Of a stretch of 56,925 nt of DNA, positions 1-56,925 are shown one piece after another; within the stretch, counting starts at the first letter, position 1, and each line of letters starts with the position of its first letter. Both the position numbers and the translations under genes were made by a program. The notes below the pieces were generated by a model that searched no databases, was not told the DNA's origin, and was given only the letters and a program-made list of their open reading frames with translations. The stretch is from a virus, in IMG/VR virus record IMGVR_UViG_3300013137_000023, positions 1 to 56,925 of that record; one strand, written 5' to 3'.

Positions 1-296
1 GCGCTGCATTGCAGATAATCCGGTATGGCAAAATACAGTCTGGAAATTTTCCCATCTTTCCTGGGGTTATCCGGGTCATAACTTCTATGGCCGTGACGCT
101 TTTGGAGGTCCCTTTTAAGATCCGCCCTACTGATCTTTAACTCAACCTCATAGGCATAATTATTTTTAGTCAGTACCAAGAGGTCGATTTCATACAGATT
201 CAGCCCCCACGACACATTGGGAACGGTAAGGTTCACCCGAGGATTGAAATACTGGGCGACGGCGATCTCCATTTCCAGGGTCGTTATTTTAGCCAC
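1..296 (-). CDS. MmcB-like DNA repair family protein, cut by the contig start
   Basis: This is the N-terminal 98 residues of the same gene that is complete at 56357-56896; the rest runs off the left end. It starts at a GTG at 296, as in the other copy. It differs from that copy by only two amino acids (Ala to Thr near residue 24 and Lys to Arg near residue 62). The gene overlaps the end of the upstream 68-residue protein by 13 bases, so it belongs to the Bet/nuclease operon. See the complete copy for function. Confidence 0.85.
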   Translation of the reverse strand, partial: MAKITTLEMEIAVAQYFNPRVNLTVPNVSWGLNLYEIDLLVLTKNNYAYEVELKISRADLKRDLQKRHGHRSYDPDNPRKDGKISRLYFAIPDYLQCS

Positions 297-325
297 GGCT
301 TCTTCTTTCCCACCGCCTTACTTAA
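1..325. repeat. Left copy of a diverged terminal overlap
   Basis: Bases 1-325 align without gaps to 56601-56925 with 12 substitutions (18, 21, 24, 39, 45, 69, 108, 112, 129, 173, 174, 227), about 96 percent identity. The last 98 bases are identical. The simplest reading is that the contig closes into a circle of about 56,600 bp and that the two ends were assembled from two variants. A true terminal repeat would be expected to be identical. Confidence 0.9.
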
Positions 326-490
326 ATCAAGCATGGCCTTGCTGATTACTTGCCTTAGATAATTATTCCCTGTTTTGACCGGCTCTTCGTTATCCCTGAT
401 CCGATTAACCATCCAGACCGCCCGATTGATTTCAGTATGGGCATTAATAATAAATTGGTATCTTATTTCTCCCACGGCACTTCCTCCCAT
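284..490 (-). CDS. Hypothetical small protein of the recombination operon
   Basis: A 68-residue protein starting at the ATG at 490, chosen because it forms a TAATG overlap with the stop of the bet-like gene upstream. It has a predicted helical middle (residues 10-30) and a basic tail ending in KKKPWLK. No motif was recognised. Its place between the annealing protein and the MmcB-like gene, with overlaps at both ends, makes translational coupling and a role in DNA metabolism likely, but this is inference. Confidence 0.7.
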   Translation of the reverse strand: MGGSAVGEIRYQFIINAHTEINRAVWMVNRIRDNEEPVKTGNNYLRQVISKAMLDLSKAVGKKKPWLK

Positions 491-1347
491 TATTTCCCCT
501 CTATAGCCGGACACCCATCCCGGCTGGTGCAGATTTCCCGGCAGTATTCAAGATGTTTTTGCCCTCCATTGGGGCAGTCGATTAATTGCTCCGGTTTAGG
601 CGTCTCCGGGTCGGTGGTATCTTTGGCCGTCTTAGGGGTTGAACGTTGATCCTGGGGCTTGGGCGTGTTTCTAACCCATGCAATAAACCCTTCCCATGTC
701 GGGTTTGATTCTCCTGCGGTAAGATATTGCTTTAAACGCTCTCTGGCCTGGGGTTGTTTATCTTTAGGGAGCTTGGAGATTTCGGATTCAAAGGGTTGGT
801 TGTTTTGCTTGGCTTGTGTTTTTTCGGTTGGCTTAATTACTTCTCCCTCAAGCGGTATTTCATCTGCGGTGTATGGCAATCCCCCTATTTCCTCCGGGAA
901 AGCTGTCCTGAAAGCCTGTGCTATAGCAACCTTGCGAAGCATAGTTTTTGGTTTAGATTTCCACATAGAATTACCAAGATTATATTCCTCAGCCCACACC
1001 TTGATAGTTAAGGGTTTAGACCAATCCTTCCGGTAAACGGTACACCACGCTTGTTTACCGTCATCGGAAACATCTGCTTCCCATCCATCCAGTTTCCCCG
1101 ACCTCTCGGCCCGTTTCAAATACACCTCATAGCCGGTAATGATATTAAACCTGTCTCCGTAGGGAATAGCATAAACCTCCCGTTTAAAGGGATTCAGATT
1201 GTTAATATGGGCAACCTGATAAAACATGTTCTTTTGTTGTTCGGTTAATTTTGTTCCAGACGAAAACAGGTAGTTATCAATATCTTGTTTTGAAATTAAT
1301 AGTTGAACATCTGCCTTAACCATCTCATACTTTTCTTGCGTTTCCAT
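490..1347 (-). CDS. bet: Bet/RecT-type single-strand annealing recombinase
   Basis: A 285-residue protein. Residues about 40-185 fit the Bet/RecT superfamily: the stretch FYQVAHINNLNPFKREVYAI followed by an I-I-T-G-Y block is the family's most recognisable part. Such proteins bind single-stranded DNA and anneal complementary strands during phage recombination, working with an exonuclease, which is the next gene (1357-2022). The C-terminal 35 residues hold four cysteines that could bind zinc, an addition outside the annealing core. The ATG at 1347 is preceded by GGGAGGAATT. It is coupled downstream by a TAATG overlap. Confidence 0.88.
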   Translation of the reverse strand: METQEKYEMVKADVQLLISKQDIDNYLFSSGTKLTEQQKNMFYQVAHINNLNPFKREVYAIPYGDRFNIITGYEVYLKRAERSGKLDGWEADVSDDGKQAWCTVYRKDWSKPLTIKVWAEEYNLGNSMWKSKPKTMLRKVAIAQAFRTAFPEEIGGLPYTADEIPLEGEVIKPTEKTQAKQNNQPFESEISKLPKDKQPQARERLKQYLTAGESNPTWEGFIAWVRNTPKPQDQRSTPKTAKDTTDPETPKPEQLIDCPNGGQKHLEYCREICTSRDGCPAIEGK

Positions 1348-1356
1348 AATTCCTCC

Positions 1357-2022
1357 CTATACTCTTTGTTTTAGTTTTTTATCTAAATCGTATGCTTTTC
1401 TGAATAGTTTAAACTGCTCCCAAGCATCATCCAGTTCGCTCCAAAAGTGGTGTGCAAAGTCTGCGTGTTCTTTGGAAAACCTTAAAAGGTGAAAGCCCCC
1501 CGTTATTGGTTCAGAAGGATTGTTTTCCTCCCATAATTGTTTATAGGCTGATATTTGCAGTAGATAGTCGGGATAAATGGCGTTGCTTGTCTTAAAATCT
1601 AAAATACAAAGATCGCCCCTTGAATCAAACCCCAAGGCATCCGGGCAACCTCCAAACATAAATTCAGTGCTTACCATTTCCATTTCTTGGTAAACTATTT
1701 CAATTTTGTTATCTTCTTGCCAACGGACATAGTTTAAATACCCCTGTGAGGCTTGCGATACTATTTCTTGCGGTACGTCTGTAAGGTCTGGTAACGGCTT
1801 CCGGTATATGTGTGATTCAACCATACTGTGGGCCAATGTTCCCGCCTCAGCCGCTTCATCTCTCTTGTCATATAGGGAAGATATTTCCCCCCTTTCTGCC
1901 GCCTTGCCCTGCTCAAAGGCCCAATAAAGTAATCCACCAGAATCTTTAAAGCGGCCAATTATAGTTGTAACTCCGGGAACTGTTTTACCGTTTACTTTAT
2001 ACCCACCTTTCGGATGTGGCAT
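1357..2022 (-). CDS. PD-(D/E)XK exonuclease, partner of the annealing protein
   Basis: A 221-residue nuclease of the RecB/Cas4-like fold. Visible active-site residues are GTLAH (61-65), Asp128 in GGCPDALGF, Asp142-x-Lys144 in CILDFKT, and the QxxxY motif (Q156, Y160). Phage enzymes of this type resect double-stranded ends to give 3' tails for a Bet/RecT protein, here encoded immediately downstream. Together they form a Red-like two-gene recombination module. The length is normal for a single nuclease domain without helicase parts. Confidence 0.85.
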   Translation of the reverse strand: MPHPKGGYKVNGKTVPGVTTIIGRFKDSGGLLYWAFEQGKAAERGEISSLYDKRDEAAEAGTLAHSMVESHIYRKPLPDLTDVPQEIVSQASQGYLNYVRWQEDNKIEIVYQEMEMVSTEFMFGGCPDALGFDSRGDLCILDFKTSNAIYPDYLLQISAYKQLWEENNPSEPITGGFHLLRFSKEHADFAHHFWSELDDAWEQFKLFRKAYDLDKKLKQRV

Positions 2023-2034
2023 TACTCATCCCCC

Positions 2035-2223
2035 CTATCTGTATCTCATTAAAAAATCAGCAATATCCCTTAACTCGTCAGCTTTCTTAATAAAACTGCA
2101 TTCATCATAGGCAATGGTTTCGCCCCTGCTGATCCTGTATTGATTAAGTGACACCATGCCTTGAATTTCGGCCTCTATTGCCAGTATGTTTGCTCTGGTT
2201 GCTAAAAAATAAGCCTCATCCAT
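2035..2223 (-). CDS. Hypothetical 62-residue protein
   Basis: A small, mostly helical acidic protein directly upstream of the nuclease. The ATG at 2223 lies 7-15 bases after a purine-rich ribosome binding site and overlaps the end of the tiny ORF at 2216-2293. No motif was recognised. The tight packing in the operon supports it being a gene. Confidence 0.65.
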   Translation of the reverse strand: MDEAYFLATRANILAIEAEIQGMVSLNQYRISRGETIAYDECSFIKKADELRDIADFLMRYR

Positions 2224-2293
2224 TTTCTCGTCCCCCTTTTCTGGCGCTTGGAGGCTCTTTGTATTTCCAGCCCATTTCTTTTTTTTTAGTCAT
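2216..2293 (-). CDS. Tiny basic ORF of 25 residues
   Basis: It starts at the ATG at 2293, preceded by GGGGGAAG, and overlaps the stop of the 83-residue gene upstream by 8 bases and the start of the 62-residue gene downstream. It begins with MTKKKEMGWKYKEPP and is rich in Lys. It fills a gap that would otherwise have no gene. It may be a true micro-gene or only a coupling peptide. Confidence 0.4.
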   Translation of the reverse strand: MTKKKEMGWKYKEPPSARKGGRENG

Positions 2294-2537
2294 CTTCCCC
2301 CCTCATCTCCTGGATACCCCACCGGATATACTCATCCATAGCGGAAGGGTTCTCGTTAAAATACCGTTCCATCCAGGCATATTTCCGGTTTTCGTCCTGA
2401 GTCAATTCAAACCTGGCGTCCTCACGAAACCAGGACTCATGAAGTTTGTCCACAATTCGGTCGCCAGTTGCCCTCGGCCTGACGATCATCCCGTTTCCAT
2501 GATGGGCCTTTAGCCCGTAGTCCTGTTGACGTTCCAT
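2286..2537 (-). CDS. Hypothetical 83-residue protein at the array boundary
   Basis: A protein rich in charged residues with predicted helices in the second half. The ATG at 2537 is preceded by AGAAGGAGGAACC. It is the first ordinary phage gene after the attC-like cassette array, whose truncated last site begins just upstream. The function is unknown. Confidence 0.65.
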   Translation of the reverse strand: MERQQDYGLKAHHGNGMIVRPRATGDRIVDKLHESWFREDARFELTQDENRKYAWMERYFNENPSAMDEYIRWGIQEMRGEDD

Positions 2538-2544
2538 GGTTCCT

Positions 2545-2604
2545 CCTTCTGTGTATCATGCGCTTTTTCGTGATACACGGTTTCCGCTCAATTACTTGTT
2601 ATGC
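2545..2604 (-). other. attC-like site 9, truncated
   Basis: One arm is intact: read on the minus strand it begins GCATAACAAG and continues to GAGCGG. The opposite arm is missing. In its place is an unrelated perfect hairpin of GTGTATCA and TGATACAC. The stop codon of the cassette gene 2599-2853 is the TAA of the GCATAAC core. This looks like the broken last site of the array, where cassette DNA meets phage DNA. Confidence 0.6.
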
Positions 2605-2853
2605 GTCTTGCGGAAGTATCGCCTCACACTCACGCCACAGCCTCGCAGGGTCGTGGTGCCGCGTGAAGTCCAGCAACACCTTCAAGGCCTCTCGGTCCAT
2701 ACCAAGCGAGTGAACTGGGTCGTGTTGCGACAGCAGCAAAGCGCAGCATTCCCGAGTCAGGGCCAGATCAAGCCTTGCTTCTACGTTTTCGCGCTCGGCC
2801 ATCCACCGCTTCACGGTGTCGTTGTTGCAGGGACATATACCAAATTCGTTCAT
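2599..2853 (-). CDS. Cassette gene 1, hypothetical 84-residue protein
   Basis: It starts with an ATG at 2853 behind AAGGAGGAAGAC, only 21 bases after the GTTAGGC core of site 8, and stops in the GCATAAC core of site 9. This is the tight core-RBS-gene-core arrangement of integron cassettes. It has two cysteine pairs (residues 8-10 and 36-37) and a helical body; no family was recognised. GC content is clearly higher than in flanking phage genes, suggesting another origin. Confidence 0.65.
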   Translation of the reverse strand: MNEFGICPCNNDTVKRWMAERENVEARLDLALTRECCALLLSQHDPVHSLGMDREALKVLLDFTRHHDPARLWRECEAILPQDA

Positions 2854-2874
2854 GTCTTCCTCCTTTCATCACAC

Positions 2875-2933
2875 GCCTAACCTGGCGTTGCAGCGGACCC
2901 GTGTGCCACGGCCCGCCGAACTTTTCGTTAGTA
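2875..2933 (+). other. attC-like site 8
   Basis: The outer cores are GCCTAAC (2875-2881) and GTTAGTA (2927-2933). Between them is an imperfect palindrome, with GTTGCAGCGGACC pairing with GGCCCGCCGAAC. The left arm has an extra unpaired base, as in the top strand of classical attC sites. Size is 59 bp. Confidence 0.75.
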
Positions 2934-3086
2934 TTAATAAATAACGGCGTAGTAAATTACATAAAACCATGAAAATATGCCGTGTAAAATAGCCCATAAA
3001 ATTGATTTATTAATGCTCCATGAAATAGTTACTGCTATCGCAGACCCTAAACCAATTCCAGAACTTGTTGCTGTTTCTTTATTCAT
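2934..3086 (-). CDS. Cassette gene 2, small membrane protein
   Basis: A 50-residue protein starting at the ATG at 3086 behind AAAGAAAGG. It has one clear hydrophobic stretch rich in Ile, Leu and Trp (residues about 13-48, probably two short membrane helices). Its stop codon directly precedes the core of site 8 and its start follows the core of site 7. Small membrane proteins with a Gly-rich start and the motif SxxxNKSILWAILHG are, from memory, common in integron cassettes of environmental bacteria. The function is unknown. Confidence 0.7.
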   Translation of the reverse strand: MNKETATSSGIGLGSAIAVTISWSINKSILWAILHGIFSWFYVIYYAVIY

Positions 3087-3113
3087 AATGATGAACCTTT
3101 CTTTAATTAAAAA

Positions 3114-3169
3114 TACTAACAAGGTCAATTCAGCGGACTCGTTCCTCACCGCTGATTTTTTCGTTGGCC
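3114..3169 (+). other. attC-like site 7
   Basis: The cores are TACTAAC (3114-3120) and GTTGGCC (3163-3169). The inner stem is TCAGCGG with CCGCTGA, and there is one extra base in the left arm. It is 56 bp. The C-terminus and stop codon of the minus-strand zinc protein lie inside it. Confidence 0.7.
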
Positions 3170-3339
3170 TTCACAATGTCGGGGTGGCATTCCGTGCAGT
3201 ACGCCTCACGACGAAACGGCGTGTAGCTCTGACCAGGTGTCCCGGCCCACTCCGACCACTCGTACCTCTCCCGCACCTTGTCGCACCCCGTGCATTTGCC
3301 ACGAGGAAGGCGAACAAGGCGATGGAGGACTACCTTCAT
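3130..3339 (-). CDS. Cassette gene 3, small zinc-binding protein
   Basis: The body carries CTGC and CTEC pairs about 33 residues apart, consistent with one zinc ribbon. No start codon lies in frame inside the cassette itself. The nearest ATG (3339) is within attC-like site 6, and a further one is at 3360. The last residues (from about KANEKI) are encoded by site 7. The reading frame therefore runs through both flanking recombination sites. The function is unknown. Confidence 0.55.
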   Translation of the reverse strand: MKVVLHRLVRLPRGKCTGCDKVRERYEWSEWAGTPGQSYTPFRREAYCTECHPDIVKANEKISGEERVR

Positions 3340-3387
3340 TCGCTCGCTTCGCTCACTCATTTCGGAGCCTCAACTTTCTCGTTATGT
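3309..3387 (+). other. attC-like site 6
   Basis: The right core is GTTATGT (3381-3387). The left core, GGCGAAC (3309-3315), departs from the RYYYAAC consensus. The arm segment GCCTCAACTTTCTC resembles that of site 4 (CCCCTCAACTTTGC). The middle holds a CGCTCGCTTCGCTCAC stretch. The 79-bp size is normal. It is the weakest of the complete sites. Confidence 0.55.
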
Positions 3388-3585
3388 GGAACTTTTGGCT
3401 AAATCACCAGCCATTATTTCTACTGTATAACCTTCTCTATTAGCAACTTGTAGAAATCCAAAATCAAACCTTGTTCCCTCAGTAAATCTATAATGGTCAG
3501 AGGCAGTTACTCGTAGTTCGTGTTCATATCCTGTTTTAGGGTCGCATTTAACCCATATTGCAATTATTTTTTTCATCTTTTCCAT
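3382..3585 (-). CDS. Cassette gene 4, hypothetical 67-residue protein
   Basis: The start chosen is the ATG at 3585, behind GGGAG and 23 bases inside the cassette. An upstream in-frame ATG lies at 3621. The stop TAA lies in the ACATAAC core of site 6. The protein alternates hydrophobic and polar residues and looks like a small beta-rich fold. No motif was recognised. Base composition is lower in GC than the neighbouring cassettes. Confidence 0.6.
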   Translation of the reverse strand: MEKMKKIIAIWVKCDPKTGYEHELRVTASDHYRFTEGTRFDFGFLQVANREGYTVEIMAGDLAKSST

Positions 3586-3607
3586 TTTAATCTCCCGCCA
3601 AAAGTCC

Positions 3608-3735
3608 ACATAACAAGCCAATCAAACCGACAAAAAATATCGGTGGTGCTGTTAAGGGTCTTGGCTATTTTTAATTTGTAAATCATTTAATTATTTCATT
3701 CTCATTTTTTGCGGTTTATCGGCAAAGCGTTAGGC
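3608..3735 (+). other. attC-like site 5
   Basis: The cores are ACATAAC (3608-3614) and GTTAGGC (3729-3735). At 128 bp this is the longest site, the size of Vibrio repeats. Arm segments AAGCCAATCAAACCG and CGGTTTATCGGC pair with small bulges. The C-terminal codons of the minus-strand gene 3702-3944 run into it. Confidence 0.65.
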
Positions 3736-3944
3736 GGCACATCGCCAGATGCTCCTGCGAGTATCCCGCCAGGTGCGTACATCGCCTCAAACTCTCCGTC
3801 CCACTGCACGAAAGAGCGCGTCCCGTCGTGCATCGCCCAAAGCTTGCCGCATCGCGTACAGCCGACTTTCCGCGCTCCGTGGTTCAACACTCGCTCAACA
3901 ATGTAGCGATGGCCGAATACTGCGCAAATCAACCGTTCGAGCAT
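3702..3944 (-). CDS. Cassette gene 5, DUF1660-like phage zinc protein
   Basis: An 80-residue protein with C7, H12, C29 and C32 as likely zinc ligands (FGHRY then CTRCGKLWAMHD) and a PWDGEFE-like end. This matches a family of small phage-encoded proteins known to me as DUF1660-like. The ATG at 3944 follows GAGGAGGG and the GTTAGGC core of site 4 by only 22 bases. GC content is much higher than in surrounding phage genes. A phage-type gene lying in a cassette suggests cassettes have moved between phages. Confidence 0.75.
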   Translation of the reverse strand: MLERLICAVFGHRYIVERVLNHGARKVGCTRCGKLWAMHDGTRSFVQWDGEFEAMYAPGGILAGASGDVPPNALPINRKK

Positions 3945-3959
3945 ATATCAACCCTCCTC

Positions 3960-4026
3960 GCCTAACCCGGCGTTCGAGCGGGACGCTTCGCCTATCGGCT
4001 TCGCGCCCCTCAACTTTGCGTTATGT
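3960..4026 (+). other. attC-like site 4
   Basis: The cores are GCCTAAC (3960-3966) and GTTATGT (4020-4026). In the palindrome GTTCGAGCGGGACGC pairs with GCGCCCCTCAAC, with an extra C in the left arm at the position expected for the classical extrahelical base. The 67-bp size is typical. Confidence 0.8.
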
Positions 4027-4043
4027 GTTGAAGGGAGACCGTC

Positions 4044-4238
4044 ATGTCACAATTTGGATTACCTTGTTTTTTAGAAAATTTAAGGCTTTTCGCAAACCCA
4101 CAGACAGAGCCAGAAAAATACAATCTTTACAATGGTCTTCGGAGTATGTCTGAGGGCCTTGCATCTTTAGTCCTAATCGTTGACAATATTCAGACGCAGT
4201 TAGATCAGATAAATAGAAAATTGGATCAGCTTTCATAA
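4044..4238 (+). CDS. Cassette gene 6, small coiled-coil protein
   Basis: A 64-residue protein. The C-terminal half (VDNIQTQLDQINRKLDQL) has heptad spacing of a coiled coil. It starts 18 bases after the GTTATGT core of site 4 behind AAGGGAGA, and stops 25 bases before site 3. This is the standard cassette layout in the + direction, and the only cassette gene with that orientation. A minus-strand frame over the same bases (4042-4236) has a perfect AGGAGG and is the alternative. Confidence 0.6.
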   Translation: MSQFGLPCFLENLRLFANPQTEPEKYNLYNGLRSMSEGLASLVLIVDNIQTQLDQINRKLDQLS

Positions 4239-4262
4239 TAACCTCCTATTAAAAATTAAATC

Positions 4263-4311
4263 ACATAACAACCGGCTCGACTTGACGAGCAAGTCAGCCG
4301 GGACGTTATGC
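4263..4311 (+). other. attC-like site 3
   Basis: The cores are ACATAAC (4263-4269) and GTTATGC (4305-4311), flanking an almost perfect hairpin. CCGGCT, one unpaired C, and GACTTG on the left pair with CAAGTC and AGCCGG on the right around a 5-base loop. It is 49 bp, shorter than most attC sites, and its structure is the cleanest of the set. Confidence 0.85.
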
Positions 4312-4612
4312 TCTTTGAATCTGGCTTGCAATGTAGGGTTGCAAGGTTGGGCAAATACCTTTCAGAGGAGGTGGTTAACTTGAAAAAGTTAATACACATT
4401 TTGAAGGGGGCGCGCTTCCGAGTTATTAATCATTTGTACCACCCTTGAACGTGTTAGGCTATCATTTTTGAGTTCAAGAGCCGCTTGATTAGACTTTGGA
4501 AGGCAGAAGGTAATAGTAATGTCTCTTTCTGCTTCGATAGTCGGGCAAAGGGAACACACATTACCGCGCCGCCCTTCTTTTCCATTCCTACATTGCAAGC
4601 CAGATTCAAAGA
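4312..4612. repeat. 301-bp element bounded by perfect 26-bp inverted repeats
   Basis: Bases 4312-4337 and 4587-4612 are perfect reverse complements (starting TCTTTGAATCTGG). The left repeat begins right after the core of site 3. I see no target-site duplication and no transposase. The element fills most of this cassette and looks like a MITE-like or snap-back sequence. Inside it, on +, GAGGAGGTGG is followed by a short frame of about 25 codons. Confidence 0.75.
4389..4598 (-). CDS. Cassette gene 7, doubtful 69-residue ORF
   Basis: It starts inside the right inverted repeat and covers most of the 301-bp element. It has a CSLC pair near residue 16 but no recognisable family, and there is no good ribosome binding site at the first start. 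It may not be expressed. Confidence 0.3.
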   Translation of the reverse strand: MQCRNGKEGRRGNVCSLCPTIEAERDITITFCLPKSNQAALELKNDSLTRSRVVQMINNSEARPLQNVY

Positions 4613-4663
4613 TCGTTTGTGGCTAATACCCACGAAAATATTATAAAAAAATAAAAGTTGATA

Positions 4664-4726
4664 GCATAACCACCGGCTCGACCTCGACCGCCAAAAGACG
4701 GCGGCAGGTCAGCCGGAGCGTTATGC
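4664..4726 (+). other. attC-like site 2
   Basis: The cores GCATAAC (4664-4670) and GTTATGC (4720-4726) are perfect complements. Arms CCGGCT, GACCT and CCGCC pair with GGCGG, AGGTC and AGCCGG, leaving an extra C on the left. It lies 14 bases after the stop of the methyltransferase gene. Confidence 0.85.
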
Positions 4727-4739
4727 GTAAATATCACCA

Positions 4740-5390
4740 TCACCTATTTGCCTCAAAGAACGCTTGTGCAAATCCAGGCGGTGTAATTGCCCTGCGTTCC
4801 TGCCTTGTGTATTTGCCGTAATATTCCGGGTATATGTCCTTGCTCTTGAGCATCGAAAACTTAACCATGCCAGACGGCTTCTCGGTTGTTTTCGGAAGGG
4901 GCTTGTTGAACTTACCCCACAGCGCCGTTGTCTTCTGGTAGTTGTCTCCATATTCCCACGGCTGGAAGATCATCGCTGGTTCTTTTAGCCACTTCTTGAG
5001 CAAGCTGTTTGCCGGATTCTCTATGGCCCAAAACTTCGGCTGTGCGGTCAGTATTATCCGGCAACATGCCGCAGCCACTTCAAGCCCTGCCTCGAAATCG
5101 TGCGTGTAGTTTCCCTTGCAATGGAAATATTTGGCTATGCTGAAATTATCGCAGGGCGTGGCGGCTAAAATGCCGTACACGTTATCAGGTGGTATGTAGA
5201 GCCTGACATCATCAGTAGGCAGAGTTACTATTCTCACATCATAGCCTGCTTCGACATAGGGGCGGCTCCATGAGCCCGTGCCTCCACAAAGATCAAGAAT
5301 GATACGATGCGCATAACAAGCGCATCGAGAGGGACGCGGTATCCCGCCGTCTTCTTTTTTCATTTCTGCCTTATTCACCGCGCCCCTCAT
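4740..5390 (-). CDS. Cassette gene 8, phage-type DNA cytosine-C5 methyltransferase-like protein
   Basis: Motifs of C5 methyltransferases are visible: SAM-binding LDLCGGTG (residues 32-39 of the longest frame), the catalytic Cys in TPCDNFS (79-84) and ENPANS (124-129). The protein is short for a full Dcm (about 190 residues in the core) and I see no clear target-recognition domain, as in the short phage homologues. The frame has no start inside the cassette; residues 1-28 are encoded by attC-like site 1. An ATG in the GTTATGC core would begin MRI but is two bases out of frame with ILDLCGG. So either translation starts in the site or the gene is frameshifted at its start. Confidence 0.75.
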   Translation of the reverse strand: MRGAVNKAEMKKEDGGIPRPSRCACYAHRIILDLCGGTGSWSRPYVEAGYDVRIVTLPTDDVRLYIPPDNVYGILAATPCDNFSIAKYFHCKGNYTHDFEAGLEVAAACCRIILTAQPKFWAIENPANSLLKKWLKEPAMIFQPWEYGDNYQKTTALWGKFNKPLPKTTEKPSGMVKFSMLKSKDIYPEYYGKYTRQERRAITPPGFAQAFFEANR

Positions 5391-5404
5391 GCTTGTCGTT
5401 ATTT
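5311..5404 (+). other. attC-like site 1, first of the array in operon order
   Basis: The cores are GCATAAC (5311-5317) and GTTATTT (5398-5404). The left arm AAGCGCATCGAGAGGGACGC closely follows the Vibrio cholerae repeat pattern, including an extra C and A relative to the right arm. It is 94 bp. The TAA stop of the upstream phage gene 5399-5776 lies in the outer core, so the array starts exactly at the end of a phage gene. Confidence 0.8.
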
Positions 5405-5776
5405 CCCCCTGTTCGGTTCATTAGGATCAATTGTTTGTTTATAAGACCACATAATAAAATCAAGAATTGTTTCTGATAAACTTCCCCCGGTAATATTGAT
5501 CCAGTCTGCAACTAATTCGTCCAAGCATTTATGTAATTCAATGTGCCTGATTTTATGCTCTGATTTACTCATATTCCTGTAGTCCTTTTGTGTTCCCATC
5601 AATTTCTTCCTTTCAGTATTATACATATCGAACGCTTTTGGGTTGCCGTAGTAATTCCCGCTTTCATCAAGAAACAAAAGGTTCCGTTTTCTAAATGTGC
5701 CTTTGCAATTATGAGGGCCAATACCGCCCAAGTTTCTTCCACACCATAGGCATTTATAGGGCTTGTTATTCATCAT
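5399..5776 (-). CDS. Conserved phage protein with zinc-type N-terminus
   Basis: A 125-residue protein. CLWC and a later C/H (residues 9-23) suggest a small zinc site. The C-terminal part (HKCLDELVADWI ... FIMWSYKQT) matches a small helical module I have seen in many phage proteins that lack a known function. It starts 3 bases inside the end of the upstream winged-helix gene. Its stop codon TAA is part of attC-like site 1. Confidence 0.65.
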   Translation of the reverse strand: MMNNKPYKCLWCGRNLGGIGPHNCKGTFRKRNLLFLDESGNYYGNPKAFDMYNTERKKLMGTQKDYRNMSKSEHKIRHIELHKCLDELVADWINITGGSLSETILDFIMWSYKQTIDPNEPNRGK

Positions 5777-6114
5777 CCCTCCAATTCCAGTTTGAGCTGT
5801 CCCGCCAGTTTTGCGGCGGTTATGTTTCCCTGAATTGATACCGTCCTTAGATAGTCGAAGGCCCTGCGTCTGAGTTGTTCAATCCATGTCTTGTGTTCTT
5901 CGGGGTCAACTATCCACCAGTAACCCACTTCAAAGTCGGCCCCTATGGGATGTCCAAATCGCCTGAAATCCCGGATAATCTTTTGGACCTGCTTTTGTCC
6001 AACCCCGGTCATTCCGGTTATTTCCCGGCTTGTCATGGCGTTTTCCCGGCCTTGACAACTGAGGTAAAGCAATGACAGGATGTTCTTTTCAGACTGGTTT
6101 GTGTGTGCGTACAT
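5773..6114 (-). CDS. Winged helix-turn-helix protein
   Basis: A 113-residue protein with the start set at the ATG at 6114, which forms a TAATG overlap with the gene upstream. MTSREITGMTGVGQKQVQKI (about residues 27-46) reads as a DNA-binding helix-turn-helix, followed by a wing (ADFEVGYWWI). It is probably a regulator or replication accessory protein of the early operon. The target is unknown. Confidence 0.65.
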   Translation of the reverse strand: MYAHTNQSEKNILSLLYLSCQGRENAMTSREITGMTGVGQKQVQKIIRDFRRFGHPIGADFEVGYWWIVDPEEHKTWIEQLRRRAFDYLRTVSIQGNITAAKLAGQLKLELEG

Positions 6115-6419
6115 TATTTCCCTCCCTTTGACGCCTGCTTCCGGGCCATCAAAAACCCCCAATAATTACCGTCCTGAAGCTCGCCAGTTACCCACCGAAG
6201 GGCATCAATATTGCCTAAGCAGTAGGTCTTGTTCTTAGCCTCTCCGTAGACCTTATTCAATTCCCGGATCATAAACTCAGCCTTGGCTTTCTGGTCCTTT
6301 TGGGCCTGAACCAGTTCGGAAAGTTGCCGGTCAAGTCTGCGATTGAGCGTCCCAAGAAATAACCCTGCTATCAGGGTAAGGATAATCAAGGCGATAAAGA
6401 TTATTTCAAGTGTTGTCAT
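6114..6419 (-). CDS. Membrane-anchored coiled-coil protein
   Basis: A 101-residue protein with one N-terminal membrane helix (residues 5-25), then a charged segment with coiled-coil character (RRLDRQLSELVQAQKDQKAKAE). No family was recognised. It lies between two other small genes with short overlaps. Confidence 0.6.
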   Translation of the reverse strand: MTTLEIIFIALIILTLIAGLFLGTLNRRLDRQLSELVQAQKDQKAKAEFMIRELNKVYGEAKNKTYCLGNIDALRWVTGELQDGNYWGFLMARKQASKGGK

Positions 6420-6534
6420 TCCCCACCTGCCTTTCCCGTTGTTCCCGGTATTCGGTTTCGCTCGATTTGAGTAGGGCCACGACTATCAATGAAATCCAAG
6501 CCCCGACAAAACAGCCAAGTATAAAGCTAAGCAT
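6406..6534 (-). CDS. Small membrane protein, DUF3789-like
   Basis: A 42-residue ORF with an excellent ribosome binding site (GGAGGTAAAT) before the ATG at 6534. It starts MLSFILGCFVGAWISL, a single membrane helix with a Gly-x-x-x-Gly-like pattern, then a charged tail. It resembles the 7462-7695 product in its first 20 residues, so the two may be paralogues. The stop overlaps the next gene by 14 bases. Confidence 0.6.
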   Translation of the reverse strand: MLSFILGCFVGAWISLIVVALLKSSETEYREQRERQVGNDNT

Positions 6535-6536
6535 AT

Positions 6537-6707
6537 TTACCTCCCCGTCAGCCTATTTTTCTTTCCGTTACAGGACCGATAGGGAAACGGCCCTCCCATT
6601 TTCTGCCATTGCTCACGAAGCGCCCGGTTTTCAAACCTCGCCGCCCATGCTCCTCTTTCGTGGTCCCTTGCCGTTTTACCTACACGCATTATTTTACTTT
6701 CATTCAT
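6537..6707 (-). CDS. Hypothetical basic 56-residue protein
   Basis: The start is set at the ATG at 6707, which overlaps the stop of the zinc protein upstream as ATGA. Composition is rich in Arg, Lys and Gly. No motif was recognised. Confidence 0.5.
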   Translation of the reverse strand: MNESKIMRVGKTARDHERGAWAARFENRALREQWQKMGGPFPYRSCNGKKNRLTGR

Positions 6708-7096
6708 CCTCTTTGCCTCCTCTCTGCCTTGCAATGACAGCAAACATTACTTAAACCGTCTTTGCTTTTCACATTTGGTGTAAAGTCCTTCTTGACCCTC
6801 AGACGCCCGCATACATGACAACGCTTATATCTGACGTCCTTAAGCGATATCTTACTATTTTCATAAATATCACGTTCCTTACGCCACCGACCTCCACGGA
6901 AAGCGTTCTTACGGCTCGGCTTATGGTAGGTCGTTTCCTTTACCGGGCTTTCGTTCCAGTCGGTAAACAGCTTAATGGCTTGGTACTGTCGGCATCGGTA
7001 ACAGGAGCTTTCATGGCCCATGATTTTTCCAAGCAGGTCATGTCTGGTTAGGCATGAATCAACCGATAAGCGGCAATGGAGGCGGGCGCAATTCAT
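6704..7096 (-). CDS. Cysteine-rich putative zinc protein
   Basis: A 130-residue protein with two zinc-site candidates: CYRC near residue 32 with upstream C and H, and CHVCG ... CCHC (about residues 93-122), the latter like a small zinc ribbon found in phage HNH-associated proteins. No HNH catalytic core is visible. It overlaps both neighbours by 4 bases. Confidence 0.6.
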   Translation of the reverse strand: MNCARLHCRLSVDSCLTRHDLLGKIMGHESSCYRCRQYQAIKLFTDWNESPVKETTYHKPSRKNAFRGGRWRKERDIYENSKISLKDVRYKRCHVCGRLRVKKDFTPNVKSKDGLSNVCCHCKAERRQRG

Positions 7097-7263
7097 TTCT
7101 TCAACCTCCCGTTTAAATCATAGTCACCGAGCTTTTTAATGTACTCGGCCCGGTCGTGAACAAACAGACAGATAATCCCGATACCGATTGCCGCACACAA
7201 TCCCATCTGCACCCACGCCCACCAGGGCATTGACATTAATTGGTTGAAATAGGATCGGATCAT
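7093..7263 (-). CDS. Small membrane protein
   Basis: A 56-residue protein with the start at 7263 in an ATGA overlap. There is one membrane helix (WVQMGLCAAIGIGIICLFV) and a charged C-terminus. The function is unknown. Confidence 0.55.
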   Translation of the reverse strand: MIRSYFNQLMSMPWWAWVQMGLCAAIGIGIICLFVHDRAEYIKKLGDYDLNGRLKK

Positions 7264-7481
7264 TTGGCCTCCTTTAAGAAATCCAAACACTGATTGTGCC
7301 CCGGTTCTTCAAGAAACCATTCGCCAGTAGCCCTTTTCGATGGCAAGCATTTTCCATTCATCTCCAACTTTTTCCACGTTGTCTTGCCTTTATTAACTAA
7401 TGAGTTGGCCGTCACGTAACAAGAACCACACAATCCCCGACTGCGGACTTCCCTATCACAATTAGGTTTTAAACACTTCAT
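7260..7481 (-). CDS. Small zinc-finger-like protein
   Basis: A 73-residue protein with the start chosen at 7481 behind GGGGGAAGAG. It begins CLKPNCDREVRSRGLCGSCY, a C-x4-C ... C-x2-C pattern common in short phage proteins with an HNH-like or zinc-knuckle N-terminus. The catalytic HNH residues are absent. The function is unknown. Confidence 0.6.
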   Translation of the reverse strand: MKCLKPNCDREVRSRGLCGSCYVTANSLVNKGKTTWKKLEMNGKCLPSKRATGEWFLEEPGHNQCLDFLKEAK

Positions 7482-7695
7482 CTCTTCCCCCTTTCTTATT
7501 AAACCGACCGAATACCGGCAGCATGGGACTGGCCCATTCTTCCAATTTTTGAACTTTAGCCGCCAATTCCTCGGCCCTGGCTCTTTGAAAATCAGCCCTG
7601 GCAGACATCTCAAACAAACGCCTGGCGTATAAAAATCCGCAGGTAATAAACCCCGCGACCGCCCCGACAAAACATCCGACAATAAACCAGATCAT
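7462..7695 (-). CDS. Membrane protein with coiled-coil tail
   Basis: A 77-residue protein. Residues 1-25 form a membrane helix (MIWFIVGCFVGAVAGF); residues 30-55 are helical and Ala/Glu-rich. The start resembles the DUF3789-like gene at 6406-6534. It overlaps the zinc protein downstream by 20 bases. Confidence 0.55.
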   Translation of the reverse strand: MIWFIVGCFVGAVAGFITCGFLYARRLFEMSARADFQRARAEELAAKVQKLEEWASPMLPVFGRFNKKGGRDEVFKT

Positions 7696-7907
7696 GTCTC
7701 CTCTGCCTTTCCCGGAAATATTAGATAGTCAACTTCTCCGGTAGGGTCCTCGACTCTATGGCCTGCGAAACATTCGTCCTTCTCTGGCCCGTCGCAGGGC
7801 ATTAAATCGTTTATTTCACACCCGCATTCAGCCCACGGACAGGATAGGCCGTCATACCCGTTTTTCTCCAGATACTCCCTGATCATTTCTTTGATTGTAG
7901 GTGCCAT
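7692..7907 (-). CDS. Conserved small phage protein with cysteine cluster
   Basis: A 71-residue protein. TIKEMIREYLEKNGYDGLSC followed by C-x3-C-x-C, then C and C, is a layout I recognise from a widespread phage family of unknown function, probably zinc-binding. It is the second gene after the 8.2-kb promoter. Confidence 0.65.
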   Translation of the reverse strand: MAPTIKEMIREYLEKNGYDGLSCPWAECGCEINDLMPCDGPEKDECFAGHRVEDPTGEVDYLIFPGKAEET

Positions 7908-7910
7908 ATT

Positions 7911-8135
7911 TCACACCCCCTTCTGCCGTTTATTCCCGACCGGCGGCCTGGTCTTATCCAAGTCTTCCGGGAAAAGGTAAAACTTCTTCCCGTTATCAAA
8001 AACTATGCCAAGTTCGCCGATTTCGGTGATCTCAAAAACAACCCCGACCTCCCCGGCGACCTTTACTTTATCGTTGATTTTGTATTTTTTTGATTTCATG
8101 GCTACCGTTTTATCATAAGAATTTAGTGGAATCAA
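7911..8135 (-). CDS. KOW/SH3-like small protein, first gene of the leftward early operon
   Basis: A 74-residue frame from a TTG at 8135; an ATG at 8099 gives 62 residues. Neither has a convincing ribosome binding site. Residues after the ATG (YKINDKVKVAGEVGVVFEI ... LFPEDLD) look like a small beta-barrel with a KOW-type turn. It is the first gene after the promoter at 8171-8199. Confidence 0.5.
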   Translation of the reverse strand: MIPLNSYDKTVAMKSKKYKINDKVKVAGEVGVVFEITEIGELGIVFDNGKKFYLFPEDLDKTRPPVGNKRQKGV

Positions 8136-8148
8136 GGCGGGTTAAAGC

Positions 8149-8176
8149 AGATTACGGGAGATTAGGGGAGATTATA
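8149..8176. repeat. Three tandem AGATTA-type 10-bp repeats at a promoter
   Basis: AGATTACGGG, AGATTAGGGG and AGATTATA follow each other with a 10-bp period, about one helical turn. They cover the start-site side of the minus-strand promoter and touch its -10 box. They are a likely repressor or activator site. Confidence 0.5.
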
Positions 8177-8199
8177 AAATTCGGATATAATAAAATCAA
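8171..8199 (-). promoter_or_regulatory. Sigma-70 promoter of the leftward early operon
   Basis: On the minus strand TTGATT (8199-8194), a 17-base spacer and TATAAT (8176-8171). Transcription should start near 8164 and run through the genes at 8135 and below. The surrounding bases are AT-rich and have no gene. Confidence 0.7.
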
Positions 8200-8246
8200 T
8201 AGGTTATAAATTGTGAACTAATTAAATTAGCCTTTTTTAAACAATA

Positions 8247-8435
8247 TCAAACATCAATCCAATCAGTATCGGGCAATTCCCATGCGTCTATGCCCCATTT
8301 GGTCTTTAGGTCTTCAAGGTCCTTATCAATCTTATCCACGTCATCCAGATGCCTTGACCTCTCCATGAGTAAAAACATGGCAAAAATTCGGGCCTCTTTA
8401 ACGTCTCTAATGCAGCGTCTATTCTGTTTAGGCAT
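8247..8435 (-). CDS. Hypothetical acidic protein
   Basis: A 62-residue protein. The start was set at the ATG at 8435 behind AGAGGTGAAT; longer upstream starts are poor. It begins with a basic segment, then a helix and an acidic C-terminus (LEDLKTKWGIDAWELPDTD). It lies alone, downstream of the structured RNA region. The function is unknown. Confidence 0.55.
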   Translation of the reverse strand: MPKQNRRCIRDVKEARIFAMFLLMERSRHLDDVDKIDKDLEDLKTKWGIDAWELPDTDWIDV

Positions 8436-8608
8436 ATTCACCTCTATTTGTTTTTGACATAGGCCTGGAGCCGTCTCCCCGCATACCCTCGAAAAACAAA
8501 GGAAAAAATAAAACGTATGGGGAAGCAAAAAAGGTCTTTGATTCGTCGTCAAAGCAGAAAAGCATCACACCTTTATCAGACCATCCGTATCGTGGATCAA
8601 GCGCCCGC

Positions 8609-8893
8609 CCTTGCCTTTCGGGTATGGCAAGGAACCCTAATACAATATGCGTCTAAGGTCTGTTTATCTTTTGGGGGTCGGCTCCTGTAACCCGGCTGAT
8701 GTTTTTCAAAACCAAATAGCCCATCTATCGAACCCTTTCGGGAACCAGGGAATATGCGCTAATTGAACCCTGATTTTTGGCAATAAAAAACCCGCTTGGG
8801 TCATAAGACCTAAGCGGGTCCAACAAAAAGGAGATAGCCCATCAATCGAACCCTTTCGGGAATCGAGGTTGAGCAGACCTCTCGATAGATGGC
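8609..8893 (-). ncRNA. Structured RNA region with a duplicated hairpin-junction motif
   Basis: The 562 bases between the genes at 8435 and 8998 hold no ORF but much structure. Copy A (8837-8893) folds as a three-way junction: GCCCATCAATCGA with TCGATAGATGGC outside, CCC-TTTC-GGG and GAGGT-ACCTC inside. Copy B (8712-8780) repeats 28 bases of it (8716-8743 matches 8834-8861 with one change) and is closed by CCAAA/TTTGG. A third hairpin (8609-8632) has the same CCTTTCGGG core. A terminator separates A from B. This may be a cis-regulator or a small phage RNA; I cannot name the family. Confidence 0.55.
8784..8819 (-). terminator. Rho-independent terminator
   Basis: Minus-strand hairpin ACCCGCTT-A-GGTC / GACC-C-AAGCGGGT with a TTAT loop, followed by a run of six T. 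It should end transcripts of the late region after the metallophosphoesterase gene. Confidence 0.85.
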
Positions 8894-8997
8894 AATATTA
8901 TGATATTGTTTACTTTTTAGGTTGCTCATACCCTTAGCTATATCCTTTTATTTATTTATTGTATTAATCATACCACAAAAAAACACGGATGTCAAGG

Positions 8998-9837
8998 TTA
9001 AAGTATCCGTTTCTCAATATTCTTGATCTCCCCGTCCCGGACATGGATAATGGGGAAGCCAAGCATGTTAGGATTCAGGCCCATCCTTTCGGCATACCCG
9101 CTTGCCTCGGATGTTTCTTGATACAGTTTATAAAATGACCCGGTGTTGACGTAATATCTAAGGTCAGGGTGAATATAATCCCCGTTATCAGGTTGGGTGT
9201 ATTGTTGTTTCAGGTACTTTTCACCACAGAGATATAATTCAGGGGTCGGAGGTTTAACCAGGAGCTTGTGACTATGCCCCATCGCCATAACATTACAATG
9301 GCCGACCTTCAAAAATAACTGCCGCTTCAAAGACCTCAGCATGGAGTGTTCCCGTTCATCCGGGGCCGGGAGCTTGCTATCCACCGCCCCGAAACCATGC
9401 GCAACATAGAGGCGGTACTGAAGCTCATCCTTTGTGGTGTAAACCGATATGACGGCTGAATAAGACCCATAGGGAACGTCCAGACCGTCCGCAATGAATT
9501 TAGATACATTCCCGAACTTTGACAACTTGGCCTCATGGTTCCCCAATAACCAGGCTATGAATTTCTTACGGATGGGATAGAAGTCTTTAATACAATGGTT
9601 GGCTTGCTGAAGGGGAATAGGTTCTTCCAGGGTGTCGGGGTCATACCTCTTATCGTCAACAATTATGGCTTCAATCGCATCCCCCATGAATACCGCCCTG
9701 GTTTCGGTCTTGTTGGTCCCGATAAACTCAATGGCCTCGCCTATCCCGTCCTCATGTCTAAGGGTCGTACCGTAATGCGTATCACCCAACAAAACTAAAT
9801 CGTGGTCCGGTTTGGTTTGGATTTTGAAAAGTTGCAA
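8998..9837 (-). CDS. Calcineurin-like metallophosphoesterase
   Basis: A 279-residue protein with all blocks of the family: GDTH (18-21), GDA (52-54), GNHE (99-102), AHG (146-148) and GHSH (187-190), which coordinate two metal ions. Such phage enzymes hydrolyse phosphodiesters or phosphomonoesters in nucleic acids or nucleotides; the exact substrate cannot be read from sequence. The start is a TTG at 9837 behind AAGGA and overlaps the previous gene. It is the last protein gene before the terminator at 8784-8819. Confidence 0.85.
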   Translation of the reverse strand: MQLFKIQTKPDHDLVLLGDTHYGTTLRHEDGIGEAIEFIGTNKTETRAVFMGDAIEAIIVDDKRYDPDTLEEPIPLQQANHCIKDFYPIRKKFIAWLLGNHEAKLSKFGNVSKFIADGLDVPYGSYSAVISVYTTKDELQYRLYVAHGFGAVDSKLPAPDEREHSMLRSLKRQLFLKVGHCNVMAMGHSHKLLVKPPTPELYLCGEKYLKQQYTQPDNGDYIHPDLRYYVNTGSFYKLYQETSEASGYAERMGLNPNMLGFPIIHVRDGEIKNIEKRIL

Positions 9838-10108
9838 TTTCCCATTCCTTAAATTTTGGTTGAAGTAAATGATAACGGCAATTCAGGCAGGTTTTTAATC
9901 CGCTATCACAATCAGTAATTAACTCACCGCCGCACTTTATACACCGACCTGAATCAAATCTGTTTTTCACAGTTCCCGCACTATATTCAACATGCTTTTG
10001 ATGGTGATATTCACACCGGCCCGAAAATGGAGGGACTGCCGGTCTTGAGCAATGCTTGCATAATCCTTTTTCTAAATGTCTTAGCTTATACCTTTTTTGA
10101 CTGGTCAT
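9782..10108 (-). CDS. Cysteine-rich putative zinc-ribbon protein
   Basis: A 108-residue protein. CKHC ... C ... H near residues 17-36 and CIKCG ... CLNCR near residues 56-78 give two zinc-site candidates. The last 18 residues overlap the start of the metallophosphoesterase. No enzymatic motif is visible. Confidence 0.6.
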   Translation of the reverse strand: MTSQKRYKLRHLEKGLCKHCSRPAVPPFSGRCEYHHQKHVEYSAGTVKNRFDSGRCIKCGGELITDCDSGLKTCLNCRYHLLQPKFKEWEIATFQNPNQTGPRFSFVG

Positions 10109-10439
10109 TTTGTTGACTGTTATCCATAAGTGCCGACCTTTTGTTCCTGGTCTTTTTAAACATAGCCAATAGCTGGGGATTGTCTATAAAAAGCTGTTGC
10201 ATGGCGCAAGCAAGGGACTGGATGACTTGATGGTTAAGATTGAGTTCAAGGCAGGAGTTTATGATTTCAAGGCTTTCATGCAATATTACATCCCGGCATT
10301 GGGACGGGGCATAGGTTGGCATATAACTGATTTTGTTTTGGCCTATGGCGGCCAGTCCCCCGGCCCCCTGGTGTTCCTCAAGATTCTCGTCTGCGATCAC
10401 TTCGTAAACGTGGCCCAAAATCTTCAGGTGGTCAATCAT
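10086..10439 (-). CDS. Degenerate metallopeptidase-like phage protein
   Basis: A 117-residue protein. The context DVILHESLEIINSCLEL followed by a long helix (VIQSLACAMQQLF) has the shape of small phage proteins with an HExxH helix, but the second His is replaced (HESLE), so catalysis is doubtful. The start overlaps the end of the upstream acidic gene by 8 bases. Confidence 0.5.
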   Translation of the reverse strand: MIDHLKILGHVYEVIADENLEEHQGAGGLAAIGQNKISYMPTYAPSQCRDVILHESLEIINSCLELNLNHQVIQSLACAMQQLFIDNPQLLAMFKKTRNKRSALMDNSQQNDQSKKV

Positions 10440-10665
10440 GCTTTTCCCTCACTATCCGCAATCGTTCGGGGTCGTGTTTGTTTCCGTAACAGCCGAAATA
10501 ATCTAAGACCCACCATAACAGGGCTTCCGGTGCGTCCAGTTCATCGCCCTCCACATCATCTTCGATAACGTGCCTTACTATTAATTCTTTACCCTCATTA
10601 TCTTCTTCGGGATATTCAATAAGGAATCCGTTTTCGACTTTTTCGATTGAGCAGAACCATGACAT
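10432..10665 (-). CDS. Hypothetical acidic protein
   Basis: A 77-residue protein, strongly acidic in the middle (IEDDVEGDELDAPE). The ATG at 10665 is preceded by AAGGAGTTATTAAA. No family was recognised. Confidence 0.6.
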   Translation of the reverse strand: MSWFCSIEKVENGFLIEYPEEDNEGKELIVRHVIEDDVEGDELDAPEALLWWVLDYFGCYGNKHDPERLRIVREKHD

Positions 10666-10829
10666 TTTAATAACTCCTTACTTTTGACAATGCACCAATT
10701 CCGGGTACTTTCGGGCCAAATATGGGTACAGGCAAGGCACTTCACCCTCTGGCCGGATAAGGCTTTGAGGCCCAACCAATCGCCGCATAATTTGCATATT
10801 ACCTCTGCATCCCCGTATGTTTTCGTCAT
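10581..10829 (-). CDS. Zinc-ribbon protein, probably frameshifted near its C-terminus
   Basis: Two CxxC pairs (CKLCG near residue 12, CLACTHIW near residue 32) form a zinc ribbon. As read, the frame continues 85 bases into the next gene, through that gene's ribosome binding site. In another frame, starting at the GGCCC near 10722, the continuation ARKYPELVHCQK ends in TAA just before the next gene's AAGGAG. This is a more natural end. One missing G would explain it. Confidence 0.5.
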   Translation of the reverse strand: MTKTYGDAEVICKLCGDWLGLKALSGQRVKCLACTHIWPESTRNWCIVKSKELLKCHGSAQSKKSKTDSLLNIPKKIMRVKN

Positions 10830-10841
10830 CCATATAATCTC

Positions 10842-11258
10842 CTACCCCACCAGTACCGATTTGACCTTATTCCAAAAAGTAACGGTTTTAGTTACTGGCT
10901 GCGGATCTGAAACAGAACCGGCCTCAAAATGTCCAACATCCCAAGATATGACCGGGTTCCCTCCCCATTCTTCCCATATATCATGATACCGTTTAATAAT
11001 ATCTTTCGGCCATTTTTGGAGAAATACACCGTTTTCATCAAAAAGCAGGATGTCAGCCGCTTTCCCTACTTGATGAGCAGACCTCTTTGTATAGCCGTCC
11101 AGTTTTGAAGCCCCGGCCTTAAATAATCTGTTTTGTTCTTCGGCGGTTCTTTTTATATAATCCAAGGCGGGTCTAAGGGTGTGGAACCCCAATTTTCTTT
11201 CCTGCTCAATTAGGAGTATTAGGCGGGCGATCTTGAGGGTAAATTCCGACCGGCTCAT
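10842..11258 (-). CDS. Endolysin, M15-type peptidase
   Basis: A 138-residue protein. SAHQVGKAADI (60-70) gives His62 and Asp69, and WDVGHFE gives His110: the zinc ligands and signature of the M15 family (VanY / L-alanyl-D-glutamate peptidases), used by phages to cut peptidoglycan cross-links. No signal peptide is present, so it needs the holin for export. It starts in an ATGA overlap with the membrane protein gene upstream. The neighbours complete a lysis block. Confidence 0.85.
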   Translation of the reverse strand: MSRSEFTLKIARLILLIEQERKLGFHTLRPALDYIKRTAEEQNRLFKAGASKLDGYTKRSAHQVGKAADILLFDENGVFLQKWPKDIIKRYHDIWEEWGGNPVISWDVGHFEAGSVSDPQPVTKTVTFWNKVKSVLVG

Positions 11259-11527
11259 TTGCGTTCAAGCCTTCCCTTATGTTCGTTGACGACCTCGGCC
11301 AATCGTTCAAGTCGGTTAAGGGTTTCGTCAATCCTGTGTTCCTGCCTGACATTGTCTACGCAAATAAAATCTATCTTGGTTTCCAGTTTAGCGACAGAAA
11401 TGTAACCACTAACGGCCCCGGCAATAGCGGCAATTATAAGCGCTTCAATAATCCGTGGAATGTTCGGCCTTGGGTTTCCCGACCCGGTTACTAAAAAGAA
11501 AGGAATGAAGTTTAAGATTTTATCCAT
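11255..11527 (-). CDS. Putative holin-like membrane protein with coiled coil
   Basis: A 90-residue protein. A short hydrophobic N-terminus (residues 4-14), one membrane helix (about 27-45, IIEALIIAAIAGAVSGYI) and a charged helical C-terminus (RIDETLNRLERLAEVV). It sits directly upstream of the endolysin. It could be a holin, an antiholin or an inner-membrane spanin; the topology fits a class of small holin-like proteins. Confidence 0.55.
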   Translation of the reverse strand: MDKILNFIPFFLVTGSGNPRPNIPRIIEALIIAAIAGAVSGYISVAKLETKIDFICVDNVRQEHRIDETLNRLERLAEVVNEHKGRLERK

Positions 11528-11542
11528 TAACGTATCCTCGGC

Positions 11543-11746
11543 CTATGGTATGTTGGGAGGGTTAATTGCAGGGTCGGCAGGCTTGGTAAAAAATTGCCGA
11601 AGGATAAACAGCACCGGGCCACTGACCATCAGGATTTTAGAGGCCCATTCTGTCGGCAGAAGCCCTAAAACATTAGGATCTGTAATAATGCCCAAGCCTA
11701 ACAGGAGTAATGCCGTCCAGTTAATTTTACTCTTTACTGGATTCAT
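11543..11746 (-). CDS. Putative holin
   Basis: A 67-residue protein with two membrane segments (WTALLLLGLGIIT and ILMVSGPVLFILRQFF) separated by a short polar turn and followed by a Pro-rich tail. Size, topology and position two genes before the endolysin suggest it forms the lysis pore. Confidence 0.6.
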   Translation of the reverse strand: MNPVKSKINWTALLLLGLGIITDPNVLGLLPTEWASKILMVSGPVLFILRQFFTKPADPAINPPNIP

Positions 11747-11750
11747 AATC

Positions 11751-12149
11751 TCACCCCCTCTTTATTTGTTTATGTTTTAATATCTCACGCAAAATAAACT
11801 CAAACAAATATGCCCCAGATTCATTTGGGTCTATTCTGCGGTCTGCAAGGATAGAGTAAACAGCATGATATATTTCATGGCATAACACCGATAGCTTATT
11901 CTTTGACCAGACAATATCAATTGTATACTCTTCGATTCCTACCTGAATATGTCCTCCGTCGGTTTTCTCATATAAGGCTAAATCAGAAAACAACCCATCA
12001 ATATTGGGAATGTGTTTTTTTATTATTTCCCTAAATTTTTCATGGCTCTCTGAAATCAACATCCAGATATTAGCCTTATGAACCGGGTCATAGATGAAAA
12101 CAATTCCATCTTTATCAACCCAAGAATTGGCTATTTCGTTTTTATCCAA
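11751..12149 (-). CDS. Small HExxH metallopeptidase-like protein
   Basis: A 132-residue protein with HEIYH at residues 91-95 inside a helix (LSVLCHEIYHAVYSI), the zinc-binding motif of metallopeptidases. No clear third ligand can be assigned; an Asp or Glu after residue 105 is possible. It lies between the tail and the lysis genes. The substrate is unknown. Confidence 0.6.
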   Translation of the reverse strand: MDKNEIANSWVDKDGIVFIYDPVHKANIWMLISESHEKFREIIKKHIPNIDGLFSDLALYEKTDGGHIQVGIEEYTIDIVWSKNKLSVLCHEIYHAVYSILADRRIDPNESGAYLFEFILREILKHKQIKRG

Positions 12150-12150
12150 T

Positions 12151-12333
12151 TCACCCCCTCTTTACTTTATTCCAAAACTTGCTTAGAAATTTCCAGTCTG
12201 TTTCTTTTTTGAATAATGTCACTTCCGTTACCCCATCCATGTCCTTATCCTTCTGGCGTTCCTCTTTGATAGTCGGATCGCCTTCATACTGAGGATGGGG
12301 TTTGTATTCAGGCTTTTTCCAGGTTATGTTCAT
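12151..12333 (-). CDS. Hypothetical 60-residue protein
   Basis: A highly charged protein starting MNITWKKPEYKPHPQYEGDP. It overlaps the end of the gene upstream by 4 bases. No motif was recognised. Confidence 0.5.
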   Translation of the reverse strand: MNITWKKPEYKPHPQYEGDPTIKEERQKDKDMDGVTEVTLFKKETDWKFLSKFWNKVKRG

Positions 12334-12578
12334 TTCAATACTTCCATTTCGGTATTCGATTCTGGCGTATTCTCATGAGCTTCTTCACAATGATGAAAAT
12401 GCCCTTCAAATGGATGGGCTAAGAAGTTTACAACCTTCTCCATCCATGACCCATGCCAGTTTCGCCCCAACCTTGCACTTATCGTTTCCTCTGGTGATCC
12501 TCCAAGAAGGGAATTAACAGCAAGATCAAGCGTAAATAGCTGGTTAAAAACCCATTGACTGAATTTTGACTTAGCCAT
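12330..12578 (-). CDS. Conserved small phage protein near the lysis genes
   Basis: An 82-residue protein. The stretch TLDLAVNSLLGGSPEETISA matches a family of short proteins, often next to phage lysis genes, that I know only as conserved hypotheticals and that are sometimes mis-named. It ends in an acidic, His-rich tail. It starts in a TAATG overlap with the small frame upstream. Confidence 0.65.
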   Translation of the reverse strand: MAKSKFSQWVFNQLFTLDLAVNSLLGGSPEETISARLGRNWHGSWMEKVVNFLAHPFEGHFHHCEEAHENTPESNTEMEVLK

Positions 12579-12678
12579 TAATACTCACTCCCCGGGACAA
12601 TGTCCCCCAACTGCACCCGATCACCGAACCCGGCCAACCGAGCCCTGATCTCGGGAGCAATCCTAATTGCTTTCTCAT
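12571..12678 (-). pseudogene. Small coding frame with apparent one-base frame break
   Basis: AGGAGGTGATT precedes the ATG at 12678, an ideal initiation site, but that frame (35 codons) reads unlike a protein. One base over, the frame AIRIAPEIRARLAGFGDRVQ ... ends EY in TAATG exactly at the next gene (12578), typical of this genome. Adding one G after codon 3 (AAAGC to AAAGGC) joins good start and good end into a 33-residue protein. It is either a real frameshift or an assembly error. Confidence 0.45.
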
Positions 12679-12687
12679 AATCACCTC

Positions 12688-15168
12688 CTATGGAATCGTA
12701 ATATTTCCTGCGCCAGTCTGTAGTGCTATCCCAAGAGTTAAATCAAATACGGGCTCTACCCAATAATTAGAATTAGAGCCAGAGGCCACATTCGGGAAAG
12801 CGGCACTGTCCACATATCTATAATAGCCCTGACTGGCCGTAAGAAATGAACTGGTCATATCTCCCGGAAAATAACCACTGGTCCGGCTATAGTATCCTGC
12901 GGGCATGTAAACCGAGATATAATAATCCCTACCTGTATAAATTTGAATTGGGGTACTAAAGGCTTGTGTTTGCCAACCTGTTTCTCCCTCACCACTAAAA
13001 TTTACTGTGCCTAAAGAGGTTCCTGAGCTATCATAAACCGTGCAAGTGTGAGTACCAGTATTATTAGTAGTTTTGTAAAACCGGCAATCCGTCAATACCC
13101 CATGATGAGCCACGGAAAACTTGACCCCAAGATTGACCTCTCTGCCGTCCCCCTCCTCTGATCCAGGCGTAACGGTCGATGGGTTCCAAAATGTTAGATC
13201 AACATACCCACCCTCTCCTGTCGGAGCTGATTGAGTGCTGTTATTGGTTACTGATTCAGTCGTGAGCGTTCCAAGGTCATTGCCAGCACTATCCTCCACC
13301 CCATTCCCTGGATTAGTAAAACTCAAGGTCAAGGTCTCAGTTGAATAGATCACCCTGGAGGTTGTGTAAACCAGGACGGCACTGTATTCCCCTGAAGAAT
13401 AAGACACCGTTGCGGCTCCCTCCGTAGGGGCCACAGTGAAGCCTGTATTGCCCCCGGCTCCAAACTTAACCGCTTCAGACAGTGTAACGGTCAGGGTCCG
13501 GCCATCTTCGGCCAGAACAGCACCTGAGAATGTTGGAGCTATAACATCCGATTCCGATGCGGTTGTAAAATTAATCAGACTGCTGGAAGTGTTAGCATTG
13601 GATGATCCGTCAATACATCGGACATAATAGGTGAACGAATCAGAACAAGCCAATTCAGTTAGATTTTGCGAATGGCTAACTCCTCCGGTCGTGCTGAAGG
13701 TGTTGGGCAGGGAAGCGTAGGCAACATCCGAGGTTCCATATTTGCAAGTAGCGGCCTCGTTTGTGGTCAAGCTGATGGTCACGTTAGCTGTCGGTCCCGG
13801 ACTGCAAGCCTGTTGACCAGTAGGAGACAGATTAGATAATACGGGGGGGGTTGTGTCTGGCTCTCCTTCGTTGCGTAGTGGATGAGGATAGGTATAGGGC
13901 GTATAGGGATAATAGGCGTTTGCTCCGGAATCAGAGAAAGTCATCTTATTATCATTGTCCGGTGATCGAGTATATCTATTTCCGGCAGTTTCCCAAGGCG
14001 GCTTTCCCGGACTTACATACAGGGTTTGCTTGCCACCAGTTGCTTGGGGAGCGTGCATGAAATAATCACGGCCTTCTTGAAACCAGACATTAGTGGGTTC
14101 TCTAACTGGTGCTGGGTCTTCCACTTCATTAAATACATTATTCCAAATAAAAGTGTTATAAATTTGGTCCCAAGCAGGGTAATCACTTTCACTACGCTTT
14201 GTAACTATTGTGCTTCCGTCTTCAACCGATTCTTCCTCCCTGAATTTAATTCTTACCGTATTGGTTGATGTTATATTATTGTCGTGCATCAAAACAGACC
14301 CACCACGGAAAATAATATCTTGAAGAAAATTATGAGTAAATAAATTATTATAAATTTCACAGACAGGATGACCCCTCAAAACACCTGTCCTATTTAGGTC
14401 TCCTCCATTGCCATGAGTCATAATGGCATTATCCATTTGCTCCTGCCCAACGCAAAACTGAGACCCATCGAAGGTGTTATACCGAATTACAAAATTCCCG
14501 TCATGCCCGGATTCAATATGATTATTAGTATCAACACACCCCCCCATACCAGTATTGGTTCGTTTAAAGGTGTTCTCTTCCACATAGAGAGTTCCGGTCC
14601 CCATATCATTTCCGGCTAAAATAGGACGACCCCAAAAACCACCTTCCCCATCGCCCAATAGACTTATAGAAATATTACTATTTAGAAAGCAGTTACTATG
14701 TACCACACCCCGGATATATCCATTAATTTCAAGCTGCGGTTTTCCCCCATCAAAACGATTATGATCGATATGTAATTGTGAGTGAGTTCCGCTCACGGTA
14801 ACAGCATATCTATTATAAGAAGTAGGTCCTCCAAGATTAAACCGAAAACCACTTATTCTAATCTCCCCCGTAGTTGTGCCAGTAATGTTAAAAAATCCAT
14901 CATTTGAAGAAGTTGTCAGTGTTGTCCCAGTATTGGTACAGGGTGAGGATGTTGTGCTGTCAGCCCCGAATATGCTTATATTTTTAGATATGGTGATTCC
15001 GCCTGTCCAATAGCAACTTCCCGCAGGAACCAAAACAGTATCACCTTCCGAGGCCGCATCATAGGCTGTTTGGACATGGGCTAAGGAACAGGAATCGGCC
15101 ACATGGGTGTCGGCCCAGGCATAGGCCGGGAGGATAAGAAGGATCAAAGCGATCAGGAGTTTTTTCAT
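12688..15168 (-). CDS. Secreted beta-helix protein with Ig-like, SwmB-like and DUF4082-like domains
   Basis: About 826 residues with the start at 15168 (ATGA overlap). Residues 1-19 are a Sec signal peptide (MKKLLIALILLILPAYAWA). Then comes a right-handed parallel beta-helix (about 30-390) with short repeats such as IRISGFRF, LHIDHNRF and YVEENTF, as in pectate-lyase-like depolymerases; next, two Ig/bacterial-surface-type domains with Thr/Ser-rich linkers (about 420-640, the second SwmB-like, beginning DVIAPTFSGAVL), and a C-terminal DUF4082-like domain (from FWNPSTVTPGSEEG). It could be a depolymerase or receptor-binding spike. A signal peptide on such a protein is unusual in a phage. Confidence 0.7.
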   Translation of the reverse strand: MKKLLIALILLILPAYAWADTHVADSCSLAHVQTAYDAASEGDTVLVPAGSCYWTGGITISKNISIFGADSTTSSPCTNTGTTLTTSSNDGFFNITGTTTGEIRISGFRFNLGGPTSYNRYAVTVSGTHSQLHIDHNRFDGGKPQLEINGYIRGVVHSNCFLNSNISISLLGDGEGGFWGRPILAGNDMGTGTLYVEENTFKRTNTGMGGCVDTNNHIESGHDGNFVIRYNTFDGSQFCVGQEQMDNAIMTHGNGGDLNRTGVLRGHPVCEIYNNLFTHNFLQDIIFRGGSVLMHDNNITSTNTVRIKFREEESVEDGSTIVTKRSESDYPAWDQIYNTFIWNNVFNEVEDPAPVREPTNVWFQEGRDYFMHAPQATGGKQTLYVSPGKPPWETAGNRYTRSPDNDNKMTFSDSGANAYYPYTPYTYPHPLRNEGEPDTTPPVLSNLSPTGQQACSPGPTANVTISLTTNEAATCKYGTSDVAYASLPNTFSTTGGVSHSQNLTELACSDSFTYYVRCIDGSSNANTSSSLINFTTASESDVIAPTFSGAVLAEDGRTLTVTLSEAVKFGAGGNTGFTVAPTEGAATVSYSSGEYSAVLVYTTSRVIYSTETLTLSFTNPGNGVEDSAGNDLGTLTTESVTNNSTQSAPTGEGGYVDLTFWNPSTVTPGSEEGDGREVNLGVKFSVAHHGVLTDCRFYKTTNNTGTHTCTVYDSSGTSLGTVNFSGEGETGWQTQAFSTPIQIYTGRDYYISVYMPAGYYSRTSGYFPGDMTSSFLTASQGYYRYVDSAAFPNVASGSNSNYWVEPVFDLTLGIALQTGAGNITIP

Positions 15169-15776
15169 TTTATCACATAGATATAAAAAATACAATCATT
15201 TGACTCAATATGCCAACTGGTATCATAATAGCCGCTATTTCCGCTATGAGAGCAGCTCGTTTCTCTTCGCCCAAGCAGCACTACATTATCCCAATCCCCG
15301 CCAGTATAATAAAGGGTAACTACATAATAAGTGTCAGAAGATAATGTGATCCTATCATCTCCGGTAAAATCAAATGTTATTAGTGCTGGACTGGTTGTTA
15401 ATCCAGATACGTCAAATGTATCTGATGTAGCCAACGGTGATCCTGTTGGCACACTACTTGACCCATAAGTCCCGGAATGGGCAAATAACCTGGCTACAGC
15501 ATTGCCCGTAGGACTGCCAATTTTAGACAGATAAAATTTTACAGAATCAAGTGTTCCTCCGCCAGAAGTGAACGACTGATACGATTCCGGACCATATGAA
15601 TTAACCCACGCTTCTTTATCAGACTCATAATTAGATTCTGGATAATAATCATCAATAACAAGACCCCCTGATCCTCCCCCCGCCATATAAGGATTCATTT
15701 TGGCTATTTCCTGCCCCTGAGCCAACAAGGCAAAAGCTAAAACGAGCATAAAAGAAAGCGCAAATCTTTTAAACAT
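15165..15776 (-). CDS. Secreted beta-sandwich protein
   Basis: A 203-residue protein with a signal peptide (MFKRFALSFMLVLAFALLAQGQ) and a beta-sandwich domain (WVNSYGPESYQSFTSGGGTL ... VKFYLSKIGSPTGNAVARLF) of the type found as appended carbohydrate-binding-like modules in surface proteins. Tightly coupled to the beta-helix gene. It is probably a host-facing virion or secreted factor. Confidence 0.6.
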   Translation of the reverse strand: MFKRFALSFMLVLAFALLAQGQEIAKMNPYMAGGGSGGLVIDDYYPESNYESDKEAWVNSYGPESYQSFTSGGGTLDSVKFYLSKIGSPTGNAVARLFAHSGTYGSSSVPTGSPLATSDTFDVSGLTTSPALITFDFTGDDRITLSSDTYYVVTLYYTGGDWDNVVLLGRRETSCSHSGNSGYYDTSWHIESNDCIFYIYVIK

Positions 15777-15784
15777 AGAACCTC

Positions 15785-17020
15785 CTAATAGGTACTGTCC
15801 AACATAATCTTGGCTTTATATTTAATCTCAATGCCCGCTACGGCAATTCCCTGACCATAGGTATCATCCACGTCACGGAATAATTTCAGCATGGCTGATT
15901 CCCCTGCCAATATGTTTGTGACCGTTATTTCCGATGACCAAGAACTTGACCAACGATCATGTTGGGCATAGGTCGCATCAGCAGTGAACGTACTATTCAC
16001 CCCGGTTCCAAGGGTACAACCTCCGTCATCAGAGGCCCCAACCGAACACCCTGCCAGGTTGAAAATAATGGTCTCAGTATTAGCCGGGGCCGTGGCATTA
16101 TCGACAAAACCAATAACCCTGAATTTAATCCCACCAACATAATCATCGGGGACTATCCAGTGAATTTCCACGTCTTTATCGGCATCAGCGGCAAAAACCC
16201 TAACCCTGCTTTTACGTGTGTCTGCCCAAATAGTAGCAGTTGCCGGAGCAGCGGCCCCATCTTCTGCATAAGCAATCGGAATATACTCAGTTTTTACAAT
16301 GGTTGTGTAACCAGTGCCGCCCTCAATTATTGTAGAGGCATTATCCGACAATGTCTTAACTCTGGCCGTAGAACCACCAGTATTCAATCTAATGGCCGCT
16401 GAACCATAGGTAACAGAATCACCGGTAGTCGGATCGGGAAAATAAAGAGTTTTGTCATCGGTGTGTAAAAACGAGGTTGTCAGGGTTTTGCCATTCGTTG
16501 ATCCAGATAGTAAAACCTTCAGGTAGCCCTTGCTTGCCGTAGCAGAGATAAATTGTGCGGCTGCATCGTCTAACTGGAAACTGGTATAAAAACCAAGGGT
16601 TCCGCTATTGTTTACCCCAAAAAAGCTGTTATTGGCACCTTTGGTGATAACCGTAGCGGCCCCGGCCCCTGATCCTACCAAAACATCCCCGGCGGCTACG
16701 ATAGTTGAGGCCAGTAAATAAGTAGTTGGGGCTGTATTACAGACAATACCTGTCCCAGTAACAAAGGTACACAGATAGGTGTTGGTCAAGGTTCCAACAT
16801 TCTGAGCCGAAGCAGTTCCAAGTGACTCAAATTTATCTCTAACAGCATCCTTACATGGAGAGTAAGAACTATCCCCGTTCCAAGCCGTGGCATCATAGGC
16901 ATCATTATTACAAGCTGATCCCCCCCCACTACCACCAGACAACCCATCATTCGCTAACTGAGCATTAGATAAAGTCGCTATAAACAAAAGGCCAACAATG
17001 AATATAAATATCTTTTTCAT
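15785..17020 (-). CDS. Secreted tail-fibre-like protein
   Basis: A 411-residue protein with signal peptide (MKKIFIFIVGLLFIATLSNA), a Gly/Ser-rich region, then long stretches rich in Thr, Ser, Gly and Ala typical of beta-structured fibres (GANNSFFGVNNSGTLGFYTS resembles fibre-shaft repeats), and a C-terminal globular beta-domain (from about residue 240, KTEYIPIAYAEDGA). It starts in an ATGA overlap. Probably a receptor-binding or surface-exposed protein. Confidence 0.6.
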   Translation of the reverse strand: MKKIFIFIVGLLFIATLSNAQLANDGLSGGSGGGSACNNDAYDATAWNGDSSYSPCKDAVRDKFESLGTASAQNVGTLTNTYLCTFVTGTGIVCNTAPTTYLLASTIVAAGDVLVGSGAGAATVITKGANNSFFGVNNSGTLGFYTSFQLDDAAAQFISATASKGYLKVLLSGSTNGKTLTTSFLHTDDKTLYFPDPTTGDSVTYGSAAIRLNTGGSTARVKTLSDNASTIIEGGTGYTTIVKTEYIPIAYAEDGAAAPATATIWADTRKSRVRVFAADADKDVEIHWIVPDDYVGGIKFRVIGFVDNATAPANTETIIFNLAGCSVGASDDGGCTLGTGVNSTFTADATYAQHDRWSSSWSSEITVTNILAGESAMLKLFRDVDDTYGQGIAVAGIEIKYKAKIMLDSTY

Positions 17021-17445
17021 TTATGTTCTCCTAAATCATTAATAAAAATTATATATTTCAATTTGGCCCCCGAACTGGCAACCGTATTGATACACCTGAA
17101 ATTTCTAACGGCATTTGCTCCACGGATAACCCACGACCCACCCGAAGCTAATTGTATCCCCACATTCGTTCCTGCCGCTATCGTAGGCGTAGTCCCGGCA
17201 ACCGTAAAGGTAATGGTAGCTGTCTCAACAACTATTAGGGCCGCTTTAGGGAATATCGTCCTACCGCTTCCGTCCGTGGTGGATAGATAAGACGAACTAA
17301 ACCCGACAGAAGAGGTCGTATCTGATATGGTTCCTTCGTAAACAGGTTCCCCGTAAATAGCAAATACATCCGAAACCGCTTGCACCCCTAACGGAATTAC
17401 AAACAATCCAATAATTAAGGTAATGGTTAAAATCAGTCTTTTCAT
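17017..17445 (-). CDS. Small secreted protein
   Basis: A 142-residue protein with a signal peptide (MKRLILTITLIIGLFVIPLGVQA) and a beta-rich Thr/Ser-containing body. It is the first of four consecutive genes with signal peptides. It is preceded by the 5.6-kb gene with a short gap. No family was recognised. Confidence 0.6.
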   Translation of the reverse strand: MKRLILTITLIIGLFVIPLGVQAVSDVFAIYGEPVYEGTISDTTSSVGFSSSYLSTTDGSGRTIFPKAALIVVETATITFTVAGTTPTIAAGTNVGIQLASGGSWVIRGANAVRNFRCINTVASSGAKLKYIIFINDLGEHK

Positions 17446-17455
17446 TGTTGGCCTC

Positions 17456-20400
17456 CTAATCTGCGAATGCTTCTTGAATTTCCATATATTCTGGTCTTGC
17501 TATCCTCGGTAGCCGTTTTAGGTCGGCAACTTCGGGAGCAATCATTTTTAATAAATGATCTTGTATCCCCTTTTTATTGGGAATAATCATATCATCAAGA
17601 TCGGCTTTTTCGTTGTGTTTTGTTATCCAGGCCATAGCCTTGTCAAGTTTCTTGTCTCCCCGTTCTTCTTTGCCCTGGGTCATATCAAAAATAGCTGAAG
17701 CTATCAACCAATTGGCTTTTTTATTATATTTAGTAGCACGTTCAGTAAGTAATATTCTGGCATTTTCTTTTTCGTAAGCACGGGACATAGTAGATGGCTG
17801 TAAACCAAGACCCTTCATAAATATATCCCATGAATCAACGTCTGCTATTGGTTTATTGGCCGGGGTTCTGGATCCTTCCAGCGCCCATCTTCCGGCAACA
17901 GTTAGATTCCTAACAGCTTCAGGGGCGAGTGCTTCTGCTGCCCGTTGCGGATTATCATAATCTCTATACATATTATATGCACGTCCAACTCTTAAAGGTA
18001 TATCCCCGGCAACACCAGTTATCATTCGCCCGACTGCCGGATAGACACCCTTTTCAATGTCAGAAGTCATTTCTTGTATACCGAGAGAACCGGAAATGTC
18101 CCATCCAGCAAGATAAGGAACTCCGTGTAATATTGTGTCAGTAATATTTTTTGGTAACGCCTTTTTCATTTCAGTTTTGGGGTCATATCCCGATATTTCA
18201 GCTGCTTTAATCAGGTCTTTAATTAGAGGAAAACCGCTAATACCGGCTAATCCAAACATGGTTGCCAACATTCTTGACCATACAGGGAAACCACCATTCT
18301 TCATAAAATACTTTTTTAAGAGAGATAGATAGTTTCCCATAAAAGTTCTAAATATCATAATAGAGGAACCAACACGGCCACGGGCTATCTCTGGTCTGTT
18401 GGCCTTAGTATAATCGAATTGTGTTTCCTTCACTATTTGTTCTGCTTGTTTAATGGCTTCTGCATGAGACAAACCTTTTGCAATAGAAACATTATAACCG
18501 GCTATCATAGATACAAATCTATTGAATTTTTCGGCCTTGTCAAACATGAAAGAGGATATGTTGGTAGCTCCTGGGTCTGTAAGTCCCATTCCCGGTCTTG
18601 CTCTGCCACTTAATTCACGATACACTTGTGCAGATAAACTCCCCTCACTTATACCCTTATTAAGAGCATCCATTAAATCGGGGTATTTTGCCGAAAACTT
18701 TTTAGATGAAGCCATATACTCCATCATTTGCTTCATGGCTTTCGCATAAGCTATTTCTGGCGTTTTGGTATGTGCCGCAAGGACCGGATATGTAGTAATA
18801 ATGGTCTGCGTCAAGTTGACAAGAGCCGATTTTACGTTTAACCCCAAGTAATAGTGAAACATGAAGTTGCGCAAGGCATAGGCTTCTGGCTTAGAAGTCG
18901 TTACATAGTCTATATACCGCTTGGCATATCCATAGACACCGGAGTCACGCTTTTGGTCAATGGCATCAAACATCTGAGAATAATCAACTTCGGCCTTTTT
19001 GTTTGACACAAAATTTGTTATCCCAATAATATAATCAGCAAGGTTACGGTCGAGATTAACGCTGTACCCAGGAGTGAGTGCGGCATGAAGCATGTGTTCC
19101 GGGAAACCGGAGGCATATCTTCCGAACATTTTTTTCATGTGTTCGGCTAAAACTGGATCGGCAGTATTCAGAGAATTAATGGCTACCATCAGGTCAATAG
19201 GAATATTTTCATACGCTTCCGGGGCAGATTTCAATACCTCTCCATACTTTACTTTCCATCCTTGTTTTCTAAAGTCTGCCCGGAGTTTATTGGCCTCTAT
19301 CTGGCTGTCAGTCATAGCATACGATTTTACCTTGTCCTCAGCATCAAGACCAATAACCCATTTACTCCCAAACCTGGAAAACGGAACATAATTGGCATCC
19401 TTTAGGTCGGTAATAAACTCATCAACCTTTTGTATATATCGGTCCTGGGAGGAAAGGCCGTCTTTCCCTGGGGTTGTACTGTAATAATCTGCTTTGGCTA
19501 TTAATCCCTCTCTTAAATAGTCCAAAGAATTATTGGCAAAGTCTTTTATGGCTTGAACGGCATCAATTTCCGATTGATTAAATCCAAGTTTTTGAGCTTC
19601 AGCAATAGTATCGAACTTACCCCCCCTGACACGGGCCGCAAAAAGAAAAGACTTTACTTTGTCCTTAGAGGCTTCCGGTAATCCAATATATGGTTGGATT
19701 TGTTGTGCAAACTCATAGGTTTTTGAATCACGTTCAATAAATTTTTGGTCTGTTCTTTCCTTTATCGGGCCAAACTTATCAGGGAACTTCTGTTTAATGG
19801 TTTCGGGAAAGGCAAAGAAAGACTTAATAGACCGTTCTCCCGGCATAATTCTATTAGCAAAATAAGTAACTTCTTTGGGTGTGTCTATCTTCTCTGTTTT
19901 TTCATGCTGTCTTCCAGACCTGAAGTTATCTATGGTTTGTTTCAGGCCGTCTATGTATTGTTGTGCGCCGCCAAGACCGAAGCCAAGTGTTACCCCTTCT
20001 GTTCCTTCCTGTTTTGTAATGCCGTCAAATAGTCCCTTGTCTCTCTCAGGACTACTTTTTTGCTTTCCGGTGATAATTTCTGATACATCTTCCCTGATTT
20101 TGTCGTAAGCCCATTGTTTTGCTTTTCCTGGGTTTTCTCCATTTCCTATCCTCCTTGCCGCTTCGTTAAGCGTTTCAGAAATTGGACCAAGATAATTCTT
20201 GTTTCGATCAAAAACATCAAGAATAACACCAGCTTCCTTAGAAATTCCAAGGCTTTCTTCTGTCTTTATAACATTACCAACACTTTCAAGTCTATTGGCG
20301 TTTCTACCAACAACCCCGAACAATTTTTTATCTTTTGATAAATTATTTCTTATATAGGCCGCTACTTCAGCTTTTTCTAATGCCAAAGATTCTGTTTTTG

Positions 20401-23083
20401 TTTCATCTCCGAATAAAGACGACTGTGTCTCGTCCTTACTTGGGGCATTTAATATGTCATCTGCTAATTCAGATATAATATCGTTGGTAACTTTTTTGCC
20501 ATTAGATTCATACTTATTAAGTAACTTAATTAAGGCATCTTGCATATCCGGGTTGGTTATTTTACTGCCAATTAGCACGGCCCTTTTTTCTGGAATATCC
20601 CCCCGTAAGGCAGAATTGAAAATCCAATCATTAAGAGAAGAAAGGGCAAGACCGTCTCGGACAACCGACTCTTTCGTTGGTATTCCGCTTTGCAGTAAAT
20701 CATCGACAGATAATTTTGAATCCCTAAAGAACTTGGCCGCATCAAAAGCCGTGCCTCGTCCTTCTGCAATGTTTTGCATGGCGGCAATTGCCCTTGCTTC
20801 TTGCTGTGTGTCGGCTTTAATAAATTTAACGGGAATCGTATCTTGTCCTAACTCAATGGCCTTCATTACTCTATTGTGACCATTAGCAACAACTATTTCT
20901 CCCGTTTCAGGGTTTTGCCATACAGAAACAATTCCTTCTAAATTTTTATTCCATTTAGTTACACCTTCCAGTGATCCTGTTTGCCCTCCCTTACCATGAA
21001 GTATTTTATATTGCATGTTTTCAGGGTCAAGTTTTAGGACGCTAACAGGGAAATCTTCTTTTATGCCAGACATGGCCGCAGATTTCCCTATCTCTCCCGG
21101 CGGGGTGGAGCGGTTAGGGATTATTTCATCGTACTGCTGCGCCCTGGCTAATTCGTCGGGAGAGGGTGATTCTTTCAAAATATTTGGCTTAATGATTCTT
21201 ATTTCATCTTCAAATGGAAACTCAACCGCATCAAAGCCTTTCTCCCTTGCATAATCAATTATCTTTTGTTGTTTATTCCAGACCTTTTTTTGTAAGCTCT
21301 CAAAGACTTTGTCGCTTCCCGAAATAGGAAAATTAGATAATTTTTTAGCGTCTTCTAAATAACTCCCTTGTAATTCAACCGGAATATCTGATTCTTTAAG
21401 GACTTTTGCGGTTGACGGAAGAATGGCCTCACTAATTATTTTATTTTCTTCGCCAATAAAGTTTTCTGCTATTTCCTTTGATGTAGAAACTGAAATACCT
21501 CTTGATCCACCCCTTGAAAAATCTATCGGTTCGTCTCCTCCCCGATAGACTTTCATTCCCGAAATACTTCCTCTTTCCTCTATATTATTTCCCGGCCCCT
21601 GATACTCCACGTTCTTCATCTGTGATGGGTCTTTAACCATACCCCACTTAGTGGGCTTGCCCTGATAATCCGTTCCCTCAACGATTATGCCGTCATATAG
21701 ATTAGTTCCCTGAGCAACGTCTTTATTCCATGCGTCCATATCTGGTGCGGGGCGTTTTATCTCTGGTTCAAATTTATAAACATGCTCCCCAAAAGCCTCG
21801 GTCATGGGACGGTCTGAGAAGTTCACCTTCTGCCCCGGCTTCCATTCGGTAACTGGTGCGTCGGTGGCGTGGTAGAAAAATTGCCCTTCGCCTTGTGTTG
21901 AGGTATCTATTAATTCAGGTTCCGTTACTGTTTCTGGTTTTATGATATTCTCAACTGGTGAAACTTGTTCTTGAGCAATATTTTTTTGTTCTATTTGCTG
22001 TTCTGGAATGTTTTCAGTCGTGCCAATATCTTTGTTTGTCGGTTGATTAAGCAATCCAAGGATGTCATTTTCTTCTATATTAACAGTTCCTTCGTCAGCT
22101 TGTTGTTTAGCAATATCTTTCTCAATCGCCTCCTTGTTTCCAATCTTACCAAGAAGATCATTGACAAAATTGCTTATCTTTTGTTCTTGTATGGCTTGTT
22201 GTTTTAATCCCCTATGTTTTGCTATTGGGTGAGCAATAGCGCCCATAGCAGGACCGGCTAAGGCAGTAATGGCCGCCGTATCAAGAACGGTTTGCTTAAA
22301 CTCCTTCCATCCCAACTTGGGATTGATATAATTCTTATCAACTAAAAACTGCAAAGTAGAAGTAACTTCTTCTCCTAATATGTCTTTAAAAGTAACATCA
22401 ATGGCACGCTTAATTAGTTTTGACCCCAGCTTAAATAATGCTTTTGCGGGAGGGGCTTCACCAATTCCTTCGGCCATACCTTTAACAAAAGACCCCGCCA
22501 TTTTTTCGTGTGGCTTTAGTTCGGGATTATCTTTCTCCATTTCCCTATAGGATTGTCCTGCTGTTTGTAGCATGGCAGAACCAATAACACCGGCAGGCCC
22601 AAGGGCTAACCAGGGGGCTATCTGTGCCACACTTGACCCTGCCCCATAGACTATTCCCTTTGCCGATCCTGGCTCAACGTTTGGTTCAACAATATATCTC
22701 TCACCGGCCTCGGCTATTTTTTGACCAACCCGTCTTTTTGCTAATTCACGTCCCAACTTTGCTTGACTTCCAATACCTTCTTGGTAAGACTGAACCAACC
22801 CGCCAATGGCTTGAACGGCACGGGGAACTACATTCCCTATCGTTGCCGCATAAATATCGTACCAACCAGATTCTTTTGGCTTCTCCATAAGGCCAAGTTC
22901 CATAGCCGTAGCTTTCATGGCTTCAATCTTCTGCTTGTTTGGTAACTTCTTTAATTCGGAGTCTGTCTGGAAGGCCATACCTATATCTTGCCACGTTGCA
23001 GGACGTTCTACCACAAACCTATTAGTATCGGTGGTTTGTTCTTGTGGTGTTATTTCTTGTGCCTCTTCAATAACAAAAGCCAT
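17456..23083 (-). CDS. Giant internal virion (polyvalent) protein with ART-like and ParB-like domains
   Basis: About 1875 residues, with the start at 23083 in a TAATG overlap. The N-terminal 300 residues have hydrophobic Gly/Ala-rich segments. At about 404 comes FYHATDAP with FSDRP, then at about 513 VYRGG with GISVSTSKEIAENF, both like ADP-ribosyltransferase folds. Residues about 680-790 are ParB/sulfiredoxin-like (NGHNRVMKAIELGQDTIPVKF). After about 1070 there is a long helical region resembling large polyvalent phage proteins. Such proteins are packaged and injected with the DNA. Three possible activities in one chain (two transferases, one nuclease or NTPase) suggest protection of incoming DNA. 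The catalytic residues need checking. Confidence 0.7.
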   Translation of the reverse strand: MAFVIEEAQEITPQEQTTDTNRFVVERPATWQDIGMAFQTDSELKKLPNKQKIEAMKATAMELGLMEKPKESGWYDIYAATIGNVVPRAVQAIGGLVQSYQEGIGSQAKLGRELAKRRVGQKIAEAGERYIVEPNVEPGSAKGIVYGAGSSVAQIAPWLALGPAGVIGSAMLQTAGQSYREMEKDNPELKPHEKMAGSFVKGMAEGIGEAPPAKALFKLGSKLIKRAIDVTFKDILGEEVTSTLQFLVDKNYINPKLGWKEFKQTVLDTAAITALAGPAMGAIAHPIAKHRGLKQQAIQEQKISNFVNDLLGKIGNKEAIEKDIAKQQADEGTVNIEENDILGLLNQPTNKDIGTTENIPEQQIEQKNIAQEQVSPVENIIKPETVTEPELIDTSTQGEGQFFYHATDAPVTEWKPGQKVNFSDRPMTEAFGEHVYKFEPEIKRPAPDMDAWNKDVAQGTNLYDGIIVEGTDYQGKPTKWGMVKDPSQMKNVEYQGPGNNIEERGSISGMKVYRGGDEPIDFSRGGSRGISVSTSKEIAENFIGEENKIISEAILPSTAKVLKESDIPVELQGSYLEDAKKLSNFPISGSDKVFESLQKKVWNKQQKIIDYAREKGFDAVEFPFEDEIRIIKPNILKESPSPDELARAQQYDEIIPNRSTPPGEIGKSAAMSGIKEDFPVSVLKLDPENMQYKILHGKGGQTGSLEGVTKWNKNLEGIVSVWQNPETGEIVVANGHNRVMKAIELGQDTIPVKFIKADTQQEARAIAAMQNIAEGRGTAFDAAKFFRDSKLSVDDLLQSGIPTKESVVRDGLALSSLNDWIFNSALRGDIPEKRAVLIGSKITNPDMQDALIKLLNKYESNGKKVTNDIISELADDILNAPSKDETQSSLFGDETKTESLALEKAEVAAYIRNNLSKDKKLFGVVGRNANRLESVGNVIKTEESLGISKEAGVILDVFDRNKNYLGPISETLNEAARRIGNGENPGKAKQWAYDKIREDVSEIITGKQKSSPERDKGLFDGITKQEGTEGVTLGFGLGGAQQYIDGLKQTIDNFRSGRQHEKTEKIDTPKEVTYFANRIMPGERSIKSFFAFPETIKQKFPDKFGPIKERTDQKFIERDSKTYEFAQQIQPYIGLPEASKDKVKSFLFAARVRGGKFDTIAEAQKLGFNQSEIDAVQAIKDFANNSLDYLREGLIAKADYYSTTPGKDGLSSQDRYIQKVDEFITDLKDANYVPFSRFGSKWVIGLDAEDKVKSYAMTDSQIEANKLRADFRKQGWKVKYGEVLKSAPEAYENIPIDLMVAINSLNTADPVLAEHMKKMFGRYASGFPEHMLHAALTPGYSVNLDRNLADYIIGITNFVSNKKAEVDYSQMFDAIDQKRDSGVYGYAKRYIDYVTTSKPEAYALRNFMFHYYLGLNVKSALVNLTQTIITTYPVLAAHTKTPEIAYAKAMKQMMEYMASSKKFSAKYPDLMDALNKGISEGSLSAQVYRELSGRARPGMGLTDPGATNISSFMFDKAEKFNRFVSMIAGYNVSIAKGLSHAEAIKQAEQIVKETQFDYTKANRPEIARGRVGSSIMIFRTFMGNYLSLLKKYFMKNGGFPVWSRMLATMFGLAGISGFPLIKDLIKAAEISGYDPKTEMKKALPKNITDTILHGVPYLAGWDISGSLGIQEMTSDIEKGVYPAVGRMITGVAGDIPLRVGRAYNMYRDYDNPQRAAEALAPEAVRNLTVAGRWALEGSRTPANKPIADVDSWDIFMKGLGLQPSTMSRAYEKENARILLTERATKYNKKANWLIASAIFDMTQGKEERGDKKLDKAMAWITKHNEKADLDDMIIPNKKGIQDHLLKMIAPEVADLKRLPRIARPEYMEIQEAFAD

Positions 23084-24315
23084 TAATATATTTCTCTCCA
23101 CTCACTACCATTACTAATATACTTTTTCCCCGTAACCGTATCTGTCATTGTTTTACCAGTAAACAAACTCGCCTTTGGCTTAGTTGTAAATGTCTGTTTT
23201 ATTGTTTTTGGTTGAGTGGCTTGTGTTTTCTGACTTGGTTGGTTAGCGGAAGAACCAGATGTGCCACCATTTTTTTGTTGCATCCTCTGAGAAGCCCTTT
23301 CAAGTGAGGCATTAATTATTTTATCTATCGGATTTTCTTGTTTTGCAACGGCATACGGAGTCCATCCGGTTTCAATATATGTTTCGTATGAATTATCGTT
23401 TTTATCAATAACCTTCCTTGATTTACCGTCTGGACTTGTTAGGATGACTTTGTTTGGTTTATATTGTGGCCCACCACCGCCACCCTCGGTAGGCTTCCAT
23501 GCCGGTTTAGGCTTCCCAACCGGGATGTCATTAGATTGTGTTTCTGGATTCCATTTATAGGTTTGTATTAATCTTCCGTTACCTATGGGAATATCTTCAT
23601 ACATTCTTGGTGTAGGTTCTTTTGGTTTGGTAGGTAAGCCAGACTTAAATTTCTCCTCGGCTATCTTATTAGCGGACTCAATGTTTTTCAACTCAATGGC
23701 CTGTTTATGCTTCCGTTCCTCAAGGGCTAATGCTTTGCTTGCCTTAATCTGTTCATTGGCCTCGGCCCTTTTCATCTTAAAATGTTCCATCATAAGGGTA
23801 GCAACAAGGTTAGGTGGTGCATCTGGGTACTTCTGCGTCAAGGCGGCGGCATCAAAAGAGTTGTTCAGCTTTGATGCTTCTTTGTCCCATTCGGAAAGCT
23901 GACGTAGCTTTTCCTGGTTCGATACTTCAACGGTCGGGGCCACACCCATTTCAGCGCCAGGATCAAACTGCCCCGTTTCATCCGTTCCATAACCCGGTTC
24001 AACCCTTGTAACGGTAGAGGGCATGTTTTCAATAATCCCCCGTTTCTGAGCAAGGGCCGCTTGCTGTTGCATATTATTGATGTATTCGCCCACCATCCTG
24101 GCATATTGCTGTTGCCCGAGTTCTTCACGGCGTTGCTTTTCCCGTGCTTCCCTCATTTGTCTCCCCATTTGCCAGAATTGCATAGCACGGGTAGGAGCCT
24201 CCGGGTCTTTGGAAACAACTGCCGGTAAAGCAAGGGCAAGCATATCCATCCAATCAATGTCATTCTTAACCCCACCCTGAGTAAGATTTTTAGCTATTTC
24301 TTCTTTGAAAGCCAT
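23083..24315 (-). CDS. Internal virion protein, coiled-coil rich
   Basis: A 410-residue protein. The N-terminal 90 residues and residues about 150-230 are strongly helical and charged (MREAREKQRREELGQQQYAR; KALALEERKHKQAIELKNIE); the C-terminal part is Gly/Lys/Thr-rich and ends in a small domain (VTGKKYISNGSEWREIY). Position before the giant gene, with overlap, suggests it is packaged with it, like the internal proteins of podoviruses. No family was recognised. Confidence 0.6.
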   Translation of the reverse strand: MAFKEEIAKNLTQGGVKNDIDWMDMLALALPAVVSKDPEAPTRAMQFWQMGRQMREAREKQRREELGQQQYARMVGEYINNMQQQAALAQKRGIIENMPSTVTRVEPGYGTDETGQFDPGAEMGVAPTVEVSNQEKLRQLSEWDKEASKLNNSFDAAALTQKYPDAPPNLVATLMMEHFKMKRAEANEQIKASKALALEERKHKQAIELKNIESANKIAEEKFKSGLPTKPKEPTPRMYEDIPIGNGRLIQTYKWNPETQSNDIPVGKPKPAWKPTEGGGGGPQYKPNKVILTSPDGKSRKVIDKNDNSYETYIETGWTPYAVAKQENPIDKIINASLERASQRMQQKNGGTSGSSANQPSQKTQATQPKTIKQTFTTKPKASLFTGKTMTDTVTGKKYISNGSEWREIY

Positions 24316-24337
24316 TTCAGTTACCTCTGATTAGACA

Positions 24338-25084
24338 TTACATAGAGATCATTCCTGGGCCTGGGCCACCTTCTCCTCCGCCTTCTCCTCCGCCTCCGGC
24401 ATCGTAATACCCTGCCGCATCATATCCTGCAAATCCTTCAACGCCAAGGCCGTTATCTCCGCTTTCACCAGAATATGAACCATATCCTTCCATAAATGCC
24501 TGGATGTCGGCCTCAGATATGTCGCCCTGCTCTCCATTGGTGTTTATGTTTTCCCCTGTCATTGCGGGATAAGTAGTGGAAAGTGGAATACCAGCTAAAT
24601 CAGCTAAAAACATAGCATTTAACATATCACCATTAACCGTATCAAGACCGGGTTGAGACGCACTATCCATTCCAACCATGTCTGCATAATCAGCAACCGT
24701 AAAATTACCTTCTCCTGGGCCAAACAACATTTGACCAAAACTTTTCCCTGTTGCGGCCTTGGCTCCCATACCACCAAACTTAGCCGCCGTACCTCCTGCC
24801 GGACCGAAGGCGGCAGATGCTAAAAGAGGAAGCGCTATATCTGCTACTCTTGCGGCAAAAGGATTGCCCTGAGTTTGGTATGTCCCTATGGTAGTATCAG
24901 ACCCATGTCTGTACCCACCGCCACCAGTATCAGCGCCCGGCATAGGTCCAGACCCATAGTATTCCTTCATTGAACTACTTCTCTCTCGGTCTTGTTTCCC
25001 CTTGGCACGCATAGCCGCTATTAGCTTGTATAACGAACTATTATCCTTAGACTCAATTTGCTTCATGTAATCAAATAGGCTCAT
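24338..25084 (-). CDS. Gly-rich virion protein
   Basis: A 248-residue protein with a helical N-terminus, a hydrophobic Ala/Gly segment (VADIALPLLASAAFGPAGGT, about residues 80-100) that could insert in a membrane, and a very Gly-rich C-terminus. Such composition is typical of internal or ejection proteins of podoviruses. The assignment rests on position. Confidence 0.55.
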   Translation of the reverse strand: MSLFDYMKQIESKDNSSLYKLIAAMRAKGKQDRERSSSMKEYYGSGPMPGADTGGGGYRHGSDTTIGTYQTQGNPFAARVADIALPLLASAAFGPAGGTAAKFGGMGAKAATGKSFGQMLFGPGEGNFTVADYADMVGMDSASQPGLDTVNGDMLNAMFLADLAGIPLSTTYPAMTGENINTNGEQGDISEADIQAFMEGYGSYSGESGDNGLGVEGFAGYDAAGYYDAGGGGEGGGEGGPGPGMISM

Positions 25085-25095
25085 CTTTATTCACC

Positions 25096-25641
25096 CTACC
25101 AGGGATAATCTTCGGCAACATCAGACCAATCACCAGCAGTATCTCCATAACTATCGTAATCCCATGTATCACCGTAGCCGTAATCGCTCATGTCTACACC
25201 ATAGCCACTTGAGGTATTGGCTGATCCACTTCCACCACCACTACCCCTGCCGAACATCCTCAGAAATTGATCCCATTGGCTACCACCACCATTTTTATCC
25301 CTTGACCCAATCATGGTAGCAAAGGCAGGAAGTAACCTGCTGAACATCCCCGGTTCGCTCGTTTGATCCTGTTTCATGCCCTGTAACAGCCTCAATAACT
25401 GAATCTGGTAATCTATCTTTTGCCGTTTGGCTTTAGGCATGATTTCAAAAGTATGACCGGCAAACCTGACTTTCATGTTCGGGGTACTATCAATGTCGGC
25501 CTGCATCTTGGTTATCGTGTCATACAGCTTCTTCCCGGCCTCAGTCTTTGGCGGTTCCTTGTAACTATCCCAAAGCTCAGGAGGCTTATTCTCCTGATTA
25601 TTGGCCTGATTTTTAATAAGCATATCCAATAAGACAGACAT
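25096..25641 (-). CDS. Hypothetical virion protein
   Basis: A 181-residue protein, helical for the first 100 residues and then rich in Gly, Ser, Tyr and Asp (GSGGGSGSANTSSGY). The position in the internal protein block suggests a structural role. No family was recognised. Confidence 0.5.
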   Translation of the reverse strand: MSVLLDMLIKNQANNQENKPPELWDSYKEPPKTEAGKKLYDTITKMQADIDSTPNMKVRFAGHTFEIMPKAKRQKIDYQIQLLRLLQGMKQDQTSEPGMFSRLLPAFATMIGSRDKNGGGSQWDQFLRMFGRGSGGGSGSANTSSGYGVDMSDYGYGDTWDYDSYGDTAGDWSDVAEDYPW

Positions 25642-25661
25642 GGCAATACCCCCTCTATAGA

Positions 25662-26519
25662 TTAATCTTGAATTAAGTATTTAAGTATCAATTCCCAAGG
25701 AGCAAGTGGGTTCGCGCCCTCAGACTCGCTATATTTAGCCAGTTCGAGTAATTGGTTCATCAGGGCCATTTGCTTCTGATATGCCTCAGCTTTCTTATCT
25801 AAGTTAGCTAACAGAGCATTTCCGGCCCATATATCTGCTCTGTTTTGTGCCTCTTCCCCAACTTTTCCAAGAGTCCCTTCTGCTGTACTTGAACTCAACA
25901 CGCCACGGCTTGAAAGGTTGGAAATTGCCGGTCTAAGGTTGGTATCAAGATACTGATTTACCATTGCCTGTCTGGTCTGTTCAATAAGACCGGGAGCATT
26001 AGCAATCTCGTTTAATGACTCCTGAAGGCTTTGGGCGTATGGTTCCATGTACTGCTCCATGTACTTTTTTATCAGGTCATTAGCCCAAGGAGGCAAACCG
26101 CCATACGATTTTGAATAAGGGAAGGCCCCCTCCGGTATTTCGATCCCCCCATCTCCTGGTCCTTCTCCAATGCTTCTCAAGTATTCCCTGATCTGTGCTT
26201 CTGTTGGATTTGGACCAAGGCTATTTAGTTCCTCCTCACTTGGCGCACGCCCATGAATCCAGTAATAAGCGTCTATGATCTGTTTCCTGCCGGAGGGGTC
26301 AGTTATATTCCAGTCCTCCCACCAATTTCCAGATGGGGTTCCTGGGTAATAACTGGTCTCTTCTGTAGTGTTTCCACCATCTCCTCCGTCGCCCCCGCCT
26401 CCGCCAGACGGAATCCCGGCGCCACTAAAGATTTGGTCCCATTGTTCAGGGGTATATGTTTCATATTCGGGAATATCGGGATTTCTTTTAGTGCTGGTGT
26501 TTGTTGGGAAAAAAGGCAT
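25662..26519 (-). CDS. Virion structural protein, helical C-terminus
   Basis: A 285-residue protein. Gly/Pro-rich N-terminal half, then a helical domain (YMEPYAQSLQESLNEIANAP ... NLSSRGVLSSSTAEGTLGKV) of the kind seen in tail or internal proteins of podovirus-like genomes, where a short conserved SRGVLSS-type turn recurs. The exact role is unknown. Confidence 0.55.
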   Translation of the reverse strand: MPFFPTNTSTKRNPDIPEYETYTPEQWDQIFSGAGIPSGGGGGDGGDGGNTTEETSYYPGTPSGNWWEDWNITDPSGRKQIIDAYYWIHGRAPSEEELNSLGPNPTEAQIREYLRSIGEGPGDGGIEIPEGAFPYSKSYGGLPPWANDLIKKYMEQYMEPYAQSLQESLNEIANAPGLIEQTRQAMVNQYLDTNLRPAISNLSSRGVLSSSTAEGTLGKVGEEAQNRADIWAGNALLANLDKKAEAYQKQMALMNQLLELAKYSESEGANPLAPWELILKYLIQD

Positions 26520-26537
26520 ATCACACCCCCTGTTTAC

Positions 26538-26918
26538 TTACTTAATTACCCACTCCGGCCCCATGTATTCAAGGTTTTCAATATAACTCATTAAATAAGG
26601 GCCATTCATAAACCAAAGACTCCACCTATTTGTAATGACGTTCTTCCACAAAATATCAGGGTGTCCGTCCCCGTTCCAGTCCACCCCCGTTTTGACGATC
26701 TGCCACTCAAAAGGAATAGGACCATAACAGACACGATCATTGCTCATTACTTCCGATTGATGTATCTGGTTCTTTTCTAATGGTGTATAAATTTGTCTCA
26801 GCCCGATACAAACCATACCATTAAAGGTGTTATAAAATACATAGTGTTCGCCAGCATTGACCATGCCAACGATTACCAGGCTTAAAAGAACAACCACCAA
26901 ATAAATTAATTTTTTCAT
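26538..26918 (-). CDS. Secreted FG-GAP/VCBS-like repeat protein
   Basis: A 126-residue protein with a signal peptide (MKKLIYLVVVLLSLVIVGMV ... NA) and one FG-GAP-like repeat (DWNGDGHPDILWKN then WSLWFMNG), whose Asp/Asn/Gly loop binds calcium in beta-propeller surface proteins. A single repeat is too short for a propeller. It lies inside the tail genes and is a fifth signal-peptide protein in this genome. Confidence 0.65.
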   Translation of the reverse strand: MKKLIYLVVVLLSLVIVGMVNAGEHYVFYNTFNGMVCIGLRQIYTPLEKNQIHQSEVMSNDRVCYGPIPFEWQIVKTGVDWNGDGHPDILWKNVITNRWSLWFMNGPYLMSYIENLEYMGPEWVIK

Positions 26919-26943
26919 TGTTCATTCCTCCTCCCGATTTTTA

Positions 26944-28056
26944 TTAATACAATAAACTGCCACTTATATACATTTCCGCCAAATCTGCTCCAGGATAATC
27001 ACTATTATATTTCACCAAAGCCAACACTCCATTAGATCCAACGACAGCCGCCAGGGTTGTGAATGTTGGCGCAGTTCTTGCTCCCGAGAAAGACACATAG
27101 TCCAAGCCCGTATTTACTCCGAATGGTAATTTTGTTACTGAAATAGTACCAGAACCTGTTCCATTTGTGAGAATAGTAGTCTTCACGTCATAATAAACAG
27201 TATTGTTTTGGATGACATAGGCAATGGCTACCGATGCTAAAGTCAAGCTTCCAGCCGAAGATGAGACAACAGCGGCCCATGCAAGTTTCCTTGTATTATA
27301 AATTGGTCTTTGAATTAATGTTTCTGCTGTAAAGGCAGAAACAGACCAATAATAATTAGTGGATTGACCAAGGGTAGCGGCAAACCTGCCTATATTTTCA
27401 TAAACATCTGCGGCATCGGCATTATCTATTGTACTGATGGCACAATATTTTAGATTAGTTGAAGAAGAACTAAAAGAATCATATCTTGTTCCGGTTGGAA
27501 AACGAGCAAAACCAATAACAACCCCATCCGTTGCATTGTAGCCAAGATAGACAAAATAATCTTGCGCTCCAGAAGCCCCCATTCCTCCTATCGGAGCCGC
27601 ACAGGCCGCAAACCAATTTGTTCCTGCATTTTTAGTAACCGACAGGGCCGCAGTGATAGTCCTGACCGTATCTCCAATTCGGCAATAGACCGGATCGGTC
27701 GTGGAGGGATCGGCGTCGGCCAGGGTCTTTATGGCTACCGTCAGGTTATTGGAATCAACAGTAACACTGATCTTACCGTTAATCAGAAAACCTCTTGGTG
27801 CGGTAAACCCAGCATGAGCAACCAGACTCCATGAGGTTCCGTTATACTGTTTTAATCTCGGAGGGGTATAATTGGAATCAAGCCAAATGGTTCCAACGTC
27901 CGGTAGGGATGGGGCATCAGTACCTAAATGTGTCTTCCTTAGAAGGTTAAGATAGGTGATAATATCTTCTATATTGCCATCGTTCTTCTCGATACCTTCC
28001 TTAACCGTGTCTCCTGTTGCGCCGTAATCTATAGTGTATGTTTTTGACCACGCCAT
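26944..28056 (-). CDS. Tail fibre-like protein
   Basis: A 370-residue protein. The N-terminal region (GIEKNDGNIEDIITYLN ... GTIWLDSNYTPPRLKQYNGT) matches the adaptor part of many phage tail-fibre proteins, followed by Thr/Ser/Ala-rich beta structure. No signal peptide. It probably attaches to the tail through its N-terminus. Confidence 0.65.
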   Translation of the reverse strand: MAWSKTYTIDYGATGDTVKEGIEKNDGNIEDIITYLNLLRKTHLGTDAPSLPDVGTIWLDSNYTPPRLKQYNGTSWSLVAHAGFTAPRGFLINGKISVTVDSNNLTVAIKTLADADPSTTDPVYCRIGDTVRTITAALSVTKNAGTNWFAACAAPIGGMGASGAQDYFVYLGYNATDGVVIGFARFPTGTRYDSFSSSSTNLKYCAISTIDNADAADVYENIGRFAATLGQSTNYYWSVSAFTAETLIQRPIYNTRKLAWAAVVSSSAGSLTLASVAIAYVIQNNTVYYDVKTTILTNGTGSGTISVTKLPFGVNTGLDYVSFSGARTAPTFTTLAAVVGSNGVLALVKYNSDYPGADLAEMYISGSLLY

Positions 28057-28057
28057 T

Positions 28058-29551
28058 TTATACCTGCCTCCTACCCCAAATATTTATCAGGGCCTCTAAT
28101 CTATTAATCTTTAATGATCCCGAAGTTACGGTTATTAAATACTGTAAATCGTAATGCCAGACCAACTTTCTTGAAACAATCGTATCAAGGGTTTGGGAGT
28201 ATAAAAGCCCATTTGCATAGGCAATATACCCCGTTGCGTAATAAATCAAATCCCAAGATGAATTAAGTGTGCTTGCATAAAGTGAGGCACTATTGACTCC
28301 ACCATTGGTAACTGCTTCCCATGTCATAGCCCCCGTTGCAAGCCCTTCGTAAGTAAAAACCGACTGCATGAGTCGCTTAGTCGTATTGCTAGCTTTTAAC
28401 GCAACCCTCTTTGTTCTTATAAAACCAGGAACATCAACACCATTGTCTTGGGTGGTTGAGGTGTCCAGTTTATAAATATACCCGTCTGTCATTCCTAACA
28501 GTAAAATACGGTCATCCTCAAGATAGCAACCAGAAAGAACCTTCAGGCTTTTAAACTTCTGAGGAATAAACGCCCCTTTACCGTTGTTCTGTAGCCAATG
28601 GAAGGCGTAAATGGTGTCCACATCTGCATAAGCAAGCCATATCTGGCTGTAATACGGGTTGGCAAACATAAAGGCATAATTTTTATCTATGGCTTGTGCC
28701 ATTTCCCCGTTTATCTTTGCACCAATCGGATCTTGCTCAATATCTCCATAGGCAATAATACCCTTCAGGCTGTGCCATCCGTTATTGTCAAGAAAGTACA
28801 GATTATTGTTGGCGTTTATGCTTGTGCTCCAATTAATTGACGATGCTATTAAACTATCTTGCTTAATATATGCAGCCGCATAATCGCCGTCAGGAATAAC
28901 TATCCTATAAATCCCCCTTTGTTCCGGTCCCTTAAATACAACAATGTCATTGGCATAGATGTTAAAGTCGGTTATTCCGTCCCCAACATTTAAATCAACA
29001 TCAAAATAGACACCATCACCGCCAACCGAATCCCAATCTGTTTCATCACCAGGGGCAGACCCGAACATTCGATGCGGATATGTTGAGTCTCCGGCAACAA
29101 ATACTCTCCCATCCTTAGCCATTACTTTATAGCAATCTGGGGCCGTTGCGTCTGCTGCGGCTATTGTAACCCCATCTGTGGCCTGTAATTGACCACCTGA
29201 AGCAACCAATACTTTACTATTAAAATCAAGGAAATGTGGTTTACCGCTTCCGCTTAACGACCCTATGGACGTAAAAGCCTTAGTCGTTGGGTCAAGGTAA
29301 TAAAGAGTACCGTTGTCAGACACAAGAATCTTATCAAGAATAGACGAATAAAAAATACCGTTCGGGTCTGTTCCTGCCGCATCTGAACTATACCTTGTTA
29401 CTCCATCCCTTGTCATGGCCTGCCCGGTGATCGGGTCATAAAAGAAATTCAATGCCCCCGCAAGGTCATTATCAGGTATAAGGTTCTGAGGAAGGGAATA
29501 GTTTACCCCTCCGTCCATTCTATTAAAGGAAACTGGAAATTCCCTGGCCAT
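28058..29551 (-). CDS. Tail stopper/tail-needle connector, beta-propeller type
   Basis: A 497-residue protein starting MAREFPVSFNRMDGGVNYSL, with repeats of short strands (ILVSDNGTLYYLDPTTKAFT) typical of the propeller proteins of P22 gp10 / T7 gp12 type that extend the short tail of podoviruses. Next to the adaptor gene, as in those phages. The assignment is by layout and repeat pattern. Confidence 0.65.
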   Translation of the reverse strand: MAREFPVSFNRMDGGVNYSLPQNLIPDNDLAGALNFFYDPITGQAMTRDGVTRYSSDAAGTDPNGIFYSSILDKILVSDNGTLYYLDPTTKAFTSIGSLSGSGKPHFLDFNSKVLVASGGQLQATDGVTIAAADATAPDCYKVMAKDGRVFVAGDSTYPHRMFGSAPGDETDWDSVGGDGVYFDVDLNVGDGITDFNIYANDIVVFKGPEQRGIYRIVIPDGDYAAAYIKQDSLIASSINWSTSINANNNLYFLDNNGWHSLKGIIAYGDIEQDPIGAKINGEMAQAIDKNYAFMFANPYYSQIWLAYADVDTIYAFHWLQNNGKGAFIPQKFKSLKVLSGCYLEDDRILLLGMTDGYIYKLDTSTTQDNGVDVPGFIRTKRVALKASNTTKRLMQSVFTYEGLATGAMTWEAVTNGGVNSASLYASTLNSSWDLIYYATGYIAYANGLLYSQTLDTIVSRKLVWHYDLQYLITVTSGSLKINRLEALINIWGRRQV

Positions 29552-29554
29552 ACT

Positions 29555-30256
29555 CTATCCGTCCCACCCGAAACCAGAACCCCACCGCATCTTGAAACCT
29601 TCACGCTGAAAGATAATGTCCCATGTCATTTTTCTCATTTGCTCGGTCATGCTCATGTCTAAGGCCGGGTTATAATTCATTAATTCAGACCTCATTCTGC
29701 ATCTGGTAATGACATAAAACTCAATGGCCGAATCAAATAATCCGTTCCAGGGAACGGTAGATGAATCATTGGTTATAGTTCTAAGTGGGTTATAATACAG
29801 CTTAATCTGTGTCTCTACGTTTGGTCGTGGGTGGATATATAGGCTATTCCCACGCATATAATATTTAGTAGGAGTCCCATCGTCTGAAGCTGTTTCATCC
29901 TCCCAATCGTCAACGCTTGATTCATCGGCTTGGACCATTAATGGCTTTCCTGAAGCCGTAATATTGAAAATGCGGTCTTGCCCCTTCTCGTTTCTTGCCA
30001 ACGACAGAAAGGCGGGGCTCAGGGCAGATATTGACGTTGTGTCCGAATAAGCGGCGGCGGCAAAGGTAATCGTTGTGTTCTGAATATCTAATCGGGAATG
30101 TAGCTTGGCAAGCTCAATGGAAAGGATTTCAATGGCTTTATTAAAATAATCCCATAATTCATTATCAAAATAATTGGTTTGAACTATGGCCCCGGTACTA
30201 TCAGTTTCAAGCAGGACTCGTTGAATCCGTGCCTTCAAGGTGCTGACTGTGGACAT
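29555..30256 (-). CDS. Head-to-tail adaptor protein
   Basis: A 233-residue protein. It fits the adaptor class (T7 gp11 / P22 gp4 functional equivalents): an N-terminal helical bundle (YFDNELWDYFNKAIEILSIE), a beta-insert with NSLYIHPRP, and a helical C-terminus ending in a Trp/Gly-rich tail. The ATG at 30256 follows AGGAGAACC. Confidence 0.65.
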   Translation of the reverse strand: MSTVSTLKARIQRVLLETDSTGAIVQTNYFDNELWDYFNKAIEILSIELAKLHSRLDIQNTTITFAAAAYSDTTSISALSPAFLSLARNEKGQDRIFNITASGKPLMVQADESSVDDWEDETASDDGTPTKYYMRGNSLYIHPRPNVETQIKLYYNPLRTITNDSSTVPWNGLFDSAIEFYVITRCRMRSELMNYNPALDMSMTEQMRKMTWDIIFQREGFKMRWGSGFGWDG

Positions 30257-30737
30257 TTATTGGTTCTCCTGATTCAACAGCTATTTCCAAGGGTTTAGGG
30301 GCGACTCTTGGCTTTCTCTGTCTTTTCTGAACCTTGGCCTTTTTCAGCTTCCTTGACTTTCCGCCGGGTGAAAGGTTACGGGGTCTGCCCCGCTTGCCTG
30401 GAATGTGTATTGTTGTTTGAACCCTATCATTACCTTCTATTTCCGGTTTGTCAATAGGTAGTTGATTTTTTTGTTCTTCATCCACACGGCCAGTATCATT
30501 TTCCAAAATAACCGTATTGTTGGGACCGTCAATAATTTTGTAATGATTTACGGCAGTTTGGTAAAATGGACCGTCAATATCCAGGGCCATATCAAGGTCA
30601 ATTTTAAGTGTCTTGGTATTATACGGCAATCCCTTTTGAATTAGGCAAGGTCTGCCCCTGTGGTCCGTAAAGAACGATGCCGGGACGTTTCTGTCGTACA
30701 AAGGGAACCCCCCTACGCTTTGATTTCCACTTATCAT
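30207..30737 (-). CDS. Hypothetical basic protein overlapping two genes
   Basis: A 176-residue protein with a good start (GAGGAAGTTT before the ATG at 30737). Residues 1-75 look globular (YDRNVPASFFTDHRGRPCL), while 110-150 are very Lys/Arg-rich. It overlaps the GT9 gene by 119 bases at its start and the adaptor gene by 50 at its end; overlaps of this length are rare in this genome. The role is unknown; the basic tail may bind DNA. Confidence 0.55.
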   Translation of the reverse strand: MISGNQSVGGFPLYDRNVPASFFTDHRGRPCLIQKGLPYNTKTLKIDLDMALDIDGPFYQTAVNHYKIIDGPNNTVILENDTGRVDEEQKNQLPIDKPEIEGNDRVQTTIHIPGKRGRPRNLSPGGKSRKLKKAKVQKRQRKPRVAPKPLEIAVESGEPINVHSQHLEGTDSTSPA

Positions 30738-31779
30738 AAACTTCCTCCACCACTTGCATTACTTTTCTTGGTTGAAATGATTCAGTCCCTGCGCAAGCGC
30801 AAGCGTCTACCCCGCCCTTTTCGGCTCCTCCTCCGATAAGAGGACAATCCCTGAAGTTATCCATATATATCATACGATGGCAAGGAGAACAATCTATATG
30901 GGCCTGAATAGAATAATCGTTGTTAAAATGCTTAGTTAGGTTCGTTTTGCTTGAATGGGTTAATAAACCGATTTTGGGCGTATCAAAACACCCTGCGGCA
31001 TTGAGTATGCCTGTTTCCGGGGATATAACCAAATCAACATACTTAGTCATAAGCATTGATGTTCGTATGTCCCATTCCCCTATCATGCTGATATTGCGCT
31101 GATCTTGCCATTCTATCAGCTTGCATGGATAGTCCCCAACGGTGATAGTTATAATATCCTTGTGTTTAAACAATAGATTAAGTGCAGTTTCCTCGGCCCC
31201 AAGCCACATTTTGTGCATGGATGAACCGGATAAACACCACATAATAAGAAAATAGTCCTTAAACCTCTCCCTGAATGCCATGCATAGTGCTTCTTCTAAT
31301 GGAGAAAAGAATAACTCCCCGGTTGGCTTTTCAACGTCATTATACCCGGCAACCTGAAGGGCATAGTCATAGTAATTTGTATGGCTGCATAATGCCCTGC
31401 GTTCTTCAACCGGAAGATAATATTCCTTCTGCCCGAAACGAAGCAATACGTCCTCATCTGGATTGTTGGGGTCCGGAAACCTCTTTTCCTGAAACGGAGA
31501 AAATAGGAATTTAGCCTCTAATGTTTCGGACATATTCAAGAAACGGTCATACCCCTTACTTATCTCGGCCCAATACGCAGACAACTGGTTATTGGGGATA
31601 AGGTCATCTTCCTGCATTAAGTAGGCATCAATATTAGGGTTGTATTTCAAGACAGGAAATGCCCTTTTGGTGCAATTCAGTGTGATATGATAACCATCTT
31701 CTTTAAGGCGTTTAAGAACAGGGGTTAGTATTACTGAATCGCCCCACGCCCCGAACCTGCATACGAGTATACGCTTCAT
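30619..31779 (-). CDS. GT9-like glycosyltransferase
   Basis: A 386-residue protein. The first block, ILVCRFGAWGDSVILTPVL, is the GT9 (ADP-heptose:LPS heptosyltransferase-like) N-terminal signature; later GLLTHSSKTN and PETGILNAAG fit the second Rossmann domain. In bacteria these enzymes add sugars to the LPS core; in phages they are thought to modify host or virion glycans. The final 40 residues (after KWKSKRRG) overlap the next gene and may lie outside the enzyme. Confidence 0.75.
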   Translation of the reverse strand: MKRILVCRFGAWGDSVILTPVLKRLKEDGYHITLNCTKRAFPVLKYNPNIDAYLMQEDDLIPNNQLSAYWAEISKGYDRFLNMSETLEAKFLFSPFQEKRFPDPNNPDEDVLLRFGQKEYYLPVEERRALCSHTNYYDYALQVAGYNDVEKPTGELFFSPLEEALCMAFRERFKDYFLIMWCLSGSSMHKMWLGAEETALNLLFKHKDIITITVGDYPCKLIEWQDQRNISMIGEWDIRTSMLMTKYVDLVISPETGILNAAGCFDTPKIGLLTHSSKTNLTKHFNNDYSIQAHIDCSPCHRMIYMDNFRDCPLIGGGAEKGGVDACACAGTESFQPRKVMQVVEEVYDKWKSKRRGVPFVRQKRPGIVLYGPQGQTLPNSKGIAV

Positions 31780-31982
31780 TCCCCCTCTTTCTTACCCTTA
31801 TTCCTCATCCACCACGCAATAGCTTCAAGTTCGTTGGCGTTAAAATTACCATCAAGTTTTGCATACTCATCTTTTGCATTCCATGACAAATACCACCCCA
31901 ATAAATATAAACTACCGTCATTCTCTATAATTTCTTCTCCATCTCCAACTAATAATATCTCCCGTGCTTCTTCCTCGGTCAT
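31776..31982 (-). CDS. Hypothetical acidic small protein
   Basis: A 68-residue protein rich in Glu and Trp (YLLGWYLSWNAKDEYAKLDG). It overlaps both neighbours in ATGA fashion. Its close coupling to the GT9 gene suggests a related role, but nothing more is visible. Confidence 0.5.
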   Translation of the reverse strand: MTEEEAREILLVGDGEEIIENDGSLYLLGWYLSWNAKDEYAKLDGNFNANELEAIAWWMRNKGKKEGE

Positions 31983-32266
31983 GGGTATTCCTTTGGTGGC
32001 ATAAAATAAAAAGCTATTTTCCTTGCTTCTTCATTAACTATTTTCCAAAAAACATCTGGTTCTGCAATGTATAGGTCAACCCTTTTTTCCACCCTATTAT
32101 CGGTTACAATTAATCCTGCTTTATTTATTACAATAAAATTAGTAATAATGTCTCGTAACTTACCATCAATCCTATATTCCATCCCTACCGGATCACTATT
32201 ATATTCAATTTTACTTATGGTCCATCTTGCACCAAAATGGATTTTTTCTGTATCTATTTTATTCAT
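31979..32266 (-). CDS. Hypothetical small protein
   Basis: A 95-residue protein with the start at 32266, behind GGAGGGAGTT and in an ATGA overlap with the methyltransferase gene. It has alternating strands and helices and no recognised family. Confidence 0.55.
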   Translation of the reverse strand: MNKIDTEKIHFGARWTISKIEYNSDPVGMEYRIDGKLRDIITNFIVINKAGLIVTDNRVEKRVDLYIAEPDVFWKIVNEEARKIAFYFMPPKEYP

Positions 32267-32832
32267 AACTCCCTCCAATCAAAATTAACTGCCGGTGAAT
32301 TATACATCTTGACAAATCGGTTATCTATCTTGAAGTCCGCCAATTTTCTGAATACCAAGTCAAAGCTATATTCATCACCTTCGGAATGGGTTTCGTTGTG
32401 TACTAACTGATAGGTGGCAAAGTCCATTGCCTTGATAATATCATCAGGTATAAAGTCGTGCTTATGGTTTGGATTAGCCCCTTCCTGGCCCATATTGGGG
32501 TAATAATCACGGTGAGGAAGATACAGGACAAGGAACCCACCGACCTTCAGTTTTGACCACCATTCCCTTAATATCCTGACATGATCTTCCATATCCTCAA
32601 GGCAATGAGAGGAAAAGATATAGTCAAAGAAGCCCTCAGAGAATATATCAATGCCCCGTTCTATGTTGCAATTAATATCAGCTACACCGCCCATATCAAC
32701 GCCTATCGCCTCTTTACGTATTTTCTCCGGTCCACACCCTATGTCAAGGCCAACCCCATGGCAATAGGGCAATAGCCTGAAGCGGCATTTCTTTACTTCT
32801 GCTTTATATGGTGCGTTTATGCCCCAGGTCAT
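32263..32832 (-). CDS. Class I SAM-dependent methyltransferase
   Basis: About 189 residues. VGLDIGCGPEK is motif I, VDMGG gives the acidic SAM-ribose residue, and DYIFSSHCLEDMEDHVRILR matches the Methyltransf_11 type used on small molecules, sugars or lipids rather than DNA. The start was set at 32832, where AAGGA lies 5 bases before. It is in the sugar/SAM cargo block. Confidence 0.75.
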   Translation of the reverse strand: MTWGINAPYKAEVKKCRFRLLPYCHGVGLDIGCGPEKIRKEAIGVDMGGVADINCNIERGIDIFSEGFFDYIFSSHCLEDMEDHVRILREWWSKLKVGGFLVLYLPHRDYYPNMGQEGANPNHKHDFIPDDIIKAMDFATYQLVHNETHSEGDEYSFDLVFRKLADFKIDNRFVKMYNSPAVNFDWREL

Positions 32833-32851
32833 TAGCATCCTTTAATAATAT

Positions 32852-32970
32852 GGCTGGCATGGAGAGTGAAAGGAGTAAAAGTCTCTCCACGCCAGCCTGT
32901 GAGCTTGGCCGGGAGGAGGAGTCCAAGCCCACATCTGCGTCAACGGCAGTACCGGTTGTTTCCCGTTGAC
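32852..32970. repeat. Three consecutive inverted repeats between cargo genes
   Basis: Arm pairs: GGCTGGCATGGAGAG (32852-32866) with CTCTCCACGCCAGCC (32883-32897), 14 of 15 paired; GCTTGG (32903-32908) with CCAAGC (32923-32928); GTCAACGG (32939-32946) with CCGTTGAC (32963-32970). They fill the only sizable gap (32839-33006) in the cargo block. No T-run follows, so they are not plain terminators. Confidence 0.65.
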
Positions 32971-33006
32971 TTTCAGGTTTAGTTCCTCCCATAAACATCG
33001 TTATCG

Positions 33007-33891
33007 CTATTTTGTTCTGTTCCCAACAACCAAATCAACCACAAGGTTTACTATATCAAGACCATGATGATCATTGACATATACTAAATATGAATCAGAA
33101 TCATATCTGCCTTCAGTCTTTCCGATAGCTTCTTTAATCGTCTCAAAAACAAGCTCATTCGGATACATCTTGTTCGCACCGGGCCAGCTATGAATAATGG
33201 GCTTAATTCCCTTAGCCATAGCTTCAAGGACAAACATGGGGTCTCCTTCGCTCGTACTGGTGCATAGGCAATAATTCTTATCTTCCCACCATTGATCTAA
33301 TTGATTATTTGGGATTCTATTATACATAAACAACCGGCCCTTTAGGTTTAAATTAGCCAAATAAGCCTCTATCCACAAATCATTAGACTCTCCGGCAATG
33401 TGAAGATCGTATTCTTTGGGAAGGGCCATTAATATCTGTACGGCTAACGGTATGTTTTTTACTGAGTGTATCCGCCCAACCATTCCTATTTTCTTGCCAT
33501 GAGACCTTTCCTTGAATGTCCACTTGTTGGCATCTATGGGGTTTGGAATAAAATGAACCCTTGTCGGCTTATCTCCTATTCCCTTTTCAACCTGGTCGGC
33601 AATCCACGGATTACAACAGATAATATCCGATATTTTGTTCCATTTATGATTAATCCAGTCAGCATGAAAGAACTCAAACCGCCTCATCATTAAAACATGA
33701 CGTGCATAGGGGAACAACCCGGTAAAGTCCCTGTCGGCCCATGTAGACCAAACAACGTCCGGCCTGGGAACATTTCTTAACTCATCCCTTCCGTTCCAAA
33801 CTGTAACGCTATGTCCAAGCTCCTTAACCCTGTTGACATAAAGCGGCAACCAGGTTTTACCCCATGGATAATCAATAATCAGGACATTCAT
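33007..33891 (-). CDS. GT4-like glycosyltransferase
   Basis: About 294 residues with the start at 33891 (ATGA overlap). The second half carries IPNPID, GMVGRIHSVKNIPLAVQI and EGDPMFVLEAMAKG, the donor-binding and E-x7-E-like features of GT-B retaining enzymes (GT4). The N-terminal acceptor domain is short. It probably transfers a nucleotide sugar to a surface or virion glycan. Confidence 0.75.
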   Translation of the reverse strand: MNVLIIDYPWGKTWLPLYVNRVKELGHSVTVWNGRDELRNVPRPDVVWSTWADRDFTGLFPYARHVLMMRRFEFFHADWINHKWNKISDIICCNPWIADQVEKGIGDKPTRVHFIPNPIDANKWTFKERSHGKKIGMVGRIHSVKNIPLAVQILMALPKEYDLHIAGESNDLWIEAYLANLNLKGRLFMYNRIPNNQLDQWWEDKNYCLCTSTSEGDPMFVLEAMAKGIKPIIHSWPGANKMYPNELVFETIKEAIGKTEGRYDSDSYLVYVNDHHGLDIVNLVVDLVVGNRTK

Positions 33892-34874
33892 ATAATATTG
33901 CACTCCCTGCACATAAACATTTCTTTACCCCGACCTTCACGATGGGCGTAATAATATTCCCTGTATTTTTTACTTGATAAGATAATAGATAGCGGTTTTT
34001 CCATTATGTTCCCGAAAACAACCTCAGAATTAAAATCAGAACAACAAAGAATCATTTCCCCACGATAGTTAAACACCAATTTATTAAGGAAATTATGGCA
34101 TTGGCCGTTTTTGGCCCTGTGTTTTGGTTCGTAATTGACCTTCCCTCCCCTATTATAAAACGTAGGAAGCAGGGCCGGTAAACCAAAATGGGTCATTTTA
34201 GGGAAGGATATGTCTCCGGCCTTTGTTATGTCTTTAAGGTGATCGTCATAGTGATTAAAGTGAATAGAGTCCAGCCCTGTCTTAAAAAGTGCTTCAACAA
34301 CATCAAGGCGCATATTGGCCCCATTGGTTACTATCCTAACATAATTATTAGGCAATAAAGACTTAGTCATTTTCAGTAAAGTAACAATGCGGCTGTCAAG
34401 CATCGGTTCACCGTTAAGAAACGGGTGAATATCACCAGTATATCCGAAGTCTACTAATTGCCTTATAATGCGTGCATATACTTCCATAGGCATCAATCTG
34501 TCGGGTGATGTTTCTCTGTCTTTATTCGGACACCAGTCACACTTGCGATTGCAATAGTCTATGGTTTCAATGTTTATCGACTTGATGTTGCGTAATAGTC
34601 CTATGCGTTCTGCACGTCTGGAAAGGTCTGTTTCGTAATCTTCATTAACCGGCCAAAACTCTTCAAACCTACCGTTTGGACTTAATTCTTTCAGCCTGTC
34701 GTTCATTCGCTTTCCAGACCAATAGGCTTCGGCTACCAGATTAAGCCCGTTCTCAAGGACTTCACGGTCAGAGATATGCTTTTCCATCAGGTCATAAATT
34801 TCCCTATGGACTTCACAGATATAGCGCCTCGGAGATGAACCAACCAGTAATTCGTCTGTTGTTTCTTCTCTCAT
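33888..34874 (-). CDS. Radical SAM enzyme with SPASM-like cysteines
   Basis: A 328-residue protein. CNRKCDWC (Cys108, Cys112, Cys115) binds the 4Fe-4S cluster of radical SAM enzymes, followed by FLNGEPML, the GGE-like block. C-terminal cysteines (CHNF ... CCSDF ... CRECN) match a SPASM or twitch domain. SPASM proteins modify peptides or carry out sugar chemistry. Here it lies between glycosyltransferases and a methyltransferase, so it may modify a sugar or peptide of the same pathway. Radical SAM enzymes are rare in phages. Confidence 0.8.
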   Translation of the reverse strand: MREETTDELLVGSSPRRYICEVHREIYDLMEKHISDREVLENGLNLVAEAYWSGKRMNDRLKELSPNGRFEEFWPVNEDYETDLSRRAERIGLLRNIKSINIETIDYCNRKCDWCPNKDRETSPDRLMPMEVYARIIRQLVDFGYTGDIHPFLNGEPMLDSRIVTLLKMTKSLLPNNYVRIVTNGANMRLDVVEALFKTGLDSIHFNHYDDHLKDITKAGDISFPKMTHFGLPALLPTFYNRGGKVNYEPKHRAKNGQCHNFLNKLVFNYRGEMILCCSDFNSEVVFGNIMEKPLSIILSSKKYREYYYAHREGRGKEMFMCRECNII

Positions 34875-35470
34875 TATCTACCTAAAATAGCCCAAACATA
34901 TGTTATATCTCCACTAAGTGCTTTTACCACATACCTTTCCCAAAATATCAATTCGGTATTGGTTGTTTTCCTGAGCACATCAAGATCACTCATGGTAAAC
35001 CCGTAGTCAAATTCGGGGTCGTGATACGAGTCTTCGCACGGTATATTCATAATAATTGTTGAGTGTTCAGCCATAACATTACTGATATTCTTATATCCTT
35101 GTTCCCGATCCTCCGGCCTGACGTGCTCTAATGAATCAAGGGCCAATACCCTTGTAAACCCACCATCAATAGTAGGAAGGTTAAGTATATCCGTATGCCT
35201 GACATCAATACCCAACCGTTCCTTACCATGCTTGGCATATATGTCCGAAACATCAGTGGCTACATAATTAACATTGTTCAGCGTAATAATACGGATTGTT
35301 GCGGCTATAATCCCAAGCCCGATTCCTATCTCAAGGACATTCTGGTTTATCCAGTTAATATCATATATCCTTCTTGCAATGGCCTGCCGCTTAAAAATAT
35401 TATCCCGGTAGTTCTTCCCCGTTTTCTGAATCGCTTCCTTATTCCAGTAATCCACTTCTGTTGTTCTCAT
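34874..35470 (-). CDS. Class I SAM-dependent methyltransferase
   Basis: A 198-residue protein. NVLEIGIGLGIIAATIR is motif I and VLALDSLEHV the motif IV region. The family acts on small molecules, sugars or proteins. It is coupled to the radical SAM gene by a TAATG overlap and follows the GT4-like gene without a gap. Confidence 0.75.
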   Translation of the reverse strand: MRTTEVDYWNKEAIQKTGKNYRDNIFKRQAIARRIYDINWINQNVLEIGIGLGIIAATIRIITLNNVNYVATDVSDIYAKHGKERLGIDVRHTDILNLPTIDGGFTRVLALDSLEHVRPEDREQGYKNISNVMAEHSTIIMNIPCEDSYHDPEFDYGFTMSDLDVLRKTTNTELIFWERYVVKALSGDITYVWAILGR

Positions 35471-36526
35471 TTATAACAGGCTCCTATATAGGCCTTTAAG
35501 TTCACTATTGTTGTAATCCATAGCCAAATCACGGCGGCGCTTCCAAATATTATTTCTACATTCCCTGTGTTCCGCCCACCTTTCGGCCAATTCATTCAAT
35601 GAATCAACCGTTATTCCTAACCCCAATCCCTCTACTGCCTCCGATGATTCCTTTGCGTTGATACATACCGGAGGAACCCCGGAGGCTATGTAATCATAAA
35701 GTTTGTTTGGTAGAGTCTGTTGCCATTGGGGGCTGTCGATTAGATTTCCAACCAGGCCCCAATCGTGGCGACTTATCTGCTTTAATAGCGTCTTATAGTC
35801 ATACCCTTGATGGACAAAAACCATAGGATCATAAAATTTCTTGAACGGCTTATCCTCACGTCCGGCGTATAGATGAAAATCTATTCCACATTCCAACGCT
35901 TGTTTAGCTACTTGCTCATAGTTGCAGTAATCAGCTCCCGTATTTAGATTCATTCCGGCGTATTCGCTCGGAAGCGTCACACGGCCCTCATATACAAGAC
36001 CGCCCATCCATTCTTTGGTATGGTATTGATAAAGACTGTAAGGGACATAGGAAGGAAGAATTATATAGGGTTGTCTCAAGGCAAATTCGTCTACCGTTAC
36101 TTTGGCGACACTGTCAGACACAAAAACAAGAGCATCGGCAAGCTGAAAAGAGTTTCGTTCCTCGGTTGTTACCCTAACGTGGGGAAGTCCTTCAGACATG
36201 GATTTACGGTAATCCTCGTCCGTTGTTCTGGTTAAAAAGGTATCGTGAACGTCTAATATGACTGGTTTGTGGGGAAATATCTCTTTAATAGCGCAGACGA
36301 ACCATGACGGTTCATTGTGAACATGGAAAATATCAGCGTCCGAGTGGAGCTTAATACCCTCTATGAATTGGCCTATGTCGCTGTAATTTATAAATGATTT
36401 ATAGTATTGTGACCAATTAATTACTTTTTTTGCAATAACGTGAACATCTAAACCGGATTCAATAAGGGGAAGGGCAATTTTTGTGACCCTAATGCAGAAA
36501 TGACCAGAAACCATTACTATCTTCAT
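35471..36526 (-). CDS. GT-B fold glycosyltransferase (GT4-like)
   Basis: A 351-residue protein starting MKIVMVSGHFCIRVTKIALP (Rossmann N-domain). HVHNEPSWF and VILDVHDT lie in the acceptor domain, and LPNKLYDYIASGVPPVCI is the C-terminal donor-domain block. The start is supported by GGGAGGATAGGCT. First gene of the cargo block, after the capsid terminator. Confidence 0.75.
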   Translation of the reverse strand: MKIVMVSGHFCIRVTKIALPLIESGLDVHVIAKKVINWSQYYKSFINYSDIGQFIEGIKLHSDADIFHVHNEPSWFVCAIKEIFPHKPVILDVHDTFLTRTTDEDYRKSMSEGLPHVRVTTEERNSFQLADALVFVSDSVAKVTVDEFALRQPYIILPSYVPYSLYQYHTKEWMGGLVYEGRVTLPSEYAGMNLNTGADYCNYEQVAKQALECGIDFHLYAGREDKPFKKFYDPMVFVHQGYDYKTLLKQISRHDWGLVGNLIDSPQWQQTLPNKLYDYIASGVPPVCINAKESSEAVEGLGLGITVDSLNELAERWAEHRECRNNIWKRRRDLAMDYNNSELKGLYRSLL

Positions 36527-36837
36527 AGCCTATCCTCCCGTATCAGCTATTAGATTACTTATCTAACTACTAACATATAAATAACTAATGTCAATACTAA
36601 GTTGATTTTTTGACGGCTGAAATGATAACAGCCGTATTTACCATCATAATATGTTCCAATGTTTCTCCTAAAAGGGGGGCGGGAGGGCTTCTATACCTCC
36701 GCCCCCACATATAAAGATTAACTACTATACTTCCCAATTGTCGTCATACAACCGACGATAATCCAGGAAGAAGGCCACGGTCCCGCTTGAAGTAGCGGTG
36801 TTTGCCGCAGTTCCATCTAACTTATTTAGATTATTGA
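36527..36837. other. Gene-free region between capsid and cargo genes
   Basis: Holds the capsid terminator (36670-36706), a second inverted repeat ACGGCTG/CAGCCGT (36614-36635) and a minus-strand TTGACA (36594-36589) without a good -10. It could carry the promoter of the cargo block, but I cannot place it with confidence. Confidence 0.5.
36670..36706 (-). terminator. Rho-independent terminator after the capsid gene
   Basis: Minus-strand stem GGGGGCGG-AGG / CCT-C-CCGCCCCC with one bulged C, followed by TTTT. It separates capsid expression from the cargo block. Confidence 0.75.
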
Positions 36838-37485
36838 CTAAGCGCTGTCCCACTTAACTACACGGTTATCGGGATCACCCTGCCAGATCAGCTCAAACCC
36901 CAAAATGGCAATCCAGCCGATCCGTTTGTCACGGCCCATGTCGTTGATCTCAAACCGCAATTCCTCCGGTAAGGCAACGGCCTCCATGACCGCATCTTTG
37001 CCAAAGAAATAGGCTTCACCGGTGATGTTGGAAGTCCCAATGGCGTTGTCCATGCTGTTGGTGTCACGGACAAAACGAACATTGTAGTACTTACCGACCT
37101 CTCCATTTACTGGATATTTGGTGTACTGCCAAATCGACTCCAGGCTGTCATGGATACCCCGGAAAGCGGTTACGGTACAGATGGCCATATAATCGTCCCC
37201 GCCCTCCATCGGGGGAACAAGCATAGTACCCATCATGTAATCCACAACCGATTTCACACCGGCGGCATTCATATTGACAGAAGCCGTCAGGGTAGCGGTT
37301 CCATTTGTGGTAAAGTTACCAGAGGTGGTGGTAGAGGCCACATAGCGAACTTTAGCCGCATCCATCTGCGCCTCGACCCTCTTGTCAATAACCTTGACCT
37401 GATCGTTTTTAAGAGCCTCTACCTGAATGTTTTTGATATTCAGGGTAGCAAGGTTCTCGATCTTGCCCGTGTAACTCGTACTATT
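36838..37485 (-). CDS. Major capsid protein, exon 2
   Basis: Codes for residues 92-306 of the capsid protein, starting NSTSYTGKIENLATLNI just after the intron. Joined to exon 1 it gives TMEELG-NSTSYT, a natural continuation in N4-gp56-like capsid proteins, which have an EYGN-type turn followed by helices here. An ATG at 37488 is only the last intron bases plus first exon codons and should not be taken as a start: an in-frame TAA lies directly before it. Confidence 0.8.
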   Translation of the reverse strand, partial: NSTSYTGKIENLATLNIKNIQVEALKNDQVKVIDKRVEAQMDAAKVRYVASTTTSGNFTTNGTATLTASVNMNAAGVKSVVDYMMGTMLVPPMEGGDDYMAICTVTAFRGIHDSLESIWQYTKYPVNGEVGKYYNVRFVRDTNSMDNAIGTSNITGEAYFFGKDAVMEAVALPEELRFEINDMGRDKRIGWIAILGFELIWQGDPDNRVVKWDSA

Positions 37486-37758
37486 CATTTACGTTAATGG
37501 CTAACTGTTTATGAAAGCCCTATCGGTTTCCCGATAGATCAGACCATATCTTCCGTTTCCGGTCGTGCGCTCGTGGAGCTTTACTGTCCGTTCTGGACTC
37601 CATGCTCTGGTCGTTGAACCTTCAGCCCATTCCTGGGCAGCTTGGTTGCTGATTGTCCAATCCTTGGAATTTTTATAACCATCACGCCCATCGTTACCAA
37701 TCACGTTGTGGTTTTCAAGGCTCTTAGGATTTCCCAGCAATTCACACGATATTTTTTC

Positions 37759-37787
37759 TTGACTTCCTTCTATGTTTCCGGTATAAT
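37759..37787 (+). promoter_or_regulatory. Sigma-70 promoter of the intron-encoded endonuclease
   Basis: TTGACT (37759-37764), a 17-base spacer and TATAAT (37782-37787) on +, followed by AAGGAG (37805-37810) and the ATG at 37816. The promoter overlaps the intron region just 5' of the P element, so the same bases serve RNA folding on one strand and transcription on the other. Confidence 0.85.
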
Positions 37788-37815
37788 ATACTCCATAATT
37801 AAACAAGGAGTAACC

Positions 37816-38496
37816 ATGAAGACAAGTAAAGATTATAGAGAAACCAAAGAAGCAATTTGTAAGTGTGGATGTGGACAAACCTTCTACCCTGTAAGGTTTT
37901 GGGGTAAGGCTAAATTTCCTGAATATATCAGGGGCCATCATCCGAATTGTCGCAAAAAGCAATTTGGACTTATCCCGGCATGGAATAAGGGAATGAAAAA
38001 AAGAGATCATCCTTCTCTTGAACGAATGGGATTTCAGGTCGGCCACAAATCTTTCTTTAATTGGGGGAATGTCCATGAGATAATGGATAAAAACCCATCT
38101 ATTAGAGAAAAATGGCTTAATGCCCAAAAAGGTAAAAAGCCGTGGAACAAAGGGCTTACAAAAGACCTTTATAAAAACGGGATTAAGTCTGGCCCGGAGC
38201 ATGGTAACTGGAAAGGCAATAAGCGTGGCATATACGACCTTGCTATCCTTAAGGAGTTTACAAAGCATATCCTTAAGAGGGATAATTATACCTGCCAACA
38301 GTGCGGAGATCATAATTATCTTGGCCGTGGTTCCCGTATAAAACTTAATGTCCATCACATTATTGCTATTAAAGAAGATGTTACCCAAGCTCTGAATCCC
38401 CAAAACGCCACAACCTTATGCTATGACTGTCATGTTAAAACCGAAAACTATGGAACAAAACTTATCCATAAAAGAAGAAAACAAGCGGGCAATTAG
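37816..38496 (+). CDS. HNH homing endonuclease, antisense inside the group I intron
   Basis: A 226-residue protein. N-terminal zinc-like CKCGCGQTF; central WNKG repeats (PAWNKGMKK, PWNKGLTK) of the NUMOD3 DNA-binding type; C-terminal HNH domain: KRDNYTCQQCG, LNVHHIIAI and LCYDCH. The enzyme should cut intron-less capsid genes so that the intron is copied in. The gene has its own promoter and ribosome binding site and opposes the capsid gene. Its stop codon (38494-38496) lies three bases from the intron boundary, so its last codons overlap P1. Confidence 0.9.
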   Translation: MKTSKDYRETKEAICKCGCGQTFYPVRFWGKAKFPEYIRGHHPNCRKKQFGLIPAWNKGMKKRDHPSLERMGFQVGHKSFFNWGNVHEIMDKNPSIREKWLNAQKGKKPWNKGLTKDLYKNGIKSGPEHGNWKGNKRGIYDLAILKEFTKHILKRDNYTCQQCGDHNYLGRGSRIKLNVHHIIAIKEDVTQALNPQNATTLCYDCHVKTENYGTKLIHKRRKQAGN

Positions 38497-38499
38497 TTT

Positions 38500-38772
38500 A
38501 CCCAATTCTTCCATGGTCAGAGTACCCTTGTAAATCAAGAGTTGGGTCACGGGCATGGTGTTGGTTTCAGTTAAAACACCGCCCTCGGTAGCAAGGTTGG
38601 AAATCTTATCGAAATTCAGATTTTCCCCTTTGCCCTTACCAAAGGCTTCCTTGACGGTGGTGAACTGACGGAATTTTGCCAGGGGCTGCGCTTGCATCCG
38701 CCATTTCGTGCTTAAATAGTCATTGGACAAATAGCTTCCAAGACTATTAGTCACCCATACGTTTCCAGCCAT
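38500..38772 (-). CDS. Major capsid protein, exon 1
   Basis: Codes for residues 1-91, ending LTMEELG at the splice site. Features: basic and Gln-rich start, then the segment FGKGKGENLNFDKISNLATE followed by LTETNTMPVTQLLIYKGTLT, the layout of N4-gp56-type major capsid proteins. Spliced length is 306 residues, normal for the family. Reading on past 38500 gives intron-derived residues and a stop at 38416. The ATG at 38772 lies downstream of the scaffold gene with its own AGGAGG nearby. Confidence 0.85.
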
Positions 38773-38775
38773 TAT

Positions 38776-39993
38776 TTACCCTCCTATATAGTCACGTCCG
38801 AGAAATGCTCGGTCTTGAATTTTTCTTCTCATGTCCACATATTCCTGTGGACTCATTACCTTTTCCTCTGGCTTCGGAGGAGTAAAACCCGGTGTCGGTT
38901 TGACCACGGGTGCGGCCACTAATTTCTCCCGCCTTTCGCCCTGGACAACCTGTTGAGCTTGAGGCTCTGGCTGTGCCGGTGGCGGCTGTGGGGGAGGGGT
39001 TTGTCCGTTTCCGCCTTGCGCTTGAGATTGGTCAGTCTGTAACAAGTCACGGGCCGCCCTGACGATGTTATCCACATACTCATGTGGATTTCGCATAATG
39101 ACTTTTCTTCCTTCAGGGGTAGCAAGTGAATGGGTGGCGAGAATCCCGATCAGCTTTTCATGTCGTTTCATGTCGGGGTATTTCTCCTCAAAATACTTAT
39201 CACTGGCCTCAATACGATCCTTGAAGGTAATGGCGGTCTGCTTGGTTACGCTTTCCTTGGTTCTTTCCTCAACAACGGACAACGCTTCTTTGACCGCTTC
39301 CTCTTTTGCTTCCTGCCTTAGTTGGGCGAGTATCTCTCTCGGCTTTTCCAAAATAGCGGTGGAGAGTTCATCATCTCCCATTTCCAGGACGCTTTTTTTC
39401 TTCTCCTGCACGGTTGAGGGGGGTGTTTCTCCCTGTTTCTGTCCGGACTGTAAAGTGTCAATCAGGTATTTCATCTGACGCTTTAGTTCGGCAGCCTCTT
39501 GGGTAGCCTCGTGCATTTTCTTTTCGGCGTTTTTATAACGCTCCTCGGTTTTAGTAACTTCCGCTTCGGCTTCCTGTAAGTCCTTGAACCGTACTGACGG
39601 TTTGGCTTCAGGAACAAGCGGTTCCCTTTGTCCTTCCTGTGCCGGTGTCTGAGGTGGCTGTGGTTGAGACTCGGTGCGCTCTCCGGCCTTAACTTCCCCT
39701 TCTTCCGACTGTGCCGATTGCTGGACTTGAATAGTCTGTTCCTCGCCTTGCGGTTCGGCTTCCTCTACCTGCTGTTCCGGCAATTCGGCTTTTTGCAACC
39801 AATCCTGGGGCTCCTTAGCCGCTTCTTCCATGTACTTAACGTAATTGGCCTCTACTTCAGATCGGTCGTTAAACGGCCTCTCCTCTGGTCTGTTTTCTAC
39901 CAACTGATCGGGATTGGGATGTTCCCCGGCCTGAATGTCCAGTTGAGTAGGTGCGGCTGATACGCCCTTCGGTGGTCTGCCTCGTTGTGCCAT
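38776..39993 (-). CDS. Scaffold protein
   Basis: A 405-residue protein, very rich in Gln, Glu, Lys and Pro, with a long coiled-coil-like middle (EAEVTKTEERYKNAEKKMHE) and a basic end, directly upstream of the capsid gene. Composition and position fit a capsid assembly scaffold, which is removed during maturation. The ATG at 39993 follows AAGGAGGATCT. Confidence 0.75.
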   Translation of the reverse strand: MAQRGRPPKGVSAAPTQLDIQAGEHPNPDQLVENRPEERPFNDRSEVEANYVKYMEEAAKEPQDWLQKAELPEQQVEEAEPQGEEQTIQVQQSAQSEEGEVKAGERTESQPQPPQTPAQEGQREPLVPEAKPSVRFKDLQEAEAEVTKTEERYKNAEKKMHEATQEAAELKRQMKYLIDTLQSGQKQGETPPSTVQEKKKSVLEMGDDELSTAILEKPREILAQLRQEAKEEAVKEALSVVEERTKESVTKQTAITFKDRIEASDKYFEEKYPDMKRHEKLIGILATHSLATPEGRKVIMRNPHEYVDNIVRAARDLLQTDQSQAQGGNGQTPPPQPPPAQPEPQAQQVVQGERREKLVAAPVVKPTPGFTPPKPEEKVMSPQEYVDMRRKIQDRAFLGRDYIGG

Positions 39994-40043
39994 AGATCCT
40001 CCTTGCGAGTCCCTTCATGGGAGTTTTCGCTCGTTAAAGGGTT

Positions 40044-40092
40044 AAAAATAAAAAAGCCCCCAAGGATACGGTTTCCCGTTATCCAAGGAGGC
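40044..40092 (-). terminator. Rho-independent terminator between portal and scaffold genes
   Basis: Minus-strand stem GCCTCC, GGATA and CGG pairing with CCG, TATCC and GGGGGC around a GAAA loop, with a T-rich tail (TTTTTTATTTTT). It would lower transcription of scaffold and capsid relative to portal unless there is a promoter downstream; I saw none in the 60 bases that follow. Confidence 0.75.
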
Positions 40093-40233
40093 TTTTGGTA
40101 AAGCGTGCTTGGCTTTTATTGGTTAATAATTATTCTTTTTTGCTAATCGCTATTATCAAACCCACAATGTGCCTGTAAATATCAGGCATAGTTAGACGTA
40201 TAATTTCCAGATTTCTCGCTATATCTTCTACGG

Positions 40234-40473
40234 TCATTTGTTGAATTTATCCACTATCGCCTGGGTGGTTATCCGTGACTCAAAATATCTCCTGAACACC
40301 TCATATCCATTAGCCGCCCCTTGTGCATGAATCAAGTCATCTGTGGTCTTACCTGACTTAAACAACCTATAAGCATCCGTATCATAAAAGTCTAATAGAC
40401 TGAAGATAGCCTCTTTAAATTTTGGGTCTTTCATCAGGTCGGCAAAGTAACTATCGCATTGTGCCGGTGTCAT
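40234..40473 (-). CDS. Hypothetical 79-residue protein
   Basis: Helical, beginning MTPAQCDSYFADLMKDP. It follows the portal gene with one base between and precedes the terminator. Small genes at this position often encode head accessory proteins; that is inference only. Confidence 0.55.
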   Translation of the reverse strand: MTPAQCDSYFADLMKDPKFKEAIFSLLDFYDTDAYRLFKSGKTTDDLIHAQGAANGYEVFRRYFESRITTQAIVDKFNK

Positions 40474-42519
40474 TTATTGTTTTCCTCCCATCATGCCAAT
40501 CGCCTGAAGTACCTGTTGGGGATTAACCGCTTGTCTTGGTTGACCTCCTGCGGGTGCTGGTATGGGTAGCCCACCCTTTGCAGCCGCACCACCCATACCA
40601 ATTTCCTGAACATTGGCTTCGTTTAGGTTGGCTTGACTCTGGAGATTATTGGCCCTGGCCCGTTCTGCTTCCATTTCCATTTGTTTCATTTTTTGTTCTT
40701 CTTCTTCGCTTATCAGTAATTCATGCGAATCGGCAAAAGCAAAATAACCAAGGAGGCGGTCTGCAAATTCACGCAGGTTTAACCTCTGGTATAGCGGCGG
40801 TATCTTGGCGCAAATTCCAAGGAACTCAAGCAATGACTTCAACTCCTCCATCTTACGGAAATACTCACTCACGGCCCCGCTTCTGATCGTTACGTTGCGA
40901 AGCAGAAACATGACCTTTTCTTCCCTTGTGGAACGGTTAAGTGGTAAGCCGTACTTCTTGGAAATCTCCTGAAGAACCGGGTCTCTGAAATCATCCCAAT
41001 ACATGATAGCCAACTGCCGGGTCATTTCCACAAATTCTTTAATAGCTTCCTCTACCGTTATGCCTATACTTTCCCACATGGCATTAGCTTCACCGGTCTT
41101 AACCTGTACCTCTGTTGCTGTGGTGTCGGCCCTGGTATTCAGGGCCATCATAATATCGGTAATAAAATCTACGTTCTGAATGGCCCTCCTGATGATCTCA
41201 ATACTGGCTAATGCTCCCTGGGGAATGTCGCTAAACGGAATCTCTCTTACGGCCTGTTCGCTACCCTTCTTTAATATCGGCCTACCCGGTTCAAGGTTAA
41301 GCAAAACATCGGGGTTTCGCAAAAGATCGGGGTCAACTTCAATCAGTTTATTCAACTTCCAAAGCAATCCGTCCATGCTCATATTAATAAGATTGTTGAG
41401 GGCTTTTTGTAATGATACGGCGGCCTCAATCATGGACTGCCCTTCATTCCTGAAAAGGAAATCTATGGGGCTGAATTTAATATATGGGGATCTTCCTTCT
41501 AATGATCCATAAAAGTTATATGGCTTATCTATCCGGTGTGGATTAAGGATATATTCTTTATTGGCAAGAACGAGATAGGCATTTTCATTAATCAGACTTC
41601 CATCTCTGGCAAACAATGGGCCGTGGTATTCGTAAATGTGGGCAGTTTTCTTGAAGCTGTTTTTCTGTGCCGATATATTCAGGTTGGCAAGGCGTTCAAC
41701 CTCTGTCTGATCAAAAGCATAATCAATCTCTTTCAGCTTCTTGACTTGGGCGGCATCGTAAAGTGGGGCTTCTCCGTTTGGTCCTTTCTTGCTGTATTGT
41801 TCCAACATATAAACCGGGATATAACTTTCTTCAATAAAGAACGTACCGGCCTTATCAAACCATGTCTGTCTTGGGTCAACCACTTCTGCGGCAAGCCGGG
41901 AACTTTCATAGGTTACTTTATCAAGGGCAATATCAACATAGGTATTATACATCCCGGCATCATCCTGCTCAACCTTTGTCTGTTTCGATACCTCCACGCC
42001 TGTTTTCTTAATGGGTTCCCACCATAGCTTGATAATACCAAGACCAAACACCAGACCGCTTTCAATGGCCTTACCTAAAACCTGAATCCACCCAATTGAA
42101 TTAAGCCAGTAGTCGAGAACCCTTTCCTGCCCGGCAATCTCAATAGAATCCATGCCCTCATTAAGTGGGTCTTTCAGGTCAAAGACACGTCTGGCACGAA
42201 AAAGGATACGCTTCAGAAGTGATGTGGCCTTTTTAATGGCTGGATAGAGTTCAGAAAGGAATACTTTTGACTGCCAGTCCTCTTTCTTTGATGTATCCTG
42301 GTAGTTGATATACATGGCCCAACAATCATCCCACACGGCCCGTACATTCCGATATTCATCTTCGGCTTGTTGGCGGCTTGTCAGGATGAAATCACGGGCA
42401 TCATCCAGATTGAAAGAATACTCTGGATTAGGTTCCTTCTTGTCCTCGTCTGCGATCTGGTCTGTGTTAGTTAAAATCTGGTCATTTTCAATTTGTGGTT
42501 CTTTTTTCCGACTTGCCAT
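40474..42519 (-). CDS. Portal protein
   Basis: A 681-residue protein of the podovirus-type head-to-tail connector. It has a long helical N-terminus, a conserved centre (IEIAGQERVLDYWLNSIGWIQ; GLGIIKLWWEP) and FLFRNEGQSMIEAAVSLQKA before a conserved helix, as in portals that form the 12-fold DNA channel. The C-terminus is Gln- and Glu-rich (EEEEQKMKQMEMEAERARAN). It sits after terminase and a small zinc protein, the usual order. Confidence 0.85.
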   Translation of the reverse strand: MASRKKEPQIENDQILTNTDQIADEDKKEPNPEYSFNLDDARDFILTSRQQAEDEYRNVRAVWDDCWAMYINYQDTSKKEDWQSKVFLSELYPAIKKATSLLKRILFRARRVFDLKDPLNEGMDSIEIAGQERVLDYWLNSIGWIQVLGKAIESGLVFGLGIIKLWWEPIKKTGVEVSKQTKVEQDDAGMYNTYVDIALDKVTYESSRLAAEVVDPRQTWFDKAGTFFIEESYIPVYMLEQYSKKGPNGEAPLYDAAQVKKLKEIDYAFDQTEVERLANLNISAQKNSFKKTAHIYEYHGPLFARDGSLINENAYLVLANKEYILNPHRIDKPYNFYGSLEGRSPYIKFSPIDFLFRNEGQSMIEAAVSLQKALNNLINMSMDGLLWKLNKLIEVDPDLLRNPDVLLNLEPGRPILKKGSEQAVREIPFSDIPQGALASIEIIRRAIQNVDFITDIMMALNTRADTTATEVQVKTGEANAMWESIGITVEEAIKEFVEMTRQLAIMYWDDFRDPVLQEISKKYGLPLNRSTREEKVMFLLRNVTIRSGAVSEYFRKMEELKSLLEFLGICAKIPPLYQRLNLREFADRLLGYFAFADSHELLISEEEEQKMKQMEMEAERARANNLQSQANLNEANVQEIGMGGAAAKGGLPIPAPAGGQPRQAVNPQQVLQAIGMMGGKQ

Positions 42520-42563
42520 TTAAGGTTCTCACGATCTCTCCCCCCGTAACAACCTTGTTAAGA

Positions 42564-42833
42564 TTAACTAAAACTTCTCCAATGCAGATTTCGGTCAAAC
42601 ACCCCAAGTCGTTTCGTTTCCCTTTCTATCCAATCTTTAGTGGGAAGCATGTGTCCGTGGGCTTCTGGATGGTCAATGTCAAAAGCATTGGGGCCGACAG
42701 GAAGTCTTTCGATCTCAAATAACGCCCCGCAATCCGTACACATGAACCGGCTGTATATTTTGGCCGTCTTGTTGCTAAATATATGTCCAACAAATTCAGC
42801 CGCCCCCGTACCACAATAGTTACAATATGCCAT
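42564..42833 (-). CDS. Small zinc protein between terminase and portal
   Basis: An 89-residue protein with CNYCG (residues 4-8) and CTDCG (32-36) as a zinc ribbon, then a His/Pro-rich region. The gene lies 8 bases from the terminase stop. It may be a packaging accessory factor. No family was recognised. Confidence 0.6.
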   Translation of the reverse strand: MAYCNYCGTGAAEFVGHIFSNKTAKIYSRFMCTDCGALFEIERLPVGPNAFDIDHPEAHGHMLPTKDWIERETKRLGVFDRNLHWRSFS

Positions 42834-42841
42834 AAAGCTCC

Positions 42842-44488
42842 TTATGTTGCATAGGTACTGGCAATTCCACGCCTCATCATTTTGTTTGCGGAACCATCTA
42901 AATAACTATAATCCCGTCCGCTATATTTGTTCTCTGGTGAACGCTCAATTAATAAACACATATAGCTGAAGGCTTTCCGGTAATGGTCCGGTCCCTGCTT
43001 GATCCAGGTATGTCTTACGGCACCAGAATCCTCATCCTCAACTTTCTTACGGGCCACATTATGACAATGCTTTGCAAATTCTTTGGTTATATCTGAAACT
43101 GCCGGGAGCAAAACCTTACCCTCCTGAATCATGTCATGGCTTGCATCCATAGCCTGTGTCTGATAAACCGAAACCTTCTTGGCTGTATCGTCCCAATGAA
43201 TACCCGTCTTAAAGCTGTTGCTATAATAACAGATCCAGGCCCGGTGTGGATACTGTTTTGCCCATTCAATCGCCCTGGCCGGGAACGGTAAACCGTCAAT
43301 CACAGAATAACAGTTATACCGTTTCATAAGATCGTCAAGACCTCCCCATGACGAAGTGCCGATATAAATAATCCTGACTGTTCCCCCGTATTCCTTACGC
43401 CCTACCACAACATGGTGTTTCTCCGGTCCAACATCAATACCCATGATGGTACTGATACCGCCCGAAGTATGTTCCATACCGTACCCCTTGCATAAAGCCA
43501 GAACGTGCGCTTCTTCAAGGCGGTCTTTTGCGTCTGTATAGGCCCGAGCCATTCGGCTGTTCCAGAAATCAGCCGGGTAACGGGTGGTAAAATACTCCTC
43601 ATAAATCTTATCCAGCAAGAACGGCTTGGCACTATGAAGCTGGCTGACACAATAGCCGCTTGCCGGTCTGCCCTGGTATAGTTTCCCCGGATACTTGGCA
43701 ACAAACTTATGTTTTGGATGAAGTAAGGGCAGTTCCTTGCCGCACTTGACACATACCCGCTTGGCTCCCTCCGGTGTCATAACCAGACATGCCGGAAAAT
43801 CTTCTTCCATGCAGGTATAATGGCGGCAAGCCTCACAATACATCATCCGGTATTTCTGGTCCGTCTTTTGAAACGCCTCATCCACACCGTAGTCAACCAT
43901 TGTTGGTGTACTAAAGATAGAAACTTCGGCAAAATCACTATGGTCCAGCCGTTTCATTGCGTGGTCTATGTTCTGCTGATCGCTTACATCAATCTCATCA
44001 AATACCAGTTTGTCGGCGCTGATGGTTCTGGCCTGCACAATGGACTTCAGGCCCCGAAAGTGAAGCATACATTGGCCTATCTTCTTGACCGTTGCCGTAT
44101 CGGTGTCCCTTACCAAGTCCTTTAATATGGGGTTGGCATCAATCAACGGACCAACCTTTGTCTTACTTACGTCTACCACGTCCGTCTTGGTAGGGAAGTA
44201 ATAGATAATGCCGGACTTGTATTTATAGGCGCATCCATGCAAATCCTTAATAATCTCTGAGGTGGTGTATCCGAGTTGCCCCCCCTTCAGGCAGACGATA
44301 AATGGGGCATCATCGTTAAAAAACTCCCACAAATATTCATGGCCCTTGAGAGTAAAAAGCTGCCCGGCATCCGGTATATAGAAATTATTATGCTCCGCCC
44401 ATGCCGAAGGGTCAACCCATTGAAGCGCCGCTTCCTGCCATTCCGGGTCATTGGGGTCGAATTTTGGTAATTTAGCTGGTCTTGCCAT
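42842..44488 (-). CDS. Terminase large subunit, gpA-like
   Basis: A 548-residue protein. The Walker A-like loop is LKGGQLGYTTS (67-77), as in lambda gpA rather than GKT type; Walker B is LVFDEID (161-167). A zinc-binding insertion has Cys218, Cys221, Cys246 and Cys249. After the ATPase the nuclease domain begins at GIDVGPEKHH. It cuts and packages DNA into the procapsid. Length is slightly below lambda gpA (641). Confidence 0.88.
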   Translation of the reverse strand: MARPAKLPKFDPNDPEWQEAALQWVDPSAWAEHNNFYIPDAGQLFTLKGHEYLWEFFNDDAPFIVCLKGGQLGYTTSEIIKDLHGCAYKYKSGIIYYFPTKTDVVDVSKTKVGPLIDANPILKDLVRDTDTATVKKIGQCMLHFRGLKSIVQARTISADKLVFDEIDVSDQQNIDHAMKRLDHSDFAEVSIFSTPTMVDYGVDEAFQKTDQKYRMMYCEACRHYTCMEEDFPACLVMTPEGAKRVCVKCGKELPLLHPKHKFVAKYPGKLYQGRPASGYCVSQLHSAKPFLLDKIYEEYFTTRYPADFWNSRMARAYTDAKDRLEEAHVLALCKGYGMEHTSGGISTIMGIDVGPEKHHVVVGRKEYGGTVRIIYIGTSSWGGLDDLMKRYNCYSVIDGLPFPARAIEWAKQYPHRAWICYYSNSFKTGIHWDDTAKKVSVYQTQAMDASHDMIQEGKVLLPAVSDITKEFAKHCHNVARKKVEDEDSGAVRHTWIKQGPDHYRKAFSYMCLLIERSPENKYSGRDYSYLDGSANKMMRRGIASTYAT

Positions 44489-44520
44489 TATGTTATGTTG
44501 GTATGCTCATACGGTTCATT

Positions 44521-44835
44521 CTACCTGCTACTTGAAAAGAATGTTTCTTTCTCTTCATCTTCATCTTCTTGGGCTGTCTTGACTTCCATCATCTGAATCT
44601 GAAGCTCGCACCGCCTATCCTTCCTGTCGCCATCATAGACGTTCTCAGAGAACCCCACACACTCGGCCTCGGCATAGACCTTAGTCTTATCACCAACCTT
44701 CAGCTTATCAAGGCCCAGGTCGTCAATTTTCTCATCACAAATAGTAATCCTAAGACCATAAGGATACCCGTTAAAGTCATCAGGCCCAGGCAAATCCTCC
44801 TGCACATCCTTCTTCTCAACCTTCATGTCAATCAT
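44521..44835 (-). CDS. Capsid-stapling / decoration-like protein
   Basis: A 104-residue acidic protein. YPYGLRITICDEKIDDLGLD and the following VGDKTKVYAEAECV match a small protein family found beside podovirus structural genes and annotated as capsid staple or decoration proteins. It ends in an acidic EDEDEEKE stretch. The position upstream of terminase is in line with this. Confidence 0.6.
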   Translation of the reverse strand: MIDMKVEKKDVQEDLPGPDDFNGYPYGLRITICDEKIDDLGLDKLKVGDKTKVYAEAECVGFSENVYDGDRKDRRCELQIQMMEVKTAQEDEDEEKETFFSSSR

Positions 44836-44886
44836 GGTTTATTTATCCCCCGCTAAGCTTTTTTCTTGATATTATATTTAATTACG

Positions 44887-45018
44887 TTACCGCTTCTTCC
44901 CCCGTCTCGACTTCTCCAAGGCAATAGCCACGGCCTGTTTCTGAGGCTTCCCACTCTCCACCAGCTCCTTAATGTTCTGGCTTACAACCTTCTTCCCCTT
45001 ACCTTCCTTTAATGGCAT
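44887..45018 (-). CDS. Small basic phage protein (DUF6496-like)
   Basis: A 43-residue ORF starting at the ATG at 45018, behind GGAAAGGTAGG. Sequence GKGKKVVSQNIKELVESGKP ... AIALEKSRRGKKR fits a family of short basic proteins common in phages near head genes. It may bind DNA. Preceded by a nine-codon leader-like frame. Confidence 0.65.
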   Translation of the reverse strand: MPLKEGKGKKVVSQNIKELVESGKPQKQAVAIALEKSRRGKKR

Positions 45019-45178
45019 ACCCACCTACCTTTCCTTCTTCTTACCCTTGCTCATAGCCCACCCCACCCCCAACATGACCTTAATTTAATTTTTATATGGG
45101 GCTATTAAAGTTAAGCACCTGTTGTCAAGCACATCCCCATAGCCCCATTCCGAAACCCATCAATCGGGTCATTCGGCT

Positions 45179-45367
45179 CTAAATCCAATTCTCCGAGACA
45201 TACAGGCAGACCATCTTCCACCCAGGCTTCGTCTTCCCGCAATTCTCACACATCCACTTATATTCCCCGTGCATCTTCTTGTCAACCCACACCTGTTCAA
45301 AGTTCCTGATATGCTCCCCGTATTTCCTATCCTCTTTGTTATTCATACAGCTACACGGCTTTAACAT
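45179..45367 (-). CDS. Small zinc-ribbon-like protein
   Basis: A 62-residue protein with CSCM near the start and CENCGKTKPGW near residue 40. The ATG at 45367 lies 8 bases after GAGGGAG and overlaps the end of the RepL-like gene by 17 bases, suggesting coupling. Function unknown. Confidence 0.6.
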   Translation of the reverse strand: MLKPCSCMNNKEDRKYGEHIRNFEQVWVDKKMHGEYKWMCENCGKTKPGWKMVCLYVSENWI

Positions 45368-45875
45368 TATCTCCCTCTCTCAGGTTCCCCCACTTAACCC
45401 CCTGGCAGACCCGGATCCGGTAATTCCTGAACATGGTCTGTAAAACTCTGTTTATCCGGTTCCCCTTACAAAAAAGCCACGGGTTCATAAAATATTGCCT
45501 CTCCCTGCCGTTCCTCCCCCGATAAAGTATGTCTTTGGTAATTAAACAGTTTATCGTCTCAAATACCGTGCTTCTCGACAAGCAGGACAACCGCACCATG
45601 TCGTCAAATGTCAGCATATTCCCGTTCTCATGCTTCAAACAACAATCCTCATAACCAACAAACGGGCTAACCGTAAAAAGAAGCGCCTTTTCGTTCGGGG
45701 TCAAGTCCCCCATCCACTTAACAATCTCCCGCAGGTTCCCTTTATAAAAATGCTCAACCCTCCACACATGAACCCGGTCAAGATAACATATAGATGCCTT
45801 CCTCACTATCCGGTCCCCTTCTCCTATCTCCCCAACTACCTGACCAGTAGCCTCATCCAGTACTATTCTTGCCAT
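45351..45875 (-). CDS. RepL-like winged-helix replication or control protein
   Basis: A 174-residue protein. The layout GDRIVRKASICYLDRVHVWR ... LTPNEKALLFTVSPFVGYED ... LTFDDMVRLSCLSRSTVFET (winged helix) ... RQYFMNPWLFCKGNRINRVL follows the RepL family of plasmid replication initiators, members of which occur in phages. It could bind the paired palindromes just upstream (45891-45937). Either it starts replication or it regulates late genes. Confidence 0.7.
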   Translation of the reverse strand: MARIVLDEATGQVVGEIGEGDRIVRKASICYLDRVHVWRVEHFYKGNLREIVKWMGDLTPNEKALLFTVSPFVGYEDCCLKHENGNMLTFDDMVRLSCLSRSTVFETINCLITKDILYRGRNGRERQYFMNPWLFCKGNRINRVLQTMFRNYRIRVCQGVKWGNLREGDNVKAV

Positions 45876-46211
45876 TCCTTACCCCCGTAGGTTCGCCAGG
45901 CGAACTAAAACCCCCCCCGTAGGTTCGCCAGGCGAACTTTGGAATATTGACCTAAACCAATAATATCATTATGAGAACATGCCATTTTTCGGGTCGGTGC
46001 CCCTCTTAACTCTTAAATCAACCATTATAACCTATTTTCAGGTTCACGGGGTTTGTTCTTTTATCACCCCAAGTTTTCTGAGTTAGGGTATAAAAAAACC
46101 CAGGACCAAGGGCCAATGGGAACCCAACCCGATCCCCGTTTTTGACCCCCCCCTTGCCCTGAAAATCCTCCCAAACTGGCGAAGTCTGGAAGTTTACATA
46201 ATAAGTTTTTA
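45876..46211. other. Intergenic control region with two palindromic operators
   Basis: GTTCGCCAGGCGAAC occurs at 45891-45905 and 45923-45937, each a 15-bp palindrome within a 25-bp direct repeat (45882-45906 and 45914-45938) spaced 32 bp, about three helical turns. The repeats lie immediately upstream of the RepL-like gene, so they are probably its operators or its origin-like iterons. A weak minus-strand TATAAT lies at 46029-46024. No other gene was seen. Confidence 0.65.
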
Positions 46212-46877
46212 TCAGACACCGGAATAATCCTCAATAATATCAACCCCTTGCAGATCGCCCGGGGAAATGCCGGAATTATCTGTTCTGGGTTGGGATTTGA
46301 TGGGTGAACCATTACCCGAATCCCTATTATCTGGGGTATCTAATCCCACAACCTCAGCCCGGCGTCGACCCCTGATCGTATCAGCTAATGCTTTTTGTGC
46401 CATCGAGTCTTGTGCTATTACTGTAATTCGACCCGTTAAACCCACATTTGAGGTAGATTGGTTGGTTTCAAGCCTGTATTTATCGTACAAGATCCCTAAT
46501 GCAACTACCCTTTGATAGGGATTTAGACTTTTTATTTCATCCTCTGTTATCGAAAATATTAGTTTTTTGGCCAGATTATCAAAAACCCACGCCCTGTTAT
46601 CTGCGTACCCTTCGGTCTCAATAATATCATCCTCGGCATACTTTAACCGGTGGAAAACGTTGATAGACGAGCAGCCTGCGAGTTTAGCGATTTGGCGATA
46701 CGATAAGCCTTTGTTGCGATAGCCGACGAGGGTCTCCAGGGGGATATTTTTGTGGGAGTATAGCTCGGTATTGGTTAGGGTATTATCCATATTATCCACA
46801 ATCAATGCACAATTGTGGGGGAAAGTCAAGGGGAAGTTGATTTTTGACGTTTGATAATACTGTAATATATCAAACAC
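46212..46877 (-). CDS. HTH protein, candidate small terminase or late regulator
   Basis: A 221-residue frame from a GTG at 46877; an ATG at 46790 (192 residues) is equally possible, and neither has a clear ribosome binding site. The helix-turn-helix LVGYRNKGLSYRQIAKLAGCSSINVFHRLKYAEDD is clear. The rest is helical (AWVFDNLAKKLIFSITEDEI) with a low-complexity C-terminus. Position at the head of the structural operon fits a small terminase, which also binds DNA by an HTH; a regulator is the alternative. Confidence 0.55.
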   Translation of the reverse strand: MFDILQYYQTSKINFPLTFPHNCALIVDNMDNTLTNTELYSHKNIPLETLVGYRNKGLSYRQIAKLAGCSSINVFHRLKYAEDDIIETEGYADNRAWVFDNLAKKLIFSITEDEIKSLNPYQRVVALGILYDKYRLETNQSTSNVGLTGRITVIAQDSMAQKALADTIRGRRRAEVVGLDTPDNRDSGNGSPIKSQPRTDNSGISPGDLQGVDIIEDYSGV

Positions 46878-47213
46878 ACTATTCCAGGATTTAGAAGGGT
46901 GTTACAGGATTTAGAATGATTAAATATAATAATATTAAGCGGTTGCCAATTTTTTGTATTTCACAAGGGTGCAATAAATTGTAAAATGTGTCAAGTGCCA
47001 AGATTTTTTACACATGGTAAAAAAAGCTGGCAGGTGATTGTAAAGAAAGCTGGCACTTGACAAGTACAAGACCAGACCAGAAACGCACCGTATTTACAAA
47101 TACCTAAGATAATTAAGAAAAAAAAATAATAAATAATTGGCTGTATTGGCACGGGAAATGCTTATTAATATGGTAAAAAAACACAACGGGCAGGCGCCCG
47201 GAAAGGAGGAAGT
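46878..47213. promoter_or_regulatory. Divergent control region
   Basis: 336 bases without genes between the leftward and rightward operons. Contents: a 12-bp direct repeat CAGGATTTAGAA (46885-46896, 46905-46916); a perfect 12-bp inverted repeat TGTCAAGTGCCA / TGGCACTTGACA (46989-47000 / 47051-47062); a direct repeat AGCTGGCA; a weak minus-strand promoter (TTGGCA 46949-46944, TATTTA about 46926-46921); and AT-rich runs after 47090. It is probably both a promoter and operator region and possibly an origin. Confidence 0.55.
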
Positions 47214-47537
47214 ATGAGTATTAGAAATTGTACCCCACACCCGGTTATGATCCGGGTTGGGGTGAAGGACATGACCCTGGAGCCCTTGGGGATTATCCCG
47301 AGGGTTGCGACAATCGAAACCCCCTCTGAAGAAATTGAGGGAATCCCCGCCGTCTCCCAGAAGATGGGTGATATTGAGGGACTCCCCAACCCTGAAGAGG
47401 GGGTCTTTTTTTTGGTCAGCGCCATGGTATTCGGGGCATCTGACCGACAGGATTTACTGGCCCCGGACACCGGGAAAACCTGCATCCGGGATGACCAAGG
47501 ACGGATTCAGGCGGTAACCCGTCTTATCAGGAAATAA
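47214..47537 (+). CDS. Conserved small protein, first gene of the rightward operon
   Basis: A 107-residue protein behind GAAAGGAGGAAGT. NCTPHPVMI ... LGIIPRVATIE ... GLPNPEEGVFFLVSAMVF follows a pattern I have seen in short phage and actinobacterial proteins of unknown function. The PNPEEG turn and Val-Ser strand suggest a compact beta-rich fold. Role unknown. Confidence 0.7.
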   Translation: MSIRNCTPHPVMIRVGVKDMTLEPLGIIPRVATIETPSEEIEGIPAVSQKMGDIEGLPNPEEGVFFLVSAMVFGASDRQDLLAPDTGKTCIRDDQGRIQAVTRLIRK

Positions 47538-47594
47538 TTTCAAAGCAGACCTGAAGCTGACCTATCGGCGTGACGGGGAGAAAGAAGGAGAAAT

Positions 47595-47816
47595 ATGTGT
47601 TGGATAATTGACAAAAAAATGAACTTCCCTGGAATTACCGGGGAGGTTACGATTAATATCCACCGTGGGGGGACATATAACCTGTGGTGGAATGAGGGCA
47701 CAACTGTTTTTTCCGGGTATATTAACCCGGATGGAGTGTTAGAGAAATCTTGGGAGGGTGAATTAGACTCACCTTCCCAAGAAATCTTTACACAGGACTA
47801 TCCCAGGCTCATGTAG
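47595..47816 (+). CDS. Hypothetical 73-residue protein
   Basis: A beta-rich protein with Gly and Trp (MCWIIDKKMNFPGITGEVTI ... YNLWWNEGTTVFSGY), behind AGAAGGAGAAAT. No family was recognised. Confidence 0.6.
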   Translation: MCWIIDKKMNFPGITGEVTINIHRGGTYNLWWNEGTTVFSGYINPDGVLEKSWEGELDSPSQEIFTQDYPRLM

Positions 47817-47837
47817 CAGCCGGGAAAAGGAGGAAAA

Positions 47838-48182
47838 ATGAGTCAAGAAGGGATCGCAAGAAAAATTTCCGACTTCCTGGAAGCCGACCCGGAAGGGTAT
47901 CGGCTGTTTACCCATGCTGGGGCAGGATATTGTTATCTGTTCCGGCATGAGGACGTAGGATCGGGGGCAGCTTTTGAAGTGTCCCCCTTGGAAGCCCTCG
48001 ATGAGGGCTGGTTGACGGTCAATGAAGAGGGGACTGGCGTCCGCCTTCCTGGCGGGGACATGGTCCCCCTTCAGATCGATTGGGTTAAAGTTAGAAGGAG
48101 AGTGGAAGACACCCTCCGAAAATTAGAGGACCGCAAAAAATTATACAAGGTGGCTCGTGAGCTAAATGTAAAACTCACATAG
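47838..48182 (+). CDS. Hypothetical 114-residue protein
   Basis: Behind AAAAGGAGGAAAA. First part globular (HAGAGYCYLFRHEDVGSG), second part helical (WVKVRRRVEDTLRKLEDRKK). The following terminator (48223-48257) would end or weaken transcription after it. Function unknown. Confidence 0.6.
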   Translation: MSQEGIARKISDFLEADPEGYRLFTHAGAGYCYLFRHEDVGSGAAFEVSPLEALDEGWLTVNEEGTGVRLPGGDMVPLQIDWVKVRRRVEDTLRKLEDRKKLYKVARELNVKLT

Positions 48183-48192
48183 GCCACCGAAC

Positions 48193-48257
48193 GGCCCCGG
48201 AGAAATCCGGGGCAAATCAAAGGCCGATTATCCCATAAAGGGGTAGTCGGCTTTTTT
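48193..48257 (+). terminator. Tandem hairpins, terminator in the rightward operon
   Basis: A GCCCCGG/CCGGGGC hairpin (48194-48213) is followed by a second stem, GCCGATTATCCC with GGGGTAGTCGGC (48223-48251), and TTTTTT. It is a clear terminator inside the operon, so genes from 48300 onwards need readthrough or another promoter. Confidence 0.8.
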
Positions 48258-48299
48258 GTTTTAATTGGCCAACGGGCATGAGCCCGGAAAGGAGGGAGC

Positions 48300-48875
48300 A
48301 TGAAAACGGAATCTATGCAAGAAAATCTTGAAAAACTTTTTTTTGCCGGGAAAATCAAGGCGGGGATTGTCTATGATCTTATGCCAAGCGATTGTAGGGG
48401 TGATGGATATGATATTGCTCTCATATCCAGGTATGATGAGAGCGGAGAATATGAGATTGCCGGACACACGCTGGCCGTAAAATGCGAGGTTAAAGTCGGG
48501 TCACCAAAGTGGAGTGAAGGCACCCCGGCCCTATACTCTCTAATTATGGATAGGGTAGTTAATCTCCCTAAAAAAATAGACAACCCAAGGACCAAAACCG
48601 ACAAGAGGGTTAATTGGCTCATTGATAACTATGATGCAATTTATAGCCTGCCCAGGGCAAACCATAGCAGATGCCGGGGCAATTGTAATAATGGCGCAAC
48701 GTGTCGAGACCAGTCTATAGGAGGTTGGGGGTATTGGGTATGGGCGCTTAGGAGAGCCAACATTGACCACCAATCCAAAAATTATTGGTCCGGGTCTAAC
48801 CCAACCCCGAGTACAAGTATTAGGCGGGTAATTGCGAAGTATATCCTTGACAATTGTCCTGCGGAGCTACGTTAA
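48300..48875 (+). CDS. Hypothetical 191-residue protein with Cys cluster
   Basis: The largest protein of the rightward operon, behind GGAAAGGAGGGAGC. The first half looks globular and acidic (LMPSDCRGDGYDIALISRYD). A central cysteine group (CRGNCNNGATC, about residues 123-133) could bind metal. Trp/Asn-rich stretch at 150-175. No family was recognised. Confidence 0.65.
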   Translation: MKTESMQENLEKLFFAGKIKAGIVYDLMPSDCRGDGYDIALISRYDESGEYEIAGHTLAVKCEVKVGSPKWSEGTPALYSLIMDRVVNLPKKIDNPRTKTDKRVNWLIDNYDAIYSLPRANHSRCRGNCNNGATCRDQSIGGWGYWVWALRRANIDHQSKNYWSGSNPTPSTSIRRVIAKYILDNCPAELR

Positions 48876-48929
48876 ACCAAATCCCCAGGCAGGAGGGATT
48901 AAATAAACCAGAAAGAAAGGAGAAAAGCT

Positions 48930-49175
48930 ATGACTAAGGAAAATTGGATTAAACATATTGAAGAGTCCGAACATTGTAATATCAAAGAAATTACAAAAAA
49001 TGAATGGCTTGGATATTTGCTTGTACATCGGGAAGAAAGGCCCGAATGCCCGGAATGTAAAGCCCGAAAAAAAAGCAGGGAAGCAAATCTCAGGGCAAAA
49101 AATCACCGGGCTGCTTACCGTGATCTGGGAATGAAACGGGTAAGGGGAAGCTTGGGCGGAGTATACTACGAATAA
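48930..49175 (+). CDS. Small zinc-type protein with conserved C-terminal motif
   Basis: An 81-residue protein behind AGAAAGGAGAAAAGCT. CPECKARKK gives a CxxC; the end (LGMKRVRGSLGGVYYE) resembles a motif repeated in many short phage proteins, where GxxxVRGxLGGxYW-like ends recur. Function unknown. Confidence 0.65.
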   Translation: MTKENWIKHIEESEHCNIKEITKNEWLGYLLVHREERPECPECKARKKSREANLRAKNHRAAYRDLGMKRVRGSLGGVYYE

Positions 49176-49219
49176 CCAACAAATCCTGCTGACCTATCGG
49201 AAAGAAAGGAAAACAGAAA

Positions 49220-49546
49220 ATGAAAGAATTTATTGAGCGTGATTGTGTTTTTGAAGTTGATGGAAAGAAGTTTGAAAGCAGAGGGGCTTATTTTATAACC
49301 GGGAAAAACGGTAAGTCTCTTGCCTTGTTGTTCGGGGATTGGAATGCACCGGATTATTGTCATAATGGATTCGCTGGAAATTGGCACAGCGACATAAGGT
49401 TCCCGGTACGCTATGGAAAAGTTTTTATTGGTAATATGGGAGATAAAAGGCGATGGGTTTCTTTAACCATAGACGGGAAAAACTTTAGGGGACTGTGGGC
49501 AGGCATTGGTTATAATCAGACGATAAATTTCAAACAAACCAAATAG
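49220..49546 (+). CDS. Hypothetical 108-residue protein
   Basis: A beta-rich protein (FEVDGKKFESRGAYFITGKN ... DRRWVSLTIDG-like end), behind GAAAGGAAAACAGAAA. Two similar DGK-F-motifs (DGKKFES and DGKNFRG) near both ends suggest an internal duplication. No family was recognised. Confidence 0.6.
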   Translation: MKEFIERDCVFEVDGKKFESRGAYFITGKNGKSLALLFGDWNAPDYCHNGFAGNWHSDIRFPVRYGKVFIGNMGDKRRWVSLTIDGKNFRGLWAGIGYNQTINFKQTK

Positions 49547-49559
49547 AAAGGAGAAGACT

Positions 49560-50060
49560 ATGATTCAATTCAAATTCGGAAGTTTAAAAAGAGAGGGAAC
49601 AGGATACCTTTTTGATTCAAGTTACTATTCCATAAGGGGCTCGGAGGTATTTTATCATGATCCCCCAAAGTATGTGGATTCCCATTTCTATGAATATCTA
49701 ACCTACACAGATGGACTTACCCAACACTCTCCAGAACACCCAGTAGTAAGAGAAAACTTTGAGGATTTACTAAATAGTCTGGCTCTTCACCTTCATAAAA
49801 ATCCAGAAGATTTAAAGACCTTTTGTGACAGTATAGTATGGCCCCTCCCCCTCGACCCAAAAGAGGTAAACTTCCTGGCCGCCCTGAAGTATATAGAAGA
49901 AAAACCCACTTACTATAACCGATCGGAACTGAAGATTTCCAGATCACCTTCAAAGCAATTCGATAAACGATGGGAATTGATAGAGCCTTGGGTAAATGGA
50001 AATACTCCAGATATCGTTCGGTTGCTGTACAGAAGTTTTATGGGTTTCTCCAAAGATTAG
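49560..50060 (+). CDS. Hypothetical protein, probably continuing to 50245 after a frameshift
   Basis: A 166-residue frame behind AGAAAGGAGAAGACT. It stops at 50060, but a second frame running 49970-50245 continues without a ribosome binding site from about residue 163, ending AYEHKRCSKIYIESILRKGE at a typical spacing before the next gene. One inserted or deleted base near 50050 would join them into about 228 residues. It is a helical-rich protein with no recognised family. Confidence 0.5.
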   Translation: MIQFKFGSLKREGTGYLFDSSYYSIRGSEVFYHDPPKYVDSHFYEYLTYTDGLTQHSPEHPVVRENFEDLLNSLALHLHKNPEDLKTFCDSIVWPLPLDPKEVNFLAALKYIEEKPTYYNRSELKISRSPSKQFDKRWELIEPWVNGNTPDIVRLLYRSFMGFSKD

Positions 50061-50290
50061 CAATATGTATTCAGGTTAAAAATATTTTAGGTTGGGGCTG
50101 GATTGACTATGAAAAAGAGTTTGGATTTAAAATTAACTACCAAAATCTGCAAGGATACCATGCTATTGAGGAAATGAATTTGGCTTATGAACATAAAAGG
50201 TGTTCAAAAATTTATATTGAAAGCATTTTAAGGAAAGGAGAATAACTATAACAAGTTTTAATGCCTAAAATAGAAAGGAGAAAAACGACC

Positions 50291-50725
50291 ATGAAGGAGG
50301 AAATATGGAATAAAAGAGGAACAAGGATTATAAATTTTGAATCTGCTCACAAAACGTTTAATAAATATATTGTCTCCGTTTTTAGGGGGCAATGTATTGG
50401 AGGGGGTCAATTTTCCCTTTGCATCCGGCCATATTCGGAAAAAGAATGTAACGGCCATAAATTCCCAGAAGGCCACTTAAGGCGTTTTGATCTTAAAAAC
50501 TTTAGCCACTACCTGAATAACCGGCTTATAAATTTCCTTGACGAAAATAAAGAAGTTAGGGTTGTTTTATATGAATTTTACCATTATTCAAAAGGCAAAA
50601 GGGTTTTGCATGGACACATCGTCCAAAATGCAAATGACCTTTCTGATATTAAAATTTTTCCGTATCCGTTCACGACCTACAAAAGTGAATCGGTTTTAAG
50701 GGAAGCGGCCAATTTCTTAAACTAA
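50291..50725 (+). CDS. Hypothetical 144-residue protein
   Basis: Start set at the ATG at 50291 behind AGAAAGGAGAAAAACGACC; an upstream in-frame ATG at 50261 has none. Segments FESAHKTFNKYIVSVFRGQC and FSHYLNNRLINFLDENKEV give a mixed alpha/beta impression. No family was recognised. Confidence 0.6.
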   Translation: MKEEIWNKRGTRIINFESAHKTFNKYIVSVFRGQCIGGGQFSLCIRPYSEKECNGHKFPEGHLRRFDLKNFSHYLNNRLINFLDENKEVRVVLYEFYHYSKGKRVLHGHIVQNANDLSDIKIFPYPFTTYKSESVLREAANFLN

Positions 50726-50745
50726 TAGAAAGGAGAAAAAAAACC

Positions 50746-50919
50746 ATGCCAAAAACGAAGCATGTTTTCACCCTCTATTTAGAGGGTGAGGGACAGGACA
50801 AAGGGGAAGCCTGGGCCTTGGCTTGGCAACAAGCCACGAAAATTTACTCTAAGGATGAATGCCCCCGGAATATCAACTATATCCTTATCCCTGGGGATGA
50901 GGAAGAAGGGAGTAAATAA
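50746..50919 (+). CDS. Hypothetical 57-residue protein
   Basis: Behind AGAAAGGAGAAAAAAAACC. FTLYLEGEGQDKGEAWALAW then NYILIPGDEEEGSK: an acidic-ended, compact protein. No family was recognised, but the strong ribosome binding site supports expression. Confidence 0.6.
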   Translation: MPKTKHVFTLYLEGEGQDKGEAWALAWQQATKIYSKDECPRNINYILIPGDEEEGSK

Positions 50920-50921
50920 AT

Positions 50922-51116
50922 ATGGAATATACAGATAGAGAAAAAGAGGAAATAGGAATAAGGCTTGCGAATCTATTTCACATTCCACAAAGCAAAAGAG
51001 AAAAAGGACGTTACTTGACATCATGGGGAACCAAAACCCCAATAGGTGTTTTTGAGGTAATGATTAGAATTTCGCAAGAAATTGAAACCGGAAACATTAT
51101 AAAATTGTTGGGATAG
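50922..51116 (+). CDS. Hypothetical 64-residue protein
   Basis: Starts 2 bases after the previous stop, using GGAAGAAGGGAG at the end of that gene as ribosome binding site. Charged helical N-terminus (TDREKEEIGIRLANLFHIP). Function unknown. Confidence 0.55.
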   Translation: MEYTDREKEEIGIRLANLFHIPQSKREKGRYLTSWGTKTPIGVFEVMIRISQEIETGNIIKLLG

Positions 51117-51133
51117 AAAGGAGTAAATCAACT

Positions 51134-51433
51134 ATGAAAATAAAATTCGTTTGTCATGCCGTTAAGTGGTTTGATAAGGTTAATGGAAACACCTATCATT
51201 CCGTAAGAATTACAAATACCAAAACCGGAGAAACTATTGCCAATGGTTTTCAGTATGGATACGGCGATCACTATCGGCAAACGGCCTTAATGAGAATGCT
51301 TAAAGCCGATTGGATTCCGGGATATAATGAAAAAACTATTTACTCGTATGAGCGGGAGAACAATTATCCCATTCAATGGATTGTTTCGCATGGCTTAAAA
51401 CGTGATTGTATCGCAAACGGAAAGGAAAATTAA
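51134..51433 (+). CDS. Hypothetical 99-residue protein
   Basis: Behind AGAAAGGAGTAAATCAACT. NGNTYHSVRITNTKTGETIA is strand-rich; a helical centre follows. No family was recognised. The unit is typical of small early phage proteins. Confidence 0.6.
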   Translation: MKIKFVCHAVKWFDKVNGNTYHSVRITNTKTGETIANGFQYGYGDHYRQTALMRMLKADWIPGYNEKTIYSYERENNYPIQWIVSHGLKRDCIANGKEN

Positions 51434-51434
51434 T

Positions 51435-51521
51435 ATGTATAAATCACTAATAATTCAGCTTATCGGCTGGGGTTTTATAATCTGTTTGCAGTTAATGTTT
51501 TTGGTCGAATTAGGGAGGTAG
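51435..51521 (+). CDS. Single-helix membrane peptide
   Basis: A 28-residue ORF behind GGAAAGGAAAATTA. Nearly all hydrophobic: YKSLIIQLIGWGFIICLQLM followed by FLVELGR. It is the last gene before the terminator at 51556-51580. Might act on the membrane, as small phage toxins or exclusion peptides do; this is inference. Confidence 0.5.
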   Translation: MYKSLIIQLIGWGFIICLQLMFLVELGR

Positions 51522-51555
51522 TGGGCGACTAAAAACCTAAATTAACCAACCAAAA

Positions 51556-51580
51556 GGCCCCGGTCCTCCGGGGCTTTTTT
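51556..51580. terminator. Bidirectional terminator between convergent operons
   Basis: GGCCCCGG-TCCT-CCGGGGC followed by TTTTTT on +; on the minus strand the same stem is preceded by As, with TTTT downstream. It ends both the rightward operon and the leftward one. Confidence 0.85.
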
Positions 51581-51596
51581 ATTCCCCTTATTCCAC

Positions 51597-51884
51597 CTAT
51601 ACCTCTTCCCCGGTATAATCCGGGCATTCCGTTATACCCAGACCTCGGATGTTTTGGTTGACTTGACCATTTTGCCGGTAAAGATAGGGCTGTTTTGGGA
51701 ACCTTCCGGCCTTGCACCAGACAAGCCTGATAGTCTGGACCTGACCATCTTTAAAGGCACTTCGGATATAACCGTTTGTTTCGGCAAAGGTTTCCTGCCA
51801 CTTCTCTTCTTTTAACTCTTCCACGGTGAACCGTTTACACCGCAGATTAAAGCATCGAAAACATAATGGCCTTTCTTTCTTCAT
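51597..51884 (-). CDS. Hypothetical Cys-containing protein
   Basis: A 95-residue protein, last gene of the leftward replication operon. CFRC, C and C near the start, basic N-terminus, no recognised fold. ATG at 51884 overlapping a purine-rich stretch. Confidence 0.55.
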   Translation of the reverse strand: MKKERPLCFRCFNLRCKRFTVEELKEEKWQETFAETNGYIRSAFKDGQVQTIRLVWCKAGRFPKQPYLYRQNGQVNQNIRGLGITECPDYTGEEV

Positions 51885-52000
51885 ATCCCTTGCCCTCCAT
51901 GGGTGGCTTGAGGTTTGTTTAAAATAGCTCTCTGTGGCCTTTTAAATCAACGATCTTGTTTTACAGGTATGTTTGTACCTTTTTTTTATTTGAAACCGTT

Positions 52001-52348
52001 TCAGGATTTCTTGTTCATTCCCTGTTTGCGGAGAGCATTAGAATTATCCCTTGCCTTGCTCAGTTTTTCCTTGTGATCTTCCGACAGCACTCTGCTTACC
52101 CTTTTTCGGCTGGAATAAGGGTTGAAGGGGTAAAGAGGACAAAACGGGTTAGAACAATCCGTTTTCCCCTCCATGCCATAACCGACACACTCGTAACAGT
52201 GGGCGGCTATGGCTTCCCTTTGTGTCAAATCCTCTCCCTGGCAATATTTTAGTAACTCATTCATTCCCCTGCGGGCTAACCCATCTCTCTGAATATCCGC
52301 CTGAATATCCTGAAACCGTTTCAATAATCCTTCTTCAGTCCATGTCAT
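52001..52348 (-). CDS. Hypothetical Cys-rich phage protein
   Basis: A 115-residue protein. CYECVGYGMEGKTDCSNPFC followed by PLYPFNPY is a pattern I have met in many phage-encoded short proteins with a predicted zinc site. It overlaps the upstream gene by 14 bases. Function unknown. Confidence 0.65.
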   Translation of the reverse strand: MTWTEEGLLKRFQDIQADIQRDGLARRGMNELLKYCQGEDLTQREAIAAHCYECVGYGMEGKTDCSNPFCPLYPFNPYSSRKRVSRVLSEDHKEKLSKARDNSNALRKQGMNKKS

Positions 52349-52544
52349 ATCCGTTGCTCTCTATAATATTTATTTTATAAAGTTTTCTAATGGTTTTACA
52401 CACTTGGCAGTTACACTTTTCTTGTTTCCCGAATCCCGAAAGAAAGTTTTTGGCGGTGGCGTGTTCCCGGATTACCTCAAGGCAAACAAAGCGCATCTTC
52501 TCTTCCCGACAATCACAGGCGTTATGATGTGTTGTGCATTTCAT
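52335..52544 (-). CDS. Hypothetical small Cys/His protein
   Basis: A 69-residue protein with CTTHHNACDC and CNCQVC pairs, so it may bind one or two zinc ions. Short overlap with the gene downstream. No family was recognised. Confidence 0.55.
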   Translation of the reverse strand: MKCTTHHNACDCREEKMRFVCLEVIREHATAKNFLSGFGKQEKCNCQVCKTIRKLYKINIIESNGYDMD

Positions 52545-52556
52545 TGTTTTTCCTTC

Positions 52557-52877
52557 CTAAAATGGAATGTCGGATTCGGTCTCTTCTTGAACCGGTGTCG
52601 AATTGGAACCGTTGCCCTGGCCAGTTAGCTCATTCAACATGGCTTCCAGAACCTTGACCGCCGTTTCCCGTTCCCCCAAGTAAACCTTAGCCGGGGTGTC
52701 CTTGTCGTTCTGAACCTTCTGTTTGGTCGCCTTGTCCCACCTGTAAGCCCTAACCCAATCCAGACCGATCTTCCCGTCCTGACCCTCGTATCCAGAAACA
52801 ATTGAATAGGTTTCCTTATACTGATCCAACTTAACCCCTGCCTTAACACCCGTTTTATGAAACTTAAAATCTTGCAT
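52557..52877 (-). CDS. SSB-like ssDNA-binding protein
   Basis: A 106-residue protein ending in TEEESDIPF-like acidic tail (ESDIPF), the C-terminal tip used by SSB proteins to recruit partners; the body has strand-forming segments (GLDWVRAYRWD). Directly downstream of the primase-helicase. It is shorter than bacterial SSB and the OB-fold is not certain. Confidence 0.55.
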   Translation of the reverse strand: MQDFKFHKTGVKAGVKLDQYKETYSIVSGYEGQDGKIGLDWVRAYRWDKATKQKVQNDKDTPAKVYLGERETAVKVLEAMLNELTGQGNGSNSTPVQEETESDIPF

Positions 52878-52879
52878 GA

Positions 52880-54490
52880 TTAGCCCTCCTCTCCTGGCTG
52901 TCTAATTAGTGTTTTTTTCTTTTCTCCGTCATAATACCATGTTGTTGTTGGTAAAAACTTAGAACCATTAACTATTTTAAATTCCTTTATCTTACCGTTT
53001 GGATTTTCCCAACCCTTAACCCACGCCTTGCACTTCACTATTTTAATCCTTCCATAATCCATTGCCAGTGCAAGCCTTGGTTTTTCAAGCGTAAATTCAC
53101 CACCACGTCCAACATCACTGTCTGTTTTTTTCTGGATACCTATTAAACATATAGAATTTTTTAACTTTGAATGAATTGCAGATATATACTTACCGACTTC
53201 ATAAAAGTTTTCCAATACCTCAAGATAATCAATTATAAATATTGGATACTTTTCTGGGTCAATAAGGTCTTGATAGTTTTCATTTAATTCAACTGCGTCA
53301 AATTTCCAATCATTAATTTTCATATCTTCAAACAATTCAAGACGGGCATTCAATTCATCCTCGCCCATCTCTGAATTAATATAAAGAATTTTATTTTTTT
53401 CTTGGTTTTGTCTAATAAAATCAAGCATGAAGGTTGTTTTCCCGGAGTTCTTTGCACCGGCAAGCAAGATGATGTTTCCGGGGTACAGCCTAACAAAATG
53501 GTCAAGGTCTAATGGGAAATTAACATGAACCGTTTTGCCTGTAGCCTGTCTATAATTCATTAATTCAAAATCTTTCTTGATTCTACGGTAAGTTCCGTGT
53601 CTTGTTGGGTGCTTTTCAAGATATCCTTCCTTTACAAGCCTGTGCATGGCTTGATAGAGGGCGTTTCGGTGTGGTGTAAGTTTTGTAAGGGTTTGTAAGA
53701 TGTCTGTAAGGGAAATGTAAGACTCTGTAAGACTCAAAAACTCCTTAACCTCGGCAATTATATTAACCTCCCTTCTTTCGTCCCGGTTAAGTGCGCTATT
53801 TATTTTGTCGGAAATCCACTTATCATCATTTTCCCCCCACGAATTTATCAATCTTTTCAATACTTCACATATATATTCTTTTTCACAACCACCCTTAACT
53901 AAACAATTTGAAATATGGAAAAGGTCAATATCTCTCCTTCCATTAGAAAATAAGGGCTGTAAGTTTTGTAAGTTTTGTAAGAACTCCCCTTTATTATATA
54001 TAGTATTAGTATTTAAAATCCATATGGGTATAGTATTTAATACTATGTCTTTTATAATCTTATATTGTGATCCGTTAGGATGAATGCTTGGGGGAGCAAC
54101 CACATAGCCTCCATCTGAACGAATGTCAATTCCGGGAAGGTCATTTCTTGCTTGCCAGTTCCTTAGTCCGGGTTCATACTTGTAATAGCAATGCCAACCG
54201 GCTTGCTTCCCGGTCTTTATTAGTCTTGTTTCTGGCAACCCTTTACTCTTGGCAAGTTTTAGGGCTTCCGGGCCGTCTATGTCAAGCACCGACAAACCAG
54301 ATATTTGCCCGGTAACAATTCCGATATTGTTCTCCCCATGCTCAAACCATTTTTTGGCTTCGTCTTCTGTGGCCCTGTTGGTCTGGTATCCCTGCCATTT
54401 AATCACCGGCACTTTATCCTTTGGTTTTAATGGAATTACAGAATACCCCATATCTAAATATACTAACGCCGCATCAAGCATTGTTTTCAT
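52880..54490 (-). CDS. PrimPol-helicase fusion (bifunctional primase/polymerase with RecA-like helicase)
   Basis: A 536-residue protein. N-terminal Prim-Pol domain: DID (70-72), GKQAGWHCYYKY around His100 and IRSDGGYVVAPPSIHPNGSQ (123-142). A small central domain (about 270-310), then a RecA-like domain with Walker A GAKNSGKTT (about 341-349) and IFIIDYLEV as Walker B. Such fusions prime and unwind phage DNA. It is the central replication protein of the genome. Confidence 0.8.
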   Translation of the reverse strand: MKTMLDAALVYLDMGYSVIPLKPKDKVPVIKWQGYQTNRATEDEAKKWFEHGENNIGIVTGQISGLSVLDIDGPEALKLAKSKGLPETRLIKTGKQAGWHCYYKYEPGLRNWQARNDLPGIDIRSDGGYVVAPPSIHPNGSQYKIIKDIVLNTIPIWILNTNTIYNKGEFLQNLQNLQPLFSNGRRDIDLFHISNCLVKGGCEKEYICEVLKRLINSWGENDDKWISDKINSALNRDERREVNIIAEVKEFLSLTESYISLTDILQTLTKLTPHRNALYQAMHRLVKEGYLEKHPTRHGTYRRIKKDFELMNYRQATGKTVHVNFPLDLDHFVRLYPGNIILLAGAKNSGKTTFMLDFIRQNQEKNKILYINSEMGEDELNARLELFEDMKINDWKFDAVELNENYQDLIDPEKYPIFIIDYLEVLENFYEVGKYISAIHSKLKNSICLIGIQKKTDSDVGRGGEFTLEKPRLALAMDYGRIKIVKCKAWVKGWENPNGKIKEFKIVNGSKFLPTTTWYYDGEKKKTLIRQPGEEG

Positions 54491-54492
54491 AC

Positions 54493-54609
54493 CTATATTC
54501 CCAATAATTCTAATATTTTAAGTATTTCAATTTCATACTGTTTTGGGTCAAGATTTGCTTTTTTTAGTTTTACTTTCTCTTCTTCATATTTTTCAAACCC
54601 CCAATTCAT
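54493..54609 (-). CDS. Tiny ORF upstream of the PrimPol gene
   Basis: A 38-residue frame at ATG 54609, behind AGATTAA-rich leader. MNWGFEKYEEEKVKLKKANL then YEIEILKILELLGI. It joins in-frame, across one inserted A near 54640, to the end of the nuclease-like gene upstream and may be its C-terminus rather than a separate gene. It ends 3 bases before the PrimPol start. Confidence 0.45.
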   Translation of the reverse strand: MNWGFEKYEEEKVKLKKANLDPKQYEIEILKILELLGI

Positions 54610-54628
54610 ATTTAATCTGTGTATATAC

Positions 54629-54892
54629 TTATGACTGTTTATATAACTCTACTACTTGTTTTTTGTGGCCATCTTCAAAGATGCTTGGTTTAATTTCGAT
54701 GCCGATTGGTATTCTTGGAAAATTGTTTAATATTAGATTTTCTTTGGGGAAAACAATAAAATCTATTCTCTTTCCCTTCTTGGTTATGGCGTGAATCCCT
54801 TCCACCTCTTTTCTTATAATAAAATATTCACCAAGAATATTAATTACTTTTCTTGAAATGTTTTTTTCTGGCTCCATTGGTATTATAGACAT
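54629..54892 (-). CDS. Restriction-endonuclease-fold nuclease-like protein, possibly truncated
   Basis: An 87-residue protein. IDFIVFPKENLILN ... IGIEIKPSIFED has the Asp ... Glu-x-Lys spacing of PD-(D/E)XK nucleases. The first 28 residues (KNISRKVINILGEYFIIRKE) are unusual. The frame ends in KQS at 54629; one base over, it continues as NSHKYIHRLNMNWGFEKYEE to 54493. So it may be a longer gene with a frameshift. Its ribosome binding site is buried in the leader structure described below. Confidence 0.45.
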   Translation of the reverse strand: MSIIPMEPEKNISRKVINILGEYFIIRKEVEGIHAITKKGKRIDFIVFPKENLILNNFPRIPIGIEIKPSIFEDGHKKQVVELYKQS

Positions 54893-55050
54893 AAAAAAAC
54901 CTCCTGGTTTTTTGAGTTGCTTAGTTCAAGAAGATCAGGAATTACCGGATCGGCTTAAACCTCAAAAACCAGGAGGCCCTATGGAATAGGCTATGTTTGT
55001 GAACAAAAAAAACCGAACCATGTAATATCCTTGTCTTTCTCGAACTAAGC
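54893..55050 (-). promoter_or_regulatory. Leader RNA with interleaved stems covering the ribosome binding site
   Basis: 158-nt leader of the nuclease-like gene on the minus strand. Stem A pairs TGCTTAGTTCGAGAA (55051-55037) with TTCTTGAACTAAGCA (54932-54918). Stem B pairs CCTCCTGGTTTTTGAG (54976-54961) with CTCAAAAAACCAGGAGG (54916-54900). B' contains the AGGAGG of the gene and is followed by TTTTTTT and the ATG at 54892. The order A-B-A'-B' means the stems interleave: a pseudoknot, or two folds that exclude one another. This is the pattern of an attenuator or riboswitch. Confidence 0.6.
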
Positions 55051-55056
55051 ATTTCC

Positions 55057-55085
55057 ACTATACCAAACCCAACCAGTCAAGTCAA
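55057..55085 (-). promoter_or_regulatory. Sigma-70 promoter before the leader
   Basis: On the minus strand TTGACT (55085-55080), 17 bases, TATAGT (55062-55057). Transcription should start near 55050, where stem A begins. It provides a separate start for the PrimPol/SSB part of the operon. Confidence 0.65.
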
Positions 55086-55088
55086 TAG

Positions 55089-55733
55089 TTACTCAAACAA
55101 TCTCCCCTGTTGCTGGTGGCGCTCAAGCCGTTCCTTTGCGGCCTTAAAGTAGTCGGGGTCAAGTTCATAGGCCCATAAGTCAAACCCCATGTCATGACAG
55201 GCAATCCCGATTGACAGGCTCCCGAAATGGGTGTCAAGTATCTTATCCCCCGTCTTTGCGTAGTTCTTTAGAAGCCATTTATATAGGGCTACTGGTTTCT
55301 GGGTGGGGTGAGTCTTTTCATCACAATGGTTTATGTAAGCATCTGCTCTTGAATATGTAAATATCTTCATTGGTTTATTAAAAGAAGTCCATGCCATTTC
55401 CCCGTCACTTCTGTTATCACGTTGTTTTTTATCCCACACGATCCAGCATTTTGTTGGCTTGTTATTATAATAATTAGCTCCCCATATTATTTGATTGGTT
55501 GAAACCCTAAATAGATCATTGAAATATTCATCGTCTGGTATTTTATGGTCCCATGTGGTTGTTTTATATTTTTTCCATATTCCTCCATTTTGTTTTCTTT
55601 TAGTACCAGCACAGGAGTTTTGTATTGTATCGTAATTTATACCATACGGCGGGTCAACAATGGCAAGATCAAAGAACTTATCAGGAAACTCTTTCATCCC
55701 TTCCATACAATCTTGATTAAATAGCTTAATCAA
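55089..55733 (-). CDS. DNA N6-adenine/N4-cytosine methyltransferase
   Basis: A 214-residue protein. DPPYG (27-31) is the catalytic motif; KTHPTQKP and LDTHFGS (motif I) follow in the beta-class order. The start is a TTG at 55733 behind AGGAGG. No restriction partner lies beside it, so it is an orphan methyltransferase, perhaps protecting phage DNA from host enzymes. A second (C5-like) methyltransferase is in the cassette array. Confidence 0.8.
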   Translation of the reverse strand: MIKLFNQDCMEGMKEFPDKFFDLAIVDPPYGINYDTIQNSCAGTKRKQNGGIWKKYKTTTWDHKIPDDEYFNDLFRVSTNQIIWGANYYNNKPTKCWIVWDKKQRDNRSDGEMAWTSFNKPMKIFTYSRADAYINHCDEKTHPTQKPVALYKWLLKNYAKTGDKILDTHFGSLSIGIACHDMGFDLWAYELDPDYFKAAKERLERHQQQGRLFE

Positions 55734-55941
55734 TCTCCGTCCTCCTTGTAAACATCCGCCTTAAAACGTACGAGCGAATGATTGAAATAACAGTAAACCA
55801 TACACCGATCAGAAAATTGTCCCGAATAGGTACATGAAGCCCAAAGTAGGGAAATATTACAATCTGGCTCCCCACTGCGACTAAGTATCCGGCAGCTACA
55901 TTCGTCAGGCTTTCGATAAGGCTAAACTTTTTAGACTGCAT
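55726..55941 (-). CDS. Conserved small phage membrane protein
   Basis: A 71-residue protein with two membrane helices (LTNVAAGYLVAVGSQIVIFP and NFLIGVWFTVISIIRSYVL). The pattern, including FPYFGLHVP and the RSYxLRR end, matches a common phage family of unknown function (known to me as DUF7220-like). It overlaps RusA in TAATG form. Confidence 0.65.
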   Translation of the reverse strand: MQSKKFSLIESLTNVAAGYLVAVGSQIVIFPYFGLHVPIRDNFLIGVWFTVISIIRSYVLRRMFTRRTEID

Positions 55942-56333
55942 TACAGCCTCAAAAAAACATTAGTTCTGGGGCATTCATCATATTTTTTTTCGGCAGATAT
56001 TTTCCAGACCTGGGAATCGTCATGCCATACCGTGCCATTACAGACATCTTTTAAAAACTTGATTAGATTATCAAGATCTGGCTTTTTGACATGGTCCCGG
56101 TCCCGTTGCTTTTTTGGCATGGATTCGGGGATAGGCATATAAAACGTAACGTCCATCATGACACCGACCCCTTTCTCAATAGGCGGGTCCTTCCACTGCT
56201 GCTTAATTTCCCATAACACCCGGCCCTCCTCGGTTTCCTGGTCGTTATAGGTCGTGACAAACTTTCCCCGGCGAGCGAACCTGGGGCGCTTCTTGGCTAT
56301 CGGATTGCCGGGAATTGTTATGGTCTTTTCCAT
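55941..56333 (-). CDS. rusA: RusA-like Holliday junction resolvase
   Basis: About 130 residues; start at the ATG at 56333 behind AGGAGGAGTG. GNPIAKKRPRFARRG at the start, then PDLDNLIKFLKDVCNGTVWH: the DxD/LDN acidic block and the conserved NG of RusA. The dimer cuts four-way junctions produced by Bet-driven recombination and by replication. It is standard in phages with Red-like modules. Confidence 0.85.
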   Translation of the reverse strand: MEKTITIPGNPIAKKRPRFARRGKFVTTYNDQETEEGRVLWEIKQQWKDPPIEKGVGVMMDVTFYMPIPESMPKKQRDRDHVKKPDLDNLIKFLKDVCNGTVWHDDSQVWKISAEKKYDECPRTNVFLRL

Positions 56334-56356
56334 CACTCCTCCTTTTTGCAATTAAT

Positions 56357-56896
56357 TCAACCTTTTTCCCCAAGTGGGGAATATGGTTGTTTTTTCTCCA
56401 TTCCCCCATTAATTCTTGCCCTCCATAGTTGTTTTTTTAAAGTCCAAATCCGCATCGCCCCCAGCCGTAACAGGGCCAGTCGTTGAGCATCAGACCACTG
56501 ATAGCTATGATTAATTTTTGGATTGCGGACGCATTGCACCGTAGTATCGGACAACTCATTCCCGACCACCAATATCCCCGCATGCCCTGGGATGAGGTCG
56601 GCGCTGCATTGCAGATAGTCTGGGATGGCAAAATACAGCCTGGATATTTTCCCATCTTTCCTGGGGTTGTCCGGGTCATAACTTCTATGGCCGTGACGCT
56701 TTTGGAGATCCTTTTTAAGATCCGCCCTGCTGATCTTTAACTCAACCTCATAGGCATAATTATTTTTAGTCAACACCAAGAGGTCGATTTCATACAGATT
56801 CAGCCCCCACGACACATTGGGAACGGCAAGGTTCACCCGAGGATTGAAATACTGGGCGACGGCGATCTCCATTTCCAGGGTCGTTATTTTAGCCAC
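56357..56896 (-). CDS. MmcB-like DNA repair family protein
   Basis: A 179-residue protein, complete here. GLNLYEIDLLVLTKNNYAYE then VELKISRADLKKDL has the Asp ... Glu-x-Lys pattern of PD-(D/E)XK-like folds; residues 70-120 are typical of the MmcB family (HGHRSYDPDNP). MmcB acts in DNA damage response; the phage copy may repair or protect DNA. Start at a GTG at 56896, 13 bases inside the previous gene across the junction. The C-terminus is Trp- and Arg-rich. It is followed by RusA. Confidence 0.6.
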   Translation of the reverse strand: MAKITTLEMEIAVAQYFNPRVNLAVPNVSWGLNLYEIDLLVLTKNNYAYEVELKISRADLKKDLQKRHGHRSYDPDNPRKDGKISRLYFAIPDYLQCSADLIPGHAGILVVGNELSDTTVQCVRNPKINHSYQWSDAQRLALLRLGAMRIWTLKKQLWRARINGGMEKKQPYSPLGEKG

Positions 56897-56925
56897 GGCT
56901 TCTTCTTTCCCACCGCCTTACTTAA
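56601..56925. repeat. Right copy of the diverged terminal overlap
   Basis: Matches 1-325 with 12 substitutions and no indels. Of the 12 changes, nine fall on third codon positions of the MmcB-like gene and only two change an amino acid, so they look like natural variation under selection rather than sequencing error. Confidence 0.9.

What the first reader, a model, noticed from the sequence alone, without database searches (positions are those of the whole stretch)
2545..5404. Integron-type gene cassette array (nine attC-like sites) inside a phage operon
Seen: eight complete and one truncated imperfect palindromes, each 49-128 bp, bounded by RYYYAAC and GTTRRRY-type cores (GCATAAC/GTTATGC, GCCTAAC/GTTAGGC and similar), with small single genes between them. 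Cassettes differ strongly in GC content and end in cores as in real integron cassettes. The array starts at the stop of one phage gene and ends just before another, in the middle of a recombination operon. Known: attC sites are recombined by integron integrases; arrays without an integrase (CALINs) occur in bacterial chromosomes. I do not know of a described array of this size in a tailed phage genome. Inferred: a phage may pick up cassettes from a host integron and act as a shuttle, or use host IntI to exchange them.
Basis: partly seen in the sequence, partly recalled or inferred. Interest (0 to 1): 0.93.

Follow-up and report, generated by a model that had tools for sequence, protein, structure and literature searches.

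The report
Reverse-polarity integron cassettes in phage genomes
A tailed phage carries a row of eight swappable mini-genes joined by integron recombination sites (DNA sites that bacteria use to shuffle genes), and in this phage and about thirty other viral contigs the sites point the opposite way from bacterial ones, suggesting that phages keep their own separate pool of exchangeable genes.

Summary
2598-5404 holds eight complete attC sites plus one half site. A covariance model built only from bacterial integron attCs finds seven of the eight, all on the + strand, six at E<0.1 (best 1.6e-11). The cores that bound each cassette match each other (42/48 bases against 23/48 within sites; 2 of 40320 orderings do as well). 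No integrase is present.

Phage-borne cassette arrays without integrase are already published (Qi 2023), so 'not described' is wrong. What I did not find described is polarity. In bacterial arrays the genes run with the attC top strand (20 arrays to 0); here, and in 28 of 31 viral arrays, they run against it. A published phage, MW202573, shows the same. The attC therefore lies at each gene's 5' end.

One cassette (c5) recurs in another phage, and its homology begins and ends at the G^TT crossover points. c5 and the methylase of c8 have relatives in ordinary phage operons, and other phage cassettes carry DNA-modification genes.

Best reading: a phage-adapted, reverse-polarity cassette pool, recombined in trans by host IntI (inferred) and expressed by the phage operon. 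A host-integron shuttle is disfavoured, because host cassettes would land antisense to the operon.

The parts
2598..2604 (+). Half attC: only L'-R' left (CCGCTCAATTACTTG^TTATGC). Left border of the array, next to the start of p83
   Evidence: sequence inspection
2875..2933 (+). attC s1
   Evidence: CM R1 24.9 bits, E=6e-4; boundary rule
3114..3169 (+). attC s2
   Evidence: CM R1 17.3 bits, E=0.046; boundary rule
3309..3387 (+). attC s3, degenerate (R'' = GGCGAAC)
   Evidence: not found by CM; boundary rule 5/6
3608..3735 (+). attC s4
   Evidence: CM R1 16.0 bits, E=0.094; boundary rule
3960..4026 (+). attC s5; travels with cassette c5
   Evidence: CM R1 56 bits, E=1.6e-11; homologous to the site upstream of c5 in L110
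4263..4311 (+). attC s6
   Evidence: CM R1 11.9 bits, E=0.95; hairpin and boundary rule
4664..4726 (+). attC s7
   Evidence: CM R1 25.4 bits, E=5e-4
5311..5404 (+). attC s8, right border. Its R' (GTTATTT) contains the stop codon of p125; its loop holds in-frame ATGs of the methylase
   Evidence: CM R1 25.6 bits, E=4e-4
2599..2853 (-). cassette c1 gene, 84 aa, Shine-Dalgarno GGAGG; stop codon inside the GCATAAC core
2934..3086 (-). cassette c2 gene, small membrane-protein-like ORF
3130..3360 (-). cassette c3 ORF with CxxC motifs, open across the left boundary
3382..3621 (-). cassette c4 ORF (probable start at the internal ATG); stop in the ACATAAC core
3702..3944 (-). cassette c5 gene, 80 aa zinc-ribbon-like; 87-92% identical to proteins in viral contigs L110-L112
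   Evidence: mismatches fall at codon position 3 of the minus frame (22/35, 19/32, 19/37)
4042..4236 (-). cassette c6 ORF, 64 aa, AGGAGG Shine-Dalgarno (a + strand ORF 4044-4238 overlaps; strand less sure)
4306..4720 (.). cassette c7, no convincing gene; perfect 25-bp inverted repeat 4313-4337 / 4587-4611
4740..5390 (-). cassette c8 gene, C5 DNA methyltransferase; native start lost, frame runs on into attC s8
   Evidence: PHROG 757 E=1.3e-32; 76% identical to a methylase in an ordinary phage operon, L106
5399..5776 (-). phage gene p125 flanking the array; ends in the R' core of s8
   Evidence: relatives in viral contigs L006-L013
2286..2537 (-). phage gene p83 flanking the array on the other side
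1357..2022 (-). phage exonuclease
   Evidence: PHROG 298 E=6e-25; viral relatives 62-73%
490..1347 (-). RecT-type annealing protein
   Evidence: PF03837 E=3e-32

Best explanation
The region is a row of eight integron-type gene cassettes held without an integrase in the early (recombination) operon of a tailed phage. It belongs to a recurrent phage class in which each attC lies at the 5' end of its gene, so that genes run antisense to the attC top strand. SHOWN: the sites are attC by sequence, structure and cassette-boundary pairing; the inverted polarity is general in viral arrays; units exactly one cassette long are shared between different phages. INFERRED: a host integron integrase acts in trans during infection, excising and inserting units at G^TT through the folded bottom strand (here the gene-coding strand). 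Each unit brings its own ribosome-binding site just after the core, and any inserted unit is transcribed by the phage operon. If replication forks run with the genes, the bottom strand lies on the lagging-strand template, the orientation that raises excision in Vibrio (PMC11023631). The benefit would be exchange of small anti-restriction and takeover genes between phages.
For: attC identity. Polarity, longest ORF per cassette: 62 sense to 9 antisense in IntI-bearing control arrays (bacterial, plus two temperate phages) against 15 to 88 in viral arrays. By array: 20/0/1 tie against 1/28/2 ties (p=7e-13). ORFs with a Shine-Dalgarno start: 35 to 8 against 4 to 61. The model itself is strand-specific: 88 of 88 hits in bacterial loci lie opposite intI. 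Bacterial arrays found with the same DNA pattern are sense, 7 of 7. Published phage MW202573 has four strong attC hits (five with one at E=0.22) on the - strand while its annotated genes there are +. Exchange: the c5 cassettes of the window and L110 are homologous from -1 before one G^TT to +3 after the next and differ outside; other pairs of viral arrays also break within a few bases of G^TT. Coding strand: c5 mismatches fall at codon position 3 of the minus frame. Phage nature: terminase in 14 of 24 array-bearing viral records, replication and recombination genes next to arrays. No IntI above cut-off in 24 viral records, 22 of them bearing arrays. Cargo: C5 and N6/N4 methylases, Mom, PAPS-reductase/QueC-like, radical SAM.
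Against: No recombination was observed and no host is known. Sites s3 and s6 are weak. No close relative with another cassette number or an empty site was found. The viral set comes from one attC subtype pattern, arrays are not fully independent, and L157 (from an isolate genome) is sense. L121 (tail genes and its own intI) and L146 (intI fragment) were left out of the polarity count; with all three included the raw viral tally was 24 sense to 101 antisense. Fork direction in this phage is unknown.
Confidence: 0.74

Rival explanations
1. Shuttle: a segment of a host chromosomal integron or its cassettes was captured by the phage, as in the Vibrio phages, and cassettes pass freely between phage and host integron.
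For: The site sequences resemble beta/gammaproteobacterial chromosomal attCs (L094, L097, L100). Vibrio phage Va_90-11-286_p16 carries such a segment (PMC9892861), and its genes are mostly sense (7 of 9).
Against: Polarity is inverted in the window and in most viral arrays. c5 and methylase relatives sit in ordinary phage operons. No cassette protein of the window matched anything in 80 IntI loci, and c5 matched nothing in plasmids.
Confidence: 0.1
2. The sites are descended from attC but no longer act in site-specific recombination. They persist as hairpins (RNA processing, spacing) or as short homologies at which the phage RecT/exonuclease system swaps genes.
For: Arrays here, in L110 and L117 lie beside phage annealing-protein or exonuclease genes. 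No phage integrase is present.
Against: Shared blocks often end at -1, +2 or +3 from G^TT instead of anywhere in the site, and cross-cassette core pairing is kept, as expected for crossover at G^TT. Other phage attC sites are active with IntI1 (PMC9892861).
Confidence: 0.14
3. Assembly chimera of bacterial integron DNA with phage DNA.
For: Reads were not available, and sharp GC changes occur at the borders.
Against: Both flanks continue one minus-strand phage operon, the same inverted architecture recurs in about 30 unrelated viral contigs and in a published circular phage genome, and the array genes have phage relatives.
Confidence: 0.02

Closest known systems
CALINs in phages (Qi et al. 2023, PMC9892861)
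   Same: attC arrays without integrase in tailed, also virulent, phages; methylase cargo; one of their phages (MW202573) has the polarity seen here
   Different: That paper speaks only of same or divergent directions; gene/attC antisense polarity is not reported in its main text. The array here has eight complete sites.
Sedentary chromosomal integrons and bacterial CALINs
   Same: attC structure, G^TT boundaries, small single-gene cassettes of mixed GC
   Different: Bacterial cassettes carry attC at the gene's 3' end in sense orientation (20 control arrays to 0); the phage arrays are the reverse and lack intI.
Integrons captured by temperate phages (Vibrio Va_90-11-286_p16, Shewanella M16-3)
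   Same: attC arrays in phage genomes
   Different: These carry intI and mostly sense genes, as direct captures of host integrons.

Membership tests
integron gene-cassette array (CALIN) | two or more attC sites close together recognised by an attC covariance model | tested here: met
   seven sites, six at E<0.1, all on one strand
integron gene-cassette array (CALIN) | cassette boundaries at G^TT with core complementarity across each cassette | tested here: met
   42/48 against 23/48; 2 of 40320 orderings
integron gene-cassette array (CALIN) | no integron integrase nearby | tested here: met
   no PF00589 match in the whole record
integron gene-cassette array (CALIN) | cassette gene oriented with attC at its 3' end (usual, not absolute) | tested here: not met
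   genes on -, attC top strand on +; general in viral arrays
integron gene-cassette array (CALIN) | recombination by an integron integrase | not testable with these tools
   only indirect: shared cassette with G^TT breakpoints
complete integron | intI gene and attI site | tested here: not met
   no tyrosine recombinase in the record; attI was not searched for

The most novel reading that the evidence does not exclude
Phages as a group maintain their own pool of integron cassettes built in reverse polarity (attC upstream of the gene). It is mobilised by host integron integrases during infection but expressed only in phage operons, and kept apart from bacterial integrons because a cassette from either side is silent in the other.
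Probability: 0.55. Interest if true: 0.87.

Novelty: new variant of a known kind. Interest (0 to 1): 0.78.

Why it matters
Integrons are treated as bacterial gene-capture devices. A second, phage-owned cassette economy with inverted polarity would explain how phages exchange small early genes (methylases, Mom, modification enzymes) precisely, would link host SOS/IntI activity to phage evolution, and would mean that phage arrays cannot simply feed host integrons as has been proposed. It also gives a simple test, the polarity of genes relative to attC, for telling phage-derived arrays from bacterial ones in metagenomes.

Tried and rejected
A strict RYYYAAC/GTTRRRY regex finds almost none of the real sites, because most cores are GCATAAC-like. 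Plain DNA-fold scoring gives 88 candidates across the window and no discrimination. Exonuclease and p125 relatives (L001-L013) have other gene orders and no attC hits. A RecT scan found nothing. Terminase relatives are two fragments, 100% identical, that do not reach the array. A search for other contigs of the same phage at the right border found none. Cassette proteins of the window against 80 IntI loci: none. c5 in phage and plasmid records: none. c5 in ten integron-bearing genomes: none. I at first thought the half site at 2598 was in the opposite orientation; its CCGCTCAATT...GTTATGC fits L'-R' in the same + orientation as the others. Assembly chimera considered and rejected.
Full report
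OBSERVATION. The window is a whole IMG/VR virus record of 56,925 bases of a tailed phage: large terminase, portal/connector, RecT and exonuclease genes are present, and the two ends share a 325-base stretch with 12 mismatches. Between the minus-strand genes p83 (2286-2537) and p125 (5399-5776) lie eight complete palindromic sites and one half site. It finds seven of the eight sites, all on the + strand, with six at E<0.1 and the best at 1.6e-11; the best match elsewhere in the window is E=0.63. The most telling test is the cassette rule. The bases after the GTT that open a cassette pair with the bases before the AAC that close the same cassette (42 of 48), while cores within one site pair poorly (23 of 48). 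Only 2 of 40320 orderings of the cores do as well. The units were therefore cut and joined at G^TT.

PRIOR ART. Qi et al. 2023 (PMC9892861) found 17 integrase-less attC clusters in 10,705 phage genomes, some in virulent phages, some with methylase cassettes, and showed five of six phage attC sites active with IntI1. An array in a phage is thus not new in itself.

POLARITY. The attC arms are asymmetric, and the model is strand-specific: 88 of 88 hits in bacterial IntI loci fall on the strand opposite intI, which is the array's top strand. In the window the top strand is +, yet the phage operon and the cassette genes lie on -. Three cassette genes have strong ribosome-binding sites, all on -. 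For c5, differences from L110, L112 and L111 fall mainly at the third codon position of the minus frame (22 of 35, 19 of 32, 19 of 37). The cassette genes are therefore antisense to their attC, the reverse of a standard integron.

THE POLARITY IS GENERAL IN PHAGES. The c5 protein led to viral contigs L110-L112, where attC sites again lie opposite to the genes. A pattern scan of IMG/VR with one attC half-site gave 55 loci, in which the model found 198 matches (the search also covered L110-L112). Taking the longest ORF in each cassette, after removing duplicates and leaving out L157, L121 and L146, viral arrays have 15 sense and 88 antisense cassettes (by array 1 sense, 28 antisense, 2 ties); the IntI-bearing control set, which is bacterial plus two temperate phages, has 62 and 9 (20, 0 and 1 tie). 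ORFs with a Shine-Dalgarno start: 4 sense and 61 antisense in viral arrays, 35 and 8 in controls. Of the three left out, L121 has its own intI, L146 an intI fragment, and L157, from an isolate genome, is sense. With them included and duplicates kept, the raw viral tally is 24 to 101. Bacterial arrays found with the same pattern are sense, 7 of 7. A published circular phage genome, MW202573, used by Qi et al., has attC hits on the - strand among + genes annotated by others; the paper's main text does not remark on it.

CASSETTES MOVE BETWEEN PHAGES AS UNITS. c5 of the window and of L110 are 83% identical over 299 bases. The homology starts one base before one G^TT and ends three bases after the next, including the attC at the gene's 5' end and excluding the one at its 3' end. 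Other pairs of viral arrays also break within a few bases of G^TT. This fixes which attC belongs to which gene and supports crossover at G^TT.

CARGO AND CONTEXT. The methylase of c8 is 76% identical to one in an ordinary phage operon without attC; its own start was lost at the cassette boundary and its frame runs into attC s8. c5 relatives also occur in ordinary phage operons. Cassettes in other viral arrays encode C5 and N6/N4 methylases, Mom, a PAPS-reductase/QueC-like enzyme and a radical SAM protein, which fits defence against host restriction (inference). Neighbouring phage genes include RecE-type exonuclease, DnaB, T7-type helicase and polymerase, and terminase; 14 of 24 tested array-bearing viral records have a terminase and none of 24 searched has an integron integrase above cut-off.

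MECHANISM. Shown: attC identity, cassette boundaries, polarity, unit exchange. Inferred: recombination by a host IntI acting in trans, expression by read-through from the phage operon with a ribosome-binding site next to each core, and selection for exchangeable anti-restriction genes. In Vibrio, putting the attC bottom strand on the lagging-strand template raises excision (PMC11023631). In phages whose forks run with the genes, the inverted polarity would place it there. That is a hypothesis; fork direction here is unknown.

LIMITS. There is no recombination experiment, no reads, no host, and no close relative with a different cassette number. The viral survey used one attC subtype and a mechanical ORF rule. 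The literature search covers open papers only, so 'not described' means not found in them.

Noticed in passing
37520-37817: Group I intron on the - strand (Rfam RF00028, 71 bits) between phage genes.
   Followed up: no
4313-4337 and 4587-4611: Perfect 25-bp inverted repeat near the two ends of cassette c7, which has no convincing gene; possibly an inserted small element or a non-coding cassette.
   Followed up: no
1-325 and 56601-56925: Near-identical ends (12 mismatches in 325), suggesting a nearly complete genome assembled across strain variation.
   Followed up: partly
L121:681-8177: Viral contig with tail genes, an Mtd-like protein with a bAvd-like gene (as in a diversity-generating retroelement) and, next to it, an integron with its own intI 58% identical to IntI1.
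   Followed up: partly
L022:4680-5678: Virus Rctr41k from an anaerobic methane-oxidising enrichment encodes an IntI-like integrase, 45% identical to IntI1, just upstream of methyltransferase-like genes.
   Followed up: no
33888-34874: Radical SAM protein among the structural genes of the phage; a radical SAM protein is also cassette cargo in L110.
   Followed up: no
17456-23101: 1881-aa protein matching portal-fusion and DarB-like antirestriction families.
   Followed up: no

Follow-up and report, generated by a model that had tools for sequence, protein, structure and literature searches.

A candidate two-state leader RNA, able in model folding to expose or hide a ribosome site, ahead of a viral primase-polymerase operon

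The window analysed here, which is the whole 56,925-nt stretch of IMG/VR virus record IMGVR_UViG_3300013137_000023, carries on its minus strand a 159-nt leader (55051-54893) that can probably adopt either of two mutually exclusive folds, of which one leaves the start of the following gene open and the other closes it. With moderate confidence, we propose that this leader acts in cis as a two-state, attenuator-like switch of the ribosome site for an operon of an 87-aa ORF, a primase-polymerase gene and an SSB-like gene. In model folding, the leader has two stable alternative stems, one of which hides the Shine-Dalgarno sequence. If both states are real, there is an RNA-level control point ahead of a phage primase-polymerase operon.

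The leader lies between a methyltransferase gene (end at 55089) and the ATG of the 87-aa ORF at 54892. The first-pass annotation had described two complementary pairs in the order A-B-A'-B', and all of their elements could be located on the minus strand. Stem A (inverted repeat I2) consists of a 5' arm at 55037-55051, which is the base of hairpin A, and a 3' arm (A') at 54918-54932; it is 15 nt long and 93% complementary, with a G-U as its single exception. Stem B (inverted repeat I3) consists of a 5' arm at 54961-54976, which duplex energy also marks as an anti-Shine-Dalgarno, and a 3' arm (B') at 54900-54916, and it has 13 exact pairs plus three more across a one-base bulge. As was first noticed, B' contains AGGAGG (54905-54900) and seven T residues follow at 54899-54893, between the Shine-Dalgarno sequence and the ATG, where they would serve as a U tract if B-B' were a terminator. 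Read in the RNA sense, the A arm is followed by 60 nt, the B arm, 28 nt, A', one base, B', the T run and the ATG at 54892. The Shine-Dalgarno sequence of the 87-aa ORF is a good one and stands seven bases ahead of its ATG.

A sigma-70 promoter had also been claimed ahead of the leader, and a consensus scan agrees in predicting an extended -10, sigma-70-like site at 55085-55057 on the minus strand, on the presumption of a bacterial host. This site, TTGACT-17-TATAGT, matches the consensus at 10 of 12 positions with TG preceding the second hexamer, and it is the sole one to combine both features among the 37 sites listed in 45000-56925; shuffling of the same region yields 25.9 ± 4.2 sites with at least 9 of 12 matches. 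The transcript start expected from the promoter spacing, near 55051, is the first base of hairpin A. The sigma-70 reading depends on the host being bacterial, which we favour in view of the strong site at 48219-48255 that resembles an intrinsic terminator. The terminase has matches in bacterial phages (about 26%), and the best matches of the primase are in archaeal viruses. In addition, a 36-codon frame from the ATG at 55052, of unremarkable length and with a poor Shine-Dalgarno sequence, spans A and B and could make the leader a leader-peptide attenuator.

The structure of the leader exceeds chance. Its minimum free energy is -59.8 kcal/mol against -33.9 ± 4.1 kcal/mol for shuffled sequences, none of 500 shuffles being as low (z about -6). 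The longest exact stem in the leader has 13 pairs compared with a maximum of 10 across 1000 shuffles, and interleaved stems of at least nine pairs appeared in none of 2000 shuffles. Moreover, stem B is one of only two exact inverted repeats in the whole window with at least 12 pairs and a spacer of at most 150, and 40 simulated windows gave a mean of 0.5 and a maximum of 2 such repeats and no interleaved pair; under this exact-12 criterion the real window also contains no interleaved pair, owing to the G-U in stem A. When the whole window was folded in a sliding manner, 54871-55050 ranked second for over-structured minus-strand RNA.

The folding model used is nested and excludes pseudoknots. 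In the minimum-energy and ensemble folds, complete hairpin A (54918-55051) has 36 pairs with small interruptions, its 5' side running over 55051-55010 and its 3' side over 54956-54918 up to the top pair 55010-54956, and arm B sits in its loop. The full-length minimum is this A form at -59.8 kcal/mol, and a fold with B-B' forced reaches -52.2 kcal/mol. These energies are close enough for the leader to switch; on the other hand, with an advantage of 7.6 kcal/mol for the A form, hardly any B form would be expected without a trigger. In the unmasked ensemble, A has a probability of 0.92 and B-B' of 0.00, and the Shine-Dalgarno sequence is free at 0.67; in this default form the model leaves B' free except for a weak local hairpin. 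Transcripts starting further upstream (five lengths) left the ensemble unchanged. When 18-nt masks were moved along the leader, six of 25 flipped it to a state with B-B' at 0.81-0.98 and the Shine-Dalgarno sequence free at 0.00. All six lie on the basal arms of A, and one of them also touches the first bases of B'. Three neighbouring masks gave partial flips (B-B' 0.12-0.34), and with the remaining masks B-B' stayed at or below 0.03. Both the anatomy and the model folding support the earlier idea that stem B would hide the ribosome site.

The relation between the two stems had been read differently: together they would make a pseudoknot, and separately they would exclude neither but compete kinetically. 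Nested folding makes A and B alternatives instead. Arm B is 4 nt from the upper A' arm at the hairpin top and A' is one base from B' at the hairpin base, so that B-B' pairing would join the top of hairpin A to its base; from this geometry and these distances we infer that helix B and the complete form of hairpin A exclude each other. B could join the basal 15 pairs of A in a pseudoknot only if the upper part of A were open. A rough estimate for such an H-type pseudoknot is -26.8 plus -27.2 kcal/mol before any pseudoknot penalty, to be compared with -59.8 kcal/mol for the A form.

We suggest the following mechanism. By default, hairpin A would form and leave the Shine-Dalgarno sequence mostly open, which would be the ON state. 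In stepwise folding of the growing transcript, hairpin A is complete once the RNA has reached 54916, at which point B' is still to be made, and A would probably be the default winner for this reason. If the base of A were blocked, B would pair with B' and bury the Shine-Dalgarno sequence in a stem followed by U7, which would be the OFF state, acting by a block of translation and perhaps also by an end of transcription before the ATG. The switch would presumably be set by whatever occupies the base of A, for example a protein such as the SSB or the primase encoded by the operon itself, a leader-bound ribosome, or an RNA. If both states are real, the leader combines an anti-Shine-Dalgarno, a rival hairpin, a ribosome site and a U tract within 159 nt.

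Stem B had also been called terminator-like, and this holds only in part. The stem and U7 are present, but a terminator scan that admits loops of 3-8 nt calls none at stem B, whose loop is 44-51 nt. The long loop and the A-rich/U-rich pairs in part of the stem make its strength as a terminator doubtful; transcription might end at U7, but with no certainty. Similarly, of the suggestion that the leader is a riboswitch or an attenuator, the attenuator or hidden ribosome site is favoured by the anatomy and folding, while the riboswitch is unsupported: among known families, Rfam gave no match to the leader at the gathering score, and a sub-threshold match lies on the other strand only.

The leader may instead not switch at all. 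Hairpin A would then stand at the 5' terminus, guard the mRNA against decay and lock B away, and the complementarity of B would at most set a fixed basal translation. We consider this unlikely. In its favour, hairpin A begins at the predicted 5' end and strongly predominates in the ensemble (A 0.92, B-B' 0.00). Hairpins at the 5' terminus that stabilise mRNA are well known, and hairpin A would be of this kind. Yet a non-switching leader leaves unexplained why the hairpin loop contains a stretch able to form 16 pairs with the Shine-Dalgarno region and why U7 follows, and repeats of the B type are rare in the window.

A second alternative is that the terminated leader is a trans-acting small RNA, like IsrK or the P4 CI RNA, acting either on freshly made leader copies, via their free A or B arms, or on the gene at 45351-45875. 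A 17-nt segment of the leader (54935-54951, minus strand), which sits in the upper A' arm, is perfectly antisense to this gene at 45414-45430, and its duplex (-33.3 kcal/mol) is the best of 24 segments. This segment would also be unpaired in the pseudoknotted B form of the H-type model. However, the 23 control segments give -20.2 to -31.9 kcal/mol, and the length of the match can be explained by chance: inverted matches of at least 17 nt in the window, with the first 320 bases excluded, number two (the match described here and another of 26 nt at 4312/4587), against an expectation of about 0.5 per window in six simulations. The target site is deep within the coding region and not at its start, the segment is paired in the A form, and under a mask over just these 17 nt A stays at 0.82 and B-B' at 0.09, so that in the nested model a partner bound to the segment would not by itself switch the leader to the B form. 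Rfam moreover gives no match to known phage antisense RNAs. We regard a trans-acting role as rather improbable. The 174-aa product of the gene at 45351-45875 had no family match, only a weak NCBIfam match below the cut-off, and no phage relative was found for it.

A more elaborate version is an early-to-late RNA toggle, in which the OFF form would free the 17-nt guide against this structural-half gene, whose mRNA would in turn help to open hairpin A and so shut the replication operon. Two phage operons would then repress each other via one leader RNA without a protein, but we give this the slightest likelihood of all the readings considered here. As a separate observation, a 25-nt direct repeat with its copies 32 nt apart (45882 and 45914) contains a palindrome and lies just before the gene start at 45875. 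Ahead of that repeat region is a stretch of strong structure (46021-46200). The repeat (45882-45946) and the structured stretch, both upstream of the 174-aa gene, are candidates for an operator or a leader.

The genes downstream bear on a third alternative. The 87-aa ORF (54629-54892, minus strand), the first gene after the leader, is an orphan with no credible family. It had been called nuclease-like, a label resting on a D...ExK pattern spotted by eye, and this was not upheld: sequence searches of Pfam, NCBIfam, PADLOC and PDB were empty or not credible and gave no endonuclease family. One weak PHROGs family was found for it (E 0.062, function not assigned), and its single-sequence AlphaFold model was uninformative (mean pLDDT 45). 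The PrimPol label, on the other hand, is secure; the gene at 52880-54490 (minus strand) matches PF09250 (E 2.2e-31), and its product is a primase-polymerase that also has an ATPase domain. The nearest listed homologues of this protein, at about 34%, come from viruses assigned to methanogens. The SSB label of the next gene (52557-52877, minus strand) is weak, for it rests on families of function unknown and on 31.6% identity to sequence that immediately follows the primase in virus vir555.

The operon's products include a primase-polymerase and an SSB-like protein, and one of these might bind the leader, as a pseudoknot or as a hairpin, and repress translation, by analogy with T4, where gp32 binds the leader pseudoknot of gene 32 (PMC3014915). 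The SSB assignment is weak, however, and the SSB-like gene is about 2 kb downstream of the leader. Such autoregulation, which is a special case of the two-state leader, seems to us improbable as the particular form that the switch takes.

We think it very improbable that the repeats work at the DNA level, by forming a single-stranded DNA hairpin that is a primase start site or an origin. A long imperfect hairpin beside the primase gene is indeed predicted on both strands, but folding is stronger on the leader strand (z -5.2 vs -4.4), the promoter, Shine-Dalgarno sequence, T7 and ATG are in register on one strand, and there is no GC-skew turning point at the leader. An RNA thermometer was rejected, the predicted fold being identical from 15 to 55 °C. 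A type III toxin-antitoxin system, as it is usually defined, was rejected as well, for there are no tandem repeats and the small ORF is an orphan, and a retron was set aside, a reverse transcriptase having not been noticed.

We searched for relatives of the leader and of the 87-aa ORF in phages, plasmids, IMG/VR and GTDB genomes, in collections that may omit records very near the window, and found none. With no relatives for comparison, covariation is unavailable, and our confidence in the two-state switch stays moderate. The 87-aa ORF gave no tblastn match in phages or plasmids, and pattern scans for it returned 13 stretches in IMG/VR and 518 in GTDB genomes, with no relative among either. 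For the leader region, blastn against phages gave four weak matches (E 0.5), judged to be chance, and two scans of IMG/VR with leader DNA patterns gave no match. One leader-pattern match among genome contigs, in a Chitinophagales MAG, was also dismissed as chance, as neither a T run nor an ATG follows its Shine-Dalgarno-like part. A generic pattern of an anti-Shine-Dalgarno arm and a Shine-Dalgarno arm found eight loci in IMG/VR, which were folded on both strands, and none resembles the leader by eye. Loci were also gathered through the neighbouring genes (the best 80 of 171 methyltransferase relatives, two terminase loci and the best 80 of 93 primase relatives); no relative of the leader or ORF occurred among the 164 loci compared, the window itself (L001) being excluded, and a Shine-Dalgarno sequence with an upstream 12-nt complement occurred nowhere in 2,574,368 strand-bases of the compared loci. 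The regions upstream of the genes preceding the MetMV and vir555 primases fold unlike the leader, and megablast of 35000-56925 against phages gave no match. Separately, three IMG/VR contigs (L166 at 1193-1264, L167 at 1544-1618 and L168 at 5059-5133) have divergent gene pairs whose leader Shine-Dalgarno stretches are long and complementary to each other.

Several other features of the window may be recorded. Hairpins like attC sites, judged by the usual attC consensus, occur at 4263-4311 and 4664-4726, and perhaps also near 3719 and at 3961-4031; they have ends ACATAAC/GTTATGC and GCATAAC/GTTATGC, and the 26-nt inverted repeat at 4312/4587 flanks them. They are possibly integron cassettes in a phage, and clusters of attC sites in virulent phages have already been reported (PMC9892861). 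A group I intron (37520-37817, minus strand; Rfam RF00028, 71 bits) lies between minus-strand ORFs at 38416-38772 and 36838-37488, which look like one split gene, possibly for capsid, and an HNH endonuclease-like ORF (37642-38496, plus strand; PF01844) runs across the intron on the opposite strand. The window ends (1-325 and 56601-56925) repeat each other over 325 bases with 96.3% identity and 12 differences, indicating a circular or a terminally repeated genome; the differences would come from strain variation within the assembly, or else the two copies have diverged. Finally, a 12-nt inverted repeat (46989-47000 / 47051-47062) in the intergenic region from which the two transcription directions diverge is a candidate repressor operator.

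In the open-access literature, judged mostly from listings, we found no described case of the arrangement proposed here for the two-state leader. For the control of phage replication genes by a leader RNA, the textbook examples are P4 and T4 gene 32, and neither is known to have this arrangement. Attenuators of amino-acid operons and of the riboswitch type have rival hairpins, the later of which is followed by a U tract, and the leader is like them in this respect. Unlike them, it has no aptamer and no convincing leader peptide, though the 36-codon frame exists, and its terminator-like stem overlaps the ribosome site.

Phage leaders with alternative structures and with terminated and read-through forms include the Gifsy-1 prophage RNA IsrK and the RNAs of P4, and in satellite phage P4 (seqA / CI RNA) premature termination controls the replication genes (PMC4825925). 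Our leader is like these in outline, being a phage leader with predicted alternative structures, but its U tract stands between the Shine-Dalgarno sequence and the ATG, and it has no sequence match to them in Rfam. In T4-like phages, helices hide the Shine-Dalgarno sequences of e, soc, 49 and I-TevI and of mobE of Aeh1, and such helices also precede free-standing endonuclease genes (PMC3014915). The likeness is that a helix covers the ribosome site of a phage gene. There, a late promoter inside a single hairpin bypasses it, whereas here the promoter is upstream of everything, a rival hairpin A would need to hold the hiding helix open, and the status of the 87-aa ORF as an endonuclease is only putative. 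T4 gene 32 offers another likeness, in that a replication-gene leader is able to form a pseudoknot; that of gene 32 is autoregulatory and bound by gp32 (PMC3014915). In T4 this pseudoknot is placed ahead of the ribosome site and serves to nucleate the binding of protein. In our leader, unlike that of gene 32, the second stem contains the Shine-Dalgarno sequence itself, and the SSB-like gene is distal.
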